The notes below the pieces were generated by a model, which was not told the DNA's origin, did not search any database, and saw only the letters and a program-made list of their open reading frames with translations. A program made the position numbers and the translations under genes. Shown here piece by piece: positions 1 through 64,000 of a DNA stretch of 64,000 bases (within the stretch, counting starts at the first letter, position 1; the number at the start of each line of letters is the position of its first letter). Source of the DNA: Brevibacillus panacihumi W25. GTDB lineage: Bacteria > Bacillota > Bacilli > Brevibacillales > Brevibacillaceae. The stretch is from the NCBI RefSeq assembly GCF_000503775.1, contig NZ_KI629782.1:1356045-1420044 (forward strand), given 5' to 3'.

Positions 1-905
1 GGACGAGTCAGGATTTGTTGCAGGAACGCGTCCGCAATCACGTCTTTTACGATGATTTTGCCTGCTGCTTCTGCTTCTTTTTGCGCTTTGTCAGCGTCGC
101 CGCCTTCAGCCTTGATACGATCGTATTGTGCCCAGGTAAATACTTTGTCGCCGAATTCAGCTTCAGCCACTGCATAGCCCCAGCTTTTGAACGCACCCTC
201 GGTGAACTTCATGATGTTGCCCTTGTGTACCAGGGTAACGGATTTGCGGTTGTTGTCGATCGCGTAGTTGATCGCCGCGCGAACCAGACGCTCTGTACCG
301 TCTTTGGAAACAGGCTTGATCCCGATACCGGATGTTTCCGGGAAGCGGATTTTCTTTACGCCCATTTCGTTTTGCAGGAAGTCGATTACTTTTTTCACTT
401 CTGGAGTGCCTTCTGCCCACTCTACACCTGCGTAGATGTCTTCTGTGTTCTCACGGAAGATTACCATGTCAGTCAGTTCTGGGTGTTTTACAGGGGATGG
501 CACGCCATCGAAGTATTGAACAGGACGTACGCAAGCATACAGGTCCAGCTCTTGGCGCAGCGCTACGTTGATGGAGCGGATCCCACCGCCAACAGGTGTA
601 GTCAGAGGACCTTTGATCGCAATCAGGTATTCACGAACGGCAGTCAGTGTGTCTTCTGGCAGCCACTCATTGAATTGGTTGAAGGATTTTTCGCCGGCGA
701 ATACTTCGAACCAAGCGATTTTTTTCTCGCCTTTGTACGCTTTTTCTACAGCCGCATCGAGAACGCGAACAGACGCTTTCCAGATGTCAGGACCAGTACC
801 GTCACCCTCGATAAAAGGAATGATCGGATTGTTTGGAACTACCAATTTCCCGTTGTCTACGGTAATTTTTTCACCAGCAGTTGGTTGAGACAGGTTTTTA
901 AACAA
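1..905 (-). CDS. icd: NADP-dependent isocitrate dehydrogenase, C-terminus cut by window edge
   Basis: TCA-cycle enzyme converting isocitrate to 2-oxoglutarate and CO2 with reduction of NADP. The first 301 codons are visible; the reading frame runs off the left edge without a stop. Start is TTG at 905-903, six bases behind a GGAGGG ribosome binding site (912-917). The protein begins [16 protein letters not shown] and carries the family signatures [13 protein letters not shown] near residue 30, the isocitrate-binding [13 protein letters not shown] region and a [18 protein letters not shown] segment. It lies 143 bases downstream of citZ, the usual Bacillales citZ-icd(-mdh) order, so mdh probably follows outside the window. 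Identity is recalled from family knowledge and is firm. Confidence 0.95.
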
Positions 906-953
906 TTGAATCCCTCCAATGGTAAGTATAAATGGAAATATTTCCAGACGTAG

Positions 954-983
954 GAGAACTACCACTTGGTTGTGGTAGTTCTC
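954..983 (-). other. Intercistronic 12-bp stem-loop between citZ and icd
   Basis: A perfect inverted repeat, GAGAACTACCAC / GTGGTAGTTCTC, with a six-base loop (966-971). No T-run follows it on the minus strand, so it is not a classical intrinsic terminator. It more likely modulates processing, stability or partial read-through of the citZ-icd message. The role is inferred; the structure is directly visible. Confidence 0.6.
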
Positions 984-1048
984 AAGCTTTCGCCATCAGG
1001 TGCAACAGAAAGCTGTACACCTGTCACCACGCTTAAGAATAGCATCAA

Positions 1049-2161
1049 TTAGCGTTGGTCGATTGGCACGTAATGCTGGTTGACCGGACCGATGTAGTCC
1101 GCACGTGGACGGATCAGGCGATTATTTTCATACTGTTCCATGATGTGCGCAGTCCAACCAGACATACGGCTGATCGCGAAAATAGGTGTAAACAGATCGA
1201 TTTCCAGTCCCAGAGAGATGTAGACGGATGCGGAGTAGAAGTCGACGTTTGGCTTCAAGCCTTTTTCGCCTGTCACCATGTCATCGATTTTTACGGACAT
1301 CTCGTACAGCTCAGGACGGCCGATTTGTGCAGTCAGCGCTTTGGACATTTGTTTGAGCCATTTTGCACGCGGGTCGCCATCTTTGTAGACGCGGTGGCCG
1401 AAGCCCATGATTTTTTCTTTGTTGTCCAGTTTGTTGCGTACATAGCCTTCTACTTTGTCCATAGAACCGATTTCAGTCAGCATAGCGGCAACCGCTTCGT
1501 TGGCTCCTCCATGCAGCGGGCCTTTCAGCGTGCCGATGGCAGATACGATACCGGAGTAGATATCTGTCAGCGTGGCAACGGTTACACGGGCAGCGAAGGT
1601 AGATGCGTTGAACTCATGGTCTGCATGCAGGATCAAAGCTACGTTGAACGCCTTGACGGCTGTCTCGGTAGGCTCTTCCCCATTGAGCATGTAGAGGAAA
1701 TTCTCAGCGATGGTGTAATTCGTTTTTGGTGCGACTGGTTCCAGGCCTTTGCGCAGACGAGCGAATGCCGCGATCAGAGTAGGCGTTTGCGCCATCAGGC
1801 GAATCGCCTTGCGATAGTTGGCTTCAGGAGTCATATCTTGCGCTTCTTGGTCGTAGAGAGCTAGCGAAGAGACAGCTGTGCGCAATGCGGCCATCGGGTG
1901 AACGCCTTTTGGATAGTTGCGGATGCTGTCCAGAACTTGCGCAGGTACAGCCGCATTTTCACCCAATTGCTTTTTCAACGTTTCCAGCTGATCACGCTTC
2001 GGTAGCGCTCCATGCCAGAGTAGGTAGACAACCTCTTCAAAAGTTGCGTGCTCCGCCAATTCGTCGATGTTGATCCCGCCGTAGCAGAGAACGCCATCAA
2101 CGATGGAACAGATAGAAGATTGTGCGGCAACGACGCCTTCCAGTCCACGGGTAGCTGTCAT
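1049..2161 (-). CDS. citZ: Citrate synthase
   Basis: Condenses acetyl-CoA and oxaloacetate to citrate. The 370-residue length is normal for the Bacillus-type (type II, short) citrate synthases. Catalytic elements are all present: GPLHGGANE at about 214-222 (His217), MGFGHRVYKDGDPR at 252-265 (His256) and PNVDFYSA at 304-311 (Asp307). Start ATG at 2161 is preceded by AAGGAGAGGG. It is the first gene of a citZ-icd unit with its own promoter about 255 bases upstream. Certain assignment; the symbol citZ rather than citA is chosen from its linkage to icd. Confidence 0.97.
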   Translation of the reverse strand: MTATRGLEGVVAAQSSICSIVDGVLCYGGINIDELAEHATFEEVVYLLWHGALPKRDQLETLKKQLGENAAVPAQVLDSIRNYPKGVHPMAALRTAVSSLALYDQEAQDMTPEANYRKAIRLMAQTPTLIAAFARLRKGLEPVAPKTNYTIAENFLYMLNGEEPTETAVKAFNVALILHADHEFNASTFAARVTVATLTDIYSGIVSAIGTLKGPLHGGANEAVAAMLTEIGSMDKVEGYVRNKLDNKEKIMGFGHRVYKDGDPRAKWLKQMSKALTAQIGRPELYEMSVKIDDMVTGEKGLKPNVDFYSASVYISLGLEIDLFTPIFAISRMSGWTAHIMEQYENNRLIRPRADYIGPVNQHYVPIDQR

Positions 2162-2416
2162 AGAATTCCCTCTCCTTTTCCACTCGAGTAGTTGATCTCT
2201 TCAGGCCTCGCTTGTCCCGATGACCGGTAAAACAGCCTGAAACAGTTCTATGAAATTGTAAGCAGCGGTTTCTTTCACCCACCACTCTTGTCTGGGAATG
2301 TATTCCACGCAAATCCTTGCCTCTCGCTGTGTGTCTGCTGGCAAGGGAAAAGATGACCAGATGGCAACGTTCCACTTTCGCATGGCGGGGTAAAGAATCC
2401 ACCTTAATTCGACCCA

Positions 2417-2445
2417 ATTATAAAAGATTATTGCGATTTTGTGAA
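2417..2445 (-). promoter_or_regulatory. Predicted sigma-A promoter of citZ
   Basis: On the minus strand TTCACA (2445-2440) lies 17 bases before TATAAT (2422-2417), pointing at citZ. Transcription would start near 2410 and leave a leader of about 250 nt (2162-2410) in which I see no recognisable riboswitch or terminator. The rest of the 2162-2580 gap contains only this promoter and the divergent ytvI promoter. Confidence 0.6.
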
Positions 2446-2503
2446 TAAGGTAAGCGAAAAAATGTTTCAAAGGATGAAACTTGGTTTTGTTTTTCTGCGT
2501 ATC

Positions 2504-2532
2504 TTGCTCGGCCTATCCGCATGTTGCATAAT
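2504..2532 (+). promoter_or_regulatory. Predicted sigma-A promoter of ytvI
   Basis: TTGCTC (2504-2509) and CATAAT (2527-2532) are separated by 17 bases and face ytvI, whose TTG start is at 2581. It is divergent from the citZ promoter. Confidence 0.5.
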
Positions 2533-2580
2533 AGAAAGACGTACATACTTTCAACATTTCGGTCAGAGAGGAGAGCTCAT

Positions 2581-3714
2581 TTGAATCGGGAAAACTGGGT
2601 GGAACGCTTGTTTCAGATCATTCGTTTCTTATGGGTTTGCTTGCTTGTCTATGCAACATATTGGATTATTTCGTTCGGAACACCCTTACTTTACCCATTT
2701 CTCATTGCCTTAATCATTGCCCTCCTGATTAATCGGCCCGTTACATTCATGAGCACCAAGTTTCGCTTTCCCCGGTGGCTGTCCGTTCTTCTCGCCTTGC
2801 TGGTACTGGTGCTTGTGGTGGCGGGGGTCGCGACGGTGATCATCACGCAGACGGTCTCCGAAATCAACGATCTCTCAAAAATGCTGCCCGGCTTCGCAAC
2901 AGAATTGGGAACCTACTTGCAACGCACGATTTCACAAGACTTTCTGATGGGCTTATACGATCAGATACAATGGATGTACGCCCACTTGGACCCGGAATCC
3001 AAGGATAAAATCGACAGTACTGTTCAAAGCGGGATTACATCCATCACCCAAACCGGGCAGGATCTGATGATTCGCTTCCTCAACGGTCTGAAGAACTTCT
3101 TGCTCTCGCTGCCCAATATGGCAACCGTGTCTGTCATCTCATTGATCGGCGCCTTCTTTATCTCCAAAGACTTCTATCTTTGGAAGATACGTTTTCGCCG
3201 GTTGCTGCCCAATGGCGTAAACAGCCGTGTCGATCAGGTGTTGAACGATCTGAAGGGAGCCTTGGTCGGGTTTATCAAAGCTCAGCTAACCTTGATCTCG
3301 CTCACGGCAGCGATCGTCATCATCGGTCTGTTGGTCCTGGGCGTTGACTACGCGATTACCATCGGCTTGCTCACAGGGCTGGTTGACCTCTTGCCATACC
3401 TGGGGACCGGAACCGTCTTTGTCCCTTGGATCATCTACTTGTTCTTCAAGGGCAACTACAGTCTCGTCATTGGATTGTCGATTTTGTACGGGGTCGTCCT
3501 TATTTTCCGTCAGGTGATCGAGCCAAAGGTCGTCGCAGAAAACGTCGGTCTCGATCCTCTCTTGACGCTTGTCGCACTGTTCGTCGGGCTGCAGCTGTTC
3601 GGATTCCTGGGATTGATCATCGGCCCCGTCGCGCTGGTTCTGATCAATGCCTTGATCAAAGCAGATGTTTTTTCAGATGTATGGCAATACATCAAGATAG
3701 GCCGTTTTATGTAA
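2581..3714 (+). CDS. ytvI: Sporulation-type integral membrane protein YtvI (AI-2E transporter family)
   Basis: A 377-residue polytopic membrane protein of the AI-2E/PerM family; Bacillus YtvI is grouped with sporulation membrane proteins, but its transported substrate is unknown. Hydrophobic hairpins occur at about 15-60 and 65-95, followed by a soluble stretch (100-190) and a C-terminal membrane half containing LLVLGVDYAITIGLLTGL and DLLPYLGTGTVFVPW, typical of the family. The frame is open from an ATG at 2521, but that ATG overlaps the -10 box, so I place the start at TTG 2581 behind AGAGAGGAGAG. It stands divergently from citZ as in Bacillus. Confidence 0.85.
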   Translation: MNRENWVERLFQIIRFLWVCLLVYATYWIISFGTPLLYPFLIALIIALLINRPVTFMSTKFRFPRWLSVLLALLVLVLVVAGVATVIITQTVSEINDLSKMLPGFATELGTYLQRTISQDFLMGLYDQIQWMYAHLDPESKDKIDSTVQSGITSITQTGQDLMIRFLNGLKNFLLSLPNMATVSVISLIGAFFISKDFYLWKIRFRRLLPNGVNSRVDQVLNDLKGALVGFIKAQLTLISLTAAIVIIGLLVLGVDYAITIGLLTGLVDLLPYLGTGTVFVPWIIYLFFKGNYSLVIGLSILYGVVLIFRQVIEPKVVAENVGLDPLLTLVALFVGLQLFGFLGLIIGPVALVLINALIKADVFSDVWQYIKIGRFM

Positions 3715-3767
3715 AAAACCGCTGGTCCAACGCTTGATTCCAGGCGAAGGCTAACGGTTTTTTCCTT
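3711..3767. terminator. Likely bidirectional terminator between ytvI and fxsA
   Basis: AAAAAACCG at the left edge and CGGTTTTTT at the right edge close an imperfect stem between the convergent ytvI and fxsA genes. The outer stem pairs well and the interior is loose, so strength is uncertain. Confidence 0.45.
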
Positions 3768-3769
3768 TA

Positions 3770-4168
3770 TTATCGGCGAAAGAAAAGCTGGATGCGGCCA
3801 GAGGATACCAATCTCCACAGCCACAGCTTCAACAGATGGCGCACGATCATGCGCGTATAGGGGATGAGCAGGATCAGTCCGATGACGTCGCTGAAAAAGC
3901 CTGGTGCCATCAGCAGGATGCCGCCCACAAGGACCAAAAACCCGTCGATCAGCGTCTCCGTCGGCATTTGACCGCGGGAGAGCTGAAGCTGTACAAGCCG
4001 AAATACCTGCAATCCCTGCTGTTTGGCGAGCCATGCTCCCACTACGCCTGTCAAAATAACCAGCGCTACGGTAGTCCAGCCCCCGATGACCTTCCCTACT
4101 GCAATCAATCCCCATAATTCAATAGCGGGTACCACGATGAACAGGACGATGAGGATGCGAAACATCAT
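3770..4168 (-). CDS. fxsA: FxsA-family membrane protein
   Basis: A protein of about 132 residues with the FxsA/YtzA layout: an N-terminal segment (RILIVLFIVVPAIELWGLI), the GWTTVALVILTGVVGAWLAKQQG helix and the diagnostic LLMAPGFFSDVIGLILLIP segment near 85-105. In E. coli FxsA overexpression relieves phage T7 F exclusion; its normal function is unknown. An in-frame ATG at 4174 abuts the GGAGGGG, so ATG 4168 (eight bases after AGGAGG) is the better start. It sits convergent to ytvI, in the conserved Bacillales order with pyk and ytvI. Confidence 0.85.
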   Translation of the reverse strand: MMFRILIVLFIVVPAIELWGLIAVGKVIGGWTTVALVILTGVVGAWLAKQQGLQVFRLVQLQLSRGQMPTETLIDGFLVLVGGILLMAPGFFSDVIGLILLIPYTRMIVRHLLKLWLWRLVSSGRIQLFFRR

Positions 4169-4187
4169 CGACATCCCCTCCTTTTCC

Positions 4188-4622
4188 TTAGAGTTGCTCT
4201 CCCTTATGCTGAGCTTCCAGCCAAGCGTATACCTCCGGCTCGGTTTTGGAGAGTCGGATCGGTCTCAAGTCGGTCGTAGTGAAGACGTGCATGGTTTTGC
4301 CTGTGACCAGCAATTCTTCGTCAGGCAACCGAACGATTTCATAAGCAAATGTAAGCCGAAGCGGACTAATCAGTTCTACATGTGTACGAATCTCGACAAC
4401 GTCATCGTACTTTGCAGGCTTTTTATAGGAAATGCTGGCGTCCGTCAATGGCAGCAGCACGCCTTTCTCTTCAAGCTGCCGATAGCTAAGTCCTGCCGCT
4501 CGAATCAATTCGGTACGCCCTACTTCAAACCAGTTCAAGTAATTGGTATGGTAGACGACACTCATCTGATCAGTCTCTCCGTAGCGCACACGCAACGAAT
4601 GGGTATGGATGATTGGACTCAT
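4188..4622 (-). CDS. YbgC/FadM-type acyl-CoA thioesterase (hot-dog fold)
   Basis: The 144-residue protein shows the 4-hydroxybenzoyl-CoA thioesterase-like signature RYGETDQMSVVYHTNYLNWFE near residues 13-33, including the catalytic Asp and the Tyr-His pair. It probably hydrolyses an acyl-CoA; the substrate cannot be read from sequence. ATG start at 4622 follows AAAGGGG by eight bases. It lies 14 bases upstream of fxsA on the same strand, so the two are probably co-transcribed. Family certain, specificity unknown. Confidence 0.85.
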   Translation of the reverse strand: MSPIIHTHSLRVRYGETDQMSVVYHTNYLNWFEVGRTELIRAAGLSYRQLEEKGVLLPLTDASISYKKPAKYDDVVEIRTHVELISPLRLTFAYEIVRLPDEELLVTGKTMHVFTTTDLRPIRLSKTEPEVYAWLEAQHKGEQL

Positions 4623-4695
4623 CTGATTCGCCCCTTTCTCTCTATATCTTCATTTTACCATAGCGTCCTATTCTCAATCACCTGTGTCCTTTTTA

Positions 4696-4948
4696 TTGGA
4701 GGTCCACGGACTGTAGTGGTGGGGAGGAAAATGGGGAAAACGCTCCACGCGGGTTGGGATCTTTGCCGGGTGCAGCACTGGCCGGCTCCACTCCAAAGGC
4801 GGAACCGCGTCCAAAAGCAGCCGATTCGAAGAAGCGGATTCAGGGTTGGACGCTGAGGGCGGGTTCCGCCTTTTCCGTTGCGCCTGGGTTAAGATCCCAA
4901 ATGCCTGGCGCTTATTTCCCCATTTTCCTCACCAGCTTTCACTGGTCC
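4696..4948. repeat. Dispersed hairpin repeat, copy 1
   Basis: A 250-bp imperfect inverted repeat that folds into one long rod. Paired blocks seen directly: GAGGAAAATGGGGAAA / TTTCCCCATTTTCCTC (outer), GGGATCTT / AAGATCCC, AAAGGCGGAACC / GGTTCCGCCTTT, and GCGTCCAA / TTGGACGC (inner), around an apex near GCAGCCGATTCGAAGAAGCG. Two more copies are at 20895-21142 and 47443-49652, and paired bases differ between copies in a compensatory way. No ORF of substance lies within. It occupies the left part of the gene-free 4623-5346 interval. Confidence 0.85.
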
Positions 4949-5041
4949 CCCTGCTTTTCTTTTGGGCTTCGGTGGTGCGTTCAAGCGTTTGGAGATAAGT
5001 TCGAGGATATCGCTCTGGGTTTTCAGCTTGTTGAAACCCTA

Positions 5042-5260
5042 CTGTTTCGGAGGAGAAGCATGTTTCCAGACGAGCGACTAGCGGAGTCCAGCCTAGCGGA
5101 ACAGCGAAGCCCGGGGAAACAGAAGCGCAACCTATGAGGTAACCCCAGAGCTGCGCGCCGTTTTGCGCTTCCCCAGGGATCGCTGTGGAGCGGACAGTCT
5201 CACATCCTTGCAGGACGCAGACCGGAGCGTAGATCGGAAACATGCTTCTCCCCACTACAG
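5042..5260. repeat. Second, unrelated long inverted-repeat element
   Basis: Arms GGAGAAGCATGTTTCC (5052-5067) and GGAAACATGCTTCTCC (5236-5251) are perfect complements, extended outward by CTGT/ACAG. Internal blocks such as GAAGCGCAA and TTGCGCTTC, and CCCGGGGAA with TTCCCCAGGG, also pair. Only one copy is present in the window, so its repeat status is an inference from the rod-like design. No coding potential seen. Confidence 0.6.
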
Positions 5261-5279
5261 CTACATTCTAGACACACAT

Positions 5280-5307
5280 AAACCCAGTACCTATTGGCAC
5301 TGGGTTT
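5280..5307 (-). terminator. Possible terminator of the nrdJ gene
   Basis: AAACCCAGT / ACTGGGTTT form a perfect 9-bp stem with a ten-base loop, 40 bases beyond the nrdJ stop. On the minus strand the following run is only TTTATGTGTG, so it is a weak intrinsic terminator at best. Confidence 0.45.
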
Positions 5308-5346
5308 ACGATCTACAGATATATAATATGGATGGACTAGCTATTA

Positions 5347-7608
5347 TTAACGAATCGGGCAAGCTCCGCCTTCGCAGGATTCTGCCGTAGACAGATCAGC
5401 CTCTCCGCCGTTTTCGTACTGTTGCAGGATCGCAGGATCAAAAGGCTTCATGGAAGCTTTCAACTGCTCGTACTGCTCCTTCGTGCATTCTTCGTACGGA
5501 GCGAGCTGATAGTTTCCGCCATCCAGCTGCAGGAAGGAAACCCCTACAAATTGATCCCAGTTGGCGTATACGATTTCCTCGACTTCGCCCCATTCTTCGT
5601 TGCGCACGGTAATGGTGTTGGAAGAGTTGTGCTCCGTATACTCCTGTTGGAAGCGGAAGTAGGTATCAAACTGGCGCTTTGCGCTTACCTCGTTTTTGGT
5701 TTCTTTGGCTCCGGACGCTACCGGGAAGTCAATCACCAGCGTTCTCGCGTTGGCCATCCGCTCCTCGAAGGTGTCGCCTGGAGTCCCGACCTCTGGGTTA
5801 ATTGTCCAGCCCAGAGCTTGTACCGCTTTAGCCAACGGATCCTGCGCGTTGATGCGAATGCGGCGGATGTAGTATGGCGAATGGGACCAGTGCAGTCCGC
5901 TGGATACTCCTCCAGCAACCTGGGAAAGCGTCCCTTCCGGCTTCACAGTCGTTACCAGCAGTGGAGAATTGACGCGCAGCTCGTACGCGTAGCGGTCTGC
6001 TTCGTCGCGGGCTGCATCGCCCAGCAGGCGCAAAAGCTCCAGCTCTTGTGCTTCGGAATAGCCCAATGTAGCGAGGGCATCCTTCACCCCTGTCAACGAA
6101 GTGCCGAGCAGACGGTCGCGCTGTTGCACGGTATCCCAGTGCGGCAATTCCAGTGTCACCAGTGTCATCCGCAGTCCGGCACGCGCCGATTTGCGCTGTG
6201 CTTCAAGCAGACCGTCCAGATCCAGGTAGTGAGAGCCGTCCGGGCTTTTCTTGACGAATTCCACCAGGTTGACGGTAGTCAGGTTGCAGACGCCATAAGA
6301 GTCGAGCAGGATCTCTGCGCAAGGGTTCAAGCCTTCCGCATTGGGACGGCGGCGGTTGGCCTCTTCGAGATTGATGAAACCAGGCTCGCCCTCCAATTGC
6401 ATCAAGGTAAATACCAGATGCAGGAACTCTCTAGTCGGCTGCTTCATGAAAGCGATGGAGTTGTTGGACATGCGGCGGTGGTCCAGACCGAAACGGCCAT
6501 CGCCTACTTTTTGAATGCTGTCAAACCAGACCGGCTTGTTTTCTCCCAGCAACTCTCCTACACGACGGTGGTGGGCGATCTGCTCGTCCGTCCAGAAGCC
6601 GTTGATTCCGTATTTCGCCATCATGCACTCATAGTCGTCATGGTCAAACAGGAAAATCTCCGCAGTCCGGCGAACACCGCCTACCACGACGTTGGCTCCG
6701 ATCAGATTGCCGATGTCCAGGATATGTATCGGACGGACTTTGCCATACCCCTTCTCGTCGCATGCGATCGGGGCCAGATGCGGATCAATCTGGTTTTTGA
6801 GCACTTTGTCAATGCCTTCAAACATCTCGCGCAGCGGCTCATGCCCACTCGCTGTGCCGCCGAAGCGCATCAAACGCTCTCCTTTTGGACGCACGCTATT
6901 ATAGGAAATCTTTACGGTATGGATGTGCTCGTACTGTTTCTCGGTCAGGATTTGCAAATACAGACGCAGTGATTCTACCCAACCTTCCTTGCTGTCTCCG
7001 ACGTAAATTTTGGCAAAGCCATTGTCCAGCACATTCAGCTCGGAACGCTCAAGGCGCTGATGCTTCGGCAAAGGCTTGTACTCGGAGGAAAGCAGGGTGA
7101 CATTGGTGCGGATCGGGTCAAGGCCCCGAGCCATTTCCTTGGTGCATTTGAAGCCGACGCCTGTTCCTACCAACAGCAAATAAAACAGGTCTCCCAGGTC
7201 ATCCCAGGATTTGATGTTCAAAAATGAGCAGTTGAAGTTCGCCAACGGATACAGATCGGCGACGCCATTCTCCGCTCCGCCTACCCACAGTGTGCGGCCA
7301 GACAGGAACTGGCGCAGATTGAACATGTTGTCGAACAGTCCTTCTGCTTCTTCCTCCAGCTTGCGAATATCTGGATACAATCCGATCTTCTTCAGGTGTT
7401 GATAGGCAAGCTTGATATTGTAATCCACCGAACGACGACAAGTTTCCTTCCAAGTCTCTCTTCTGCCCTTTTCCGGAATAAAGCGAGAATAAGTGCGGTA
7501 GTAAACAAATTGTCCCAACGGGCTCATATGAGAGGGAAAATCTGGGTATTTCGCTAAAAAATCATCCCCTAGAAAACGAGTTGGGGTAATCGTCTCAGTG
7601 GCTAGCAT
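5347..7608 (-). CDS. nrdJ: Adenosylcobalamin-dependent ribonucleoside-triphosphate reductase (class II, monomeric)
   Basis: Reduces ribonucleoside triphosphates to deoxyribonucleotides using a B12-derived radical, independent of oxygen. The 753-residue protein matches the Lactobacillus leichmannii-type RTPR. Key residues by alignment from memory: Cys127 (NFNCSFLNI) and Cys441 as the redox pair, Cys430 in [17 protein letters not shown] as the radical cysteine with Glu432, and a C-terminal [10 protein letters not shown] tail (Cys745, Cys750) that re-reduces the active site. ATG 7608 is chosen because AAGGAGG lies seven bases upstream; an in-frame ATG at 7680 would put the start inside an NrdR box. 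It interrupts the conserved fxsA-pyk order and is likely repressed by NrdR. Confidence 0.93.
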
Positions 7609-7673
7609 ATCGGTTCCTCCTTCAAATCTATCTACTCTAGTTAACCCTTTTTCCCCGAAAAACTCAATAGCTT

Positions 7674-7721
7674 TCCCCATATATAGTGCGAAATAATTTT
7701 CGACAACACTATATGTTGTGT
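7674..7721 (-). promoter_or_regulatory. Two NrdR boxes in the nrdJ promoter
   Basis: Two 16-bp sites resemble the NrdR consensus ACACWATATATWGTGT: TCCCCATATATAGTGC at 7674-7689 and ACACTATATGTTGTGT at 7706-7721. Their centres are 32 bp apart, about three helical turns, the usual arrangement for the NrdR-ATP-cone repressor. On the minus strand TTGTCA...TACACA and TTGTCG...TATATG are candidate promoter elements overlapping them. The box match is direct observation; regulation is inferred. Confidence 0.8.
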
Positions 7722-7899
7722 ATCAAACAAAAAAGTGCTTGACAAGAATTCAGGCATTTATGCCTAGTTTCGTTTTTGGACAAGCGAAGAGTTACCGAAC
7801 GATTTTACCAGATCGCTCTCCTGAAAGCATCGGCTAAAACACCTCGTTAGACCCTGGAAAGTAATGGCGTTTTCTGTCGAATCAGTCTTCACAACGCAT
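7722..7899. other. Intergenic stretch between nrdJ and pyk without a gene
   Basis: No convincing ORF. It holds a small palindrome AGGCATTTATGCCT (7752-7765) just upstream of the nrdJ promoter elements. I looked for the cobalamin-riboswitch B12 box that would be plausible before a B12-dependent enzyme and did not find one. Confidence 0.5.
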
Positions 7900-7928
7900 A
7901 AAAAAGAGGATGAACCAATGTCATCCTC
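7900..7928 (-). terminator. Intrinsic terminator of the pfkA-pyk operon
   Basis: On the minus strand the perfect 8-bp stem GAGGATGA / TCATCCTC with a seven-base loop is followed directly by TTTTTT. It lies 33 bases beyond the pyk stop. Confidence 0.9.
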
Positions 7929-7961
7929 CTTGTCTTCCGGATGAAAAATAATACTTTTTAC

Positions 7962-9716
7962 CTAGAGAACCCGGGCATGCCCTGAATAGATGTGTCCGCG
8001 ACCTGAATCGACGGTGACGACTGTTCCTTCTTTCAATAGATCGGTAGCTGCTTGGACTCCCAAGATGACAGGAACATTCAGATTGAGTCCCACAATCGCG
8101 GCATGCGAAGTAAGCCCGCCTTCCTCGGTAATGACGGCTGCAGCCTTCTGGAATGCCTCGATCATATCGGAATCAGTGCCAATCGTAACCAGGATCGAGC
8201 CTTCTTCAGTCTTTTCCAGTGCTTCCTGGGCGGAACGGGCGACGACAACCTTGCCGGAGACGACTTTGCGTCCGATGCCTTGTCCTTTTGCCACGATATC
8301 TCCAATCACGTGAATTTTCATCAGATTGGTCGTCCCTACTTCACGCACAGGCACGCCTGCCGTAATGACAACCAGATCCCCATGGCGGACGTAGCCGCTC
8401 TGCAACGACTCCTGGACAGACCTGTCCAACATCTCGTCAGTCGTATGGGCGATCTCACCCAGAACAGGGTAGACGCCGTTGACGAGCGCCAGGCGGCGGA
8501 TGACGCCGGCATGCGGGGTGACGGCAACAATCGGTGCCTTCGGACGAAACTTGGAGACCATTCGCGCGGTATGGCCGCTCTCTGTCGCGGTGATGATCGC
8601 GGCTGCGTTCAGGTCCAGTGCGGAGCTTGCCACTGCTTGGCTGATCGCATCTGTGATCGTGACATGCTTCATGATCATTTGCTTGTGCAGGATTTCCCGA
8701 TAATTGAGCTCCTGCTCGGCACGTAATGCGATCCGATCCATGGTCTCGACGGATTCCACCGGATACTTGCCTGCCGCCGTCTCACCGGAGAGCATGATTG
8801 CGTCTGTGCCGTCGAAGATCGCATTGGCAACATCGCTTGCCTCCGCTCTCGTCGGACGAGGATTGCGCTGCATCGAATCCAGCATTTGAGTCGCCGTGAT
8901 GACCGGTTTTGCCAGCTCATTGCACTTTTTAATCAGCTGCTTCTGGACGAGGGGCACTTCCTCAGCGGGAATCTCTACTCCTAGGTCGCCACGCGCCACC
9001 ATGATACCGTCGGATACGACCAGGATTTCGTCGACATTGTCCACGCCCTCCTGATTTTCGATTTTGGCGATAATATCAATCGATGCGCCGTGCTGCTCCA
9101 GAATCTGCCGGATCTCCAGGATGTCTGCGGCTTTGCGCACGAAGGAGGCCGCGATGAAATCGACGCCCTGCTTGATCCCGAACTCTATATCTTGTGCGTC
9201 CTTTTCTGTGATCCCTGGCAGATTGATGCTGACGCCTGGGACGTTGACGCCTTTTTTGCTTTTTAAGGTGCCGCCGTTTTTAATCAAGCAGACAATCTCA
9301 GTAGGACGTACTTCCTCGACTGTCAGACCGATCAGTCCGTCATCGATCAAAATGGTATCGCCTGCCGCCACATCGGCTGGCAGCTCTTGATACGTAATGG
9401 AGACGCGCTCCGCATTCCCCGCCACATCTTCGGTCGTCAATACAATCCGGTTTCCTTCGATCAATTCAACCGCATCGACTTCGAGGGAGCCTGTACGGAT
9501 TTCGGGTCCTTTGGTATCGAGCAGAATCGCCACAGCCTTGCCTGTCTGTCTGGAAGCCTCGCGGATATTTTCGATACGAGCAGCGTGCTCTTCATGCGAG
9601 CCATGGGAAAAATTGAGCCGAGCTACATTCATGCCCGCGTCAATGAGTTTTTTCAGGGTTTCTACGGACTCGCTTGCAGGTCCGATGGTGCATACGATTT
9701 TTGCCTTTCTCAACAT
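7962..9716 (-). CDS. pyk: Pyruvate kinase with C-terminal PEP-utilising domain
   Basis: Final step of glycolysis, PEP plus ADP to pyruvate plus ATP. At 584 residues it is the long Bacillus-type form: barrel and B domain, allosteric C domain to about residue 470, then a swivelling phosphohistidine-like domain with [11 protein letters not shown] near the end (a TSH motif at the position of the phospho-histidine in PEP synthases). The substrate-binding [12 protein letters not shown] motif is intact. ATG 9716 follows GAGGAGG by eight bases. It is downstream of pfkA by 40 bases and ends at a strong terminator. Confidence 0.97.
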
Positions 9717-9756
9717 ACTTTCTGCCTCCTCTGTGCTCCCTGCCTGTCATCCAAAC

Positions 9757-10737
<981 letters not shown>

Positions 10738-10881
10738 CTAGCATGTCTTCCAACTGGCTTCAGTATGTACCAAAGCGGCTATGAAACATGCTGTATCAGT
10801 TGCATTTCGATATCTGTTATACTCTTTTTTCCTTTGTGCCATACTTTTTCAAAGAACTGGCAAAAGCTTTATCCGATTACG

Positions 10882-10909
10882 ATTGTAGCAGATAATCCTT
10901 ATAGAAAAA
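10882..10909 (-). promoter_or_regulatory. Possible promoter of pfkA-pyk
   Basis: A minus-strand TACAAT (10887-10882) lies 16 bases after TTTTTC, between the accA terminator and pfkA. The -10 is good, the -35 poor. Confidence 0.3.
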
Positions 10910-10912
10910 AGC

Positions 10913-10946
10913 AAAAAAACGCCCCCTGCCGATTACAGGGAGGCGT
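10913..10946 (-). terminator. Intrinsic terminator after accA
   Basis: On the minus strand ACGCCTCCCTG / CAGGGGGCGT pair around a loop that contains the accA stop codon, followed by TTTTTTT (10919-10913). The terminator therefore begins inside the accA coding end. Confidence 0.85.
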
Positions 10947-11889
10947 ACTCACCAATCTGTTTGAACTTTTCATAACGATCCTGTACTAATTCATCTGGAG
11001 ACAATTGGCTGAGCTGTTCCAGTTGCTCTACCAGGACGTTTTTCACCGATTCAGCCTGCTTGGCTACATCGCGATGAGCGCCGCCAAAAGGCTCCGGGAT
11101 AATCCCGTCGATGACACCCAGCTGTAGCAAATCAGGGGCCGTGATCTTCATGGTTTCTGCTGCGCGCATGCCCAAGCTGGAATCTCTCCAGAGAATCGCT
11201 GCCGCACTCTCAGGCGCGATCACGGAGTAATAGGAATTCTCCAGCATGAAGACTCGATTGCCGACACCGATCGCCAATGCACCGCCACTGCCGCCTTCCC
11301 CGATGACCACACAGATAATCGGCACGCCAAAAGTAGCCATCTGACGCAGATTGCGTGCGATCGCTTCGCTTTGCCCCCGCTCTTCTGCCGCTTTGCCCGG
11401 ATACGCGCCGGACGTATTGATAAAGCAGATGATAGGACGGCCAAACTTGTTTGCCTGCTCCATGATCCGCAAGGCCTTGCGATAGCCTTCCGGATGAGCC
11501 ATTCCGAAGTTTCTGCGGATATTGTCTTTCGTGTCCTTCCCCTTCTGGTTCCCGATGATCGTCACCGGACGGCCATCCAGTCTGGCAATTCCGCCGACGA
11601 TGGCCTGATCATCACCGAAAAGGCGATCGCCATGAATTTCCATGAAATCCGTAAAGAGAAGCTGAATATAGTCCAGGGTTGTCGGCCGCTCGGGATGGCG
11701 GGCAAGCTGCACACGCTGCCAAGGCGTGAGATTGCCGTAAATCTGATCGGCCAATTCCTTCGCTTTTTGTTCCAGACGCTTTACTTCATCGGAGAAGTCG
11801 ATGCCCTTCTCCTCGGTGAAGCGGCGCAATTCCTTAATCTTGTCGTGCAATTCTACGAGAGGCTTTTCAAAGGGGAGCTCTCCTGCCAT
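10933..11889 (-). CDS. accA: Acetyl-CoA carboxylase carboxyltransferase subunit alpha
   Basis: With AccD forms the carboxyltransferase that moves CO2 from biotin to acetyl-CoA, giving malonyl-CoA for fatty-acid synthesis. Its 318 residues are normal; the crotonase-like core contains [27 protein letters not shown] and [10 protein letters not shown] segments and a glycine-rich [12 protein letters not shown] oxyanion region. ATG 11889 has AAGGAG upstream and lies inside the accD end: the two genes overlap by 37 bases, which suggests translational coupling for equimolar subunits. Confidence 0.96.
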
Positions 11890-12806
11890 GTTTCCACTCC
11901 TTCCCGTGGCGTTGACGTGTGCATTTCAACCAGCTTCGCCAGCGTACTGCGCATTTCCTTGCGGTGAACAACCATGTCCAGTTGTCCGTTTTGCAGCAAG
12001 AATTCCGCGGTTTGGAAGTCTTTTGGCAACTCCTGGCGAATTGTCTGCTCGATTACACGCCGGCCAGCAAACCCGATCATCGCGCCCGGCTCAGCGATAT
12101 TGTAATCGCCCAGTGAAGAAAAGCTCGCCGACACACCGCCAAAAGTAGGGTTGGTCAGAACGGAGATGTACAACAACCGCTCCCGGTCCAGCTTGGCCAA
12201 TGCCGCACTCGTCTTGGCCATCTGCATCAGACTGAGGACACCTTCCTGCATCCGCGCTCCGCCTGAAGCAGAGAACAAAATAAAGGGCAGTCGACGGTCG
12301 ATCGCCCGCTCAATTGCACGCGTAATTTTTTCTCCCACGACCGAACCCATGCTCGCCATGCGGAAGCGGGAATCCATCACTCCGACGACAATGCGGTTGC
12401 CTTCGAGCAAGCCTTCTCCGGTCACGACCGCTTCGTTCAGATTGGTGTTCGCCATGTCCTGCTCCAGCTTCTCCAGATAGCCCGGGAAGCCGAGGGGATT
12501 GGAGGTAATCAAATCCGTGTCAAATTCTTCCGTCAGTACACCGTCATCCAGCAGCAAGGCCAAACGCTCCGGAGCAGAGATGGAATAGTGATACTGACAG
12601 CCCTTGCATACGCGCAGGTTCTTCTCCAAGTCTTTGGAGTAGTGAATCGTCCCGCAGTGCGGGCATTTATTCATCAGTCCTTCCGGAACTTCCTTCTCAC
12701 GTACGCCCGCTTCTTTGGCTTGATCGCCAGAAGCGGGGACACGTGTGAGGTTTTCCGATGGGACGGTAGCAAATTTTCGCTTTTTGCCGAAAAGGTCTTT
12801 CAGCAC
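11853..12806 (-). CDS. accD: Acetyl-CoA carboxylase carboxyltransferase subunit beta
   Basis: Beta half of the carboxyltransferase. The N-terminus carries the four-cysteine zinc ribbon (Cys48, Cys51, Cys67, Cys70 in [13 protein letters not shown]...VCKGC), followed by a crotonase-like domain with [10 protein letters not shown] and [16 protein letters not shown] 12806 is read as the start, seven bases after AAAGGTGGGG. It precedes accA with a 37-base overlap and follows a small DUF2007-like gene and a GntR regulator in what may be a single lipid-control operon. Confidence 0.96.
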
Positions 12807-12827
12807 CTTTGCACCCCACCTTTCTCT

Positions 12828-13010
12828 TCAGTGAAGGATCGTGCCAAGTACATCCTGGACCTCTTGAAGCTCGCTTTCGGGGACGAGAATCTCGAATTGC
12901 TTGGAAACCTTCGCCTCCCGAACCTTGACCAGGAATCCTTCATCTGTCAAACGTTGCTGTATCCGTTCTGCTATTTTTGCGCTAGGAGCGATGTAGATGA
13001 CCGTCCACAT
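12828..13010 (-). CDS. Small DUF2007-like protein, 60 aa
   Basis: A 60-residue soluble protein beginning MWTVIYIAPSAKIAERIQQ and ending ILVPESELQEVQDVLGTILH. The beta-alpha-beta-beta-alpha pattern with an IAP start and a VPE turn resembles DUF2007 (putative signal-transducing, nitrogen-PII-like ferredoxin fold). ATG 13010 has a strong AAGGAGG eight bases upstream. Sits 21 bases before accD, so it is probably co-transcribed and may sense or modulate something in lipid or malate metabolism; that is a guess. Confidence 0.65.
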   Translation of the reverse strand: MWTVIYIAPSAKIAERIQQRLTDEGFLVKVREAKVSKQFEILVPESELQEVQDVLGTILH

Positions 13011-13089
13011 GCTGGCTTCCTCCTTCATCCTCCAATACAGGTCTGGATCATCATATCACAGCCCAAACGCAAGTCGCAAATGGGGGAAA

Positions 13090-13761
13090 TCATAGCTTGC
13101 TGTTCTCCAAATGATGCCTCATTTTCTCTACAGCTACCTGGACATCCCCCGCTCGGATTGCAGCCATGATCTCCCGATGCTCCTGCAGCGCAGCCTTCGC
13201 CCTGCCTTCGCGAGACAGAGATTCGACGCGTACGCTGTTGCTGTATTCGACCAGCGGCGCCCAGATGCGGTGAAGGATCGAGTTGCGGCTCGAACGGCAG
13301 ATTACACGATGAAACTGGTAATCTTCCTCCGCGGGAACCTCTCCACGCGCTACCCGCTCCTCGGCAGCAGCCAGGATCCGCTCCATTTCCTCAAAATGCT
13401 TATCCGTCGCACGACGGCACGCCAGACGAACTGCGTCCAACTCCAACATTCTGCGCATCTCGATCAAATCCTTCTTGGACTTGCCATCCTGCAGAATGAA
13501 AAAACCGAGGATATCGATCAAACGATTATGCCGATAATGCTTGAGAAATGTGCCTTCCCCCCGGCGCGTCTCGATCAATCCGAGCAGCTCCAGGGCGCGC
13601 AACGCCTCTCTTACGGAAGAACGACCTGCACCTAGTAGTTCCGACAGCTCCCGTTCAGACGGAAGCTTGTCGCCAACCCGCAAGTTGCGCTCCTGTACAA
13701 TCTGATGGATGTGCAGGAGAATCTCCTCGTACACCTTTCGCTCTTGGGAAGAGTCGAGCAC
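13090..13761 (-). CDS. GntR-family regulator, FadR subfamily (FCD domain)
   Basis: A 223-residue transcription factor: winged helix (LRVGDKLPSERELSELLGAGRSSVREALRALELLGLIETRRGEGTFL, about 28-75) and an all-helical FCD effector domain with the metal-site pattern of Asp/His residues spread over 100-215. GTG 13761 follows GAGGAGG. It lies between malic enzyme and accD. A perfect 17-bp AAGTGGTC-T-GACCACTT palindrome of FadR type stands just downstream of the malic-enzyme promoter (15176-15192), so this protein is the obvious candidate to bind it. The effector is unknown: malate, another organic acid or an acyl-CoA are possible. Confidence 0.85.
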   Translation of the reverse strand: MLDSSQERKVYEEILLHIHQIVQERNLRVGDKLPSERELSELLGAGRSSVREALRALELLGLIETRRGEGTFLKHYRHNRLIDILGFFILQDGKSKKDLIEMRRMLELDAVRLACRRATDKHFEEMERILAAAEERVARGEVPAEEDYQFHRVICRSSRNSILHRIWAPLVEYSNSVRVESLSREGRAKAALQEHREIMAAIRAGDVQVAVEKMRHHLENSKL

Positions 13762-13802
13762 CCTGAATCCTCCTCACTGGAACTTCTGTCGCCTGCACCT
13801 AG

Positions 13803-13822
13803 GCGAGCTGCATACAGCTCGC
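13803..13822 (-). other. Intercistronic stem-loop between malic enzyme and the GntR gene
   Basis: GCGAGCTG / CAGCTCGC pair perfectly around CATA. No T-run follows on the minus strand, so it is more likely an mRNA processing or stability element than a terminator. Confidence 0.4.
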
Positions 13823-13851
13823 ATGGCAAGCATCAGGAGTCTGACTGGCTT

Positions 13852-15096
13852 TTACACTTCCTGATAGGAAATCGCAGTCAGTTTTTTGGTTTTTTCTTTG
13901 ACAGCCTCTGGATCGACAGTGATCCGTGCTACTCCGCTCTCCATCGCCGCTTTTGCGACAGCTGCCGCCACATTTGGCGCGACGCGCGGATCGAATGGTC
14001 CTGGAATAACTTTATCAGCCGACAGCTCTTCTGGAGAGATCAGATCGGCAATCGCGTACACAGCGGCGCGTTTCATCTCTTCGTTGATCATGGTCGCACG
14101 CGTATCCAATGCACCGCGGAAGATTCCCGGGAACGCGAGGACGTTGTTGACCTGGTTCGGGAAGTCGGAGCGTCCTGTACCGACGACAACGGCTCCAGCC
14201 GCTTTTGCATCGTCCGGCATGATTTCTGGATTTGGGTTTGCCATCGCGAAGATGATCGGATCGCGGTTCATCGAACGCACCATCTCTTGCGTAACAGCGC
14301 CCGCTACGGATACGCCAATAAACACGTCTGCGCCCTTCAGCGCATCTGCCAGGTCGCCTTCCAGCTTGCTGCGGTTCGTGATTTTTGCCATTTCTTCCTT
14401 GACCGGATTCATCCCGAATGGACGGCCTTCGTATACGATACCTTTCGTGTCGCACATGATGACATCCTTCACGCCCATCGATACAAGCAGCTTGATGATT
14501 GCGATACCAGCAGCACCTGCGCCATTGGCTACGACGCGAATATCCTCCAGCTTTTTGTCAACCACGCGCAGGGCGTTGATCAGTCCTGCTGCAGTTACGA
14601 TAGCCGTACCGTGCTGATCGTCGTGGAATACTGGGATGTTGGTCTCTTTTTTCAAGCGATCTTCGATTTCAAAGCAGGCTGGAGCTGCGATATCCTCCAG
14701 ATTGACCCCGCCAAAAGTAGGCTCCAATAGTTTGACTGTTTCTACGATTTTGTCCACGTCTGTCGTGTTCAGGCAGATCGGGAAAGCATCTACGCCGGCA
14801 AAAGACTTGAACAATACCGCTTTCCCTTCCATGACTGGCATCGCTGCTTCCGGACCGATGTTGCCGAGGCCAAGTACTGCTGTACCGTCACTGACTACTG
14901 CGACCAGATTACCCTTCATGGTGTATTCGTACACTTTGGATTTGTCGTCAAAAATATCTTTGCACGGCTCAGCTACACCTGGAGAATACGCCAGGCTGAG
15001 ATCGCGTGCGTTGCGTACGGGAACCTTCGTTACTGCCTCCAGCTTCCCTTGATTCATTCTGTGAAGCTCCAATGCTTCCTCTCTGAGATTAGACAT
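13852..15096 (-). CDS. NAD(P)-dependent malic enzyme
   Basis: Oxidatively decarboxylates malate to pyruvate. The 414-residue protein is the short prokaryotic form like Bacillus YtsJ, with [14 protein letters not shown] near 38-52, a [17 protein letters not shown] segment, the metal-binding [12 protein letters not shown] and the Rossmann motif [16 protein letters not shown] 15096 (GGAGTGGTTTTG upstream) is preferred to an in-frame ATG at 15132. It leads the probable unit malic enzyme-GntR-DUF2007-accD-accA, which links malate-derived NADPH and pyruvate with fatty-acid synthesis. ytsJ-like by position next to dnaE. Confidence 0.93.
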
Positions 15097-15175
15097 CAAA
15101 ACCACTCCATTTCGTGTTTTTCTTTTTGTCATTTCGTTCGGTGTGAAAAAACCGCTTATCCATATTCACCATCAG

Positions 15176-15192
15176 AAGTGGTCTGACCACTT
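15176..15192. promoter_or_regulatory. FadR/GntR-type operator before malic enzyme
   Basis: A perfect 17-bp palindrome AAGTGGTC-T-GACCACTT containing the TGGTNNNACCA core typical of FadR-subfamily regulators. It begins 17 bases downstream of the malic-enzyme -10 box, so binding would block initiation or early elongation. The cognate regulator is probably the GntR protein two cistrons away. Confidence 0.75.
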
Positions 15193-15208
15193 TTTTGATT
15201 ATGCTCCC

Positions 15209-15236
15209 ATTATAGCAAAACCCGTTGTCCTGTAAA
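15209..15236 (-). promoter_or_regulatory. Sigma-A promoter of the malic-enzyme unit
   Basis: On the minus strand TTTACA (15236-15231) and a perfect TATAAT (15214-15209) with a 16-base spacer. Confidence 0.7.
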
Positions 15237-15251
15237 CCTGCTGAAAAGAGC

Positions 15252-15281
15252 AAAAAAGGGAGGACATGGTTCATCCTCCCT
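15252..15281 (-). terminator. Intrinsic terminator of dnaE
   Basis: Minus-strand AGGGAGGA / TCCTCCCT, perfect 8-bp stem, nine-base loop, then TTTTTT. The dnaE stop codon (15273-15271) is in the loop. Confidence 0.88.
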
Positions 15282-18200
15282 GATTTATGGGCAATTCTTT
15301 CTGAATTACGCTGTCAGGACCCAAAATTTCTCTCGCTTTCTCCAAAAATGACGCATCTACGTCAACGCGGTTGGCATCCGGCAAGCGAATCGTCTGTTTT
15401 TTTCCCTCGTAGTAGAGTATCACAGGAATCGTTCCTTTTTTTTCGACAAACAACCGATGAAGCTGCTGCAACGTCGAATCCTGCTCCTGTTCGGGAGCGA
15501 TTTTGACAAAAAGGACAGGCTCTGTCGAAGGCTGGGACAATTCTTTGGGGAGCGCATCCGCATCCCAAAAACGGGAAGCAAGCAGCTTGACCGTATCGTC
15601 CTGATGATCGATGCGAGCCTCGGCGATCAGCATGCGTTCCTTGACCAGCAACTCCGCGTATTTGGCGTAGACCTGCGGAAACACGACCAATTCTACCTGT
15701 GCCGTTTTGTCCTCCAGGGTGACAAAGGCCATGGGATCGCCTTTTTTCGTCTGGATGCGCCGTTCATGCGCAATCATGCCAAACACCTTGACCGTCTTGT
15801 CACGGGGCAATTCTGCCAGGGAAGCCAACGCCGTCACCTCTGGCCGATTAAACAGATGCGCATACTGATCCAAGGGGTGACCCGAGAGGTAGACACCGAG
15901 CAAATCACGCTCCTCCTGAAGCTGCTGGGAACGGGAAAATGGAGGCACCTCGGGATATTCAGACGGCTTCCGCACTGTCGCCCCGCTCTCGTCTCCAGCG
16001 AAGAGATTCATCTGGTCTGCATCCCGCTCAATCCGCTTGCTGTTGGCCTTGCCGACCGCTTCATCGAGCAGGACCAGCAGTTGGCTGCGGTGTCCCGGCA
16101 AGGAATCCAGGGCCCCGCACAGCGTCAGCGACTCCACTACGCGGCGGTTGACAAGCCTGCCGTCCACACGGGCACAAAAATCAAAGACGTCCCGGTACGG
16201 TCGATGCGCCCGCTCCTTGACGATGGATTCAATCGCGCCGTAGCCGACGTTTTTCACGGCAGCCAGTCCAAAACGGATGGCTTCCTGCTCCACCGTAAAA
16301 AACGCCTCGCTTTTGTTCACATCCGGAGTGAGGACAGCCAGATGCAAACGTCTCGCTTCCTCCGTATATTCGGCGATGCGGTTCTGGTTGCCGATCGACA
16401 GAGATAGCAGCGCCGCCATGAACGCAAGCGGATAGTTGGCCTTCAGATACGCCATCTGATAGGAGATGATGGCATAGGCGACAGAGTGCGCCTTGTTGAA
16501 GCCATAGTCGGCAAAGCGAACGATTAAATCGTAGATCTCGTGGCCCAGCTCTGCTCCATATCCCTGTCTGACGCAGCCGGCAACGAATTTCTCCCTTTGC
16601 TCCGCCAGCAGCTCGCGTTTTTTCTTGCCGACGGCACGGCGCAAAATATCTGCCTCGCCCAGACTGAAGCCCGCAAGCGTAGAGGATATCTGCATAATTT
16701 GCTCCTGGTAGATCATGAAACCATGTGTTTCCTTGAGAATCGGCTCCAGCACCGGATGGGCGTACGAGACTTTGCTCTCCCCGTACTTGGCGGCAATGTA
16801 TTGCGGGATGATCTCCATCGGACCCGGACGGTACAAGGCCAGAACGGCGATAATGTCGTCCAGGTCAGTTGGCTTCAGTTCGCGCAGGACATTGCGCATA
16901 CCGGCAGACTCAAGCTGAAAGATGCCTGTCGTCTCTCCCTGCGAGATCATCTGGAAGGTCTTAGCGTCGTCGGTCGGGATCTTGTCCAGGTCGAGCCGCT
17001 TCCCTTGCTGCTCGATATGCCGCAGCGTTTCTTGGATAATGGTCAGGTTGCGCAAGCCGAGAAAATCCATTTTCAACAGGCCGACTTCTTCCAGGATCTC
17101 CATCGGATACTGCGTCAGGGCAAGACCCTCGTGTCCGGTCTGGAGTGGGACATAGTGTGTCAGCGGATCGCGCGAGATCACAACCCCCGCAGCATGGGTG
17201 GAGGCGTGGCGCGGCAGTCCTTCCACGCCCTTGGCAGCTTCGATGAGCTGGGCTGCTTGCTTGTTTTCGGCACAAAGTTTGCCGATATCGGGATTGATCT
17301 GCATGGCCTTGTCGATGGTCATGCCGGGCGACTGCGGGATCATTTTTGCTACCCGATCGACCAGCCCCAAGGAAAGACCCAATGCTCGCCCGACATCGCG
17401 CACCGCAGCCCGGGCAGCCATGGTCCCGAACGTAATAATCTGCGCGACACGATCATGGCCGTATTTGTTCGCGACATAATGAATGACTTCATCTCTTCGT
17501 TCAACGGAAAAATCAATATCGATATCCGGCATCGTCACCCGCTCAGGATTGAGGAAGCGTTCAAAAAGCAGATTGTAGCGCAGCGGATCGACATTGGTAA
17601 TGTTCAAGACATAAGCGACGAGACTGCCTGCTGCAGAGCCGCGTCCAGGTCCTGTCGCAATCCCTTTCTCATGGGCGTAGCGCATAAAATCCCAGACGAT
17701 GAGAAAATAGTGGGTAAAACCTGTTCGCGTGATGATCGACAGCTCATGCTCCAGGCGCTCTCTGACTTGCGGGCTGATCTCTCCATAACGCGCCAAACAG
17801 CCCTTTTCACAAAGCTGACGCAAAAATTGTGTCGGATCCTCCCCATGCGGCAACGGATATTCCGGTAAAATATGCTCCCCGAAGACAAGCTCCAGCGAGC
17901 AGCGCTCGGCGATCTCGACTGTACGGGAAAAAGCATCAGGCGCATAGGCAAACGATGCTGCCATCTCCTCCGCGCTTTTCAGGTAGTATTGATCCGTCTC
18001 GTAGCGCATGCGATTCTCTTCCCCGACGGTTTTGCCCTCTCCGATCGCGAGCAGAGTATCGTGGACGATGTGATCCTGCTGGCGGACGTAATGGACATTG
18101 TTAGTCACTACCAAAGGAATGCCGGTTTCCTCGCTTAGCTTGACGAGACGGGTATTCAGTCTTCGCTCGATTTCCAGTCCGTGATCCTCAAGCTCCAGAT

Positions 18201-18711
18201 AGAAATGATCGGGTCCAAAAAGCTGCGCGTACCATAGCGCCGCTTCTCTTGCACCGCCCGCATCTCCCTCAAGCAAAAGCCTTGACACCTCTCCGTGCCT
18301 GCATGCACTGAGTGCAATCAAGCCTTTGCTGTGTCGAGCCAGCACCTCTTTGTTGACGCGCGGCAGGATGTAATCTCCTTCTGTATGGGCAATCGTCGCC
18401 AACTGCAGCAGGTTGCGGTACCCCTCTTCGTTTTCGGCGAGCAAAACGAGGTGGCTTGGCGCAGGAGCATTTCTCACCCGATCCTGAAGGTTTCCGTCAA
18501 TCAGGTAGATTTCCATGCCGATGATCGGCTTGATCCCCGCATGCTTGCATGCTTGATAGAACGGGATTGCCCCGTACAGGTTGGCATGATCGGTAATCGC
18601 CAAAGCTGGCATGCCCAATTCCGCTGCTCGCGCTACCAACTGATCGATTCGCGCTGCCCCATCAAGCAGGCTATATTCTGTATGCACGTGCAAATGAACA
18701 AAGGCGCTCAT
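15271..18711 (-). CDS. dnaE: DNA polymerase III alpha subunit DnaE
   Basis: Replicative C-family polymerase; in Firmicutes DnaE works beside PolC, extending primers on the lagging strand. Domains in order: PHP domain (HLHVHTEYSLLDG at 6-18), palm with the catalytic triad motif PDIDIDF at 395-401, the GPGRGSAAGSLVAYVL loop at 354-369, helix-hairpin-helix region, and a C-terminal OB fold (VKVFGMIAHERRIQTKKGDPMAF) near residue 1000. Total 1146 residues fits DnaE1/DnaE3 forms. There is no N-terminal exonuclease insertion. It is upstream of malic enzyme in the conserved order but is closed by its own terminator. Confidence 0.96.
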   Translation of the reverse strand: MSAFVHLHVHTEYSLLDGAARIDQLVARAAELGMPALAITDHANLYGAIPFYQACKHAGIKPIIGMEIYLIDGNLQDRVRNAPAPSHLVLLAENEEGYRNLLQLATIAHTEGDYILPRVNKEVLARHSKGLIALSACRHGEVSRLLLEGDAGGAREAALWYAQLFGPDHFYLELEDHGLEIERRLNTRLVKLSEETGIPLVVTNNVHYVRQQDHIVHDTLLAIGEGKTVGEENRMRYETDQYYLKSAEEMAASFAYAPDAFSRTVEIAERCSLELVFGEHILPEYPLPHGEDPTQFLRQLCEKGCLARYGEISPQVRERLEHELSIITRTGFTHYFLIVWDFMRYAHEKGIATGPGRGSAAGSLVAYVLNITNVDPLRYNLLFERFLNPERVTMPDIDIDFSVERRDEVIHYVANKYGHDRVAQIITFGTMAARAAVRDVGRALGLSLGLVDRVAKMIPQSPGMTIDKAMQINPDIGKLCAENKQAAQLIEAAKGVEGLPRHASTHAAGVVISRDPLTHYVPLQTGHEGLALTQYPMEILEEVGLLKMDFLGLRNLTIIQETLRHIEQQGKRLDLDKIPTDDAKTFQMISQGETTGIFQLESAGMRNVLRELKPTDLDDIIAVLALYRPGPMEIIPQYIAAKYGESKVSYAHPVLEPILKETHGFMIYQEQIMQISSTLAGFSLGEADILRRAVGKKKRELLAEQREKFVAGCVRQGYGAELGHEIYDLIVRFADYGFNKAHSVAYAIISYQMAYLKANYPLAFMAALLSLSIGNQNRIAEYTEEARRLHLAVLTPDVNKSEAFFTVEQEAIRFGLAAVKNVGYGAIESIVKERAHRPYRDVFDFCARVDGRLVNRRVVESLTLCGALDSLPGHRSQLLVLLDEAVGKANSKRIERDADQMNLFAGDESGATVRKPSEYPEVPPFSRSQQLQEERDLLGVYLSGHPLDQYAHLFNRPEVTALASLAELPRDKTVKVFGMIAHERRIQTKKGDPMAFVTLEDKTAQVELVVFPQVYAKYAELLVKERMLIAEARIDHQDDTVKLLASRFWDADALPKELSQPSTEPVLFVKIAPEQEQDSTLQQLHRLFVEKKGTIPVILYYEGKKQTIRLPDANRVDVDASFLEKAREILGPDSVIQKELPINQGG

Positions 18712-18789
18712 CGTCTCCTCTTCCTCTCTTGCTATTTGTTCTTCTATTATACCGTTACGAAAACGTCGAGTCGCACAATCACTTGCTCC

Positions 18790-19554
18790 TCATGATTCTT
18801 CCAATGTCGACGTCAGCCATTTTTCAAACTTGTTTGCACTCATGATTTCGTGCGTGATAAATTCTCCATCATAAAAAAGTCCAAAAGTAGTCCAGACGGT
18901 TGGGGCTTGCTGAGCCTCTTCTCTGGTTGTCAACCGAACGGTCCGAAAGCTGACCCCTCGCCTGTCAGCTACTTCCCGCAAATCTTCCAAAACGCCGACC
19001 GCGAATGGACATTGGGCCGTATAATAAATCGCAACGCCCTTTTCCTTGCTGGTGCCTTGTTGCACCTGACGTGTAAATGAAGGCAGCACGGCACGGTCAT
19101 TCAAGGGCAAAGCCGCTAATTGAAAGTAAGGCCGAGCTTCATCCACGATGCTGAATCCCATATGTTCAAAGAAACGTTTCTCACTCAAAAAGGGAAGTTT
19201 TTTTGCTCCTACGATATGTACAAGACCATCCATTCCACGTGAGATGGCATCTTCCTTGCATTTTTGCAGCAAAGCTTTTGCGTAGCCGGAGTCTTTATAT
19301 TTGCCGGAGACCCATAGACAGTTCACGTACATATAGTTGGGGGCATGTATAGGAACCCAAGCCATCTCAGCCGGCAAATACTCGATGAAGACTTTTGCCC
19401 GTTCGTTCAAGCGGTAAAATACTAATCCCTCATCCATCCGCTCCGACAGCCAACGCTTCTTTTCTTGCACTGCCTGCTCGTATTGCTTTGCACCCAAAGC
19501 GCAGCACAGATGTTCACGATCGATATTGTCTTTCGTCAATTGCAGGTAAGCCAA
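18790..19554 (-). CDS. GNAT acetyltransferase with YoaP-like C-terminal domain
   Basis: A 254-residue protein: GNAT fold in the first half (NCLWVSGKYKDSGYAKALLQKCKEDA, acetyl-CoA binding loop near 80-105) and a thioredoxin-like second half containing YYTAQCPFAVGVLEDLREVA, as in Bacillus YoaP. Only one cysteine is present at the CxxC-like position (CPFA), so disulfide redox chemistry is unlikely. TTG 19554 starts after AAGGGGGCGGGAAA. Substrate unknown. It stands where the nano-RNase gene nrnA is found between dnaE and ytpI in Bacillus subtilis. Confidence 0.75.
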   Translation of the reverse strand: MAYLQLTKDNIDREHLCCALGAKQYEQAVQEKKRWLSERMDEGLVFYRLNERAKVFIEYLPAEMAWVPIHAPNYMYVNCLWVSGKYKDSGYAKALLQKCKEDAISRGMDGLVHIVGAKKLPFLSEKRFFEHMGFSIVDEARPYFQLAALPLNDRAVLPSFTRQVQQGTSKEKGVAIYYTAQCPFAVGVLEDLREVADRRGVSFRTVRLTTREEAQQAPTVWTTFGLFYDGEFITHEIMSANKFEKWLTSTLEES

Positions 19555-19626
19555 TTTCCCGCCCCCTTCGTATTTCCCTCATAATCTTGCCTACTCTTAT
19601 TTGATCAGATTTTCCGACACAAAACA

Positions 19627-19640
19627 AGAACGAATGTTCT
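19627..19640. promoter_or_regulatory. LexA-like palindrome (weak candidate)
   Basis: AGAACGAATGTTCT matches the Bacillus DinR/LexA consensus CGAACRNRYGTTYC at all but the two outermost positions. It lies in the divergent region between the YoaP-like gene and ytpI. An 8-bp core match is expected about once by chance in a window this size, hence low confidence. Confidence 0.25.
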
Positions 19641-19714
19641 CTTCTGATTCATTGCCTTCCCGACCGTCATCTGATAGGATAGAACAAGATTGCTAGAGAG
19701 GATGACGTTTTCGC

Positions 19715-20026
19715 ATGTGGAACGCCTTTTTCATGACCGGGGTTCTCGCTACGCTGGTATCCAGCGTGTATTACAGCATGACTGCCCGCAGACGAGGAAT
19801 CCATCCGTTGGAATCCCGCATGACACTGGGAAAGATGAACATTTCCATGGGGATTCTCGTGGCTTTGCTTGGTTTCAATCAATTTACCTTTGAAGAGCTG
19901 GATACGATCCGCATCGTAATCGCTTTGATGTTGATTTTTGTCGCAGCAGTAAATCTTTTTTTGGGCTCTCGCAACTACTTTCGCTATCGCGACGCATGGC
20001 GCAAGGAAATAAAAAGCGAGAGATAA
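19715..20026 (+). CDS. ytpI: YtpI-family small membrane protein
   Basis: A 103-residue protein with three membrane segments (about 2-20, 43-58, 64-86) and a basic tail RYRDAWRKEIKSER. Length and the MTLGKMNISMGI central segment agree with Bacillus YtpI, function unknown. ATG 19715 has only a GAGAGG at 12-15 bases, so translation may be weak. Divergent from the YoaP-like gene. Confidence 0.75.
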   Translation: MWNAFFMTGVLATLVSSVYYSMTARRRGIHPLESRMTLGKMNISMGILVALLGFNQFTFEELDTIRIVIALMLIFVAAVNLFLGSRNYFRYRDAWRKEIKSER

Positions 20027-20091
20027 GGGACTGGATGGCTTTTTCCTGTTTTACCATCTGTTTATTCTGGCTAAATCCCTTTTTCCTACGC

Positions 20092-20161
20092 TATAATGAA
20101 CCTGTGTGACATCCTAATGCTTCAGACAACCCGAGTGCAGTGCCGACGGTTGTCCTTTTTT
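20092..20161 (+). ncRNA. Candidate small RNA with promoter -10 and intrinsic terminator
   Basis: A perfect TATAAT (20092-20097) is followed about 30 bases on by a GACAACC / GGTTGTC stem (20125-20154) and CTTTTTTTA. This could yield an RNA of 50-60 nt; alternatively the hairpin is just the terminator of ytpI. No good -35 box is seen. Confidence 0.25.
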
Positions 20162-20185
20162 ATGTTCCGGGGATTCACGTTTGTG

Positions 20186-20806
20186 CTACGGCTTGGCCCA
20201 CAGCTCTTCCGGATTCAGCTCGTAGATCCCGTCTTCACGGTACATATAATGATTCATGACAAATTCCCTGCGGATGGTCGCATAATCCTCGTGAAACTGA
20301 CGGATGTATTCGTTGATCTGTGCTTCGGTATACTTGCGCCCTTTTTCCAAACCACGCACCATGTGTTCAAAGACGATCAGCTTTTTCTTGCGCTGGGCGG
20401 GGATCTGCTTCAAGCGTCCGTCAGCGGTATAAAACGTGCGCAATACCTGTAAGCTTTCTACCACGGGCTTCCCTCCTCCTTCCTTCGCTTCTTTTCCTTC
20501 CTCTTCCCAAAGACTTTCTTCCGTTCCTTTTTTCGCATGCTTGAGCACGTCTACGATCGCCTGTGACAGCCTCTTTACGTTGGCTTCATGCAGGTAGAAG
20601 TAGATCGTGTTTTTATCCCGTCGCTCATAGACGAGTGCGGCTTCGCGCAGCTTCGCCATGTGATGCGTAATCGTCGGCGGAGTGACGCCCAGTTTTCCTG
20701 CCAGGGCCTGCCCATGCAAGGGACCATTCGCCAGTATGGCCAGGATGCGGATACGCGTCGTGTCGCCCATGGCTTTGTAGAACGTAACGAGTTGATCGAG
20801 TTGCAC
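20186..20806 (-). CDS. ArsR-family regulator with C-terminal DUF2087 domain
   Basis: A 206-residue protein. Residues 1-90 form an ArsR-type winged helix (DTTRIRILAILANGPLHGQALAGKLGVTPPTITHHMAKLREAALV). Residues 125-200 form a DUF2087 domain (LIVFEHMVRGLEKGRKYTEAQINEYIRQFHEDYATIRREFVMNHYMYREDGIYEL). The two are linked by an acidic, low-complexity hinge. There is no clear metal-binding CXC motif, so a metal effector is doubtful. GTG 20806 lies nine bases after AGGAGG. A near-perfect AT-rich palindrome 37 bases upstream suggests autoregulation. Its target genes are unknown. Confidence 0.8.
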   Translation of the reverse strand: MQLDQLVTFYKAMGDTTRIRILAILANGPLHGQALAGKLGVTPPTITHHMAKLREAALVYERRDKNTIYFYLHEANVKRLSQAIVDVLKHAKKGTEESLWEEEGKEAKEGGGKPVVESLQVLRTFYTADGRLKQIPAQRKKKLIVFEHMVRGLEKGRKYTEAQINEYIRQFHEDYATIRREFVMNHYMYREDGIYELNPEELWAKP

Positions 20807-20842
20807 GTTCGGTGTCCTCCTATATCGGTTTGTTTGCTTACC

Positions 20843-20864
20843 TAATTCGATATATATCTAATTA
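20843..20864. promoter_or_regulatory. Probable operator of the ArsR-DUF2087 regulator
   Basis: A 22-bp palindrome of the form TAATTNGATAT / ATATCNAATTA, with one mismatched pair, located 37 bases upstream of the GTG start and next to a TATAAT-like sequence (20861-20867 region, minus strand). Size and position fit an ArsR-family operator. Confidence 0.55.
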
Positions 20865-20894
20865 TAAAGTAGATGACTTTACATGCTTTGTCAA

Positions 20895-21142
20895 TTGGTG
20901 GTCTTCGGACTATAGTGGAGGAGAGGAAAAAGGGGGAAACGCTCAAGGCGGGTTGGGATCTTTACTGGGGGTCATTCCTGGACGTCTCCACTCCAAAGGC
21001 GGAACCGCGGCCAAAAGCAGCCGGTTCGAAGAAGCGGATCAGGGTTGGCCGCTGAGAGCGTGTTCCGCTTTTCCGTTCCGACTGGGTTAAGATCCCAAAT
21101 GCCTTCGCTTATTCCCCCTTTTTCCTCGGCCAGCTTTGTAGT
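20895..21142. repeat. Dispersed hairpin repeat, copy 2
   Basis: Same family as 4696-4948. The paired blocks are GAGGAAAAAGGGGGAA / TTCCCCCTTTTTCCTC, GGGATCTT / AAGATCCC, CGGAAC / GTTCCG and GCGGCCAA / TTGGCCGC. Compared with copy 1, the AAAATGGGG / CCCCATTTT and GTCCAA / TTGGAC stems change on both sides so that pairing is kept. It fills most of the gene-free 20865-21176 interval. Confidence 0.85.
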
Positions 21143-21176
21143 TCGTTTTCTTGAAGGCATCTCTAGAAGAAAATAT

Positions 21177-21227
21177 AAAAAGGTCAATCCCCTCACGGCT
21201 TGTTGATTCCGTGAGTAGGGTTGACCT
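21177..21227 (-). terminator. Intrinsic terminator of ytoI
   Basis: On the minus strand AAGGTCAACCCTACTCACGG pairs with CCGTGAGGGGATTGACCTT apart from a small internal loop, followed by TTTTTA. Starts seven bases beyond the ytoI stop. Confidence 0.85.
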
Positions 21228-21233
21228 TCTTTA

Positions 21234-22544
21234 TTAGCGCTCGATAATCTGTGCGGCAATCATGGCTTGCCCTACAATCTGATCACCCTGGTAGACAGAG
21301 ACCTCTGCCTTGCCATAGCGGCGACCGATATCCAGAAGGCGTGGTTTGATCTGGATCTGGCTCTCCATCTGAACGGGCTTGAGGAAGTAGACGGTGACGT
21401 TCTCCGGCACCATGTCGCCGCGGCGATGGTGACGTAGGAGATTGCATGCCGCTTCCACCATCACAGTGGTCATGATGCCGCTGGCAATGGTTCCAAGGTG
21501 ATTGGTCATTTGCGGAGTCACTTCGCCGACATAGGTCAGTTCGTCAGCCTGCCGTTCTTCCCGGAAGTGCGACATGATCAGATTGGGAAAGGTTTCGCTC
21601 ATCTGTGGCTGTTTGGCTGTAAATTGCAGAGCCTTCAGGACGTCGTTGCGACTCAGTACACCGACGAGCTTGCGGTAATTGTCCACGACGGGCAAAAGCT
21701 CGATGCCCTCCCAAACCATCATGTGGGCGGAGGATGCTACCGATACCCGCGGTGAGGTCGTAATCGGATTTTTGGTCATCACCTTGTCGATGGTGGCAGT
21801 TTCATCGTGGCCGATGATATCCTTCGAGGTGACGATCCCGATCAGACGCATCTGCTCGTCTACGACGGGAAACCGGGTATCCTGATACAGCTCGGTGTAT
21901 TGATGCCATTTGGCAACAGTGTCGGACGTCAGCAGCACCGGTGTCTCCGCCAGCGGCTTCAACACGTCCTCGACCATCACGATTTCCTTTTTGATCAGTC
22001 GGTCATAGATCGCTCGGTTGATCATCGAAGCCACGGTAAAGGAGTCGTAGCTGGAAGAGATGATCGGGAGCGCGAGGCGATCCGCCAGCTGCTTCATCTC
22101 GTCACTGGTGTCAAATCCCCCTGTGATCAGAACTGCAGCGCCCTGCTGCAAGGCGATCTTGTGAGCCTGGTAGCGGTTCCCCACGATCAGCAGGCTCCCG
22201 GCGTCGATGTAGCGCATCATCGCTTCCAATTGCATGGCACCGATGACGAACTTGTTCAATGTCTTATGTAATCCTTCCCTTCCCCCCAACACGTGGCCAT
22301 CGACGATGTTGACCACTTCGGCGAAGGTAAGCCGCTCTATGTTTTCTTTTTGTTTCTTCTCAATGCGGACCGTTCCTACACGCTCGATTGTGCTTACGTA
22401 TCCTTGCGTTTCCGCTTCCTTGATCGCGCGGTACGCCGTTCCCTCGCTTACATCCAGGTCCTTGGCGATTTGCCGCACGGAAATCTTCGAACCGATCGGA
22501 AGGCGATCAATATGCTGCAAAATTTGTTCATGCTTGGTTGCCAT
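21234..22544 (-). CDS. ytoI: YtoI: HTH, DRTGG, twin CBS and hot-dog domain protein
   Basis: A 436-residue cytosolic multi-domain protein matching Bacillus YtoI in order: winged helix (ISVRQIAKDLDVSEGTAYRAIKEAE), DRTGG domain (about 75-180), two CBS repeats (190-305) with DVLKPLAETPVLL and VMTKNPITTSPRVSV, and a C-terminal thioesterase-like hot-dog domain (LGTIASGIMTTVMVEAACNLL). CBS pairs commonly bind adenine nucleotides, so this may be a nucleotide-sensing regulator; the ligand is unknown. ATG 22544 is preferred over an in-frame ATG at 22556 because GGAGG is spaced five bases from it and MATKHEQILQ is the expected N-terminus. Confidence 0.88.
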   Translation of the reverse strand: MATKHEQILQHIDRLPIGSKISVRQIAKDLDVSEGTAYRAIKEAETQGYVSTIERVGTVRIEKKQKENIERLTFAEVVNIVDGHVLGGREGLHKTLNKFVIGAMQLEAMMRYIDAGSLLIVGNRYQAHKIALQQGAAVLITGGFDTSDEMKQLADRLALPIISSSYDSFTVASMINRAIYDRLIKKEIVMVEDVLKPLAETPVLLTSDTVAKWHQYTELYQDTRFPVVDEQMRLIGIVTSKDIIGHDETATIDKVMTKNPITTSPRVSVASSAHMMVWEGIELLPVVDNYRKLVGVLSRNDVLKALQFTAKQPQMSETFPNLIMSHFREERQADELTYVGEVTPQMTNHLGTIASGIMTTVMVEAACNLLRHHRRGDMVPENVTVYFLKPVQMESQIQIKPRLLDIGRRYGKAEVSVYQGDQIVGQAMIAAQIIER

Positions 22545-22616
22545 TTTCGCCTCCATCCCCCCTCTTCATGCATCCGGTCGATGCTCTCCTTCGATCAATA
22601 TACCCGAAGGCGGAGC

Positions 22617-22644
22617 AAAAAAAAAGGGTAGCTTTTTCAGCTAC
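22617..22644 (-). terminator. Intrinsic terminator of yheB
   Basis: On the minus strand GTAGCT / AGCTAC with a five-base loop, followed by CC and nine T. It lies about 105 bases beyond the yheB stop. Confidence 0.8.
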
Positions 22645-22748
22645 TCCGACAGAAAGTATATCATTAAGGGGGTTTTCATCGTGCTTTTATCATACCCCCG
22701 AAATATTACAGGAAGATTACAGTGGAGTTACATTATCATTTCAGTTTT

Positions 22749-23906
22749 TCAACCCAGCCATAGTGCGAGAAGACCCTGCACCAATCCGATCACGCCACCC
22801 AGGATAAAACCTAGCAGCGTAATCATACGAAACTCTTTTCCGGAAATCCCGATAACCATCTCTTCGATCCGCTCCATCGGAAATCCTTCTACCTGCCGTG
22901 TGACAATATCACGGACAGAAATTTTGCTGACGATCCGCTCCACGTTGCTCTCCAGCTTTTGCACCATCCAGCCGGACAGACTCGGAATCGTTTTGGTCAA
23001 AATAGTCTCGCGAAACGGGGCTGTCACCCGGGAAAGCGGTTCGTCGATAAAACGCAGGCTGTGGGCTTCCATTCTGGCAAAAAGGGCATGCGCCCAGTCA
23101 TCGACTTGATCCCGTCCGATCCATTCCATCAGCTCCCCGACCTTTTTCTCCAGGAGCTTGTCCGCTTCCAGCTTCAAAAATAGCTGCACGCGCTGGGAAA
23201 GCTCCGGGCTTTGCAGCCATTCATCCAAGCGGGGCAAAATTTTGCCGACGACCTTGTCATCTCCAAGAAACATCCCGACCAGACCGCCGAACATGCCGCC
23301 TCCACCACCCAACAGACCGCGAATCATCTCCTGCAAGGTCTGTTGTCCCTCAGATGTGTGAAGATAGCCGCGCAGACGCGACAAAAGCAATTGGCTCACA
23401 GCCGTCGTCGCTGCTTCCAAGCGCTCCACTCCAGCGGGGGACAGAAGCTCTCGCAAGGCTCGATCTTCATAGTGGTGCAGCGTCCTCTCTATGAAACTGT
23501 TCCAGTGCAGCAGGACCGGCGTTCGCACGGTATCGCTCCACTTCCCTTCTTCATCAAAAACCTGAGGCATAGTAGCCTGCAGGATTTGACGCAGATTTCG
23601 CTCTTCGGACATCCACTCCGCAGCGAATCTCTCTAGCCAGCTCCTGAGGTTGTTCTCCAGGTCTCCCTGGGCAATCGCCCGTTTGATCCCTTCTGTCGTC
23701 AAAAGATGATCCTCTACTAATCTGCCCATTTGTATGGCAATATCGTCTCTTCTACTGGGGATGAGTCCAGGCGTGAAGGGAACGCGCCAACGCCCGATAT
23801 ACCAAGGCCTCAAGGGGCGGAAAAGCATGCGAATCGCCAGCTCATTCGTCACTCCGCCAATCGCGGATCCAACTGCAATGTTCACTAGTAATAACCAACT
23901 GTTCAT
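22749..23906 (-). CDS. yheB: DUF445 membrane protein YheB
   Basis: A 385-residue DUF445 protein: N-terminal membrane helix with the family motif GVTNELAIRMLFRP and FTPGLIPSRRDDIA, a long helical soluble middle including a GGGGGMFGGLVGMF glycine run, and a C-terminal membrane helix (LLGFILGGVIGLVQGLLALWLG). Molecular function unknown. ATG 23906 (MNSWLLLVNIAVGS) fits the membrane-insertion start; longer in-frame starts lack a ribosome site. It is divergent from the yheD/yheC cluster, as yheB neighbours yheC in Bacillus subtilis. Confidence 0.85.
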   Translation of the reverse strand: MNSWLLLVNIAVGSAIGGVTNELAIRMLFRPLRPWYIGRWRVPFTPGLIPSRRDDIAIQMGRLVEDHLLTTEGIKRAIAQGDLENNLRSWLERFAAEWMSEERNLRQILQATMPQVFDEEGKWSDTVRTPVLLHWNSFIERTLHHYEDRALRELLSPAGVERLEAATTAVSQLLLSRLRGYLHTSEGQQTLQEMIRGLLGGGGGMFGGLVGMFLGDDKVVGKILPRLDEWLQSPELSQRVQLFLKLEADKLLEKKVGELMEWIGRDQVDDWAHALFARMEAHSLRFIDEPLSRVTAPFRETILTKTIPSLSGWMVQKLESNVERIVSKISVRDIVTRQVEGFPMERIEEMVIGISGKEFRMITLLGFILGGVIGLVQGLLALWLG

Positions 23907-23936
23907 AAATACTAATAACCTCTCTTCTCTGCATGG

Positions 23937-23965
23937 CACCAAACCATTTGGCTGCTCATACCATA
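23937..23965 (+). promoter_or_regulatory. Sigma-K/sigma-E-type promoter of the YheC/YheD cluster
   Basis: CACC (23937-23940), 16 bases, then CATACCATA (23957-23965), matching the mother-cell consensus AC-N16-CATANNNTA. It lies 35 bases before the first ATP-grasp start. It supports late, mother-cell expression of the spore-coat-associated genes. Confidence 0.6.
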
Positions 23966-23999
23966 GACTAACTTCATGCCTGATGGGAAGGGGATAATC

Positions 24000-25415
24000 A
24001 TGTCGTACCTACCAACCGTCGTGCAAGCAATCGAGCCAAAATCAGAAGTTGACCTTTACCTGCCCCAGGCGCATATGCGCAAATGGAACCTGCAACCTTC
24101 CACACTAACCGTCCAATTCGGGAACAAAACGGTTCGCGCCCGCGTAAGCCGCATGGAACGCAAAAGCCGAATATGGATCCGAACATCCATGGCCCAATCG
24201 TTGCATCTGCCTACGGGAGTCCCGTTGCTGGTGGATTACCAGGCGAACCAACAATCTCTAGTTTTTGGCCCCTATATGGGAATCCTGGTTTCCGCGTACA
24301 ATCTCCAATACCCGCTCGCGCCTTTCGGTCCGCTCTCGCATTTTTTCAACGAAGTGGCAGACAGCTGCCGCAAGCGTGGGGGCGTGATTTGTGCGTTTCG
24401 ACCGCAGGACGTCAACTGGGATGCGGGCATTGTCCGCGGACTGGTTCGCAAAGGCGGCTCCTGGAGACAGCAGGTGCTGCCTCTTCCCCAATGCATCTAC
24501 AATCGTCTCGTCTCGCGCCAACGGGAACGAAGCGAAGCGATGAGCGCCTGGGTCCAGCGCTGCAAGGAAGCTAACATTCCATTCTTCAATGAAAGATTTT
24601 TGAACAAATGGCACGTCCACACCGCTTTGGAAAAGCAAGAAGCAGCCGTACCTCACCTGCCAGGCATGCTCCGCTATGAGAATCAGGATGATCTACAAGA
24701 AATGATCACCCGCTACCACACCGTCTATGCCAAACCGGCCAATGGCAGCATGGGCCGCGGCATCATCCGTCTTCGCCGCAAGCAAAATGGCTATCAAGCA
24801 GCCAGTCCCGGCGGATTGAACAAACATTTTTCCAGTATTTCTGGACTGCACAAATATCTCAGCAAACGAACAAAAGGCAAACCTTATTTGCTGCAGCAAG
24901 GTTTACCCCTAATCGGCGTTCAGAACCGACCGGCTGATTTTCGCGTTCTGGTGCAAAAAGACCGCAAAGGAGAATGGTCCATCACCTCGCTAGTCGCCCG
25001 CCTCGGACAAAACCGCATTGTCTCCAACGTCTCGCGGGGCGGGTCGATGATGTCGCCAGCCCATGCGTTGCGTCTGTGTGGACCTTGGGCGTGTTCGCAG
25101 CGCCCCACGCCGCAAACGTTGAAGCATGTCGCATTGAAGCTCTCCCGTTTGCTGGAGGAAGCTCTTCCTGGCCACTATGCCGAATTCGGTGTCGACCTCG
25201 GCGTAGATGTGCGCGGACAGGTATGGCTGCTCGAGGTCAACAGCAAGCCCTCCAAGACGGTCAATTCCATCCCGATCCCAGAAGGCGCTGAAGCACCGCC
25301 GCGTCGGGCTAGGCCTTCCGCCGTGCGGATGTTTGAATACGCCTCGTATATCAGCGGCTTTCCACGTCCTAGCCCCAACAGAAAAACCGCGAGAAAGAAA
25401 ACAAGACGAAGGTGA
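24000..25415 (+). CDS. YheD-type ATP-grasp protein 1 (spore coat-associated family)
   Basis: A 471-residue member of the YheC/YheD ATP-grasp family. Residues 1-90 are the small-barrel N-terminal region (LYLPQAHMRKWNL...) missing from YheC; residues 110-450 are the ATP-grasp core with YAKPANGSMGRGIIRL (nucleotide loop), PADFRVLVQKDRKGEW and the metal-ligand segment FGVDLGVDVRGQVWLLEVNSKP. A basic RKTARKKTRRR tail is unusual. Family members associate with the endospore coat; ligase substrate unknown. ATG 24000 follows AAGGGGATAATC; the first of four tandem paralogs. Confidence 0.85.
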   Translation: MSYLPTVVQAIEPKSEVDLYLPQAHMRKWNLQPSTLTVQFGNKTVRARVSRMERKSRIWIRTSMAQSLHLPTGVPLLVDYQANQQSLVFGPYMGILVSAYNLQYPLAPFGPLSHFFNEVADSCRKRGGVICAFRPQDVNWDAGIVRGLVRKGGSWRQQVLPLPQCIYNRLVSRQRERSEAMSAWVQRCKEANIPFFNERFLNKWHVHTALEKQEAAVPHLPGMLRYENQDDLQEMITRYHTVYAKPANGSMGRGIIRLRRKQNGYQAASPGGLNKHFSSISGLHKYLSKRTKGKPYLLQQGLPLIGVQNRPADFRVLVQKDRKGEWSITSLVARLGQNRIVSNVSRGGSMMSPAHALRLCGPWACSQRPTPQTLKHVALKLSRLLEEALPGHYAEFGVDLGVDVRGQVWLLEVNSKPSKTVNSIPIPEGAEAPPRRARPSAVRMFEYASYISGFPRPSPNRKTARKKTRRR

Positions 25416-25420
25416 CACCC

Positions 25421-26497
25421 ATGGCAGCAAACAAAAGCTTGGGCATCATGACCCGTTGTCAAGGCTCCCATTTTGTCGATAAGGGCTATTATAGAAAACT
25501 GACTCTTTTTGGACGAAAGCACGGCATACGCGTCTTTGTTTTTTCTCCACGCAGAGTCGATTTTGCCACTCGAACGGTCAGAGGCTTTGAATATCGGGGA
25601 GGGGTCTGGCAAGGCGGCACCTTTCCCTTGCCTGCGTTCATCTATGACCGATGCTTCATCGGCCCATCTTACCGCCACTATAAACCATTTGTCGAAAAGT
25701 TGCAAAACGACCCTGCCATTACGTTTTTGGGGTACGGTCTGTCTGGCAAATGGCAGGTGCAGCAGATCCTCGCAAAATCGCCCAAGATCGCACCCTACCT
25801 CCCTCCGACGCAGATTTTTACGCTGGCCAATCTGCAGGATACGCTGAGCGCGCACGGCTCCGCGATCATTAAGCCAGCCGCCGGCACTCACGGGATCGGC
25901 GTCGTGCGAATCAGCGAAAAAGACAACGGTTTTGAACTGAAAGGCAGGAACCGGGAGAATCAGCCCATTAGCCGCCTTTTCAAGCACTGGGGAGGGGTGA
26001 AGCTCTTCCTCTCCTCTTTTACAGCAGGACGTAAATTCCTCGTCCAGCCGTACCTGAAGCTGCATACGCCAGAGGGTATCCCATTCGACGTTCGCGTCCT
26101 CGTCCAAAAAAACGGCCTTGGCGAATGGGAGGTAACGGGCAAGGCTGTGCGGCTGGGAGATCCGCGCAGCATCACTTCGAACCTTCACGGTGGAGGAAAG
26201 GCCGTCTCGCTCTCTCCCTTTCTCGCTCGTACCTACAAACCGGCCATGCAGGAACGTATCGAACAGCAGGTAAACCAGTTGGCAGTCGAGCTGCCCATTT
26301 TTCTGGAGCAGTCCCATGGCAGACTCGTAGAACTGGGAATTGATATCGGCATCGATACTTCTGGCCATGTCTGGGTCATTGAAGTCAACAGCAGACCAGG
26401 GCGCAATGTATTCAACCTGATAAACGATCCGGTCGCCAAGCGGCACTCGATCACCCAACCGGTACGATACGCCAACTATCTCATGAAGAGCGTGTAG
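25421..26497 (+). CDS. yheC: YheC-type ATP-grasp protein (spore coat-associated family)
   Basis: A 358-residue paralog lacking the 90-residue N-terminal region, as in Bacillus YheC. Core motifs: VFSPRRVDFATRTVRG, IIKPAAGTHGIGVVRI, PFDVRVLVQKNGLGEW and LGIDIGIDTSGHVWVIEVNSRPG near 300-322. ATG 25421 is six bases past AAGGTG; an upstream in-frame GTG at 25412 overlaps the stop of the preceding gene and would also work. Translationally coupled to the YheD-like gene before it. Confidence 0.8.
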   Translation: MAANKSLGIMTRCQGSHFVDKGYYRKLTLFGRKHGIRVFVFSPRRVDFATRTVRGFEYRGGVWQGGTFPLPAFIYDRCFIGPSYRHYKPFVEKLQNDPAITFLGYGLSGKWQVQQILAKSPKIAPYLPPTQIFTLANLQDTLSAHGSAIIKPAAGTHGIGVVRISEKDNGFELKGRNRENQPISRLFKHWGGVKLFLSSFTAGRKFLVQPYLKLHTPEGIPFDVRVLVQKNGLGEWEVTGKAVRLGDPRSITSNLHGGGKAVSLSPFLARTYKPAMQERIEQQVNQLAVELPIFLEQSHGRLVELGIDIGIDTSGHVWVIEVNSRPGRNVFNLINDPVAKRHSITQPVRYANYLMKSV

Positions 26498-26510
26498 GAG
26501 GTAACAAAGC

Positions 26511-27887
26511 ATGGAAATAACCAGAGTGCGGCTACGCTTCCTTACCCATCCTCATGTCTGCGGGATCATCCTGCCGATTCATCTCTGCCAAAAGCTCCAG
26601 CTTCGGCCCCGTCAAAAAATTACGGTCATGCTGGGGAAAAAGGAAGTCGTAGCCACAGTCCTGCAAGACAGGAGAAATCCTGACAGCACCATCGTCAAGG
26701 TCACCAGCCTGCTGCGATCCGAGCTGGGCATTCCCCATGGGGGATTGATCAATCTGAAGCGCGAAGGCGAGGTTCTGCGCCTTGGTCCCGCCATCGGCAT
26801 TGTCACTACCGGAATACGCCGCGATCCCCGTCAACCTATTGGACCGCGTACCTCGTTTTTTCACAAGCTCCTGCTGGCCCAAGAAGGCAAGGGGGTCTTC
26901 TACTACATCTTCTCGCCGCACGATGTCGACTGGCACAACCACACCGTCTCTGCCTGGTTCCTGCGCAAAAGCAGCAAAGGAGGGTATGTCTGGCGGAGAT
27001 TAACAACGGCTATGCCGGATGTAGTCTACGACAGAATCCCGTCCCGATCTGCGGAAAAGCACGAAGCTGTACAGGAGTTTAAATATAAACTAGCGAATTA
27101 CCCGCATTTGCCGGTATTCAACCAAGGCTTTTTCAATAAATGGAGCGTCCACCAATTGTTGTACCCCAATCCGGATGTAAACGAACACATACCAGAGACG
27201 TATACAGCACCATCGCTTCAAACAGTACGGAATCTGTTGAGGAAGTACCCGATCGTCTATTTGAAACCAAAAAATGGGAGTCTCGGATACGGCATTGTCA
27301 AAGTGGTGAAGCAACCAGGAAAAGGTTATGAAGCTTCCTATCACACGGGAAACGGAAATGTAAAACGCCACTTCACCAAGCTGGCTTCCCTCTACCAGCA
27401 CGTGTTTCGTACGCGGCGCATCCGCAATTACCTCGCACAGCAAGGGATACCGCTGATGACCTTCCACGGACGGCCATTTGATTTTCGGGTGCATCTGCAC
27501 AAAAACCAGTTGAACGAATGGGTCGTATCCTGCACGGCGGCGAAAGTGGCGGGATCGGGCAGCGTCACTACGCATGTGAGAACAGGTGGAACGGTCATCC
27601 CGGGCGATGAATTGCTCTCTCATCTCTTTGGCAGACAGAAGGCCATCGTCACGGAGCGGATCAAGGAAGCCTCGATTCGCTTGGCTACCGCGATCGAACA
27701 AGCAAAAGGAACCGACCTGGGCGAGCTGGGCCTGGATATGGGAATTGATACACGCGGTCATGTCTGGATGTTTGAGGCCAATTCCAAACCGGGCCGTTCC
27801 ATCTTCAAGCATGCCCGGCTGAAGCATGCCGATCAGGAATCGCGCAAACTTCTCGTCGACTACAGCTGCTATCTGGCGAATTTTTGA
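26511..27887 (+). CDS. YheD-type ATP-grasp protein 2 (spore coat-associated family)
   Basis: A 458-residue paralog with the N-terminal region (ILPIHLCQKLQLRPRQKITVML) and the ATP-grasp core: YFIFSPHDVDWHNHTV-like strand, VYLKPKNGSLGYGIVKV nucleotide loop, PFDFRVHLHKNQLNEW and LGLDMGIDTRGHVWMFEANSKPGR. ATG 26511 is nine bases after AGGAGG. Third in the tandem array; divergence from its neighbours is large enough that each probably has its own role. Confidence 0.85.
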   Translation: MEITRVRLRFLTHPHVCGIILPIHLCQKLQLRPRQKITVMLGKKEVVATVLQDRRNPDSTIVKVTSLLRSELGIPHGGLINLKREGEVLRLGPAIGIVTTGIRRDPRQPIGPRTSFFHKLLLAQEGKGVFYYIFSPHDVDWHNHTVSAWFLRKSSKGGYVWRRLTTAMPDVVYDRIPSRSAEKHEAVQEFKYKLANYPHLPVFNQGFFNKWSVHQLLYPNPDVNEHIPETYTAPSLQTVRNLLRKYPIVYLKPKNGSLGYGIVKVVKQPGKGYEASYHTGNGNVKRHFTKLASLYQHVFRTRRIRNYLAQQGIPLMTFHGRPFDFRVHLHKNQLNEWVVSCTAAKVAGSGSVTTHVRTGGTVIPGDELLSHLFGRQKAIVTERIKEASIRLATAIEQAKGTDLGELGLDMGIDTRGHVWMFEANSKPGRSIFKHARLKHADQESRKLLVDYSCYLANF

Positions 27888-27929
27888 TCGATGTCAGACA
27901 TCGTTTTTTCTCAGGAAGGAGGAACACCC

Positions 27930-29240
27930 ATGCCTCAATTGCGCTCCGGGTGGCTGACCGTCCTCCCCAGCGGCAAATGGTACATCCAGCTTCCGCGACA
28001 AGCTAAGCTCAAATATGGACGAAAACCGCTGACTGCCAGTCTGGGACCCTTCTCGCAGCTCAAACGGCTCTACTCGGGCCTTCCCAGTCAACAGCCTGGG
28101 CGCTTCCGCACGCGGATCAATTGGAAGATGAACAGCAACACATTGCGTATCGGGCCGATCCTGGGCATTCTGACAGTCGGTGATAGCGTCTCCTTCGTCG
28201 GGAACCGGGATAACTTCAGGGACATCTGTCTGTCCGGAAAGAAATGGGGCGCCCTCGTATATGTCTTCACCCCTCATGGCATCAATTGGGAAAAAAAGAG
28301 AGTCCGCGGCTTTCTGTACAACGATCGGGAGCAAAGCTGGCAGCCGATGACGATGCCCTTTCCCCACGTGGTTTACAACCGCATCCCGACACGAAAGGCA
28401 GAACAGCAGCCCAAGGTGAGGAATACATTGGAAAAAATCGCGCAACTCTCCAATGTCACCCTGTTTAACCGTCGTTTTTTTGACAAACAGGAGCTTTTCG
28501 CGATTTTGGAGGAATTTCCAGACATCTGTCCCTATTTGCCTGAGACGAAGAAGCTGGACTCCCCCGCCCGATTCCGCCACTTCTGCTCCGAGCATCAGTT
28601 TGTCTATCTCAAACCTGTGCGCGGCAAGGCGGGAGAGGGAATCATGCGGATTGAATATAAAGACAAGGCATGGCGGGTACAGCGTCTGAAGGAGCAAAAA
28701 GCCATCACGCGCCGCTTCTCCAATCTTGACGATCTCTGGCGCTACGTCAGGGGGCATGTGCGGCAAAAGCGATACATCATGCAGAAAGGAATCAGGCGTG
28801 CCCGCTATCAGGGCAAACCTTTTGATCTGCGTGTCCTTGTGCAGAAAAACGGCGAAGGTGAGTGGGGAGTGACCGGTGTGGGGATCCGCAGGGCCGGCGC
28901 TCAGAGCATTACCACACATGTGCCGCGCGGGGGATCCATCCACTCGCTGGCAAGCGTCCTGCAATCTCTGTTCCCGGACGATCCGAAAAAAATGGAGGCG
29001 ACGATCCATCATACAGCACTTTCCATAGCACGCGCCCTGCATCAGAAGAACAAAGATCTGGCGGAAATGTCAATGGATCTGGGACTTACGAAGGAAGGGA
29101 ATATCTGGTTTTTCGAAGCCAATGCCAAGCCGGAAAAATTCGATGAGCCGACGATTCGACGCCATTCGCTGTCCAATCTCATTCACTATGCCCAATATGT
29201 CTCCCGCTTGCAGGGCGGTCACGGGGCGCAAGCGGGTTAG
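27930..29240 (+). CDS. YheD-type ATP-grasp protein 3 (spore coat-associated family)
   Basis: A 436-residue paralog: N-terminal barrel region, VFTPHGINWEKKRVRGF, YLKPVRGKAGEGIMRI nucleotide loop, PFDLRVLVQKNGEGEW and MSMDLGLTKEGNIWFFEANAKPEKF. The last motif has Thr and Glu where the paralogs show Asp (GIDT), so metal binding may differ. ATG 27930, seven bases after AAGGAGG, is far better than the in-frame ATG at 27891. Followed after 12 bases by a GNAT gene in the same transcript. Confidence 0.85.
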   Translation: MPQLRSGWLTVLPSGKWYIQLPRQAKLKYGRKPLTASLGPFSQLKRLYSGLPSQQPGRFRTRINWKMNSNTLRIGPILGILTVGDSVSFVGNRDNFRDICLSGKKWGALVYVFTPHGINWEKKRVRGFLYNDREQSWQPMTMPFPHVVYNRIPTRKAEQQPKVRNTLEKIAQLSNVTLFNRRFFDKQELFAILEEFPDICPYLPETKKLDSPARFRHFCSEHQFVYLKPVRGKAGEGIMRIEYKDKAWRVQRLKEQKAITRRFSNLDDLWRYVRGHVRQKRYIMQKGIRRARYQGKPFDLRVLVQKNGEGEWGVTGVGIRRAGAQSITTHVPRGGSIHSLASVLQSLFPDDPKKMEATIHHTALSIARALHQKNKDLAEMSMDLGLTKEGNIWFFEANAKPEKFDEPTIRRHSLSNLIHYAQYVSRLQGGHGAQAG

Positions 29241-29252
29241 GGGGTGAAGCTG

Positions 29253-29729
29253 ATGAAACCAACATACAGACTCCTCCCCCCGCAGCTCTTGGCAGAATCA
29301 CAAGAAACGCTGGTCCGTTTTGTCCGACAAGAAGGAGATCGCCGTATTACGAAGCAAGCAATGGAATGGCTCGAGAAGCTGACCCCCAAGCTCTTGCAGT
29401 CACAGGAGACCCGTGTTGTGCTGGCGATGCGGGGCAAGCAGGTGATTGGCCTGTTTGCCATCAGTCGATACGGACTACACCATTCCTTACTGGTCGTCGA
29501 CAAAAGATACCGGCATCGCGGTATAGGCAAAGGCTTGACCCAATATGCATGTGCCCTTTTTCCCAAGCTGTATGTGCGCATTGCTCTGGATAATGAGGCG
29601 AGTCTTGCCCTGTTTCAGGGACTTGGTTTTGAACTCGTGAAAGCCTCGATTGGACCGACAGGCAAACCAACGCTCTGGCTCGCATTTGGAAAGTGGACAC
29701 CTGATGATTTGCAAAAACATGCCGGCTGA
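29253..29729 (+). CDS. GNAT-family N-acetyltransferase
   Basis: A 158-residue protein with the GNAT fold: VVLAMRGKQVIGLFAISRYG (beta strands 2-4), LLVVDKRYRHRGIGKGLTQYA at about 78-98 holding the R/Q-x-x-G-x-G/A acetyl-CoA loop, and NEASLALFQGLGFELV. Substrate unknown. ATG 29253 with GGGGGTG upstream; a GTG at 29244 is an alternative. It ends the four-gene ATP-grasp operon, so a spore-coat or cell-wall amine is a plausible target. Confidence 0.8.
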   Translation: MKPTYRLLPPQLLAESQETLVRFVRQEGDRRITKQAMEWLEKLTPKLLQSQETRVVLAMRGKQVIGLFAISRYGLHHSLLVVDKRYRHRGIGKGLTQYACALFPKLYVRIALDNEASLALFQGLGFELVKASIGPTGKPTLWLAFGKWTPDDLQKHAG

Positions 29730-29748
29730 TGGAACCGGCATGTTTATT
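29717..29748 (+). terminator. Intrinsic terminator of the YheC/YheD-GNAT operon
   Basis: ACATGCCGG / CCGGCATGT, perfect 9-bp stem, then TTATT. The stem begins inside the last codons of the GNAT gene. Confidence 0.75.
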
Positions 29749-29839
29749 CCCTTTTACCTGTCGGAATTTTCTTTCTATCCTTCCTCCATGCATTAGCTTG
29801 CAATCCTTGGTAAAAAGTAATGGCAGGAGGTGGTCAATC

Positions 29840-30748
29840 ATGACCTTTCAATCTAACAACATGATGCAATCCAGCTTTCCACAATCCGCTCAATCCATGT
29901 TCCAACCTGGTTTTGCGGGAACCAATTCCCAGGAGGTGCGCTACCAAAACCAAAGCGGGTTTTCCCAGGCTTCTGCCGCACCTACATACGGTGCTTTTTC
30001 CTATGGCGGGAACACAGGCAACGCTTCGGCTCAGTCGATGTTCCAACCAGGCTTTGCGGGAACCAATGCACAAGAGGTGCAGTACCAAAATCAAACCGGG
30101 TTTTCCCAGGCTTCTGCCGCACCCGCGTTTGGCGCTTTCTCCTCTGGCGGAATCACAGGCAACGCTTCGGCTCAAGCCATGTTCCAACCAGGCTTTGCGG
30201 GAACCAACACCCAAGAGGTAAGACAGCTTAATCATGGCTATTCCCAACAGCCTTATGGCGGCTATATGCAGTCGCAAGCATCCTCTCAGCCAGCTTTTGG
30301 CGCATCGATTTTCTCCCCTGGTTTTGCAGGTACCAATGTGAGTGAAGTACAGTCCCGCAATAGCGGCGCCTACAATGCGCTCAGCAATAACCTGGGTTCT
30401 TTCCCGCAAGCAAGCATGTCCTCACAAGGGCAATTCTTCGGCGGCGGCGCAAACAGCGTATTCTCTCCTGGTTTCGCAGGAACCAATACACAGGAAGTAC
30501 GTCAGCAAAACCAAAACAGTGCTGCTTTTGCCAACAGCTTTTACCAACAACCACAGGCTCAGATGCAGCAACAATCCTACTTCAGCGGTTACCCGCAGCA
30601 AACACAAGCAACTGCTGGTCAGCTGGGATTCGGCGCACAAGCTGTCTTCTCGCCGAACTTTGCCGGAACCAATGTTCAAGAAGTACGCGCTTTGAATGCG
30701 GGACAAGCTGCTCCACATACCGGATCGATCTTCCCGGGCAGCTTCTAA
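29840..30748 (+). CDS. Six-repeat gamma-SASP-like spore protein
   Basis: A 302-residue, Gln/Ser/Ala/Gly-rich protein with no lysine-rich or membrane segments. A motif F-x-P-(G/N)-FAGTN-x-x-EV-x-x-x-N occurs six times (FAGTN at residues 25, 72, 119, 162, 212 and 274). Within the motif TNxQEVRxxNQ resembles the gamma-type small acid-soluble spore proteins, whose repeat is FASETNxQxVRxQNQ and normally occurs twice in about 80-100 residues. The Glu before Phe in the GPR protease site of gamma-SASPs is replaced by Pro-Gly. The first two units are a near-identical 141-bp DNA tandem. ATG 29840 follows GGAGGTGGTCAATC. Confidence 0.7.
   Translation: MTFQSNNMMQSSFPQSAQSMFQPGFAGTNSQEVRYQNQSGFSQASAAPTYGAFSYGGNTGNASAQSMFQPGFAGTNAQEVQYQNQTGFSQASAAPAFGAFSSGGITGNASAQAMFQPGFAGTNTQEVRQLNHGYSQQPYGGYMQSQASSQPAFGASIFSPGFAGTNVSEVQSRNSGAYNALSNNLGSFPQASMSSQGQFFGGGANSVFSPGFAGTNTQEVRQQNQNSAAFANSFYQQPQAQMQQQSYFSGYPQQTQATAGQLGFGAQAVFSPNFAGTNVQEVRALNAGQAAPHTGSIFPGSF
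29894..30176 (+). repeat. 141-bp coding tandem repeat, two units
   Basis: Two adjacent 47-codon units, QSMFQPGFAGTN... to ...TGNASA, nearly identical in DNA; a third, partial unit follows. This points to recent intragenic duplication in the gamma-SASP-like gene. Confidence 0.8.
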
Positions 30749-30776
30749 TCACTCTGCACCCGTTTGGCACAAAAAC

Positions 30777-30822
30777 AAAGAGGCCATTCCGCGGTCCTAT
30801 GACCCGGAGCGGCCTCTTTTTC
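30777..30822. terminator. Bidirectional terminator between convergent genes
   Basis: AAAGAGGCC / GGCCTCTTT with further internal pairing (GGTC/GACC) and TTTTT on the + side. It serves the gamma-SASP-like gene and the exopolysaccharide operon arriving from the other side. Confidence 0.8.
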
Positions 30823-30827
30823 CTGCA

Positions 30828-31349
30828 TCATCCCGACTTTCTCACCGTCTCGATAGCTTGATAAAAGTCATGGAGTGCCTGCAATCCTTGTTCGTCAACC
30901 GTGAAGGCAATTTCTCCAAAGCGGTAGGCATCCTGCTCTGCAATCATCCAGGCCGACTCTTCCTGCTGGAACTGCTCGTTTACACAGGCATCGGTCTCTT
31001 CCAGGCGCTCCCGTACATCCAGATGCTTCTTCCATTCAGGCTGAAAAGCTTCGTGGACCCGTGCCAGCCTTTCGTCTTTACGGGCAAGCCTGTACAAAGC
31101 AAGCTCCATTTGCAGCCAGCAAGTCGTATAGAAGTGAAATTCCAGAAAAAGGGTTTTTATTGTCTGGCGCAGCGGGACTTCATCCTGACTTTCTTGGAAT
31201 AGCTTGGCGGCAGCCCGCACCTCCGCCTTCTTTTCTTGAATCACGTCAAAATGGCTGACGGCGCCTCGGTAAAATTTCCGCACAATCTGGTACAGCATCT
31301 CTGCCGACCGGGGAGGCAATCCTTGATAGCGATTCGGCACATCCCTCAT
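30828..31349 (-). CDS. Unrecognised helical protein, 173 aa
   Basis: Not recognised. The sequence (MRDVPNRYQGLPPRSAEMLYQIVRKFYRG ... AIETVRKSG) is charged and predicted almost all-helical, with no membrane segment, signal peptide or cysteine cluster apart from two isolated Cys. ATG 31349 is nine bases after AGGAG; longer in-frame starts have none. It lies 58 bases downstream of the exopolysaccharide operon and just before its terminator, so it may be the operon's last gene. Confidence 0.6.
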   Translation of the reverse strand: MRDVPNRYQGLPPRSAEMLYQIVRKFYRGAVSHFDVIQEKKAEVRAAAKLFQESQDEVPLRQTIKTLFLEFHFYTTCWLQMELALYRLARKDERLARVHEAFQPEWKKHLDVRERLEETDACVNEQFQQEESAWMIAEQDAYRFGEIAFTVDEQGLQALHDFYQAIETVRKSG

Positions 31350-31407
31350 GATTTCTCGCTCCTGTCCTGTCTGTTTCCCTAATTGTACAACAGGAGGGAG
31401 GATGAAA

Positions 31408-33105
31408 TCAGTCTTTGGCATTCTTCCAATACTCGTACGCGTGCACCGCAATCCCCTTAAAGGAGGAGTACACCCCCAGAGAGCGCGTCACCAGATCGAG
31501 CTGCCGCATCATCTCCGCCTTACCTTCTTCATAAAAGGTGACGTAATTTGCTTCACGGCTTTCCTTCATTTCAACGGCGACGATGAGATCTTTGCCAATG
31601 CTTTCCGCATATCGGATCTCGCTGTCGACCAGGCTCAGGATGCCTCCTTCCCCTTCGGCTTGATCGCGAAAGGCCATCATCGTCGTATGATCCAGCTGGC
31701 TGATCATCCAGTGGCTGAACGGCAGCTCCGGCTGACCGGGAGTAGGCGAATTGTCCAGCCAGGCGGCCAGATCTACGCTGGTTTTCAAACCTGGACTTTT
31801 CCCGGCCTCAGCGACGAACGCCTGTATATTTTCCATCCATTGGCGAAGCAATCCTTCCTTATCCATCTGCCAGATGGGCATGACATACGGCTCGATGTCC
31901 AGGTGAATGCCCGCCCACTTTTCTTCCTCAGATGCAGCCTCATTGTAGCGCTTGACCCACTGCACCAGCTTGAGAATCTTGCCTCGGCTCTCCTCCAGCG
32001 CCCAGATCGGATGGCCGCCCATCGCGTGCACCTCGATACCCGCAGCATGTGCTTCCCGATTGAATCGCTGGTACTCCTGAAAAGGTAGATTCATATCGAT
32101 GCGAATGTACAAAAGATTCACACCTTTTTCCTGTGCAAATGCGAGAATTTCCTCTCTCTCTGTCAGCAGGGTTTCCGCTCGCCAGATATAGGTGCCGATA
32201 TAGGGAGAAGGCTTTTTCGCAGGCGTTGTCTGTTCTGAGGAAAGCTCCTTCCAGTAGCGGTAGTCGTGTATCGCCGCTCCCTTGAAGGATGGATGCTGGT
32301 TCAGATTTTGCGACAGCAGGTCCAGCTGCTTTTGCATCTCAGCCGTTCCCTCTTCCGCAAAAGTCGTGTGGTCCTCGTCACCTTTTTTCAGATTGACGGC
32401 GACTAACAGATTTTTTCCCATGCGATCGCCATCCTTCATCTCGGAGTCAATCTGCTCCAGGATGCCGTTGGGACCCGTCACCTTGTCGCGATAAGCCATG
32501 AGAACAAGCGTATCGAAGCGGCTGATCATCCAGGCGGACAGCGGCATATCGCTCCCTGCTTCTGCCTTGATCTCATCGAGCCAGAAGGCGATAGCTGCGC
32601 TTGTCTCCAGTTCCGAATCTGCTTTGGCAGCTTCTACAAACACCTGGATATTGGCTTTCCACTCGCGGATGACCCGCTCTTGATCCTGTTGCCATTCAGG
32701 CAGCAAATACGGCTCAATATCGAGCTGAATCCCTTGTATGCGCTCATCCTCCTGCGCTTCCCGATTGTACTGCTTGACCCAATTCACGATTTTCAGCATA
32801 CGATCCTGATGGCTTTTCAATGCCCAGGCAGGATGTCCGGCAACCGCGTGCACCTTGATCCCATGTGCAGAGGCCTCGCGAATAAAGGAGCGGTAATAAT
32901 CGAATGGTCTGTTCATATCCATCCGTACATAGAGAATGTCGATATGGTTCTGCATGGAAAAGGCAAGAATCTCCCGCTTTTCCTCCCCGATCTTATCCGC
33001 TTGCCAGATCCAGGTGGCTTTGCTTTTCTGCTCCGCAGAGGAAAAACCGAATAAAAAGCCGATCGTGAGGCAAAGGATGCTACATGTAAATCTCTTGGCT
33101 TTCAT
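31408..33105 (-). CDS. Secreted protein with two GH18-like barrel domains
   Basis: A 565-residue exported protein: signal peptide (about 1-25, FTCSILCLTIGFLFGFSSA), then two homologous domains of about 265 residues (28-290 and 305-563), each starting TYIW/TWIW and ending YxYWK. Each has a strand-4-like motif, GIQLDIEPYLLPEW and GIHLDIEPYVMPIW, reminiscent of the catalytic D-x-E strand of family 18 glycoside hydrolases, plus MAYRDK / MAFRDQ. Chitinase, deacetylase or carbohydrate-binding roles are possible; the assignment to GH18 is from fold-like motifs only. It is nine bases after its single-domain paralog in the operon. Confidence 0.6.
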   Translation of the reverse strand: MKAKRFTCSILCLTIGFLFGFSSAEQKSKATWIWQADKIGEEKREILAFSMQNHIDILYVRMDMNRPFDYYRSFIREASAHGIKVHAVAGHPAWALKSHQDRMLKIVNWVKQYNREAQEDERIQGIQLDIEPYLLPEWQQDQERVIREWKANIQVFVEAAKADSELETSAAIAFWLDEIKAEAGSDMPLSAWMISRFDTLVLMAYRDKVTGPNGILEQIDSEMKDGDRMGKNLLVAVNLKKGDEDHTTFAEEGTAEMQKQLDLLSQNLNQHPSFKGAAIHDYRYWKELSSEQTTPAKKPSPYIGTYIWRAETLLTEREEILAFAQEKGVNLLYIRIDMNLPFQEYQRFNREAHAAGIEVHAMGGHPIWALEESRGKILKLVQWVKRYNEAASEEEKWAGIHLDIEPYVMPIWQMDKEGLLRQWMENIQAFVAEAGKSPGLKTSVDLAAWLDNSPTPGQPELPFSHWMISQLDHTTMMAFRDQAEGEGGILSLVDSEIRYAESIGKDLIVAVEMKESREANYVTFYEEGKAEMMRQLDLVTRSLGVYSSFKGIAVHAYEYWKNAKD

Positions 33106-33114
33106 TCAGTTCAG

Positions 33115-34035
33115 TTACTCCTCTCTCTGACTGACCTTCTTCCAGCTTTCGTAGTCGTGGACAGCGCTTCCTCCGAAGGCTGGATGCCGGGACAAAGCCC
33201 GGTGCAAGATCGCTAGTTGATTCGCCATTTCCTCGGTTCCCCTTTCATGAAAGCTGACATGCGGACCTTCTCCGGAATTCAGGATATTGACTCCGACGAT
33301 GACAGACCGCTGCTTTTGCTCATTCGCGTCATCCACGATCCGCTGTACGATGCTCAGGATGCCGTTGGGACCGTCCGCATAGTTGCGATAGGCCATCAGC
33401 GTTATGCTGTCCAAGCGCTGCAGCATCCAGTTGCTCAGCTTTTCGGTATCCCCTGGGACCTGCACTGAATCGATCCAGAACGGAAGGTCGGCGCTGACGA
33501 GCAGATCCGTATCCTTCTTGGTCTCGGCTACCAGGTACTCGATGTTCTCCATCCATTGCCGGACGATGTTCTCTCGGTCCTTCTCCCAATCCGGCAACAA
33601 ATACGGCTCGATATCCACATGGATTCCCTGAAAACGTTCGTTTTCTGGAGCTCGATTGTTGAACGCCTTGACCCATGCGATGAGGTTGGCGATGCTATCC
33701 CGGTTGCGGGTGAAGACCCAATGGGGATCTCCACTGAGCGCCTCGACGTCGATCCCGGCACGGCTTGCCATGCCGATAAAGCTGCGGTAAGCCTGTGGAG
33801 AAATGTCAGTTGGTTTGATCTGCAGGTAAATCCGATTGATTTGGTGCTCTTTCGCAAATGCAACGATCTCTTCCGGCTGTGCAATGATCTGTTTGGCATC
33901 CCAGATCCAAGTCGCTCTGGTCAAAGGAGGGCTCTGGTTCATCATCAATAGGGTCAGTGACAGCAAGCAAAGCAGCAGCGGCAGCCAGATCCTTTTTTTG
34001 TGCTGAAACCATTTTCCCAGCCAAGTGAGGATCAT
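33115..34035 (-). CDS. Membrane-anchored single GH18-like barrel protein
   Basis: A 306-residue paralog of the next gene's domains. An N-terminal cytoplasmic basic stretch and helix (KKRIWLPLLLCLLSLTLLMM, 13-33) make a signal anchor; the barrel follows with ATWIWDAKQI, GIHVDIEPYLLPDW near 138-151, TLMAYRNYADGPNGI and VHDYESWKK. The same acidic pair as in its paralogs is kept. ATG 34035 overlaps the glmU stop (ATGA). Probably acts outside the membrane on the product of the glycosyltransferase in this operon. Confidence 0.6.
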   Translation of the reverse strand: MILTWLGKWFQHKKRIWLPLLLCLLSLTLLMMNQSPPLTRATWIWDAKQIIAQPEEIVAFAKEHQINRIYLQIKPTDISPQAYRSFIGMASRAGIDVEALSGDPHWVFTRNRDSIANLIAWVKAFNNRAPENERFQGIHVDIEPYLLPDWEKDRENIVRQWMENIEYLVAETKKDTDLLVSADLPFWIDSVQVPGDTEKLSNWMLQRLDSITLMAYRNYADGPNGILSIVQRIVDDANEQKQRSVIVGVNILNSGEGPHVSFHERGTEEMANQLAILHRALSRHPAFGGSAVHDYESWKKVSQREE

Positions 34036-35408
34036 GGGAGCTGGATCTGCTTCCTTTTCTGTTGGTAGTTTTCCTTGTTCACCTGCCGCTCCCTGGCGAT
34101 CGCCAATGCCTCGCTCGGTACGTGATCGGTAATCGTCGATCCTGCCGCCACGTAAGCGCCTGCCCCAATCGTTACTGGCGCGATCAAATTGACATTGCAG
34201 CCGATGAAAGAATGATCCTCGATCGTCGTCTTCTGCTTGGTCGCACCGTCATAGTTTACAGAAATCGTCCCGCAGCCGATATTGACGTGGCTCCCGATCT
34301 CACTGTCTCCCAAATAGGAGAGATGGGAGACCTTGGAGTGGTCACCGAGCTTGGTTTTTTTCAACTCGACGAAGTCGCCCACCTTCGCCCCTCTTCCAAC
34401 CTCGGAGCCCGGGCGAATGTACGCATACGGGCCGATCACAGCCTTGGCGCGGATGACACTGCCCGATACGGTAGAAAACGACAGACTTACCTCATCCTCT
34501 ATCAGGCAATCATGCACCTGGGTGTGGGGGCCGATGCGACTGCCCTCACCAATGAATGTTTTGCCGCACAAAAAACTGCCGGGGTATATCACCGTGTCTT
34601 GTCCAATTTCCACGTCTGCTTCAATGTAGGTGTTGGCCGGGTCGATGATCGTGACACCGTTTCGCATGTGGCGCTCATGAATTCTTTTGCGCAGCAGGCT
34701 TTCGATATGGGCAAGCTGTATGCGGTCGTTCACTCCTGCGCCTTCTTCGGGATCTTCGCACACATACGCAGACACCGTGTTTCCCTGCTCTTGCAGGATG
34801 GCAATCACGTCCGGGAGATAATACTCCCCTTGGGCATTCCCATTTTCTACCTTTTGCAAACTTTGGTACAGCTTCCGGTTGTCAAAGCAAAAAATACCCG
34901 TGCTGATTTCACATACCTTTTTCTGCCCCAGTGTAGCGTCCTTTTCCTCGACGATTCTTCTCACATCGCCGTCTTCATCGCGGATGATCCGGCCATAACC
35001 GGTCGGATTGTCGACGATGGTGGTCAACACGGTGGCAGCCGATTGCTTCCCCAGGTGATGCTCAATCAGTTTTTCCAACGTTTCCTTGCGTACAAGCGGT
35101 GTATCTCCGTTTAGTACAATCGTCACGCCATCCTGCTCTTGCAGGATCGGCGCGCTCATCAGCACCGCGTGGGCCGTGCCAAGCTGAGCTTCTTGATATA
35201 CGAATTCGACGCGCTCCCCCAGCTGCTTTTTCACATCGTCTGCGCCGTGACCGACGACAACGACCAGATGCTTCAGGGAAAGACCCTCCAATTGATCTAC
35301 GATATGCTCGATCATCGGTTTGCCGCATATAGGGTGTACGACCTTGTGCCGTTTGGATTTCATCCGCGTTCCTTTGCCGGCAGCCAATACGACAGCATGG
35401 ACACTCAT
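34032..35408 (-). CDS. glmU: Bifunctional GlmU: GlcN-1-P acetyltransferase / UDP-GlcNAc pyrophosphorylase
   Basis: Makes UDP-GlcNAc from glucosamine 1-phosphate. The 458 residues comprise the nucleotidyltransferase (LAAGKGTRMKSKRHKV at 8-23, LNGDTPL) and the left-handed beta-helix acetyltransferase (hexapeptide repeats, RPGSEVGRGAKVGDFVELKKTKLG, and the SYLGDSEIGSHVNIGCGTISVNYDG active-site loop). Bacillales normally carry glmU beside spoVG and prs; the present copy, inside a glycosyltransferase operon, is probably a second, pathway-dedicated one. It overlaps neighbours by ATGA on both sides. Confidence 0.93.
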   Translation of the reverse strand: MSVHAVVLAAGKGTRMKSKRHKVVHPICGKPMIEHIVDQLEGLSLKHLVVVVGHGADDVKKQLGERVEFVYQEAQLGTAHAVLMSAPILQEQDGVTIVLNGDTPLVRKETLEKLIEHHLGKQSAATVLTTIVDNPTGYGRIIRDEDGDVRRIVEEKDATLGQKKVCEISTGIFCFDNRKLYQSLQKVENGNAQGEYYLPDVIAILQEQGNTVSAYVCEDPEEGAGVNDRIQLAHIESLLRKRIHERHMRNGVTIIDPANTYIEADVEIGQDTVIYPGSFLCGKTFIGEGSRIGPHTQVHDCLIEDEVSLSFSTVSGSVIRAKAVIGPYAYIRPGSEVGRGAKVGDFVELKKTKLGDHSKVSHLSYLGDSEIGSHVNIGCGTISVNYDGATKQKTTIEDHSFIGCNVNLIAPVTIGAGAYVAAGSTITDHVPSEALAIARERQVNKENYQQKRKQIQLP

Positions 35409-35611
35409 CCGATCGCCTCCTGTTGTGTTCGATTGCTGTGTGTGACCGGACCCGTATTCTCTCTTGTCTGGAAATACGGTTTCAGATCATCTGTCAATCT
35501 GTCTATAATCATGCGAGAGTTGATCTCTTTCGTCTGATTGCCAAGCTTGCAAGCCTGCAGCATGATGCGCAGCAGGGTATCCTGATTCAGATTTGGTTCC
35601 AAACTGCTCAT
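35405..35611 (-). CDS. Small unrecognised protein between glmS and glmU, 68 aa
   Basis: Not recognised. A 68-residue soluble protein, MSSLEPNLNQDTLLRIMLQACKLGN then a polar tail ending NRTQQEAIG. GAGGAGG lies eight bases before ATG 35611 and its stop overlaps the glmU start by four bases, both strong signs that it is translated. It could be a small adaptor or regulator of the precursor enzymes. Confidence 0.65.
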   Translation of the reverse strand: MSSLEPNLNQDTLLRIMLQACKLGNQTKEINSRMIIDRLTDDLKPYFQTRENTGPVTHSNRTQQEAIG

Positions 35612-35660
35612 ACGGTGTCCCTCCTCGCTTTTCACAGGTATGCTTGCAAAAGTCAGATGC

Positions 35661-37493
35661 TTACTCAACCGTGACGCTTTTGGCCAGGTTCCGCGGCCGA
35701 TCGACGTCATTGCCGAGTGATACCGACGTGTAATACGCAATCAACTGCAAGGGAATGACGCAAAGCACCGGTGCGAGCAGCGGATGGGTCGCGGGGATGA
35801 GACACACCTCGTCTACCGAACGGTGCAATTCCACATTGTCTTCCAATGCGACACCCAGCACGACGGCTCCGCGTGCCTTTACCTCCGTAATATTGCTGAC
35901 CATCTTTTCATGCAGATGCGGCTGGGTGGACAGCGCGATCACGCGTGTTCCCTCCTCGATCAGCGCCAGTGTCCCATGCTTCAGCTCTCCTGCCGGGTAC
36001 GCCTCCGAATGGATGTAGGAAATCTCCTTGAGCTTCAGAGAACCCTCCAGAGAGACGGCGTAATCGAGCCCGCGGCCGAGAAAGAACATCTGTCTCTCTT
36101 CCTTGATGGAGATGGCGAATTGCCGGATTTCTTCGGCATGGCCGAGAATCTTTTCTACCTGATCTGGCAGCTTCTGGAGCTCCTGCACCAGCGCCGCACA
36201 ATCCGATGCCTCCATGCTTTTCTTCTCCTGGGCGAAATAGATGCCCAACAGATAAAAGGCGATGAGCTGAGACGTGTAGGCTTTGGTGGAGGCGACCGCA
36301 ATCTCCGGTCCTGCCTTGGTCGTCATCACGTGGTCAGCCTCGCGTGCGATGGAGCTTCCGACAACATTGGTGATCGCCAGCACGCTGCTGCCGTTGCGTT
36401 TGGCTTCGCGCAAAGCGGCCAAGGTATCTGCTGTCTCGCCGGATTGACTGACTACAACTGTCAAAGTCTTCTGGCCAAAAAGCGGATTGCGGTAGCGAAA
36501 CTCCGAGGCGACGTCGATCTCTACCGGGATCTTTGCGAGATTTTCGATCACGTGCTTTCCGATCATTCCAGCATGATAAGCGGTGCCGCACGCCACGATA
36601 TAGATTTTTTCAATCCCTTTCACGGTCTCCGGGGATAAGTCCAGTTCCGGAAGCTTGACCATCTGCTTGGCTTCGTCGATACGGCCTGCCATCGTATGGC
36701 GCAGGGAACGCGGCTGTTCGTGGATTTCCTTGAGCATGTAGTGGTCAAAACCGTCTTTTTCCGCCTGCTCCTTGTCCCATGTGATCCGCACCTGCTCTCG
36801 TTCGATTGGCTGCAGGGTCTCGAGATCGTACAGCTCTAGTGAATCTGGGGTCAATACGGCCAGATCGCCGTCCTCCATGACATAGACATCCCGCGTGTGC
36901 TCGAGTATCGCAGGGATGTCGGAGCCAATAAACTTCTCACCCTCGCCCACGCCAATAATTAAAGGACTGGCGAAGCGGACAGCAATCAGTTTGTCCGGCT
37001 CCCCTTCACTCATAACCGCCAGCGCGTAGGCTCCGCGCAACCGAGCCGCGACCTGCTGAACGGTTTGAATGAGATCCCCTTGATCATGCTTCGCAAGGAG
37101 GTGAGCGATGACTTCTGTATCCGTCTCGGAAGTGAAGGTGACCCCTTCCTGTATGAGCTCCTGCCTGATTTCCTGTTCGTTTTCGATAATTCCGTTGTGA
37201 ACAATTGCGAACTTGCCGCGCTCATCCGTATGAGGATGCGAGTTGGCATCCGAAGGGCGGCCGTGTGTCGCCCATCTCGTGTGACCGATGCCGATCGAGC
37301 CGTGCAGACGGGCATGCTGCACCAGTCCTTCCAGGATGTCGATTCGCCCTTTCGCTTTGCGAATCGCAATCTTTGTGCCATCGTTCACGGCGATTCCGGC
37401 CGAATCATAGCCGCGGTATTCCAGCTTTCGCAGTCCGTCGATCAAGATAGGCTGCGCTTCTCTGTTGCCGATATATCCCATGATTCCACACAT
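35661..37493 (-). CDS. glmS: Glutamine-fructose-6-phosphate aminotransferase (isomerizing)
   Basis: Makes glucosamine 6-phosphate, the entry to UDP-GlcNAc. The 610 residues show the N-terminal glutaminase with Cys2 nucleophile (MCGIMGYIG), HTRWATHG and NGIIEN, then two SIS domains (CGTAYHAG, SQSGETADTLAALREAK) and the C-terminal DVDRPRNLAKSVTVE ending diagnostic of GlmS. ATG 37493 follows AAGGAGG. No glmS ribozyme was recognised upstream, where only 49 bases separate it from the dehydrogenase gene, so it seems a dedicated, constitutively translated copy. Confidence 0.95.
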   Translation of the reverse strand: MCGIMGYIGNREAQPILIDGLRKLEYRGYDSAGIAVNDGTKIAIRKAKGRIDILEGLVQHARLHGSIGIGHTRWATHGRPSDANSHPHTDERGKFAIVHNGIIENEQEIRQELIQEGVTFTSETDTEVIAHLLAKHDQGDLIQTVQQVAARLRGAYALAVMSEGEPDKLIAVRFASPLIIGVGEGEKFIGSDIPAILEHTRDVYVMEDGDLAVLTPDSLELYDLETLQPIEREQVRITWDKEQAEKDGFDHYMLKEIHEQPRSLRHTMAGRIDEAKQMVKLPELDLSPETVKGIEKIYIVACGTAYHAGMIGKHVIENLAKIPVEIDVASEFRYRNPLFGQKTLTVVVSQSGETADTLAALREAKRNGSSVLAITNVVGSSIAREADHVMTTKAGPEIAVASTKAYTSQLIAFYLLGIYFAQEKKSMEASDCAALVQELQKLPDQVEKILGHAEEIRQFAISIKEERQMFFLGRGLDYAVSLEGSLKLKEISYIHSEAYPAGELKHGTLALIEEGTRVIALSTQPHLHEKMVSNITEVKARGAVVLGVALEDNVELHRSVDEVCLIPATHPLLAPVLCVIPLQLIAYYTSVSLGNDVDRPRNLAKSVTVE

Positions 37494-37542
37494 AGTCGTT
37501 CCTCCTTCGCGTCATTCATGGATGTAGGGCAGCCGGCTCGCC

Positions 37543-38904
37543 TTACGCGAGCAGGCTGACGACTTCCTTTTTCTGCGGGATCGAGACAGCCATCCCGATC
37601 TTGTAGATATGGGAACCCTCCACACCTTCGAAGGCATTGCGCGTATCGATGACGGCGACGCCCAGATCAGCCAGCTCCCGGTAGTCGAAGCTGCCGTGAT
37701 TGGTGATCAGCACCATGCAGTCGTAAGTGCGGAACCGCTCCAGATCGTAAGCGATGGAATGAACCGATTCCCCCGCTTTATTGACAAAATGTTTGGCGTA
37801 CGGATCGTAGTAGTCCACGCTTGCCCCGTTCTTTTTATACAGCTCGTAGATCTCCAGGCCTGGCGATTCTCGCAGATCGTCCACATCCGGCTTGTACGCC
37901 ATGCCGAGAATGAGGATTTTGGAGCTGTTGATCGATTTGGCATAGAGATTCAAGACCTGTACCGTCTTGTGAAGAACGTAGTCCGGCATGCTGTCATTGA
38001 TGGATTGCGCAATATCAATAAACTTGCTGTGAAACCGAAAGCCTTTTGCCTTCCACGACAGATACATCGGGTCGAGCGGAATGCAATGACCTCCGATGCC
38101 GGGCCCCGGATAAAACGGCATGTAGCCAAAAGGCTTGGTCGAAGCCGCCTTGATTACTTCCCAGACATTGATGCCCATCTTGTCGCACATCAGCGCCATC
38201 TCATTCATAAAGGCGATATTGACGCTGCGGAAGGTATTCTCCAGCAGCTTCGACATTTCTGCCACTTTCGGCGAAGAGACCGGTATGACCGCTTGTACGA
38301 GATTTCCGTATAGTGCCATCCCCAGATCGATGCATCTTTGTGTGGTTCCCCCGATCACCTTGGGCGTATTGTGAGTGTTGAATTTCCGGTTGCCTGGGTC
38401 TACCCGCTCCGGAGAATAGCAGAGGAAGAAATCCACCCCTGCCTGAAAGCCCAATTTTTCGATCTCCCACTGAATCAGCTCTTCAGTCGTGCCCGGATAG
38501 GTGGTGCTTTCCAGCGTAATCAGCATCCCCTGCTTCATATGGATCTTCAATTGGTTTACGACATGCGTAATGTAGGAGGTGTCCGGGTCTTGATTGGGAC
38601 TCAGCGGTGTAGGGACGCAGATGCTGATCGCATCCAGCTCCGCAATGGCAGCGTAGTCTGTCGTCGGAAAAAAACGATCTGTTGCCAGACATTCCCGCAA
38701 GGTCTCATCCGAAATATCCTGGACATAGGAGACGCCCGCCTTTAGGCTCTCGACTTTTCTTGGGTCCAAGTCGATCCCGACGACGGTGTATCCGCCTTTT
38801 ATCGTTTCCACGGCAAGGGGCAGACCGACATAGCCAAGCCCGATCACCCCTACTCTTGCCGTCTTATCCGCCAATTTTTGCTGCAGTTCCTCGAATCTCC
38901 CCAT
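37543..38904 (-). CDS. UDP-N-acetylglucosamine/UDP-sugar 6-dehydrogenase (WbpA-like)
   Basis: Twice oxidises C6 of a UDP-sugar to the uronate. The 453 residues contain the NAD motif VGVIGLGYVGLPLA (18-31), the catalytic GIGGHCIPLDP (Cys274) and a C-terminal UDP-binding domain starting KILILGMAYKPDVDDLRESP. The N-terminal FEELQQKLADKTARVGV resembles Pseudomonas WbpA, the UDP-GlcNAc 6-dehydrogenase, more than the UDP-glucose enzyme. Placement next to GlmS and GlmU supports UDP-GlcNAc as substrate and UDP-GlcNAcA as product, but the sugar is an inference. Confidence 0.85.
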   Translation of the reverse strand: MGRFEELQQKLADKTARVGVIGLGYVGLPLAVETIKGGYTVVGIDLDPRKVESLKAGVSYVQDISDETLRECLATDRFFPTTDYAAIAELDAISICVPTPLSPNQDPDTSYITHVVNQLKIHMKQGMLITLESTTYPGTTEELIQWEIEKLGFQAGVDFFLCYSPERVDPGNRKFNTHNTPKVIGGTTQRCIDLGMALYGNLVQAVIPVSSPKVAEMSKLLENTFRSVNIAFMNEMALMCDKMGINVWEVIKAASTKPFGYMPFYPGPGIGGHCIPLDPMYLSWKAKGFRFHSKFIDIAQSINDSMPDYVLHKTVQVLNLYAKSINSSKILILGMAYKPDVDDLRESPGLEIYELYKKNGASVDYYDPYAKHFVNKAGESVHSIAYDLERFRTYDCMVLITNHGSFDYRELADLGVAVIDTRNAFEGVEGSHIYKIGMAVSIPQKKEVVSLLA

Positions 38905-38930
38905 ACTCGTCTCTCCCCTTCATGGTCTCT

Positions 38931-39719
38931 TTATGAAATGAGTCGCTTCACGCGTGCTGCCAGCTCTACAGGCGAAAATGGCTTGGTAATGTAGTCGGAA
39001 GCACCGAGAGCGAATGATTTTTTTACATCTTCCTCCAGCTTCTTGTCCGTCAGAACCACGATTTTGCTCGCGGGTCCTGTCTGCTGTTGCCTGATTCTCT
39101 CCATCAATTGATAGCCGTCCATGATCGGCAGGTTGAGATCGGTGATGACCAAATCCGGGAACAGCTCCTGGTATTTTTGCACCCCATCCATGCCATCCTG
39201 GGCGATCGTCACCTGGTAGCCCTTTTGCTGCAGAAATATTTGCAGGAACTCATTGACTGTCTCGTCGTGGTTGACCAACAGGATGCTTCCAGCCGTTTCC
39301 TCCCGGCCATCGAGGTGATGGAAAAACAGCTTGATCTCCCCGTAGCCGGCCAGCTTCAGGACCTCCTGAATCATTCGTTGCAGGACGTAGCTTGTCGCCT
39401 GTTTGGATTCAGTAAAGCTGGCGATTAAGAGACTGCCTGCCAGAAGCCCGCGTTCCTGCAGGATGTCCTTAACCTGCAGGGAAAAAAAGTGGGTTTCGCT
39501 GCGGTTTTGCCCCTCCAGATAGACGGCCAGCAGACGGGTGTTTTTGTCATAGGCGAGTTGCATGTGCAAGCCCATGCCTTTTTGCTGGAGAGCTTCCTCG
39601 ATGTCGCTGACCGATGCCGGGCTCAGCTGCTTGCAAGCAGCGAGTATGATGCCGCAAGAATTGTGTTCTAACCTGTACGCTCGCAGAAATTGATGAAATG
39701 CAGGTATTAGACTGTTCAT
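38931..39719 (-). CDS. Response regulator: unknown N-domain plus C-terminal receiver, no DNA-binding output
   Basis: A 262-residue protein. Residues 144-262 are a CheY-like receiver with phospho-acceptor Asp194 (VITDLNLP), Thr224 (VVLTD) and Lys246 (ITKPF); the acidic pocket is NHDE rather than the usual DDD/DDE. Residues 1-140 are an unassigned alpha/beta domain with no helix-turn-helix, in an inverted order for response regulators. It probably acts by protein contact, perhaps on the glycosyltransferase whose stop codon overlaps its start (ATGA). A degenerate GGDEF-like fold for the N-domain is possible but not demonstrable here. No histidine kinase is adjacent. Confidence 0.8.
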   Translation of the reverse strand: MNSLIPAFHQFLRAYRLEHNSCGIILAACKQLSPASVSDIEEALQQKGMGLHMQLAYDKNTRLLAVYLEGQNRSETHFFSLQVKDILQERGLLAGSLLIASFTESKQATSYVLQRMIQEVLKLAGYGEIKLFFHHLDGREETAGSILLVNHDETVNEFLQIFLQQKGYQVTIAQDGMDGVQKYQELFPDLVITDLNLPIMDGYQLMERIRQQQTGPASKIVVLTDKKLEEDVKKSFALGASDYITKPFSPVELAARVKRLIS

Positions 39720-41158
39720 CCTCTTACCTCCAGACTGGAAATCGTTTTCTTTTCCTCAGCTTTCCAGCTCGTTCGGGTCATCGTGCCCCACGAGTTGTTG
39801 TTGCGCAAATATTCGATGTGACCCAAAAACCGCCAGATGACACCGATTTGTCGGTAGCCGAAAAACATCAGAATGGTATAGAAAAGCATTTTGACGATAT
39901 CCTGAAAACGCGGATAGCGGCGAAATGCGATTTCCTCCAGCAGCAGCGCGCCAATCCCCAAGAGAAAGCCATAGAGAATGTTGAGGGCGCCATAGATCAG
40001 CAGGATATTCGCTTGCGTCATGTCCATCAGCACGTAGCCGATCAATGCCAACAGTCCTGTGATTCGAAAATAAGGATTCAAGGTCTCAAACAAAATGTTG
40101 TACGGCAGGGTGACCAGACCGAATATTTTGTACTTGGGACGAAAGACCATGTGCTGGCCGTATTCGATCATGTTTTTCAAGTTTCCGCGTCCCCATCTGC
40201 GGCGCTGGCTCCCCAGGATTTTCCACGTGTCAGGCGCTTGCGTCCAGCAGACGGCGTCGGGACAGAAAGCGACGCGATACGGAAGCTTGTTCTCGAGCAT
40301 GTATTTGTGCAGTTTGATGATGATGTTCATATCCTCTCCGGGATAGCCGCCGCGATAACCGCCCACTTTGATCACATAATCCTTGCGAAAGACACCGAAG
40401 GCGCCGGAGACGATAATCAAGCCGTTGATCGCACTCCAGCCGATTCGCCCTCCCAGGAAGGCCTTGAGGTATTCGATCGACTGAAGCATGGGCAAAAGCT
40501 TTTTCGGCAGGCGAATCTCGCTGACGATGCCATCCTCGATCTTGCAGCCGTTAGCGATGCGGATATCGCCGCCAATCGCCACGGTTTCCTCCGGATTCTC
40601 CATGTAGACGCGAGCAATGCGAATCAAGGCGTCCTTTTCCAGCAATGAATCGGCGTCGATCGAAGCGATCAGCGGGTAGTGGGACAGGTTGATTCCCGCG
40701 TTGAGCGAATCCGCCTTACCTCCGTTGTCCTTGTCGATCAGATACAGATGGGGGAAGGCCGGATTGTAGTAGACACCGCGAACCTTCTCCGTTTTCAGCA
40801 CTGGCCAGACAGCGGCGTGATGGGAGAGCTGCAGGTTGAACTCATTGATCAGCACGTTGAGCGTCTCGTCGCCAGACCCGTCATTGATGACGATCACTTC
40901 ATATTCCGGGTAGTTGAGCGACAACAGCGACCGGACGTTCTCGATAATCGTCAGCTCCTCGTTGTACGCGGGAACCAGGATTGAGATCGGCGGCACATGC
41001 GGCGAACCGGACAAGGCCTGATACCTGGAGTACAGGGAACTTTTGAGAATACCCATGATGTTCTTGAAGGAGAACATCATGATGATTAAATACAGCGAGT
41101 TGATGACGAAGACGTAATAGATGGCAAACGTCCCGTAGTATAGCAAGAAATCTCTCAT
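39716..41158 (-). CDS. Processive family 2 glycosyltransferase (poly-GlcNAc/cellulose synthase-like)
   Basis: A 480-residue membrane enzyme that probably polymerises a UDP-sugar and exports the chain. Membrane helix near 6-30, cytosolic GT2 domain with PAYNEE (63-68), NDGSGDET (92-99), DNGGKADSLNAG (144-155), the metal-binding DAD (168-170), acceptor GED (274-276) and the processivity motif QRRRW (318-322), then four or more C-terminal helices. This is the layout of PgaC/IcaA, hyaluronan and chitin-oligosaccharide synthases. ATG 41158 follows GGAGGGAGGAAGCG; an upstream extension of the frame is out-of-frame shadow of the HEAT gene. Confidence 0.88.
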   Translation of the reverse strand: MRDFLLYYGTFAIYYVFVINSLYLIIMMFSFKNIMGILKSSLYSRYQALSGSPHVPPISILVPAYNEELTIIENVRSLLSLNYPEYEVIVINDGSGDETLNVLINEFNLQLSHHAAVWPVLKTEKVRGVYYNPAFPHLYLIDKDNGGKADSLNAGINLSHYPLIASIDADSLLEKDALIRIARVYMENPEETVAIGGDIRIANGCKIEDGIVSEIRLPKKLLPMLQSIEYLKAFLGGRIGWSAINGLIIVSGAFGVFRKDYVIKVGGYRGGYPGEDMNIIIKLHKYMLENKLPYRVAFCPDAVCWTQAPDTWKILGSQRRRWGRGNLKNMIEYGQHMVFRPKYKIFGLVTLPYNILFETLNPYFRITGLLALIGYVLMDMTQANILLIYGALNILYGFLLGIGALLLEEIAFRRYPRFQDIVKMLFYTILMFFGYRQIGVIWRFLGHIEYLRNNNSWGTMTRTSWKAEEKKTISSLEVRG

Positions 41159-41175
41159 CGCTTCCTCCCTCCTGC

Positions 41176-42351
41176 CTACTTTTCCAATGCATGGGCGGTA
41201 CTGAGTGTTTTCCTGCTCCATTCTTGGTAAAAAAGCAGCTTTTGTTGGTGCGTGATCTGCTGCTCCAGATCGATGGTGGGAAATCTGCCCTTCTCCAGTT
41301 CCTTTTGGATGACCTGATTGGCCATCTCGCGAATGCGGATGTCCCTCTCTTCCTCCATGATCGAGCAAAGCGCCCGGAAGCCATCCACCTGCAATTGGGC
41401 CAGGCTGTTCATGCTGTTGCGGGCGACCCACCAATGCGGATCCTTCACCGCACGCTTCAAAAGTGGAATGTAGGTGGACAATCCCAGTTCACCGATCGCC
41501 TTCGCCATCACAGAGCGGATCTCCCAGTCAGGATGCGATAAGAACAGGCTGACATTTCGCTTCGTCAGATAACGAATATCCCGGCACAGCAGCTTTACTA
41601 CCTTGATCCGGACCTCCTTGTCTGCCGAATTCACGAGTTGGTCCAGGATCGAGTCCATGCCGGGCTGGACATGCGATGTCAGTCCAATCAGCCCGACTTT
41701 GACCAGATCGGCATCCTCCTCGCGCACCAAAGAGGCAAACAAGGGGCCGGTATCGATCTGGCTGTCGCTGAGTATATCGACGATCAGCGGCTGGCAGTTT
41801 TGGCGGTACCCCACCAGCAGCTCGACCATCTCGCGCAGATCTTTTTCCTTACGCGCGCATTTGGCCAGAGCGCGCGCGAAGATGAACATGCTGGCATCGT
41901 TATCGTCTTTTTTCATGAGCCGGATAATTCCCGGGACTGCTTGCTCCGCATGCATCATCCCGAGATTGTAGGCGGCGTCCACCCGCGACCATTTCCACCA
42001 AGAGTTCAGCCGCTTCAGATCCATTTCGACTAACCCCAGGTCATCGCAGAGATCAAGCAGTTTTTGGCGATGAACGCCGGTAAAGCGCTCCAGTAGGGAA
42101 ATCAGCTTTTTTTGGATGATCCTTTTTTCGCTGCGCGTCAGGACTCCTGCTGGCGGCTTCAGCCGTCCCTCTTCTTCCCCGTACGCCTGGATGTAGAAAA
42201 AATAGTCTTGGTATTTTTCCAGACAAACCCGCTCGCGTTTCTCAGCAGCGAGATGACGCAGTTTCAGGACAAACAGTACGAGCAGTCCCAGAACAGCTGC
42301 TCCGCTGAGGCCGTACAGCATGTACACGGCTATCGTCAGTGGTGTCTCCAC
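41176..42351 (-). CDS. Membrane-anchored HEAT-repeat protein
   Basis: A 391-residue protein with one N-terminal helix (IAVYMLYGLSGAAVLGLLVLFVL, 7-29) and a cytosolic array of helical pairs of about 35-40 residues, for example VRIKVVKLLCRDIRYL, DWEIRSVMAKAIGELGLSTYIPLLKRAVKDPHWWVARNSMNSLAQL, typical of HEAT/PBS-lyase repeats. Likely a scaffold that couples the neighbouring synthase and regulator. GTG 42351 is read as the start (MEIPL-like METPLTIAV) after a G-rich ribosome site. Operon neighbours at 17-18 bases each side. Confidence 0.75.
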   Translation of the reverse strand: METPLTIAVYMLYGLSGAAVLGLLVLFVLKLRHLAAEKRERVCLEKYQDYFFYIQAYGEEEGRLKPPAGVLTRSEKRIIQKKLISLLERFTGVHRQKLLDLCDDLGLVEMDLKRLNSWWKWSRVDAAYNLGMMHAEQAVPGIIRLMKKDDNDASMFIFARALAKCARKEKDLREMVELLVGYRQNCQPLIVDILSDSQIDTGPLFASLVREEDADLVKVGLIGLTSHVQPGMDSILDQLVNSADKEVRIKVVKLLCRDIRYLTKRNVSLFLSHPDWEIRSVMAKAIGELGLSTYIPLLKRAVKDPHWWVARNSMNSLAQLQVDGFRALCSIMEEERDIRIREMANQVIQKELEKGRFPTIDLEQQITHQQKLLFYQEWSRKTLSTAHALEK

Positions 42352-42369
42352 ATCCCCACCCCCATCCCC

Positions 42370-44607
42370 TCATGGTTTGGTCTCTTTTCGATTTGGTTCG
42401 GTCAATTCTTGAAACACCTGTTGAATCCGGGTGTAGCTCTGTTTTTTTCGTTCGTGATAATGTACTTCTTCCCATGGCTCCCACTTGTAGCGCGGCAGCT
42501 TCGTCAACGGATACGGCTTGTCCGACTCTACCGCAATCGGTGCCTGGGAAGCTGCTTGTCTTTCCACGGTCCAAGGGAAAATCCGAATGCCCTTCGTCGT
42601 CTCGGTGACAAAGGCAGCCCCCTCATCCCGATAACTCATCACCTGAAGGGAACTGGGGTCGGTAAAGCCGAGCAGCATCCACGGAATGCGCAGCTCCACG
42701 ATCTTTCCTTTCGCCTCCCAGGCTGTCAATGAGTTGTAGTCAGGACTGTCAGAGTCCGTAGTCCCTCTGCGCAGCTTGCCTGCGACGACCTCTTCCATCG
42801 GATAGTACGCTTTGCTGTCAGGCGGCTCCATCTCCATTCCCACTGCCAGCTTCCAAGGGACGAAAACACCGGAATTGTCCTGCAGCGATTCCTCCTTGAC
42901 CGGCAGCATCCGATACCTTTTGCCGTACAAACGGGTATGAAAATCATAGTTCGCAGCGATGAGAATCTCGCTTTCCTGCGCATCGCCGAGACGAACCAGC
43001 GTTTCCAGTCCTTCATCCAAGGTCTGTCCGGAAAGCTCGGGCGCTTTCCGATTCCCTCCCGGAAGCGTATCGAAGCCCAGGTAGAGCGTTTGTTTCTTAG
43101 GATCAAATTCCTCTGAAAGCTCGGCCATGACGTAAAGATAGGCTTCATCATGCGTCACCCAGAGCTCTGACAGGCCGGGCCTAGACATCTCCAGCCTTTG
43201 CTTTTGACCCTCGTCCAGCTTTTCCCAATCTGCCTTGTCGCCGTCGATTGTCAGCAAATCCTCCTTGCCCGGATGCATGCCGAGGACGCCGAACAAGGAC
43301 TCGTTGGTCAGGACATTCAGCCAGAGTGAGCGCCTGTCCTCGGGAAGCTCGAATTTCATCGTATTCCAGGTCTTCTTGAACCACTCGTCCTGCCACACGA
43401 AGAGAATGCCTCCGGCGTATCCCTCCGCATGAATCTCTCGCATCAATTGGGCGTCGATCTCACCCTGTCGCTCCTCGGTATGTCCGCCCTGGTCTCTTCC
43501 CAGCTCCCCCAGATGCGCATTGCCCCAGGAAGCCGGGACACCGAATTCCGTCACCATGATCGGCAGTCCGTCGTGATGGGCTTTCAATTTCCGCAAATAC
43601 GCCTTGTACGTATCGATTTCACCCTGGTCGTTCTTGACCTGCTTCAAATCGGAATCATAGCGAAACAGGTCCGGATAGTAGGGGTAGACGTGATAGGACG
43701 CGAAATACCCTGCCTTCCACTGGATCGGCTCGATATGCGTCGGATCGACACTCACCATGTCCTCGTGATAAATCGGCTCGCCTGGATGTTGGATGGGATC
43801 TGTCGTCACCCAGTTGGTAAACGTCATCGGATGCTGCCATCCATATTGGCTTTCTTCCTCCGCGACCAGATCCACCATCTCCGCCAACCAGGACTCGAAG
43901 GGCGATGCCTGCGGCGTGGCGCGAAAATGCTTCCCCTGATAAGGTTCCGTCGCCTGATGAAGCTTGTTGGTTTTCTGGACCATGACAGGGTCCCATTCTG
44001 TACCGATGTGCCAGCCAATGAGGTAAGGACCTGCATTGGCCCGATACTTTCCGCTCGCCTTCCCCATTTTTTCCGGAAGGGTGACAGCCCCGTATACGGC
44101 TCCGACTGCATCCCGGATCTCTTGTTGAAACTGTTCATGAATCTCCGGCAGGAACGCGTCCTGCTTTTCGATCAGCAATTCCTCCGGGCTCCAGATTCCC
44201 TGCATCAGATAGAGCGGCTCCCCCTCCTTGCGTTGATTAAACGCGACCAAGGCCTCGTAAAAGGCGGGTGGATGGATCGTATAGATCCGGATGACATTCG
44301 CCCCCATCTCATCGATCATGGAGAACCAGCGCAAATAATCTTCCTTGGTGATGGGGAGTTCCCCCGGGAAGTGTCCAGGCAGCGATGCGCCCAGATTGAT
44401 TCCTTTGGTAAAAAAGGGCTTCCAGGCTTGATTCTGGTAGACTTCGATATACTCGCCATTCGTGCGGAATTTCGTCTGCACGCCTTTCGATATTTCCATG
44501 CTTTCTACACGATTGCCACTGCCATTCCACCAGAGAGAGGTGAAAACAGCCGCGATCATGACGGCCAAAGCGGCCCATTGCCCCCGACGTCTCCTGTGCT
44601 GTCCCAA
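42370..44607 (-). CDS. Membrane-anchored glycoside hydrolase (clan A-like)
   Basis: A 745-residue protein that starts the exopolysaccharide operon. After a signal anchor (WAALAVMIAAVFTSLWW, 11-27), residues 45-430 look like a clan-A TIM barrel: NGEYIEVYQNQAWKPFFTKGINLGASLPG, NVIRIYTIHPPAFYEAL, acid/base candidate Glu204 (GWHIGTEWDP) and nucleophile candidate Glu354 (IMVTEFGVPAS). Residues 470-700 form a beta-rich accessory domain. Substrate unknown; it could trim or release the polymer outside the membrane. The TTG start (44607), ten bases after GGAGG, is the only start in an otherwise closed frame. Confidence 0.75.
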   Translation of the reverse strand: MGQHRRRRGQWAALAVMIAAVFTSLWWNGSGNRVESMEISKGVQTKFRTNGEYIEVYQNQAWKPFFTKGINLGASLPGHFPGELPITKEDYLRWFSMIDEMGANVIRIYTIHPPAFYEALVAFNQRKEGEPLYLMQGIWSPEELLIEKQDAFLPEIHEQFQQEIRDAVGAVYGAVTLPEKMGKASGKYRANAGPYLIGWHIGTEWDPVMVQKTNKLHQATEPYQGKHFRATPQASPFESWLAEMVDLVAEEESQYGWQHPMTFTNWVTTDPIQHPGEPIYHEDMVSVDPTHIEPIQWKAGYFASYHVYPYYPDLFRYDSDLKQVKNDQGEIDTYKAYLRKLKAHHDGLPIMVTEFGVPASWGNAHLGELGRDQGGHTEERQGEIDAQLMREIHAEGYAGGILFVWQDEWFKKTWNTMKFELPEDRRSLWLNVLTNESLFGVLGMHPGKEDLLTIDGDKADWEKLDEGQKQRLEMSRPGLSELWVTHDEAYLYVMAELSEEFDPKKQTLYLGFDTLPGGNRKAPELSGQTLDEGLETLVRLGDAQESEILIAANYDFHTRLYGKRYRMLPVKEESLQDNSGVFVPWKLAVGMEMEPPDSKAYYPMEEVVAGKLRRGTTDSDSPDYNSLTAWEAKGKIVELRIPWMLLGFTDPSSLQVMSYRDEGAAFVTETTKGIRIFPWTVERQAASQAPIAVESDKPYPLTKLPRYKWEPWEEVHYHERKKQSYTRIQQVFQELTEPNRKETKP

Positions 44608-44777
44608 TCCTCTTCAACCTCCGTTGTGCTGTTGCCCGTTTCTGCCCAAATTGTATACGTAGAGAATCCACCCTCCCATAGCCTGAAATCACCATTCATA
44701 CTTAATTCATATTTGTAATCGAATTTTAATATTTGATAGATAATGATTAGAACGCCCTACTTTTTTTGGTACGAAGT
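44608..44777. other. AT-rich leader of the exopolysaccharide operon
   Basis: No ORF. On the minus strand a GTATACAAT sequence (around 44652-44660) could be a -10 but lacks a convincing -35. The stretch 44700-44755 is very AT-rich and might carry a promoter or UP element I cannot place with confidence. Confidence 0.35.
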
Positions 44778-44878
44778 CCTGCAACCTTCTCGGACAATGG
44801 CCCTAATGCCAAGAAGCCGGCAGGTCCATCTGTTGCATCCTGTATTTTCTGACAGCTTCGGAAAATTGGTAGGTTGCT
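44778..44878 (-). ncRNA. Possible structured leader RNA upstream of the exopolysaccharide operon
   Basis: A 7-bp closing stem GCAACCT / AGGTTGC encloses about 87 nt that can form at least two more helices on the minus strand (CTGT/ACAG, and GGAC/GTCC enclosing TGCC/GGCA). I compared it from memory with c-di-GMP, guanidine, ZTP, cobalamin and T-box leaders and found no match. It may be a riboswitch-like element, or chance pairing. Confidence 0.3.
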
Positions 44879-44896
44879 CACAATTGAAAAAGGAGC

Positions 44897-44943
44897 AAAA
44901 AAGAGGCGATTCCGAAATATGAACATCTCGAAATTGCCTCTTT
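44897..44943. terminator. Bidirectional-type terminator after the DUF2935 gene
   Basis: AAAGAGGC.ATT.CGA pairs with TCG.AAT.GCCTCTTT around a 12-base loop; on the minus strand the stem is followed by TTTTTTGC. Confidence 0.8.
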
Positions 44944-44967
44944 CTTCTTTTTTTGCATGTCTGACCG

Positions 44968-45393
44968 CTATTGACTGTATAAAAGGGCCCGGGCAATGCC
45001 GATAAAATACTCCGACTCCCGGCGGATGTGGTTTAGTACGGTAATCGCAGTTGGATTATGCTTTAATGCTTCGCTTTCCGTCCCTAATTGATTTAGCAGC
45101 ATGATAAATTGTTCACTTTCTTGCAAGGCAAACTGTACCAGCTCCAGCACCTGTTCATAAAAGGCGGGTTGAAGATACGCTCCGCCCCTTACTGCTGTTT
45201 CAATATATTGTACAAATGTCGCTTGCGTACGTGACAGCTCCTGCTCCCATTCTTGCAGCGCCTGCACAAACCGCTGCTCCAGATTGGGAACGAGTGCGCG
45301 AATCACCTCTGTATGCTCGGCTTCCTGATGCTTCCAGAATTCGCCTTCATCCAAAATGCGCAGCGGCATTTGCTCTCCATAATAAAATTGCAT
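44968..45393 (-). CDS. DUF2935 helical-bundle protein, single domain
   Basis: A 141-residue all-helical protein. EGEFWKHQEAEHTEVIRALVPNLE (17-40) and HIRRESEYFIGIARALL near the end match DUF2935, whose His/Glu-rich four-helix bundles are thought to bind metal; clostridial members usually carry two such units, here there is one. Function unknown. Flanked by terminators on both sides, so monocistronic. Confidence 0.7.
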   Translation of the reverse strand: MQFYYGEQMPLRILDEGEFWKHQEAEHTEVIRALVPNLEQRFVQALQEWEQELSRTQATFVQYIETAVRGGAYLQPAFYEQVLELVQFALQESEQFIMLLNQLGTESEALKHNPTAITVLNHIRRESEYFIGIARALLYSQ

Positions 45394-45456
45394 GTGATTC
45401 CCCTCCCTGTTCTATCAGCAGGCTATGCATATGCGCCCAGAGTGGTTCCCACACGC

Positions 45457-45502
45457 AAAAAAGCGATCCCGCAGCCATCGAAGGTGCGGAATCGCTTTTT
45501 TT
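45457..45502. terminator. Bidirectional terminator after the peroxiredoxin operon
   Basis: AAAAAAGCGATCCCGCA / TGCGGAATCGCTTTTTT, nearly perfect stem with an 11-base loop and T-runs on both strands. Confidence 0.88.
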
Positions 45503-45507
45503 AGGAA

Positions 45508-46059
45508 TTACAATGTTTTCATGCCTGGCTTCCAGTTCGCAGGGCACAGTCCGCCTGCCTGCAACGCTTGCAACACGCGGGAGGTTTCTTCTACACTGCG
45601 TCCTACGTTCATATCAGTCACGACCTGGTAACGCAACATTCCTTCCGGGTCAATGATGAACAAACCGCGATACGCCGCCCCTGCTGTCTCATCCAGAATC
45701 CCGTAGGCACGGGCTGTTTCCTTGTTGAAGTCGCTCGCCAGCGGGAAGTTGACCTCTCCGATTCCGTTCTGGTCGCGCGGAGTTTTGATCCAGGCGCGGT
45801 GTGTATGCACACTGTCGGTGGAGACACCCAATACTTCGCAATCCAGATCGCGGAACACTTCGATGCTGTCGCTAAAAGAGGTGACCTCTGTCGGGCAGAC
45901 GAAGGTGAAGTCGAATGGCCAGAAGAACAAAATCAGCCATTTTCCTTTGTAGTCGTCCAGCTTCACCCGTTCTTCCAGAGTCTCCATGTTTTTCGTGGAA
46001 AGCAGGTTGAAATCGGGCGCCTTTTTCCCAACTTGCAATTGCACTTGCTCTGTCATCAT
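45508..46059 (-). CDS. Two-cysteine peroxiredoxin (AhpC/Prx1 type)
   Basis: Reduces hydrogen peroxide and organic peroxides. The 183 residues include the peroxidatic FTFVCPTEVT (Cys55) and a resolving Cys172 in GGLCPANWKPG near the C-terminus, the typical 2-Cys layout. ATG 46059 is chosen behind GGGAGAGAG; the frame is open to 46080. Third gene of a reductase-glutaredoxin-peroxiredoxin operon, so electrons are likely passed from the flavoprotein to the glutaredoxin and then here. Confidence 0.93.
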   Translation of the reverse strand: MMTEQVQLQVGKKAPDFNLLSTKNMETLEERVKLDDYKGKWLILFFWPFDFTFVCPTEVTSFSDSIEVFRDLDCEVLGVSTDSVHTHRAWIKTPRDQNGIGEVNFPLASDFNKETARAYGILDETAGAAYRGLFIIDPEGMLRYQVVTDMNVGRSVEETSRVLQALQAGGLCPANWKPGMKTL

Positions 46060-46128
46060 ATGAACTCTCTCCCTATTCATGTTGTCTGGTCTGGTTGCGT
46101 CAGGACTCGTTCTTCAGTCGTGCAAGAA

Positions 46129-46380
46129 TTACTGTGCGCTTTCTTCCAAAGCAGCCAGCGCTTTTTTGATTCGGTTCGGGTTGAAGCCCAGGATTTGCTT
46201 TTCGCCAATCACAGTCAAAGGCACGGACATGATGCCCAGATTGTGCAGTTCTTGTGCGAATTCATCGGACTCGTCGATGTTGCGCTCCTCATAGGAGATG
46301 TTTTGCTCGTCCAGATAGGTTTTCAGTTGCTTGCAAAAATTGCAGTTGGTGCTGGAATATACGATTGCTTGTGCCATCAT
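46129..46380 (-). CDS. Glutaredoxin-family protein
   Basis: An 83-residue thioredoxin-fold protein with active site CNFC (Cys13, Cys16) and a cis-proline in SVPLTV. The length and the SYEERNIDESDEFAQEL segment fit the NrdH/glutaredoxin-like group. ATG 46380 is six bases after AGGAG; a second ATG follows immediately. Middle gene between a thioredoxin-reductase-like protein (24 bases upstream) and a peroxiredoxin. Confidence 0.88.
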   Translation of the reverse strand: MMAQAIVYSSTNCNFCKQLKTYLDEQNISYEERNIDESDEFAQELHNLGIMSVPLTVIGEKQILGFNPNRIKKALAALEESAQ

Positions 46381-46404
46381 GTCTCTCTCCTTTTATCTGC
46401 CTGA

Positions 46405-47328
46405 TTATTTGTATTGTGGAACTACTTTGGAACGCTTGTTGATGTATTTGTCGACAGCCATCGCTGCAATCGCGCCGTCTGCCGCGGCTACGACCGCCTG
46501 TTTGACAGGAGTTTTGCGTACTTCTCCGGCGCCGAATACACCCGGAACGGAGGATTGCATGAATTCATCCAGAATCATGAAGCCCTCGTCATCGAGTGGA
46601 ACTTGTCCATCCAGGAAATCAGTGCCAGGCTTGCTGCCTGAGAGGAAAACAAAGACGCCATCAACATCCAGGACTTCTTCCTGGCCCTCTGCGGTGCGAA
46701 TGCGGACACCTTCCACTTTCTTTTCACCGAGAATTTCCAGTGGGCGCGTGCGGAACAGAAGCTCTGTTTTGGGCAACTCCGGTACTTCCTCGATCCCCTG
46801 AAGGTCAGCGCGCGGTACCAGGAAGGTAATGCGATCCGCAAACTTGGTCAGTGCATGCGCCTCTTCCAGCGCTTCCTCGCTGTCTCCAATGACGGCTACG
46901 TGTTTGCCTTCATAGAAGGCGCCGTCGCAAGTGGCACATGTACTTACCCCGCGACCCAACAAGTCTTCTTCACCCGGAAGCATCCGGTTGCGTCCTTTGG
47001 ACCCTGTCGCGACGATGATCGCTTTTGCCTCAAATGTCCCGTGGGCAGTGAAGACGCTTTTTTCTTCATCCTCCACGTCGACGGCTGTGATGGTCGTTTG
47101 GATAAATTCTGCGCCGAAGCTCTCCGCCTGGCGACGCATTTTATCGAGCAGTTCTTTACCGGACAACTCACCCTCTACACCCGGGTAGTTGGCTATTTTA
47201 TGCGTCAGGGCCAATGCACCCGTACCAGGCGCCTTATCAATGACCAAGGTCTTCAGATTTCCGCGCGCTGTATAGATCGCAGCCGATGCCCCTGCCGGAC
47301 CGCCGCCGATGATGATGACGTCATACAT
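46405..47328 (-). CDS. Thioredoxin reductase-like flavoprotein with degenerate NADPH motifs
   Basis: A 307-residue FAD disulfide reductase: FAD motif IIIGGGPAGASAAIYTAR (5-22), redox pair CATC (Cys131, Cys134) and the C-terminal FAD loop GVFGAGEVRKTPVKQ. In true NADPH-dependent TrxB the second domain has a GGGDSA-type motif and HRR; here the equivalents read VIGDSEEALEEA (146-157) and FLVPRADLQ. This resembles reductases using ferredoxin or other donors rather than NADPH. ATG 47328 follows GGGGAGG. First gene of the peroxide operon. Confidence 0.88.
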   Translation of the reverse strand: MYDVIIIGGGPAGASAAIYTARGNLKTLVIDKAPGTGALALTHKIANYPGVEGELSGKELLDKMRRQAESFGAEFIQTTITAVDVEDEEKSVFTAHGTFEAKAIIVATGSKGRNRMLPGEEDLLGRGVSTCATCDGAFYEGKHVAVIGDSEEALEEAHALTKFADRITFLVPRADLQGIEEVPELPKTELLFRTRPLEILGEKKVEGVRIRTAEGQEEVLDVDGVFVFLSGSKPGTDFLDGQVPLDDEGFMILDEFMQSSVPGVFGAGEVRKTPVKQAVVAAADGAIAAMAVDKYINKRSKVVPQYK

Positions 47329-47355
47329 GAAGGCCTCCCCTTTCTCTCTATCAGA

Positions 47356-47370
47356 TTAAAATTATTATTA
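47356..47370. promoter_or_regulatory. PerR-like box before the peroxide operon
   Basis: TTAAAATTATTATTA agrees with the Bacillus PerR consensus TTATAATNATTATAA at 13 of 15 positions and lies between the predicted promoter and the reductase start. Peroxide-inducible expression is inferred. Confidence 0.5.
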
Positions 47371-47386
47371 ACTAGGAACATTTCTC

Positions 47387-47414
47387 ATTTTACTAGATCG
47401 ACGAATAAAGTCAA
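47387..47414 (-). promoter_or_regulatory. Promoter of the reductase-glutaredoxin-peroxiredoxin operon
   Basis: Minus-strand TTGACT (47414-47409) and TAAAAT (47392-47387), 16-base spacer, about 60 bases before the ATG. Confidence 0.6.
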
Positions 47415-47442
47415 TATCTTTTTATAATGATTTTAAATAGGA

Positions 47443-47600
47443 GTTGGTGGTGTTCCAGCTGCAGTGGAGGTGCGGAAAAAGGAGAAAACACTCAGGCGGG
47501 TTGGGATCTTTACGGGGAGGGGGATCATTCCTGGCCGCCTCCCACTCCAAAGGCGGAACCGCGGCCAAAAGCAGCCCGCTTCGAGGAAGTGATTCAGAGT
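47443..47600. repeat. Dispersed hairpin repeat, copy 3, left part (split by intron)
   Basis: Left portion of the same repeat as at 4696 and 20895: GGAAAAAGGAGAAAA, GGGATCTTTACGGGG and AAAGGCGGAACCGCGGCCAAAAGCAGCC. It stops after GATTCAGAGT, where a group II intron begins. Its pairing partner is at 49549-49652. Confidence 0.85.
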
Positions 47601-47669
47601 GTAGAGTAGAGAACTGACGTTTTCTGGCGACCGTTTGGTCGCCTTACTCCTTTCAGTTCCCCCTCATCA

Positions 47670-47700
47670 AACCGTACGTGAGGTTCTCCCTCATACGGCT
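47670..47700 (-). ncRNA. Group II intron domain V
   Basis: Catalytic hairpin AGCCGTATGAGGGAG-AACCTCACGTACGGTT, with the AGC-type base triad and the GAGA-like loop. The maturase stop codon (47693-47691) falls inside it. Confidence 0.85.
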
Positions 47701-49034
47701 TTCCGATGTTCTTCTTTCCTTGGCATTCGGTTATCGCGTACGGCAAGCTTCACAAGAATTCCTCTTGTAGCTTTTGCTATCTCTCTCATCCGCGCATGTC
47801 TCGCTTGTTTATTCCTTTTCTTGTTGTTAAAGAGCACAAGTCTTGTCAGAACATACCAGTCGATGCGACATAACCACTTAGCTCCTATGGGTGAAAGTGA
47901 ATAATAATTCTTGAAACCTTGAAGTTTTCGATTCAGCCCATGTATCAGCTCGTCTAGTGACCAGTACAACTTGTTGCGCGGTTTGGTATACTCTTTGATT
48001 TTCCTTCTCATTTCCTTCATAGCCTTCTTGCTCGGAATGTGTGACATGACGTACATTTTCTTTCCACCCTTGAGAAGAATGGGAAATTTTCGATGGTGTA
48101 AACCAAGGAAGTCAAAGCCCGTCGTATTGTCCCAGATATTAACCAGTCGAGACTTTTCTTTACTAAGTGTAAGGTCCAGTTTGTTTAGTACCGCTTTTAT
48201 GACTTGTATACTTTCCAAAGCGTCTTGTTTCGATCTACACATGATTACAAAATCATCCGCATATCGGATCAGCTTCCCAAGATGAGTGAATTGCTTCTCC
48301 CAAATCGTGTCCATGTAGTCCAAATAAATATTTGCCAACAGTGGAGAGATTACCCCTCCTTGCGGAGTGCCCCATTCGGTTTCATGAAACTGTACATCTT
48401 CCATGACGCCCGCACGGAGCCAGTTCCGAATCAGCTTTAGTATCCTGCGATCAGAAATCCTTTTCTCTACTAGCTTCATGAGCTTTTCCTGATTAATGTT
48501 GTCAAAGTATCCTTTGATGTCTACATCGACTACCCAGGAGGCCGTCCTGCTGGTTTTCTTGATTTGTGTAATCGCCTGGTGGGCATTTCGTTTGGGACGG
48601 AATCCGTATGAGCAATCTTTGAAATCGGCTTCAAAGATAGGCTCAATAACCATCTTGGTTGCCATCTGAACAACACGATCTCGGATGGTCGGGATACCAA
48701 GCGGTCTTTGTTTCCCATCCGCTTTCGGGATGTACGTGCGCCGCACAGGAGATGGATGATATTGCTTACCCTTCAGGTCGAGATAAATTTCGTTGAGAAA
48801 TTTACTTTCCCCATACTCCTGAACGATTCTTTCAATTGTCTGTCCATCTATCCCGCCGCTACCTTTATTGGCTCGAACTCTACGCCACGCTTCCGCAAGA
48901 ATATCTGGCCGGTACACTTTGTCATACAGAGCATGAAATCGCCGTTTTGGATTTTCCTTGGCACAAAGATATAGGGTTGTCCAAAGTTGTCGAGCTTTTA
49001 CATTGGTGTAGTTAGCAAGTTTACTTGCATTCAC
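47691..49034 (-). CDS. ltrA: Group II intron reverse transcriptase/maturase
   Basis: A 447-residue intron-encoded protein: RT blocks with SGGIDGQTI, RRTYIPKADGKQRPLGIPTIRDRVVQ, SYGFRPKRNAHQAI, VVDVDIKGYFDNI, GTPQGGVISPLLANIYL and the catalytic YADD (Tyr258-Asp261), followed by a thumb/maturase X domain (LHHRKFPILLKGGKK to the end). There is no C-terminal HNH endonuclease, so target entry probably relies on nicked or replicating DNA. GTG 49034 is nine bases after AGGAGG. The ORF is continuous, without frameshift or stop. Confidence 0.95.
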   Translation of the reverse strand: MNASKLANYTNVKARQLWTTLYLCAKENPKRRFHALYDKVYRPDILAEAWRRVRANKGSGGIDGQTIERIVQEYGESKFLNEIYLDLKGKQYHPSPVRRTYIPKADGKQRPLGIPTIRDRVVQMATKMVIEPIFEADFKDCSYGFRPKRNAHQAITQIKKTSRTASWVVDVDIKGYFDNINQEKLMKLVEKRISDRRILKLIRNWLRAGVMEDVQFHETEWGTPQGGVISPLLANIYLDYMDTIWEKQFTHLGKLIRYADDFVIMCRSKQDALESIQVIKAVLNKLDLTLSKEKSRLVNIWDNTTGFDFLGLHHRKFPILLKGGKKMYVMSHIPSKKAMKEMRRKIKEYTKPRNKLYWSLDELIHGLNRKLQGFKNYYSLSPIGAKWLCRIDWYVLTRLVLFNNKKRNKQARHARMREIAKATRGILVKLAVRDNRMPRKEEHRKAV

Positions 49035-49548
49035 TCACTCTTACCTCCTTTCAACCCAAGAACAAAGCAGGGTTCCTTCCCTCCACAAGGTTGTGTTGTC
49101 CTTATGTTCAACGGTACTATAAACCCCTCCGACTCCCTCTCTGCCGTCCACCCTTTCGCATGTGCTTATAGGCTTTCGCTTTACACCCCAACGGGGTGTG
49201 CAGAGTAGGGTCTCCCCAGTTCCGTTAACTACTTTCTCAGCGTACCGCTCCCCATACTCCGGGAGGTTCCTTGATGCTGTCTCCAAGTTCTACACATCGT
49301 CCATGGACTTCGCCTGCGGCCACCGGGCTCGTCTCCTCCTTGTCCATCCACTGATGGTCCCTTTAACGAAGCGGCAGGATTCACTTTATGTTACGGTCCG
49401 CTGATTTGCTCGCTCCCTTACGGGATACTTTGTCACAGGGCTTCAACCTTAGGATCTCTCCACCAGTTGCCTGTCAGCTACGAGGCGACTTGGCTCTTAC
49501 CTCGGTTGGACTTTCACCAACTAGCAATTAACGGCTTGCTGGGCGCGC

Positions 49549-49652
49549 TGGCCGCTAAAAGCGTGTTCCGTCTTTTCCGTTCCGGCTTGGTCAAGATCCC
49601 AAATGCCTTCGCTTTTTTCTCCTTTTTCCTCGGGCCAGCTTTTCCTGGTCAT
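49549..49652. repeat. Dispersed hairpin repeat, copy 3, right part (split by intron)
   Basis: TGGCCGCTAAAAGCGTGTTCCGTC, CAAGATCCCAAATGCC and TTTTCTCCTTTTTCC complete the repeat begun at 47443. The outer arm TTTTCTCCTTTTTCC is an exact complement of GGAAAAAGGAGAAAA on the left side. Confidence 0.85.
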
Positions 49653-49663
49653 CTTACCTTGAA

Positions 49664-50941
49664 TCATGCCTTACGATTCATAATCTTATCTGGCTCAGGC
49701 ATCAAGAGATTCAAAGCAGCAGCTCCGACAAGCAATAGGACCGAGACATAAAAAGCGAGCGTATAATCACCCGTGTGTTCATAAAACATCCCGGGCAAGT
49801 ATGCTCCCAACGCTGAACCAGCCTGATGGCTTAGAAAAAGCCAACCCATGACTTGTCCCATGGAGTATTGTTTGAAAAGCTGCGTTGCAAGAAGTTGGGT
49901 AGGCGCTACCGTGGCAAAATCCACAAGACCAAACGAGATTGCGAACAGAAGCAGCAACGATGGATGTCCAACAAAAAACAGCAGAAGATCGGGATCACTT
50001 ACAAACACAATCAAGAAACAGATTGAAAGAGCGCGCAATATGTACAAGGTCGCCAAAAATTTTCTGCTGCTCCAGCGATCCGCAATAAAACCAGACATTA
50101 ATGTCCCCATCGTGTTAAAAGCAGCCAGCAGACCTACAGCCAAGCCTGTCACGGTTGTTGTAAACCCGCAAAGTTGGGCAAATGGGATCAGATGAGTATC
50201 CATCAAGCCAGTGGTAGTAAATCCGCAGATAAAAAAGGGTAAAATCAAGTACCAGAAATTCCTGGATCGAAAAATGCTCCCGAGCGAAGGAGCTCCGTCA
50301 TTAGGGACTCGGTTGCTTGGTTCAGCTTCCTCTCTTGCGCCCCCGATCGGCTGCAGGTTCTTTTCGGCAGGATGATTCCGCAAAAGGAACAGCAGAACCG
50401 GGAAGATGACGACAAGCAGGAAGAACCCAAAAATGGCAACGGCCATTTTCCAATCGTACCACTGAATGAAGAAAAGGGCAGCAGGAACCACCACCATTTG
50501 CCCGACGCTAAAGCCGGCTTCCAGCACTCCGAACGCTACGCCTCGCTTTTCGTTAAACCAATTGGAGACAAGAACAGTCGCCGCTACATTGGAGGCTCCC
50601 CCTACACCGATGGACGCAACTACGCCGTAGAGGAAAAACAATTGCCAAGCTGATGTGATCCATTGTGTGAACAGCATGCTGAGACCAACCAGGAGAGTAC
50701 TGTATAGCAGTATGGTTCGAGCTCCGAAGCGATCGATCAGCCTGCCCGCAATCGGTTGGGAGATTCCATAAATGATAAAGCTTAGCGTGGAGACAAGTGA
50801 AATGGTGCCACGATCCAGAGAGAATTCGTTCTCCCATGATTCAATAAAGGCACCAAAAGAAAGCCTTATCCCCTGTACGGCCAATAAAGCGAAAAAGGTT
50901 ACGAACAAAATGATCCAAGCATAGTGCAGTTTCTTCACCAT
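49664..50941 (-). CDS. MFS transporter (OFA/monocarboxylate-porter-like)
   Basis: A 425-residue, 12-helix major facilitator with the cytoplasmic loop motif [14 protein letters not shown] near 65-80 and a central hydrophilic loop ([24 protein letters not shown]) between helices 6 and 7. The family moves organic anions or drugs; the substrate is unknown. ATG 50941 is proposed, with AAAGGTGAT upstream; an in-frame TTG at 50950 overlaps the marR stop and is an equal possibility. Co-transcribed with and likely controlled by MarR. Its 3' end is only about 12 bases from the hairpin repeat. Confidence 0.85.
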
Positions 50942-50946
50942 TGATA

Positions 50947-51378
50947 TCAACGATCACCTTTCTGACCTAAACCCAATTTGGTCAGCATGCTTTTGAGTAA
51001 GTTCGCTTCTTCCTCACTGAACATCGAGATTACCTCTTTATTCACAACATCGGTTACCTGATTCATCGGCTTTTCCAGTTCCTTCCCTTTTGGAGTCAGA
51101 AAAATCAGGTTTGTTCGACGGTCATTGAGATCGGGACGCCTCTCAATGAGACCCATTTTTTCCAATCGATCGAGGACACCTGTAATGGTTGCTCCGTCTA
51201 GGCGCAGCCTACCTCCTAATTCCACTCCTTTTTGCCCGTCTTTTTCCCACAGAACATGTAAGAGGACAAACTGGACAGGAGTGATTCCGTATTGAGCTAG
51301 TGCTGCCTTTTCCATTTGCCAGACCTTTTGATACGCTTTTCCCAACAGAAATCCATAGCAATCTTCAATCCGATCCAT
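50947..51378 (-). CDS. MarR-family transcriptional regulator
   Basis: A 143-residue winged-helix repressor: helical dimer arm, [68 protein letters not shown] (31-98) with the wing DRRTN, and a C-terminal dimerisation helix. ATG 51378 follows AAGGAGG. It precedes the MFS gene by an overlap and a perfect 36-bp palindrome covers its -10 region, so it is very likely autoregulated and derepressed by a small ligand. Confidence 0.9.
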
Positions 51379-51427
51379 GTGAACCTCCTTACTCCAATTA
51401 GAAAGTCATGTAGACAAAGCATACCAT

Positions 51428-51463
51428 GCACACACATTATTTGTATACAAATAATGTGTGTGC
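51428..51463. promoter_or_regulatory. 36-bp perfect palindromic operator of marR-MFS
   Basis: A perfect palindrome centred between 51445 and 51446; half-site GCACACACATTATTTGTA. It overlaps the -10 box (51456-51451) and the predicted start site of the marR promoter. Confidence 0.8.
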
Positions 51464-51479
51464 GAAAATCTATTGCCAA
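51451..51479 (-). promoter_or_regulatory. Promoter of marR-MFS
   Basis: Minus-strand TTGGCA (51479-51474), 17-base spacer, CATTAT (51456-51451). Confidence 0.55.
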
Positions 51480-51517
51480 ATTTCTTTTTTCATTACCTGT
51501 CAGGAGCGATCCGCAAA

Positions 51518-51546
51518 TAAAAAAGCAGCCGGTCAATCCCGACTGC
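51518..51546 (-). terminator. Intrinsic terminator after the GGDEF-membrane protein unit
   Basis: Minus-strand GCAGTCGG / CCGGCTGC stem (one G-U pair) followed by TTTTTT. Confidence 0.75.
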
Positions 51547-51575
51547 CGCTCGCGTTATATGAACGTCCTGAAAAC

Positions 51576-52016
51576 TCAGACTCTATTCGCCCTATTCACC
51601 CGAATCCTCGCAACCACCATAGCCAGCAATACGCTGATGATCCCTCCCGCAAAGATATAGGCGGGGGTATAGTACGGAGCCGCCTCGCCGCGGATGAATT
51701 GCAGCGGTTCGGGGTTGCCGTAGCCATGGGAAGCATAGGCATACCCGATCACATAGATCGAGACACGCTCGCATACAACCGTCAAAAGACTGATTTGAAA
51801 AGCTTCCATGACCGGTCTTTCACTGAAGTATCGCAGAATGAAACCAAGAATGAGATAAGGAATGGTCACCATCCAGATTCCGATAAACATCCCGGATTGA
51901 TCCCAATTATGATCGAATGGCGTTTGAAACATGACATGGTACATGGCAAACGCTGTCCAAAGCACAACAAAATATAAAAACGTCATCATTGCCAAGCCTA
52001 CCGCTAGTTTTTGCAT
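51576..52016 (-). CDS. Unrecognised four-helix membrane protein, 146 aa
   Basis: Not recognised. Four hydrophobic segments (about 6-26, 44-64, 78-98, 118-138) with short loops. ATG 52016 (MQKLAVGLAMMTFLYF) has GGTGAGAGCT upstream and starts six bases after the stop of the GGDEF gene, so the two are probably translationally coupled. It could anchor or modulate the diguanylate cyclase. Confidence 0.6.
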   Translation of the reverse strand: MQKLAVGLAMMTFLYFVVLWTAFAMYHVMFQTPFDHNWDQSGMFIGIWMVTIPYLILGFILRYFSERPVMEAFQISLLTVVCERVSIYVIGYAYASHGYGNPEPLQFIRGEAAPYYTPAYIFAGGIISVLLAMVVARIRVNRANRV

Positions 52017-52021
52017 AGCTC

Positions 52022-53233
52022 TCACCCTACCGCGTAGACAGTCGTACAGTTCTTTCCTTTGCGCTTGGATCTGTATAATGCCTCGTCTGCTGCCCGTTTC
52101 AGTCCGTCCCCCGTATTCGCATCGGATGGATAACAGGCTATCCCTACGCTGACAGTAATGGGAATACAGGCATCTTCCTGAATCAGCGGAGACTGCTCGA
52201 GATAGTGGCGAATCGCGCATGCCTTCTCCTCTGCCTCCTCCAACGTCGCATCAGGGGAAAGCAGCATGAACTCGTCTCCGGCGTACCGGTAGGTAGTATC
52301 GCCATCTTCGGCGACGGCCCGCATCGCATCCGCAACCCGCCTGATCAGTTCGTCACCCAGATGATGGCCATAACGGTCGTTGACGGCTTTGAGACTGTCT
52401 GAATCCAGCATGATCAAAGCGACCGGGCGGCCTTCGGTCAAAAGCTGTTCGAGATCCCGATGGAAGGCCCGATAGTTGGCCAAACCCGTAAGCTCGTCCT
52501 GGAAGGACATCTGGTACAGCCGTTCATACAATCTCGCATTCTCTACGGCGCTCGCCACCTGGAAGCCGATGATTTTCAGCAGTTCTTCATCATCCTGCTT
52601 GTAAGCAAACTCCTTATACGATTGCACGGAAATGACGCCAATCACCTGCTTGCCCAGCATCAACGGGACGAACAGGCATGTATTGGTATCGATTTCCTCT
52701 CTGCCCCATCGAACAATCTCGATCTCGCTGGGCTCGTCGCTCATCGTGCGAAGGTGAATCGTCTCTCCGCTCTCTATGACCTTGGTCACCAACCCCTGTC
52801 CGTAGGGTATGGTGTAGGGGCCATAATTGACCCCGCTCTCGACGCTGATCGGGATCTGAAATTCACTGTCCCCTTCGTTGAGAAAAGCGATGAAAAATGC
52901 ATCTGCCCGCATTACCCGCGAGACCAGCTCGAATGCCTTCCACAATATCTGATTGACATCGAATGTCATGGCAAAGGTATGGCTTAAATCATGCAAAATT
53001 TTCATATGTTCTGACATTCGTTGCATCTCGGTTACCTTTTCATGCAAGTTTCCGATCTCTTGCAATACACGGCCGTGCAGAGCGCTGTCCGCCTCTGGCA
53101 ATTTCGTTTTCATTTCGTTAGCCGTCGATTCTACCTCTATCTGATCCACTTGTTCGATTCTGCTGATCCATTGACAGTATTTTTCCAACAATTGGCGAGT
53201 GTATACGTCTTTTTCTGTAAGGTCCTCACGCAT
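52022..53233 (-). CDS. GAF-GGDEF diguanylate cyclase
   Basis: A 403-residue soluble signalling protein: N-terminal helical region, GAF domain (about 90-230, ILHDLSHTFAMTFDVNQIL to FQVASAVENARLYERL) and GGDEF domain (235-400) with DELTGLANYRAF and an AGDEF active site (RYAGDEFML). AGDEF variants occur in active enzymes, and the GTP/metal Asp in MLDSDSLKAVNDRYGH is present, so activity is likely. No obvious RxxD inhibitory site. ATG 53233 lies six bases after GGAGGG. Confidence 0.88.
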   Translation of the reverse strand: MREDLTEKDVYTRQLLEKYCQWISRIEQVDQIEVESTANEMKTKLPEADSALHGRVLQEIGNLHEKVTEMQRMSEHMKILHDLSHTFAMTFDVNQILWKAFELVSRVMRADAFFIAFLNEGDSEFQIPISVESGVNYGPYTIPYGQGLVTKVIESGETIHLRTMSDEPSEIEIVRWGREEIDTNTCLFVPLMLGKQVIGVISVQSYKEFAYKQDDEELLKIIGFQVASAVENARLYERLYQMSFQDELTGLANYRAFHRDLEQLLTEGRPVALIMLDSDSLKAVNDRYGHHLGDELIRRVADAMRAVAEDGDTTYRYAGDEFMLLSPDATLEEAEEKACAIRHYLEQSPLIQEDACIPITVSVGIACYPSDANTGDGLKRAADEALYRSKRKGKNCTTVYAVG

Positions 53234-53257
53234 GTGCAACCCTCCGGCTATAGGCTA

Positions 53258-53572
53258 TCATGTTTTTGATTCGAGGTAACGATCCACCGCAGCGCGAATG
53301 GCCTGGAGAACTGCCCCCTGACCTGGACCCAGAAAGCGTTCCGAAACGACCGGGGTAATCTCTTTCATCCCTTGCGCAACTGATTTTCCCAGAAGCAAAC
53401 TTGCCAGAAACTCGTTTGTCTTCTCCATGACAAAAGTAAAGCTCGCATCGCATATGACATCATGTTCCTTATCGATAATCAGGACACAACCTACGATCGG
53501 AGAGACCTCGTAAAGCGTTGTCCCTTTGGGAATTTGCGCAAAACCTGCTGTTAAAATCGTGTGATTCCCCAT
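53258..53572 (-). CDS. DUF3870 protein
   Basis: A 104-residue alpha/beta protein (FAQIPKGTTLYEVSPIVGCVLIIDKEHDVICDASFTFVMEKTNEFLASLLLGKSV) matching the pattern of DUF3870, function unknown; it resembles small nucleotide- or metabolite-binding domains. Start at 53572 follows GGAGGG. Lies 24 bases upstream of the GGDEF gene, so probably the same operon. Confidence 0.7.
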   Translation of the reverse strand: MGNHTILTAGFAQIPKGTTLYEVSPIVGCVLIIDKEHDVICDASFTFVMEKTNEFLASLLLGKSVAQGMKEITPVVSERFLGPGQGAVLQAIRAAVDRYLESKT

Positions 53573-53739
53573 CCACTGCGTCCCTCCACAATGAACGCCA
53601 TTTCCCCAAAAATGTATAGGAAAATGGCTACTCCTATTAGAAGAAATAGCCTCAGCCGTGATCCATTTCCATTCAAATTTTATTTTACTTTATTCTATTC
53701 CCCTTTTCCATCTTTTTCTAATAGGGAATGTGCTGGATG

Positions 53740-53774
53740 AAAAAGAGACCTGAGCCGTGTCGCAAAGGTCTCTT
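53740..53774 (-). terminator. Intrinsic terminator of the MurNAc recycling operon
   Basis: Minus-strand AAGAGACCT / AGGTCTCTT, perfect 9-bp stem followed by TTT, just after the murQ stop. Confidence 0.85.
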
Positions 53775-53781
53775 GGCTTTT

Positions 53782-54690
53782 CTATTCCTGTTCGATCGCC
53801 TGCCGAACTCTACCAGCTGCTCTATGTAAACGTTGTGCTGCTTGCTCCTTCGTCAAACCCGCCAGCTTCATTACGATGGCTACCCGCACATCGCCAGAAG
53901 CCTCGGCGATGAGCTGCTCTGCCTCTTCGCTGCCAGCTCCGGTCGCTTGCATGACCATCTGCTTCGCCCGCACACGCAGCTTCTGGTTGGTCGCCTGCAA
54001 ATGAACCATGAGATTGCCGTATACTTTGCCAAGCTGAACCATGCTCGCTGTCGTAAGCATGTTCAGCACCATTTTGGTGGCCGTACCGGCTTTCAGTCTG
54101 GTCGAGCCCGTCACGACCTCGGGACCCACAATCAGGTTGATGGCGATATCCACCCCCTGACTGATATCAGGCTCAGGATTGCAGGAGAGAGCGATCGTTT
54201 TGGCCTGCCTGTGCCTCGCCTCCTCCAGTACGCCGATCACGTATGGCGTACGGCCGCTTGCTGCGATCCCGACTACGACATCCTGGCTCGTCACGCCGAT
54301 CCGCTGGACGTCCTCGCGCCCCAGCTCCATCGAGTCTTCGGCTCCTTCAATCGCTTCCACCAAGGCGGCAGGCCCGCCTGCTATAACTCCTTGCACCATA
54401 CCGGGAGGAGTGCCAAACGTAGGTGGACACTCCGACGCGTCCAACACCCCGAGTCGTCCGCTCGTTCCTGCACCGAAGTAGAGCAGCCGCCCCCCTCGCT
54501 GCAGAGCAGCGGCGATCACCTCCACCGCTTTTGCCACATCGCCAAGCGCCGCCTTGACCGCCAGCGCCACCTTTTGGTCCTCTTCGTTCATCAGCATTAC
54601 CGTTTCCAGTGCGGACATCTGATCGAGCCGTTCACTCGCCTGATTGCGCATCTCGGTCTGAAGCTCTTGCAGATTTTCACTCATCAACAT
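53782..54690 (-). CDS. murQ: N-acetylmuramic acid 6-phosphate etherase
   Basis: Cleaves the lactyl ether of MurNAc 6-phosphate to GlcNAc 6-phosphate and D-lactate. The 302-residue SIS-domain protein contains GRLLYFGAGTSGRLGVLDASECPPTFG (67-93) and GIAASGRTPYVIG, plus the C-terminal helical UBA-like segment, all typical of MurQ. ATG 54690 with AGGAGGGGAGCG; another ATG follows two codons later. It overlaps the kinase gene by 14 bases. Confidence 0.95.
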   Translation of the reverse strand: MLMSENLQELQTEMRNQASERLDQMSALETVMLMNEEDQKVALAVKAALGDVAKAVEVIAAALQRGGRLLYFGAGTSGRLGVLDASECPPTFGTPPGMVQGVIAGGPAALVEAIEGAEDSMELGREDVQRIGVTSQDVVVGIAASGRTPYVIGVLEEARHRQAKTIALSCNPEPDISQGVDIAINLIVGPEVVTGSTRLKAGTATKMVLNMLTTASMVQLGKVYGNLMVHLQATNQKLRVRAKQMVMQATGAGSEEAEQLIAEASGDVRVAIVMKLAGLTKEQAAQRLHRAAGRVRQAIEQE

Positions 54691-55666
54691 CGCTCCCCTC
54701 CTGAACCGCCTGCGTTTTCCGAAGCTGTTCGATCACTTCTCCGTCTGGCAGAAGCCCTATTTTCCTCATTCCCGCAACCAGCGCGCCGACTACGGGCGTT
54801 ACAACAGGCGGACACAGCTCAAAGGACGCTTTCTTCTCCAGCTCCCGCTTCAAACTCGTATCGGCCGACAGTAAACCTCCGGCAAGAACGACAGGCAGCG
54901 GTTCGTCCAGTTGCCGCTGACAGGCGAGAACCAATTCCACCAACGAGGCTGCCGCGTGCTGGATAATGCGCTTCGCAACAGCATCGCCCTCCTGCGCAGC
55001 CTGCTCAACCAGGCGGCTGCAATCGGCCAATTCCTTGCGCGGATTGGGACTCCCATAAATCAGAGCGATAGCGTCCACAGGTGAGCGAATGGCAAAATGG
55101 GCGAGCAGCGCCTCTGTCAAAGAAGTTGCTTCCCCTCTGCCATCGAATGCCCGCAGGACAGCCACGACCGCCTGCTTGCCAAGGTCAAATCCGCTGCCTT
55201 CGTCCCCCAGCAAATAGCCCCAGCCTCCGGCGCGGTGCCGCTGCTCGTGTCGATCAATCGCATAGGCGATCGACCCCGTCCCCGCGATCAGAACGATGCC
55301 GGGCTCCCCCCATGTCCCTGCGTAGAGGGCGGCTGTGGCGTCGTTGTCGACGAACAGACGCCCCTGCCACTCCTGCCCAAAGGCTGACGCGATCTGATTC
55401 GCTACCAAAGCGCGGTCCGCCCCTGCCAAGCCGAGATAGAGTGCGGCTACGTCCTCACTTCCCGCTTCAACACTGCGGAGCAACGCCTCTATCAATTCTC
55501 GCAGCGTCTGCTCCACATCCGTCCAAGGCCGCGACAGCGGATTGGAAGCATCACCTGTCATGATTGCGGCCACCTGTCCCCTCGTATCCGCGATCGCCGC
55601 TCTGGTCTTGGTCCCGCCTCCATCGATCCCGATCACCCAGCGTTTCCGTTGCTTATTTGACTGCAC
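54677..55666 (-). CDS. BadF/BadG-type amino-sugar kinase (MurK/NagK-like)
   Basis: A 329-residue ASKHA kinase: phosphate 1 loop VIGIDGGGTKTRAAIAD (11-27), LGLAGADR, DNDATAALYAG, adenosine loop AGTGSIAYA and GGWGYLLGDEGSGFDLG. The family includes MurNAc/GlcNAc kinases such as clostridial MurK. Between an ABC importer and MurQ, it should phosphorylate incoming MurNAc at C6, replacing the PTS MurP of Bacillus subtilis. GTG 55666 overlaps the permease stop. Confidence 0.85.
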   Translation of the reverse strand: MQSNKQRKRWVIGIDGGGTKTRAAIADTRGQVAAIMTGDASNPLSRPWTDVEQTLRELIEALLRSVEAGSEDVAALYLGLAGADRALVANQIASAFGQEWQGRLFVDNDATAALYAGTWGEPGIVLIAGTGSIAYAIDRHEQRHRAGGWGYLLGDEGSGFDLGKQAVVAVLRAFDGRGEATSLTEALLAHFAIRSPVDAIALIYGSPNPRKELADCSRLVEQAAQEGDAVAKRIIQHAAASLVELVLACQRQLDEPLPVVLAGGLLSADTSLKRELEKKASFELCPPVVTPVVGALVAGMRKIGLLPDGEVIEQLRKTQAVQEGSDVDE

Positions 55667-56483
55667 CAGCTGTCAACCCCTCCATAAATTGCCTGGACGC
55701 CAGCAAAAAGACCACGATCATCGGCAGAGCGGACAAGGTAAGACCGGCAAACAACAGGCTCCAGTCCGTCTCGTACTCGCCGAACAAGACCATCATCCCG
55801 ACTGGTATCGTCTTGAGCGCATCCTCCTGAATGAAGATGAGCGGAAAGAAAAAATCATTCCAGGCACTGATGAAATTAATGATGACCACGGTGCCCAGGG
55901 CTGGGCGAATCAGCGGCAGCAGCACCCGCCAAAACACCTGAAAATGATTGCAGCCATCGATTCGCGCCGCCTCCTCCAGTTCGACTGGAAGAGTGCGGAA
56001 AAAGCCGGTCAGGATAAAGACCGAAATCGGAATGCCGCTCGCTGTGTAGATCAAGATCAACGACCAAAGCGAATTGAGCAGGCCGAGATCTTTCATCAGC
56101 AGAAACAATGGCACGATCCCCAGCTTGATCGGAATCATCAAGCCCACAAGGAAGAAGAAGTAGAGCACTCCCGTCCAGCGATAGGAAAATCGTGCGACGT
56201 AAAAGGCTGCCATCGCCGAAAAGACCGCGATCAGAACCACCGATGTGACACTAACGATGACACTGTTGAGCAGAAAATCTCCAAAAGGCACAACCTCCCA
56301 CAGCTTCCGGTATATATCCAGGCTGAAGGACTGGGGCAAGGAGAGCGGATTCGCAAAGATCTCCATGTTCGTCTTGAATGAAGAAGCGACCATCAGCACG
56401 ATGGGATATAGCGCCACCAGGACAAACAGATAGGCAAGCGCGTACTGGATCGCCCGGGTACTCACACTCGTTTTCAGGTCCAA
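55653..56483 (-). CDS. Sugar ABC transporter permease (MalG/CUT1 type)
   Basis: A 276-residue permease with six helices and the EAA loop EEAARIDGCNHFQVFWRVLLPLIRPA near 179-204. It ends LTAGAVK as MalG-type permeases do. The start is read as TTG 56483 with AAAGGGGG close upstream; a GTG six codons later is an alternative. Pairs with the adjacent MalF-type permease. Confidence 0.88.
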   Translation of the reverse strand: MDLKTSVSTRAIQYALAYLFVLVALYPIVLMVASSFKTNMEIFANPLSLPQSFSLDIYRKLWEVVPFGDFLLNSVIVSVTSVVLIAVFSAMAAFYVARFSYRWTGVLYFFFLVGLMIPIKLGIVPLFLLMKDLGLLNSLWSLILIYTASGIPISVFILTGFFRTLPVELEEAARIDGCNHFQVFWRVLLPLIRPALGTVVIINFISAWNDFFFPLIFIQEDALKTIPVGMMVLFGEYETDWSLLFAGLTLSALPMIVVFLLASRQFMEGLTAGAVK

Positions 56484-56525
56484 TTCCCCCTTTTATTCAG
56501 ACTGCCGATGATGGTGTTCACCCGG

Positions 56526-57473
56526 TCAATGCTGCACTTCCCGTTTTCGCATCAAATACAAGGACAAGGCCGACACCGAGGCGACAATCGCAAATAGTAC
56601 GACTGCCAAAGCTGAGCCCAACCCAATCGCCACGTCCCCGCCTCCGGCACTGCTGAACGCCAGCCGGTAGAAATAGACTGCCAGGGTATCGGTAGAGCGA
56701 AACGGCTCTCCCATCGACCCCTGCATGGCATACACCAGCTCAAAGGCTTCAAATGCCTGAATAAAGGTAAAAATGGTCATAATCGTGATAGCGGGCATGC
56801 AAAGCGGCAAAATGATCTTTACCAGCATGCTGATCCCTTTGGCCCCATCCAGACGTGCTGCTTCGATCAGCTCCTCCGGGATCGACTGAAGGCCAGCCAG
56901 GAAAATCAGCATGGCAAATCCGATGCCAAACCAGCAATTGACCAGAATGATCGCCAGCAAGGCGGTATCGGGATCACCCAGCCACGGCTTTGCCCAAGAG
57001 CCCAGCCCGAGATTGGTCAATAGAGTATTGAGAGCCCCGTAATTCGGGTTCAGAATCAATTTCCATAAAAACCCAACTACAATCACCGAGAGCAGGCGTG
57101 GCATGAAGTACGCCACCTTTAAAAAGCCCGAACCGCGCAGCTTGCGATAGATAAAGAAGGCAAGTGTAAACGCAATGCCGTTCTGGACGATCATTTCCAC
57201 CAGAAAATAGATCACATTATGGCCAAAGGCGTTCCAGAACATCGTATTGAACGGCTCAACGGAAAACAGCGTAAGAAAGTTTTTAAGACCGACGAACACT
57301 CCCTGTTTGATGCCATTCCATTCATACAAGCTGTAGGTAAAGGCGGAGAAAATGGGATAGACGACAAACATGGCGTAGATGATAAGGGCCGGCAAAGGAA
57401 AAAGATGGACGATCCAGCGCAGCCGTCCCTTTGGCGTAATCGTTTGTCTTTTGGGAACACCGATGTTCGCCAC
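56526..57473 (-). CDS. Sugar ABC transporter permease (MalF/CUT1 type)
   Basis: A 315-residue six-helix permease with EAA loop ELIEAARLDGAKGISMLVKIILPLC near 203-228. The start is odd: the only in-frame initiator is GTG 57473, which sits within the AGGAGGTGG itself, so ribosome spacing is poor; an ATC eight bases after GGAGG may be the real start. Partner of the downstream MalG-type permease. Confidence 0.87.
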   Translation of the reverse strand: MANIGVPKRQTITPKGRLRWIVHLFPLPALIIYAMFVVYPIFSAFTYSLYEWNGIKQGVFVGLKNFLTLFSVEPFNTMFWNAFGHNVIYFLVEMIVQNGIAFTLAFFIYRKLRGSGFLKVAYFMPRLLSVIVVGFLWKLILNPNYGALNTLLTNLGLGSWAKPWLGDPDTALLAIILVNCWFGIGFAMLIFLAGLQSIPEELIEAARLDGAKGISMLVKIILPLCMPAITIMTIFTFIQAFEAFELVYAMQGSMGEPFRSTDTLAVYFYRLAFSSAGGGDVAIGLGSALAVVLFAIVASVSALSLYLMRKREVQH

Positions 57474-57542
57474 CTCCTATCACAGAGTCACAGGGGCGAA
57501 GGGCATCATGCCATTCACCCCTGTCATTGCCCTCGCAAATGC

Positions 57543-58877
57543 CTATTTCTTGAACGGCTCAAACCAGGAAGCAGCCGATTTTTGCACTTCCTGCACAACC
57601 TGCTCCGGCGTCATCTTGTCGAGGTACATCCCTTGCAAAGCATTTTCGAGTGTCTGCTTCGTCGTCGGGTTCCCCTCTGCAAAATGAACCACCATGATGT
57701 ACGGAGTAGAGCTGGACTGCGACAGCTCCGCCATCTTGTTGACGAGCGGGTCGGTTGTCTTGACGCCGGGAACCGCGCTGATCCGCTTGAACTCATTGGC
57801 AAACAGCTCGCCAAATTTTTGTGTGGTCATGAACTCCAGGAATTTCAGCGCTTCGGCTTTGTGCTTCGCCTTGGCGTTCACCGCATAGGAGCCGTCTACC
57901 CACGTAGTCAGCACCGCTTTTCCATCCTCTGTCGGCATTGGGAAGAAGTCGAGCTGCAGATCCGGATTGAGCTTCTGAATCCCTTCGAGTTCAAAGCTTC
58001 CATTGATAAACATGGCTGCTTTTCCGGTCGCAAACAAGGTGCGCATATCATTTAATTCCAACCCCACATAATTTTCCGGGAAATAAGGCACCAGTTCCTT
58101 CATTCGTTCGATGGACTTCAAGAACTCTGGACTGGTCAGGTCAACCTCTCCTTTGACCAGCTTCTCTACGAATGGATTGCCATTGTAGGTACCAGGAGCG
58201 ATGACACCGTGGCTGAGCGAAAGCAGCCAGCCCTCCTTGGCGCCGAAAGAAATCGGCGTGATGCCTTTTTCCTTGAGTGTTTTGGAAATGGCAATCAACT
58301 CATCCCAGCTTTTGGGCTCCTGCAGGCCATTGTCCTCGAAGATTTTTTTGTTGTAGTAAAATTGCGTGGAGTTCAGTGACAACGGCACTCCGTATACCTT
58401 GCCATCCTTGCCGGTAGCAGCAGCCAGGACATCTTTGGGGAATTGAGCGATGCCAGGCAAATTGTCTAGCGGCTCCAGATACCCTGCTGTTGCCAACGAG
58501 ATTCCCGGAGCGTAGGGACGAAGCTGCAATATGTCCGGTCCGCTGTCGCTTTGCAGGGCAGTATTGAGAATCGTGTTGTACTCGGTCGCCTTGAACGGCT
58601 TGAAGTCAATCTTGATGCCGGGGTTCTCCGCTTCAAATGCCTCGATCAGCTTGGCGTAGCCTGCTGTATCCTCTACCCGCCAGCTATGCATGGAGACGGT
58701 GACTTGTTCACCCCCGCCTTGGCTGCCGCCACTCGAGCCTTCAGCCGTTTGACCTCCCGGCGCTGTAGTACCTCCGCCGGGATCGGCAGTACTACTGCCT
58801 CCTCCACTACATCCAACCAGTGTCATGACAGCAGCCAGAAAAAAAGATGCCGCCACGCGAGAACGGAATTGCTTCAT
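57543..58877 (-). CDS. Extracellular sugar-binding lipoprotein
   Basis: A 444-residue family 1 solute-binding protein. Signal peptide MKQFRSRVAASFFLAAVMTLVGC with lipobox LVGC (Cys23), then a Gly/Ser/Thr-rich linker (24-55) and the binding domain (VTVSMHSWRVEDTAGYAKLIEAFEAENPGIKIDFKPF...). Ligand expected to be MurNAc, a MurNAc disaccharide or a muropeptide sugar from context. ATG 58877 after GGGGGAGGG. No ATP-binding subunit is encoded in the operon, so it must share one (MsmK-like) from elsewhere. Confidence 0.9.
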   Translation of the reverse strand: MKQFRSRVAASFFLAAVMTLVGCSGGGSSTADPGGGTTAPGGQTAEGSSGGSQGGGEQVTVSMHSWRVEDTAGYAKLIEAFEAENPGIKIDFKPFKATEYNTILNTALQSDSGPDILQLRPYAPGISLATAGYLEPLDNLPGIAQFPKDVLAAATGKDGKVYGVPLSLNSTQFYYNKKIFEDNGLQEPKSWDELIAISKTLKEKGITPISFGAKEGWLLSLSHGVIAPGTYNGNPFVEKLVKGEVDLTSPEFLKSIERMKELVPYFPENYVGLELNDMRTLFATGKAAMFINGSFELEGIQKLNPDLQLDFFPMPTEDGKAVLTTWVDGSYAVNAKAKHKAEALKFLEFMTTQKFGELFANEFKRISAVPGVKTTDPLVNKMAELSQSSSTPYIMVVHFAEGNPTTKQTLENALQGMYLDKMTPEQVVQEVQKSAASWFEPFKK

Positions 58878-58941
58878 GCCAAACCCTCCCCCTGAATGAT
58901 AAAACTGGTCTTTTCCTGCCATCCCTGATGGACTCGCAGGT

Positions 58942-59988
58942 TTATTCGGTCAGGCCCTTGCGAAGATGGGCCGTGACAGCGTCGTGAAGAAGCGGCCGCA
59001 AACGGCGAAGCTGATGGTCTCGTCCGAGATGAACCGCATTTGTCAGGAACACAACCGCGATCTCTTGTACCGGATCCATCCAAAGGCTCGTTCCGGTAAA
59101 GCCTGTATGACCAAAGCTGGTCGGATGGAAACGCACTCCGCAGCTGCTCTTACGGTCTGGTCCTTTCAAATCCCAGCCGAAGCCGCGCGTTCCGCCGCGA
59201 CCCAAGGTATGGCAGCGGATCGCGATGGACCGCCATTTCGATTCCAGGATCGCCCGCTCCTCATCCAGCCAGCTGAGCGCATAGACGGCCATATCGTCAG
59301 CAGTCGCAAACAGACCCGCATGACCGGCTACTCCCCCCATCGCGTACGCCTTTTCGTCATGAACCTCTCCGCGGATATAGCCACCGATCAAGGGAGAATA
59401 CTCTGTAGATGCAATATTTTGAAAATGGTTTTTATTCGGACAATAAAGGGTGTGATTCATCTGCAAAGGACGGAAGATACGCTTTTGCACAAATGCATCC
59501 AGCGATTCGCCGCTAAGCCTCTCGATCAACAAACCCAGCCAGATCATCCCGAGATCGCTGTAGACAACATTCGTGCCTGGTTCGCTTTGCAACGTCTGCT
59601 GATAGATCAACTCCGGAAAGGCCAAGGTATCATCGCGATTCCGCTGTTCCAAATCTGCCGGCAAGCCGGATGTATGTGTAAGAAGATGCGCGACGGTAAT
59701 CCCTTTCTTGTCAGCCGGGCAATCCGGAAAAAACCGGCCGAGCGGATCCTCTGGCGCAAGCTGTTTCTCCTGCATCAGCCACAAGATCGCGGGCAACGTC
59801 GCCGTCACTTTGGTCAAGGAAGCCAGATCATATAATGTCTCGGACGTGACAGGCTGCTCCTTGCTGACAGAAGTCGTCCCTGCCTCGCAGGCGAACCAGA
59901 CCTTGCGTTTATGCACAACCCGCAATGCTGCTCCCGGCAGCAATCCTTCACGGACCCATTCCTGCAATAAATCATTTACCTTGTCCAT
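58942..59988 (-). CDS. Beta-lactamase-family serine hydrolase (AmiE/YbbE-like)
   Basis: A 348-residue serine hydrolase of the class C beta-lactamase fold: catalytic SLTK (Ser57, Lys60), YSD as the Tyr motif (VVYSDLGMIWLG), and HTG (FGHTGFTG). In Bacillus subtilis the muropeptide operon includes AmiE (YbbE), an exo-acting N-acetylmuramyl-L-alanine amidase of this fold. No clear signal peptide, so cytosolic or non-classically exported. Amidase role inferred from family plus context. Confidence 0.8.
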   Translation of the reverse strand: MDKVNDLLQEWVREGLLPGAALRVVHKRKVWFACEAGTTSVSKEQPVTSETLYDLASLTKVTATLPAILWLMQEKQLAPEDPLGRFFPDCPADKKGITVAHLLTHTSGLPADLEQRNRDDTLAFPELIYQQTLQSEPGTNVVYSDLGMIWLGLLIERLSGESLDAFVQKRIFRPLQMNHTLYCPNKNHFQNIASTEYSPLIGGYIRGEVHDEKAYAMGGVAGHAGLFATADDMAVYALSWLDEERAILESKWRSIAIRCHTLGRGGTRGFGWDLKGPDRKSSCGVRFHPTSFGHTGFTGTSLWMDPVQEIAVVFLTNAVHLGRDHQLRRLRPLLHDAVTAHLRKGLTE

Positions 59989-60004
59989 GCCCCTCCTCCA
60001 TTCC

Positions 60005-60868
60005 TCATCCGGATGAGCGCTTTGTCCTGCTTACCGCCACCCGCGTTTTTTCCAGCAGAGGGATGACCTCCTCCTGCTGCCTGCTCACCATGGTAATGAA
60101 CAAAATGTCGATGACGTTCAACTGGGCGATGCGCGATGCCATGGCACCGCTGCGAATGCTTTTTTCCACAGAACTCGTGAACAAGCGTATGTCAGCCAGC
60201 TCCGCGACGGGAGAAGGGCCGAATTTGGTCAAGGTAATAATCGTCGCTCCCTGCTGTCTGGCTTCCGTCAAGGACTGGATGATATCTTCCGTCTGTCCGG
60301 AGTATGAAATGCCGATCACGACGTCTTGCTCTGTCAGATTGACAGCAGAAGTCAACTGAGCATGAAAATCCGCGTAGGCTTCGCACCAGAGATTGATCCG
60401 CGAAAATTTCTGTTTGATGTCAGCGGCAATCACCGCGGAAGCGCCAACGCCATATACATCGATTTTGCGCGCCCTGGAAAGTGCATCTGCTGCCCGTTTT
60501 ACTTCATCGCTGGACAGAACAGACAGCGTATCCTGAATGGACTGGATATTGTTCCAGCTCACCGCTTGCATGATGGACTCGATCGAGCCCTCCATCATGA
60601 TTTCCTGGTAGCTGCCGAGATTGTTCGTGACTTGTTTGTTCAAATCGCCTGCGATCCGCAGCTTGAGCTCCTGATACCCTTTCATATTGAGTGAACGGGC
60701 CAAGCGAATAATCGTCGCTTCCGATACGCCGCTCAGCTCAGCCAGCTTTTGCACGGAGAGCTTCACGACCTCTTCCGGATGCGCCAAAATATACTGGGCG
60801 ACTTTTTGCTCAGATGGCTTCAATTCTTCCAATATCGCCTGCAAACTGACAAGTCCCCCATTTAGCAT
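60005..60868 (-). CDS. RpiR-family regulator (MurR-like)
   Basis: A 287-residue regulator: RpiR helix-turn-helix (LSVQKLAELSGVSEATIIRLARSLNMKGYQELK, about 40-75) and a SIS sugar-phosphate domain (VYGVGASAVIAADIKQKFSRI, VVIGISYSGQTEDIIQSLTEAR). Likely senses MurNAc 6-phosphate. First gene of the operon. ATG 60868 (MLNGGLVSLQAILEE) is preferred; a TTG at 60892 with AAGG upstream is the alternative. Confidence 0.85.
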   Translation of the reverse strand: MLNGGLVSLQAILEELKPSEQKVAQYILAHPEEVVKLSVQKLAELSGVSEATIIRLARSLNMKGYQELKLRIAGDLNKQVTNNLGSYQEIMMEGSIESIMQAVSWNNIQSIQDTLSVLSSDEVKRAADALSRARKIDVYGVGASAVIAADIKQKFSRINLWCEAYADFHAQLTSAVNLTEQDVVIGISYSGQTEDIIQSLTEARQQGATIITLTKFGPSPVAELADIRLFTSSVEKSIRSGAMASRIAQLNVIDILFITMVSRQQEEVIPLLEKTRVAVSRTKRSSG

Positions 60869-60904
60869 GTTGCCACCGTCACTTTCACCCAAATCTTACC
60901 TTCT

Positions 60905-60933
60905 ATTTTAGGAAGTAATATTTCTTTCGTCAA
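60905..60933 (-). promoter_or_regulatory. Promoter of the MurNAc recycling operon
   Basis: Minus-strand TTGACG (60933-60928), 17-base spacer, TAAAAT (60910-60905). Just upstream lie two direct AATTTCAT copies with a 10-bp period (60952-60959 and 60962-60969), possible MurR half-sites. Confidence 0.6.
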
Positions 60934-61034
60934 TCGCCAAATATTAAACAAAATTTCATAGAATTTCATCTCTTGACCTTCCCGCCACGTCAAGCTTTAC
61001 CGTAATAGCGAACGAATCTCAGGAGGGAAGAACC

Positions 61035-62333
61035 ATGAAACGAACCTTGATCACAGGCTGTACCATTCTCACCATGTGCGAAGGAGATGCTCCCTTCGTC
61101 GGAGATCTGCTCATCGAAGGCGAGCGGATCGCTGCGATCGGGCCTGAACTGAAGCTGGAGCAACCAGCGGACGAGGTGATCGCTGGCAAAGATCTGGTGG
61201 CGATGCCCGGGTTGATCAATGCCCACAACCATGCCAGCATGTCATTGCTTCGCGCCTTCTCCGACGATCTCAAGCTGATGGATTGGCTGGACAAAAAAAT
61301 GCTGCCTGCCGAGGCGCGGATGACTCCCGAGGATGTCTACTGGGGGACAATGCTCGGTACGGCTGAGATGATTGCATCCGGAACGACCAGCTTCGCCGAC
61401 ATGTACGTCCACATGGATCAGGTGGCACAAGCTGTCGTGGACAGCGGCATGCGAGCATCGCTGACACGCGGCGTCGTCTTTTTGCAGGATGACGGAGGAA
61501 AGCGGATGACGGAGGCGCTTCATCTCATCGACACCTGGACTGGTGCGGGAGAAGGACGGATCACCACCATGCTCGGCCCGCATGCTCCTTATACCTGCCC
61601 CCCGCAGCCGTTGAGCGAGATTATCCAGATCGCCCGCAGCCGACAGATACCGCTGCACATCCATCTGGCAGAGACTCGTGAGGAAGTGGTGAAAATTCGC
61701 GAACGGTACAATCAGACTCCCACCGAATACCTGCATGAGCTCGGCATGTTCGAGGATAATCACGTCCTGCTCGCCCACGCTGTCCATCTGGATGCCGCGG
61801 ACGTGCGGCTGCTGTCCGGCATGCGCGGCGGTGTCGCCCACAATCCGGTCAGCAACCTGAAGCTGGGCTGCGGGATCGCTCCTGTAAAAGAGATGCTGGA
61901 GCAGAACATCACAGTAGGTCTTGGAACGGATGGAGCCGGAAGTGCCACGACGCTGGACATGTTTGCCGAAATCAAGGCCGCTACCTGGCTGCAAAAGCTG
62001 CAGCACGGAGACCCAACCTTGCTGCCAGCCTGGCAGGTGCTGCGGATGGCTACGATCGAAAGCGCCAAGCTGCTGCAAATCGAAGACGAGGTCGGGACGC
62101 TCGAGCCAGGCAAAAAGGCGGATTTGATCCTGTTGAATTTGAATAAGCCGCATTTGCAGCCCGTTCACGATCTTAGCGCCCTGATCGCCTACAGCGCCAC
62201 CGGAGCAGATGTAGACACGACGATCGTCAACGGTCAGGTTCTGATGCGAGGTCGCCAGTTTACGCGCTTTTCCTGGGAGGAGCTGCGCCGGGAAGCTGCA
62301 GAACGTGCAGCACGTCTGGTCGAGGGGCTGTAA
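61035..62333 (+). CDS. mtaD: 5-methylthioadenosine/S-adenosylhomocysteine deaminase-type amidohydrolase
   Basis: Deaminates MTA or SAH in methionine-salvage or nucleoside metabolism. The 432-residue protein has the metal motif INAHNHASMS (His64, His66), LHIHLAETREEV, LLAHAVHLD and GTDGAGSATTLDMF, which together match MtaD; related guanine deaminases and TRZ/ATZ hydrolases are less likely. ATG 61035 follows AGGAGGG. Transcribed alone, divergent from the MurR-like gene. Confidence 0.9.
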   Translation: MKRTLITGCTILTMCEGDAPFVGDLLIEGERIAAIGPELKLEQPADEVIAGKDLVAMPGLINAHNHASMSLLRAFSDDLKLMDWLDKKMLPAEARMTPEDVYWGTMLGTAEMIASGTTSFADMYVHMDQVAQAVVDSGMRASLTRGVVFLQDDGGKRMTEALHLIDTWTGAGEGRITTMLGPHAPYTCPPQPLSEIIQIARSRQIPLHIHLAETREEVVKIRERYNQTPTEYLHELGMFEDNHVLLAHAVHLDAADVRLLSGMRGGVAHNPVSNLKLGCGIAPVKEMLEQNITVGLGTDGAGSATTLDMFAEIKAATWLQKLQHGDPTLLPAWQVLRMATIESAKLLQIEDEVGTLEPGKKADLILLNLNKPHLQPVHDLSALIAYSATGADVDTTIVNGQVLMRGRQFTRFSWEELRREAAERAARLVEGL

Positions 62334-62343
62334 CAAGGCTGTG

Positions 62344-62389
62344 CAGAAAGGGAGCCGCCATCCGTTCGGGATCGCGGCTCTCGCTTTTG
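62344..62389. terminator. Possible terminator between mtaD and the UPF0173 gene
   Basis: GAGCCGC / GCGGCTC, 7-bp perfect stem with a 14-base loop between convergent genes; AAAG/CTTT outside. Confidence 0.45.
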
Positions 62390-62407
62390 CATCGATTCGA
62401 TTTTCTT

Positions 62408-63103
62408 TTATGGCAGGCGCAGCTCTTCTCCCGGCTTTAATGCCTTGCCCTGGATGTCCTTCTTCGCCAGTCCCGCGACGAACGCATCCCCGTCTTGTAC
62501 GATCGGCGGAAACGTATTGTAGTGAATCGGCACGACATAGTCGGCTCTGACCCACTGTGCAGCCAGAGCGGCATCCTCGGGTCCCATCGTAAACAAATCT
62601 CCGATCGGGAGGAAGGCCAGATCAATTTTATGCAATTCACCCAGCATCTTCATGTCGCCGAACAAACCTGTATCCCCTGCGTGATAGACGGTTTTTCCGC
62701 CCATCTCAATGATAAATCCGCCTGGCATCCCCATGTAGACGATTTGTTTTTGATCGTCCAAGATCACACCGGAGCTATGGAAAGCCTGCGTCATTTTTAC
62801 TTTTCCAAACGGCAGCTCAAGCGATCCGCCCAGGTTCATTCCGATCGTCTGTACTCCTTGCCAGCCCAGATACGTCGCCAGCTCGTGAGTCGTGACAATC
62901 GTCGCTTCGTTCTGTTTCGCCAATTCTACGGCGTCCAGGATGTGGTCTTGATGTCCGTGAGTCAATAATATGTAGGAAACCTGGATGTCTGCCAGTTTCG
63001 TCGTCGCTTGCCCATTCCCGGTGATAAACGGGTCGATGATGATTGAGTGTCCTTCGCTCGACAGTTGTACGGTAGAATGTCCGTGAAATCTGATCTCTAA
63101 CAT
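62408..63103 (-). CDS. ytkL: UPF0173 metal-dependent hydrolase (YtkL family)
   Basis: A 231-residue metallo-beta-lactamase-fold protein with THGHQDH (48-54) as the metal motif, [11 protein letters not shown] and a terminal [11 protein letters not shown]0173/YtkL members are widespread in Bacillales, biological substrate unknown. ATG 63103 with GGAG six bases upstream fits; the frame is open further but has no ribosome site. Confidence 0.9.
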
Positions 63104-63176
63104 AGGTTCTCCTGCCTTCCTGGAATGTTGGCCCAACATTTCCATGTTACCACGAAGGCCCACCTCCTCGCATCCC

Positions 63177-63812
63177 TTAGTCAAACAAGACGGCGTATGC
63201 GCGGGCAAAGGCCCCGTCGCTTCCCTTGATCTTGATCGGAGCTGCCGAGAAGAATACCCGGGGGCGATCCAGTTGTTCCAGGTTGATCAGATTCTCGACA
63301 ATGCCGAGTCGAGCCTCGAGAAAAATATGATGGGCTGGGAAGGTCTCTGTCTCCACGGGGTCCGGCGAGATAAAATCAAGCCCGATCGTTTTGACACCAC
63401 GCCTGACCAACTCCAAAGCCAGCTCTTCGCCGAAGTACGGCGCTTGGCTTTTGTAGGCCTCCGTTCCCCATTTGGCGCTGGTGCCTGTGCGAAACAACAG
63501 GATGTCTCCCGGTGAAAAGGCGACGCCATCCAGCACATTCGGCTGTAATTCGCGCTCTGACGATGGAGGAACATCGACGATTACCGCCTCGCCGACGAAC
63601 CGGTCCAGCGGGTTTGTTTCAATCGTCTCGCCATGCAAAATAAAATGAGCAGGCGCGTCGCAATGCGTACCAACGTGGACGACAGAATGAACATCTGTTA
63701 CCTGAAACCCGTCTGTTTCCACGCGACTCACCTGAACAAAGCTGGCATCTGGCTGTCCTGGATACTGCGGCATGCCCGTTTCCATCGTTTGCGACAAATC
63801 AATAATCCGCAA
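63177..63812 (-). CDS. Cyclase-family (kynurenine formamidase-like) hydrolase
   Basis: A 211-residue protein with the metal-binding signature [11 protein letters not shown] (His46, His50, Asp52, His56) of the cyclase/KynB family, which hydrolyses arylformamides or lactams. Specific substrate unknown; lack of other kynurenine genes makes an ordinary tryptophan role uncertain. TTG 63812 lies six bases after GGAGGG. Confidence 0.85.
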
Positions 63813-63944
63813 TCAAATCCCTCCTCACAGCGAACGATTTTTTGGAATTATATGCCTAACTCTTATATTATCAATCATTACAAACTCCCGTGGCAACCTC
63901 ATCTTTCCTACTCCCTCCCACAATCATGCGGCAACGAGCAAACA

Positions 63945-63966
63945 GGCTGCCGATTTCTCGACAGCC
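63945..63966. terminator. Possible hairpin terminator at right edge
   Basis: GGCTG.CGA / TCG.CAGCC stem with one mismatch pair, followed on the + strand by TTTAGG. The gene it would serve is beyond the window. Confidence 0.35.
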
Positions 63967-64000
63967 TTTAGGTACTAGGACTTCCTGATAATGTAGTCAT

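Follow-up and report, generated by a model that had tools for sequence, protein, structure and literature searches.

The minus-strand operon described here, from Brevibacillus panacihumi W25, probably directs the synthesis and export of a surface polymer of amino sugars, for which it also provides sugar precursors. We favor, with reasonable confidence, its reading as a synthase-dependent exopolysaccharide operon in which a PgaC-like GT2, a HEAT subunit, and an anchored clan-A glycosidase (GHA) would handle a GlcNAc-based polymer, often with a uronate. The analyzed stretch of contig NZ_KI629782.1 (64,000 nt, hereafter the window) supplies all operon coordinates.

Organization of the operon

Ten open frames occupy positions 31408..44607, all on the minus strand (Table 1). 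The gaps between them, in transcription order, are 18, 17, -4, 26, 49, 49, -4, -4, and 9 nt, confirming a preliminary description of ten same-strand genes separated by 9-49 nt or overlapping by 4 nt. The operon is slightly longer than that, with an 11th gene starting 58 nt past the tenth. No Pfam family was found in the 172 of its 173 residues that were scanned, and 14 of the 29 loci fetched from the same family have a relative, located after G18b. The two hairpins flanking the operon were missing from the output of a terminator scan of the window, which returned 22 sites against 14.9 expected, with four weak minus-strand sites within operon genes. Sigma-70-like promoter matches were at chance level (10 found versus 10.8 expected). 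From the spacing, the flanking hairpins, and conservation, we infer a single transcript.

Table 1. Genes and hairpins of the operon, in window coordinates
Feature	Position	Strand	Basis or remark
GHA, clan GH-A glycosidase, membrane-anchored (predicted)	42370..44607	-	TIM barrel (about 60-430) between an N-terminal helix and a beta-rich C-terminal part
HEAT-repeat protein	41176..42351	-	Pfam HEAT_2 1e-15; one N-terminal membrane segment
GT2 synthase, PgaC/IcaA-like	39716..41158	-	Pfam GT2; NCBIfam scores; NDG, DADS, GED, QRRRW motifs
Receiver protein (RR)	38931..39719	-	Pfam Response_reg 1.4e-26; N-terminal domain of about 140 aa without family match, plus degenerate receiver
UDP-sugar dehydrogenase (UDH), UDP-HexNAc side of family	37543..38904	-	TIGR03026 424 bits, cut-off 190
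GlmS, second full-length genome copy	35661..37493	-	TIGR01135 826 bits, cut-off 418
68-aa protein	35405..35611	-	Open frame; no Pfam/NCBIfam family match
GlmU, second full-length genome copy	34032..35408	-	TIGR01173 587 bits, cut-off 367
G18a, exported/anchored protein (predicted)	33115..34035	-	DIE motif 141-143; related to PDB 10yv
G18b, exported (predicted), apparent tandem duplicate of G18a domain	31408..33105	-	Two copies by eye
Gene 11, 173 aa, last before hairpin	30828..31349	-	Start counted from translation; no Pfam match
Terminator-like hairpin with U-tract, after gene 11	30760..30850	-	-38.2 kcal/mol; by eye and folding
Terminator-like hairpin upstream of GHA	44885..44960	-	-26.7 kcal/mol; by eye and folding

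Conservation of the operon core

The preliminary description had suggested a check for conserved co-occurrence, and this was found. GHA, HEAT, and GT2 occur together in all 80 named loci, and RR in 79. These loci are the best 80 of at least 540 GHA relatives, picked by GHA similarity, so this co-occurrence is conditional on GHA. One of them, L098, lacks RR and UDH because it is a 4.5-kb contig. The triad was likewise complete in each of 30 loci of 4 kb from the same family, the window's own among them; nine further rows did not enter this count. Among 20 distant loci, hand-picked from hits in sampled Bacilli genomes, 14 carry the triad, and in the other six GHA is unaccompanied by a HEAT-GT2 pair over the 19.5 kb retrieved. 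The triad is also present on a Deinococcus plasmid and on a Planococcus plasmid, the GHA of the latter being only 23% identical. GHA itself was detected in 106 of 398 sampled Bacilli genomes, and at least 3319 relatives were recognized among 7996 candidates scored.

Accessory genes differ between loci.

The comparison of loci supports one functional unit. An arrangement of several separate units merely side by side would agree with the variable accessory genes and the four weak terminator-like sites inside operon genes, but the core in 80 of 80 loci, the 4-nt overlaps, and fused ORFs speak against it, and we consider it highly improbable.

The GT2 and the HEAT protein

PgaC_IcaA was the best-scoring NCBIfam family for the GT2, at 130.7 bits, far under its equivalog cut-off of 422.3. 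An XrtG-associated glycosyltransferase family followed closely (127.5 bits, cut-off 364), and the model of the UDP-forming cellulose synthase CelA gave 32.7 bits against a cut-off of 699.1. Motif residues were conserved in 14 aligned rows. These scores and motifs bear out the earlier assignment of a processive-type GT2. A GT2 tree was built by a quick method from the window's GT2, those of 78 of the 80 named loci (L073 and L098 dropped out of the ORF cluster), and those of 10 of the 14 distant triads; it returned long-branch warnings, including one for L088.

The HEAT protein has a hydrophobic segment at residues 11-29, with four K/R in the ten residues that follow. The HEAT part is predicted to be cytoplasmic from these positive charges after the N-terminal membrane segment. 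Its sequence is poorly conserved across loci. A tblastn search with the window's HEAT gave no plasmid match, so the identification of HEAT on the Deinococcus and Planococcus plasmids is based on Pfam HEAT and position.

Sugar supply and the dehydrogenase

GlmS and GlmU, assigned to the operon earlier, proved to be second genome copies. The other full-length GlmS and the other GlmU are both encoded on contig 5, at 62% identity and at 58% identity over residues 2-451, respectively. GlmS was present in 30 and GlmU in 24 of the 80 named loci, the supply genes thus being missing from most. The route to UDP-GlcNAc without GlmM, as first described, was upheld, and in 15 of the 80 relatives a gene for a GlmM-like phosphomutase supplies the missing step; two of these 15 were scanned with NCBIfam, and both exceeded the GlmM cut-off. 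The 68-aa protein gave a tblastn match in 7 of the 80 named loci.

The NCBIfam scores of UDH were highest for the archaeal UDP-ManNAc dehydrogenase (265 bits), followed by WecC (252), TviB (211), AglM (155), and TuaD (143), none of them above the equivalog cut-off. Its PDB matches were 4r16 (8.7e-68) and Cap5O (1.7e-67). By sequence, UDH thus appears nearer to UDP-HexNAc dehydrogenases than to UDP-Glc ones. It was found in 71 of the 80 named loci, placed after RR. In eight loci that keep HEAT, GT2, RR, and GHA, it was not found in the fetched stretch, and seven of these have GlmS nearby. UDH therefore looks optional to the core. The proposed uronate branch accordingly fared unevenly: the dehydrogenase does lie nearest the UDP-HexNAc enzymes, but it was not found at eight loci where the core is conserved.

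The eight loci, seven of them with GlmS nearby, and the closeness of the GT2 to PgaC/IcaA would suit a PNAG-like or chitin-like homopolymer, with UDH working for another surface glycan or for a side-branch. Against this, UDH after RR in 71 of 80 loci is more constant than GlmS or GlmU, and a Pfam scan of the ten proteins at E 0.1 gave no family of a PgaB/IcaB-type deacetylase. We regard the homopolymer as rather unlikely.

The glycosidase and the exported proteins

GHA gave no match in a Pfam/NCBIfam scan. Its AF2 model is a TIM barrel with candidate catalytic Glu residues after strands 4 and 7, as in clan GH-A: E204 is the candidate acid/base and E354 the candidate nucleophile, and both are conserved. 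We are confident in the clan-A fold of the model, with the Glu residues as candidates. The matches listed by Foldseek included GH157, GH2, one GH5, and one mannanase, and the 50 matches listed for a second fold search (VIA) were all GH157 and GH2; these searches did not decide between the glycosidase families. The best fold match was GH157 (LaGH157, PDB 9g4n/9fz9), from which GHA differs in sharing 17% identity over the alignment and in giving no GH157 match when searched against PDB sequences.

A hyaluronan-like machine was also considered, in which the single GT2 would alternate GlcNAc with a uronate (GlcA or GlcNAcA) to give a glycosaminoglycan-like heteropolymer, and GHA would be an anchored beta-uronidase-like editor. 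The PDB, however, is rich in GH2 glucuronidases, and fold similarity does not reveal the substrate; UDH lies closer to UDP-HexNAc than to UDP-Glc dehydrogenases; and the GT2 tree was a quick one with the warning on L088. Such a machine seems to us doubtful, although it deserves consideration.

The two exported proteins had been described as GH18-like, an identity that was not supported. The GH18 Pfam model did not match G18a or G18b at E 0.1, and a genome search with PF00704 gave four places, all outside the window. G18a had no Pfam or NCBIfam match, and G18b had only unrelated Pfam models below their cut-offs. The G18a domain is homologous to PDB 10yv, 'Putative GH97 from Cellulomonas fimi' (E 7.8e-21 with the single sequence, 2.9e-25 as a profile), an actinobacterial protein of one domain and 275 aa whose depositors' label does not fix the substrate. 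G18b appears to consist of two copies of this domain (by eye), and it is 42% identical to the orthologue of G18a in L035. In three loci (L062, L063, and L190), the G18a domain is fused to GHA. A G18-like identity was rejected for the N-terminal extensions of distant GHAs, where 11 rows gave a probability of 2%, and for a 279-aa protein of L184 (2%). A G18-like profile probability of 100% stemmed from L190, where BLAST had already revealed the fusion, and is uninformative for L185.

Anchored extracellular enzymes, and a nucleotide-sugar set that would fit teichuronate, could also belong to a pathway for a cell-wall or spore-coat glycan (a secondary cell-wall polymer) instead of a secreted matrix polymer; Brevibacillus and Paenibacillus are spore formers. 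No lipid-carrier initiating transferase, flippase, or ligase exceeded its cut-off among the listed hits of the ten proteins, and the triad is present too in Deinococcus, which is not known to form spores. This pathway appears improbable.

The receiver protein and signaling

Receivers were compared in 107 rows, made up of the window, 78 of the 80 named loci, and 28 of the 29 loci fetched from the family. L052, a fused frame, was not counted, and some species are present twice. The acceptor position, 194, which we take to be D57 in CheY numbering, is Glu in 79 rows and Asp in 28. At the acidic pair, presumably D12/D13 of CheY, the first position is D/E in 78 rows, and the six commonest residues of the second (151) are N, P, H, Q, G, and T, in 101 rows. 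Acceptor Asp and acidic pair, as expected of a phosphorylatable receiver, were not kept across the 107 rows. The window's RR retains D194, T224, and K246 but carries N150-H151. Regulation by phosphorylation, as initially proposed, is not supported across the family, the acceptor being Glu in most rows, although the window itself keeps Asp; receivers of this family are probably not driven by phosphate.

The N-terminal domain of RR has, in its AF2 model, the element order b-a-b-b-a-b-a, which fits that of GGDEF. By profile comparison, its identity as GGDEF was not significant (probability 1%), and Pfam, applied at lax settings to 14 RR rows, found no GGDEF. Structure searches, which covered the receiver part only, had only receivers among the 50 matches listed. 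A GGDEF-REC protein adjoins HEAT in 7 of the 14 triads found among the 20 distant loci; three of the seven proteins were scanned with Pfam, and five have the GG[ED]EF motif. The other seven triads have no GGDEF-REC protein, five of them carrying shorter receiver proteins and two none. Because a GGDEF-REC protein holds the place of RR in part of the distant relatives, control of the synthase is likely to be c-di-GMP derived.

Proposed mechanism

In the synthase-dependent reading that we favor, UDP-GlcNAc, supplied on demand by the second GlmS and GlmU, would be polymerized by GT2, in this lineage with, or accompanied by, UDP-uronate from UDH. The chain would be extruded through the membrane helices of GT2 itself. 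HEAT would be an obligatory, cytoplasmic, membrane-tethered synthase subunit, playing the part of PgaD/IcaD, BcsB, or PelD elsewhere. The receiver protein may dock on the complex of HEAT and GT2 and regulate it through protein-protein contact, as a non-cyclase now holding the GGDEF-REC-type place in the window's lineage. Outside, the anchored GHA would trim or release the nascent chain, and G18a and G18b may act on the same polymer.

More tentatively, and with distinctly less than even confidence, we propose a cross-phylum, so far unrecognized synthase class in which a membrane-tethered HEAT protein would be the obligatory second GT2 subunit, relaying a GGDEF-REC signal and regularly accompanied by a clan-A glycosidase whose family is unclassified; the product in Brevibacillus and Paenibacillus would resemble a glycosaminoglycan and contain GlcNAc together with a (HexNAc) uronate.

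Bacillota matrix polysaccharides are poorly known. The core, with GHA in more than a quarter of the sampled Bacilli genomes and reaching Deinococcus, points to a widespread unnamed polymer. Such a system would offer a testable role for many unannotated proteins, including the GHA relatives counted above, and would add a glycosidase group without a Pfam model and another wiring of c-di-GMP-type signals to a synthase.

Comparison with known systems

No HEAT-GT2 synthase or description of the operon core was found in the open-access literature searched, and within that literature the earlier statement that no described system has this gene set stands. The Bacillus cereus Pel operon is likewise of the Gram-positive, synthase-dependent type, makes a matrix polysaccharide, and encodes a degenerate GGDEF c-di-GMP receptor, but it differs by its pelDEADAFG gene set (PMC7112168). 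A search of its text gave neither 'HEAT repeat' nor 'response regulator'; in the available parts of PMC7112168 and PMC7112194, 'heat' refers to calorimetry or does not occur. Neither PelF nor PelG was named among the Pfam and NCBIfam hits listed for the ten proteins.

The streptococcal has operon (hasA-hasB-hasC-glmU-pgi) shares with the present operon a synthase accompanied by its own UDP-sugar dehydrogenase and a GlmU paralogue. It is not known to contain a HEAT protein, receiver, or glycosidases. The present dehydrogenase is also nearer the UDP-HexNAc type, its scores for TuaD (143 bits), WecC (252), and TviB (211) all lying under the cut-offs.

The PNAG synthases PgaCD/IcaAD are similar in that the membrane GT2 scores best with PgaC_IcaA, and GlcNAc is the likely donor. 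The pga and ica systems also combine a small partner subunit with an extracellular carbohydrate-active enzyme. The present operon differs in having a HEAT protein in place of PgaD/IcaD and a clan-A glycosidase as the constant partner.

Operon organization and borders

The window corresponds to positions 1356045–1420044 of contig 1 of the 5.55-Mb genome. The ten operon genes encode, in order, a membrane-anchored clan-A glycosidase-like protein (GHA), a HEAT-repeat protein (HEAT), a PgaC/IcaA-like synthase (GT2), a receiver protein (RR), a UDP-sugar dehydrogenase (UDH), GlmS, a 68-aa protein, GlmU, and finally a pair of exported proteins from a single domain family, G18a and G18b, the latter apparently a tandem duplicate. 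Successive intergenic gaps are 18, 17, -4, 26, 49, 49, -4, -4, and 9 nt. An eleventh small gene sits before a hairpin with a U-tract (-38.2 kcal/mol), and a second hairpin of like type lies upstream of GHA (-26.7 kcal/mol). A promoter pattern scan of the window returned matches at chance level only. The terminator pattern scan gave four weak minus-strand terminator-like sites within operon genes, and the two flanking hairpins were absent from its list.

Features of the window and of selected relatives' loci
Location	Feature	Coordinates	Strand	Remark
Window	Ten-gene operon	44607-31408	minus	
Window	Eleventh small gene	30828-31349	minus	
Window	DUF2935 protein	44968-45393	minus	just upstream of operon
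Window	Two adjoining YheC/YheD-type ATP-grasp proteins	26511-29240	plus	286.8 and 269.7 bits
Window	339-aa protein	29729-30748	plus	no Pfam match; repeat units by eye ~FxPGFAGTNxQEVRxxN
Window	Putative group II intron reverse transcriptase/maturase ORF	47691-49034	minus	by-eye resemblance
L185	Orphan GHA	9095-11857	minus	
L192	HEAT and GT2 accompanied by two GHA-type genes and one G18-type gene	3712-13792	minus	second GHA 1041 aa, without the acid/base Glu
L209	Deinococcus GHA	8536-10962		TPR repeats at N-terminus
L210	Planococcus maritimus plasmid region with annotated genes directly before GHA-HEAT-GT2	4096-12450		polyphosphate polymerase domain, DUF4956, CotH kinase (annotations)

Conservation in close relatives

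GHA, HEAT, and GT2 were contiguous in all 30 same-family 4-kb loci, the window's own included, and the order GHA-HEAT-GT2-RR-UDH was kept in 27 of 29 longer same-family neighbourhoods. In the two exceptions (L062 and L063), HEAT-GT2-RR-UDH-GlmS-68aa-GlmU is followed by an ORF fusing a G18a domain to GHA (1026 or 1013 aa); a further relative's locus, L190, has the same fusion. A GHA-profile scan of named genomes gave at least 540 relatives, and the best 80, from Brevibacillus, Paenibacillus, Cohnella, Fontibacillus, Ammoniphilus, Pontibacillus, Gracilibacillus, Salibacterium, and further Bacilli, were examined by tblastn. GHA, HEAT, and GT2 were each present in 80/80 of these loci, RR in 79, and UDH in 71, followed by G18a (65), GlmS (30), GlmU (24), G18b (19), and the 68-aa protein (7). 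The nearest named relatives of the window GT2 in the GT2 tree were from Brevibacillus species.

Donor sugars and precursor supply

UDH scored highest against UDP-HexNAc dehydrogenases (archaeal UDP-ManNAc type, 265 bits; WecC, 252; TviB, 211), versus 143 bits for the UDP-Glc dehydrogenase TuaD; no model of either type exceeded its own cut-off. UDH was not found in the fetched stretch of eight loci ordered HEAT-GT2-RR-GHA, seven of which carry GlmS. Seven of the eight form one clade in the GT2 tree (support 100), which L088 joins with support 99 under a long-branch warning. On these observations, the donor shared by the loci looks to be GlcNAc, and the uronate a trait of particular lineages.

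Both GlmS and GlmU have one other full-length copy elsewhere in the genome, to which the operon versions are 62% and 58% identical, respectively. A phosphomutase lies inside the cluster in 15 of the 80 named loci, and the two tested scored 610 and 580 bits, above the GlmM cut-off of 448. Across the family, the genes leading from Fru-6-P to UDP-GlcNAc thus cluster with the synthase, though they are absent from most loci. Operon GlmU ORFs of the named loci (e.g., L095 and L141) measured 252-406 aa in 23 of 24 cases, versus 458 aa in the window; in the two that were scanned, the acetyltransferase part was largely or entirely missing.

Receiver protein

The RR acceptor position is Glu in 79 of 107 aligned rows and Asp in 28. 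The first residue of the acidic pair is D or E in 78/107, and the six commonest residues at the second (position 151; 101/107 rows) include neither Asp nor Glu. The window RR keeps D194, T224, and K246 and has N150-H151 at the acidic pair. Given these residues, a phosphorylation-independent role seems likelier family-wide than the regulation by phosphorylation suggested in the preliminary description.

Distant relatives

GHA was detected in 106/398 genomes (33/145 genera) of a class-level sample and in 23/398 genomes (17/267 genera) of a phylum-level sample. Among 20 distant Bacilli loci hand-picked from the class-level matches, GHA, HEAT, and GT2 occurred together in 14; no HEAT-GT2 pair was found within the fetched 19.5 kb around GHA in the other six. 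In seven of the 14, a 537-588-aa protein adjoins HEAT at the place of RR; shorter receiver proteins stand there in five and none in two. Three of the longer proteins were scanned and contained GGDEF and REC domains, with Hpt over cut-off in one; a GG[ED]EF motif occurs in five of the seven, with RxxD nine residues upstream in four. In addition, locus L180 encodes a hybrid kinase and a single REC. In element order, the window RR's N-terminal domain fits GGDEF, but profile comparison of the two gave no match. From the position of the GGDEF-REC proteins, we infer a c-di-GMP link of the operon.

Two further species, Deinococcus radiophilus and Planococcus maritimus, carry GHA-HEAT-GT2 on plasmids. 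The Planococcus GHA shares only 23% identity, and tblastn of the window HEAT against plasmids gave no match; HEAT was recognised on both by Pfam and position alone. On the Planococcus plasmid, a qatC defence gene lies downstream. Among those listed, TPR-bearing relatives of the Deinococcus GHA included Thermus, Gemmatimonadota, and Acidobacteria records. The N-terminal part of the orphan GHA at L185 resembles S-layer-homology repeats.

Comparison with known systems

We found no description of a HEAT-GT2 synthase, or of this operon subtype, in searches of an open-access library. The operon is conserved and most likely of a synthase-dependent exopolysaccharide type, and its polymer is most likely GlcNAc-based with optional uronate.
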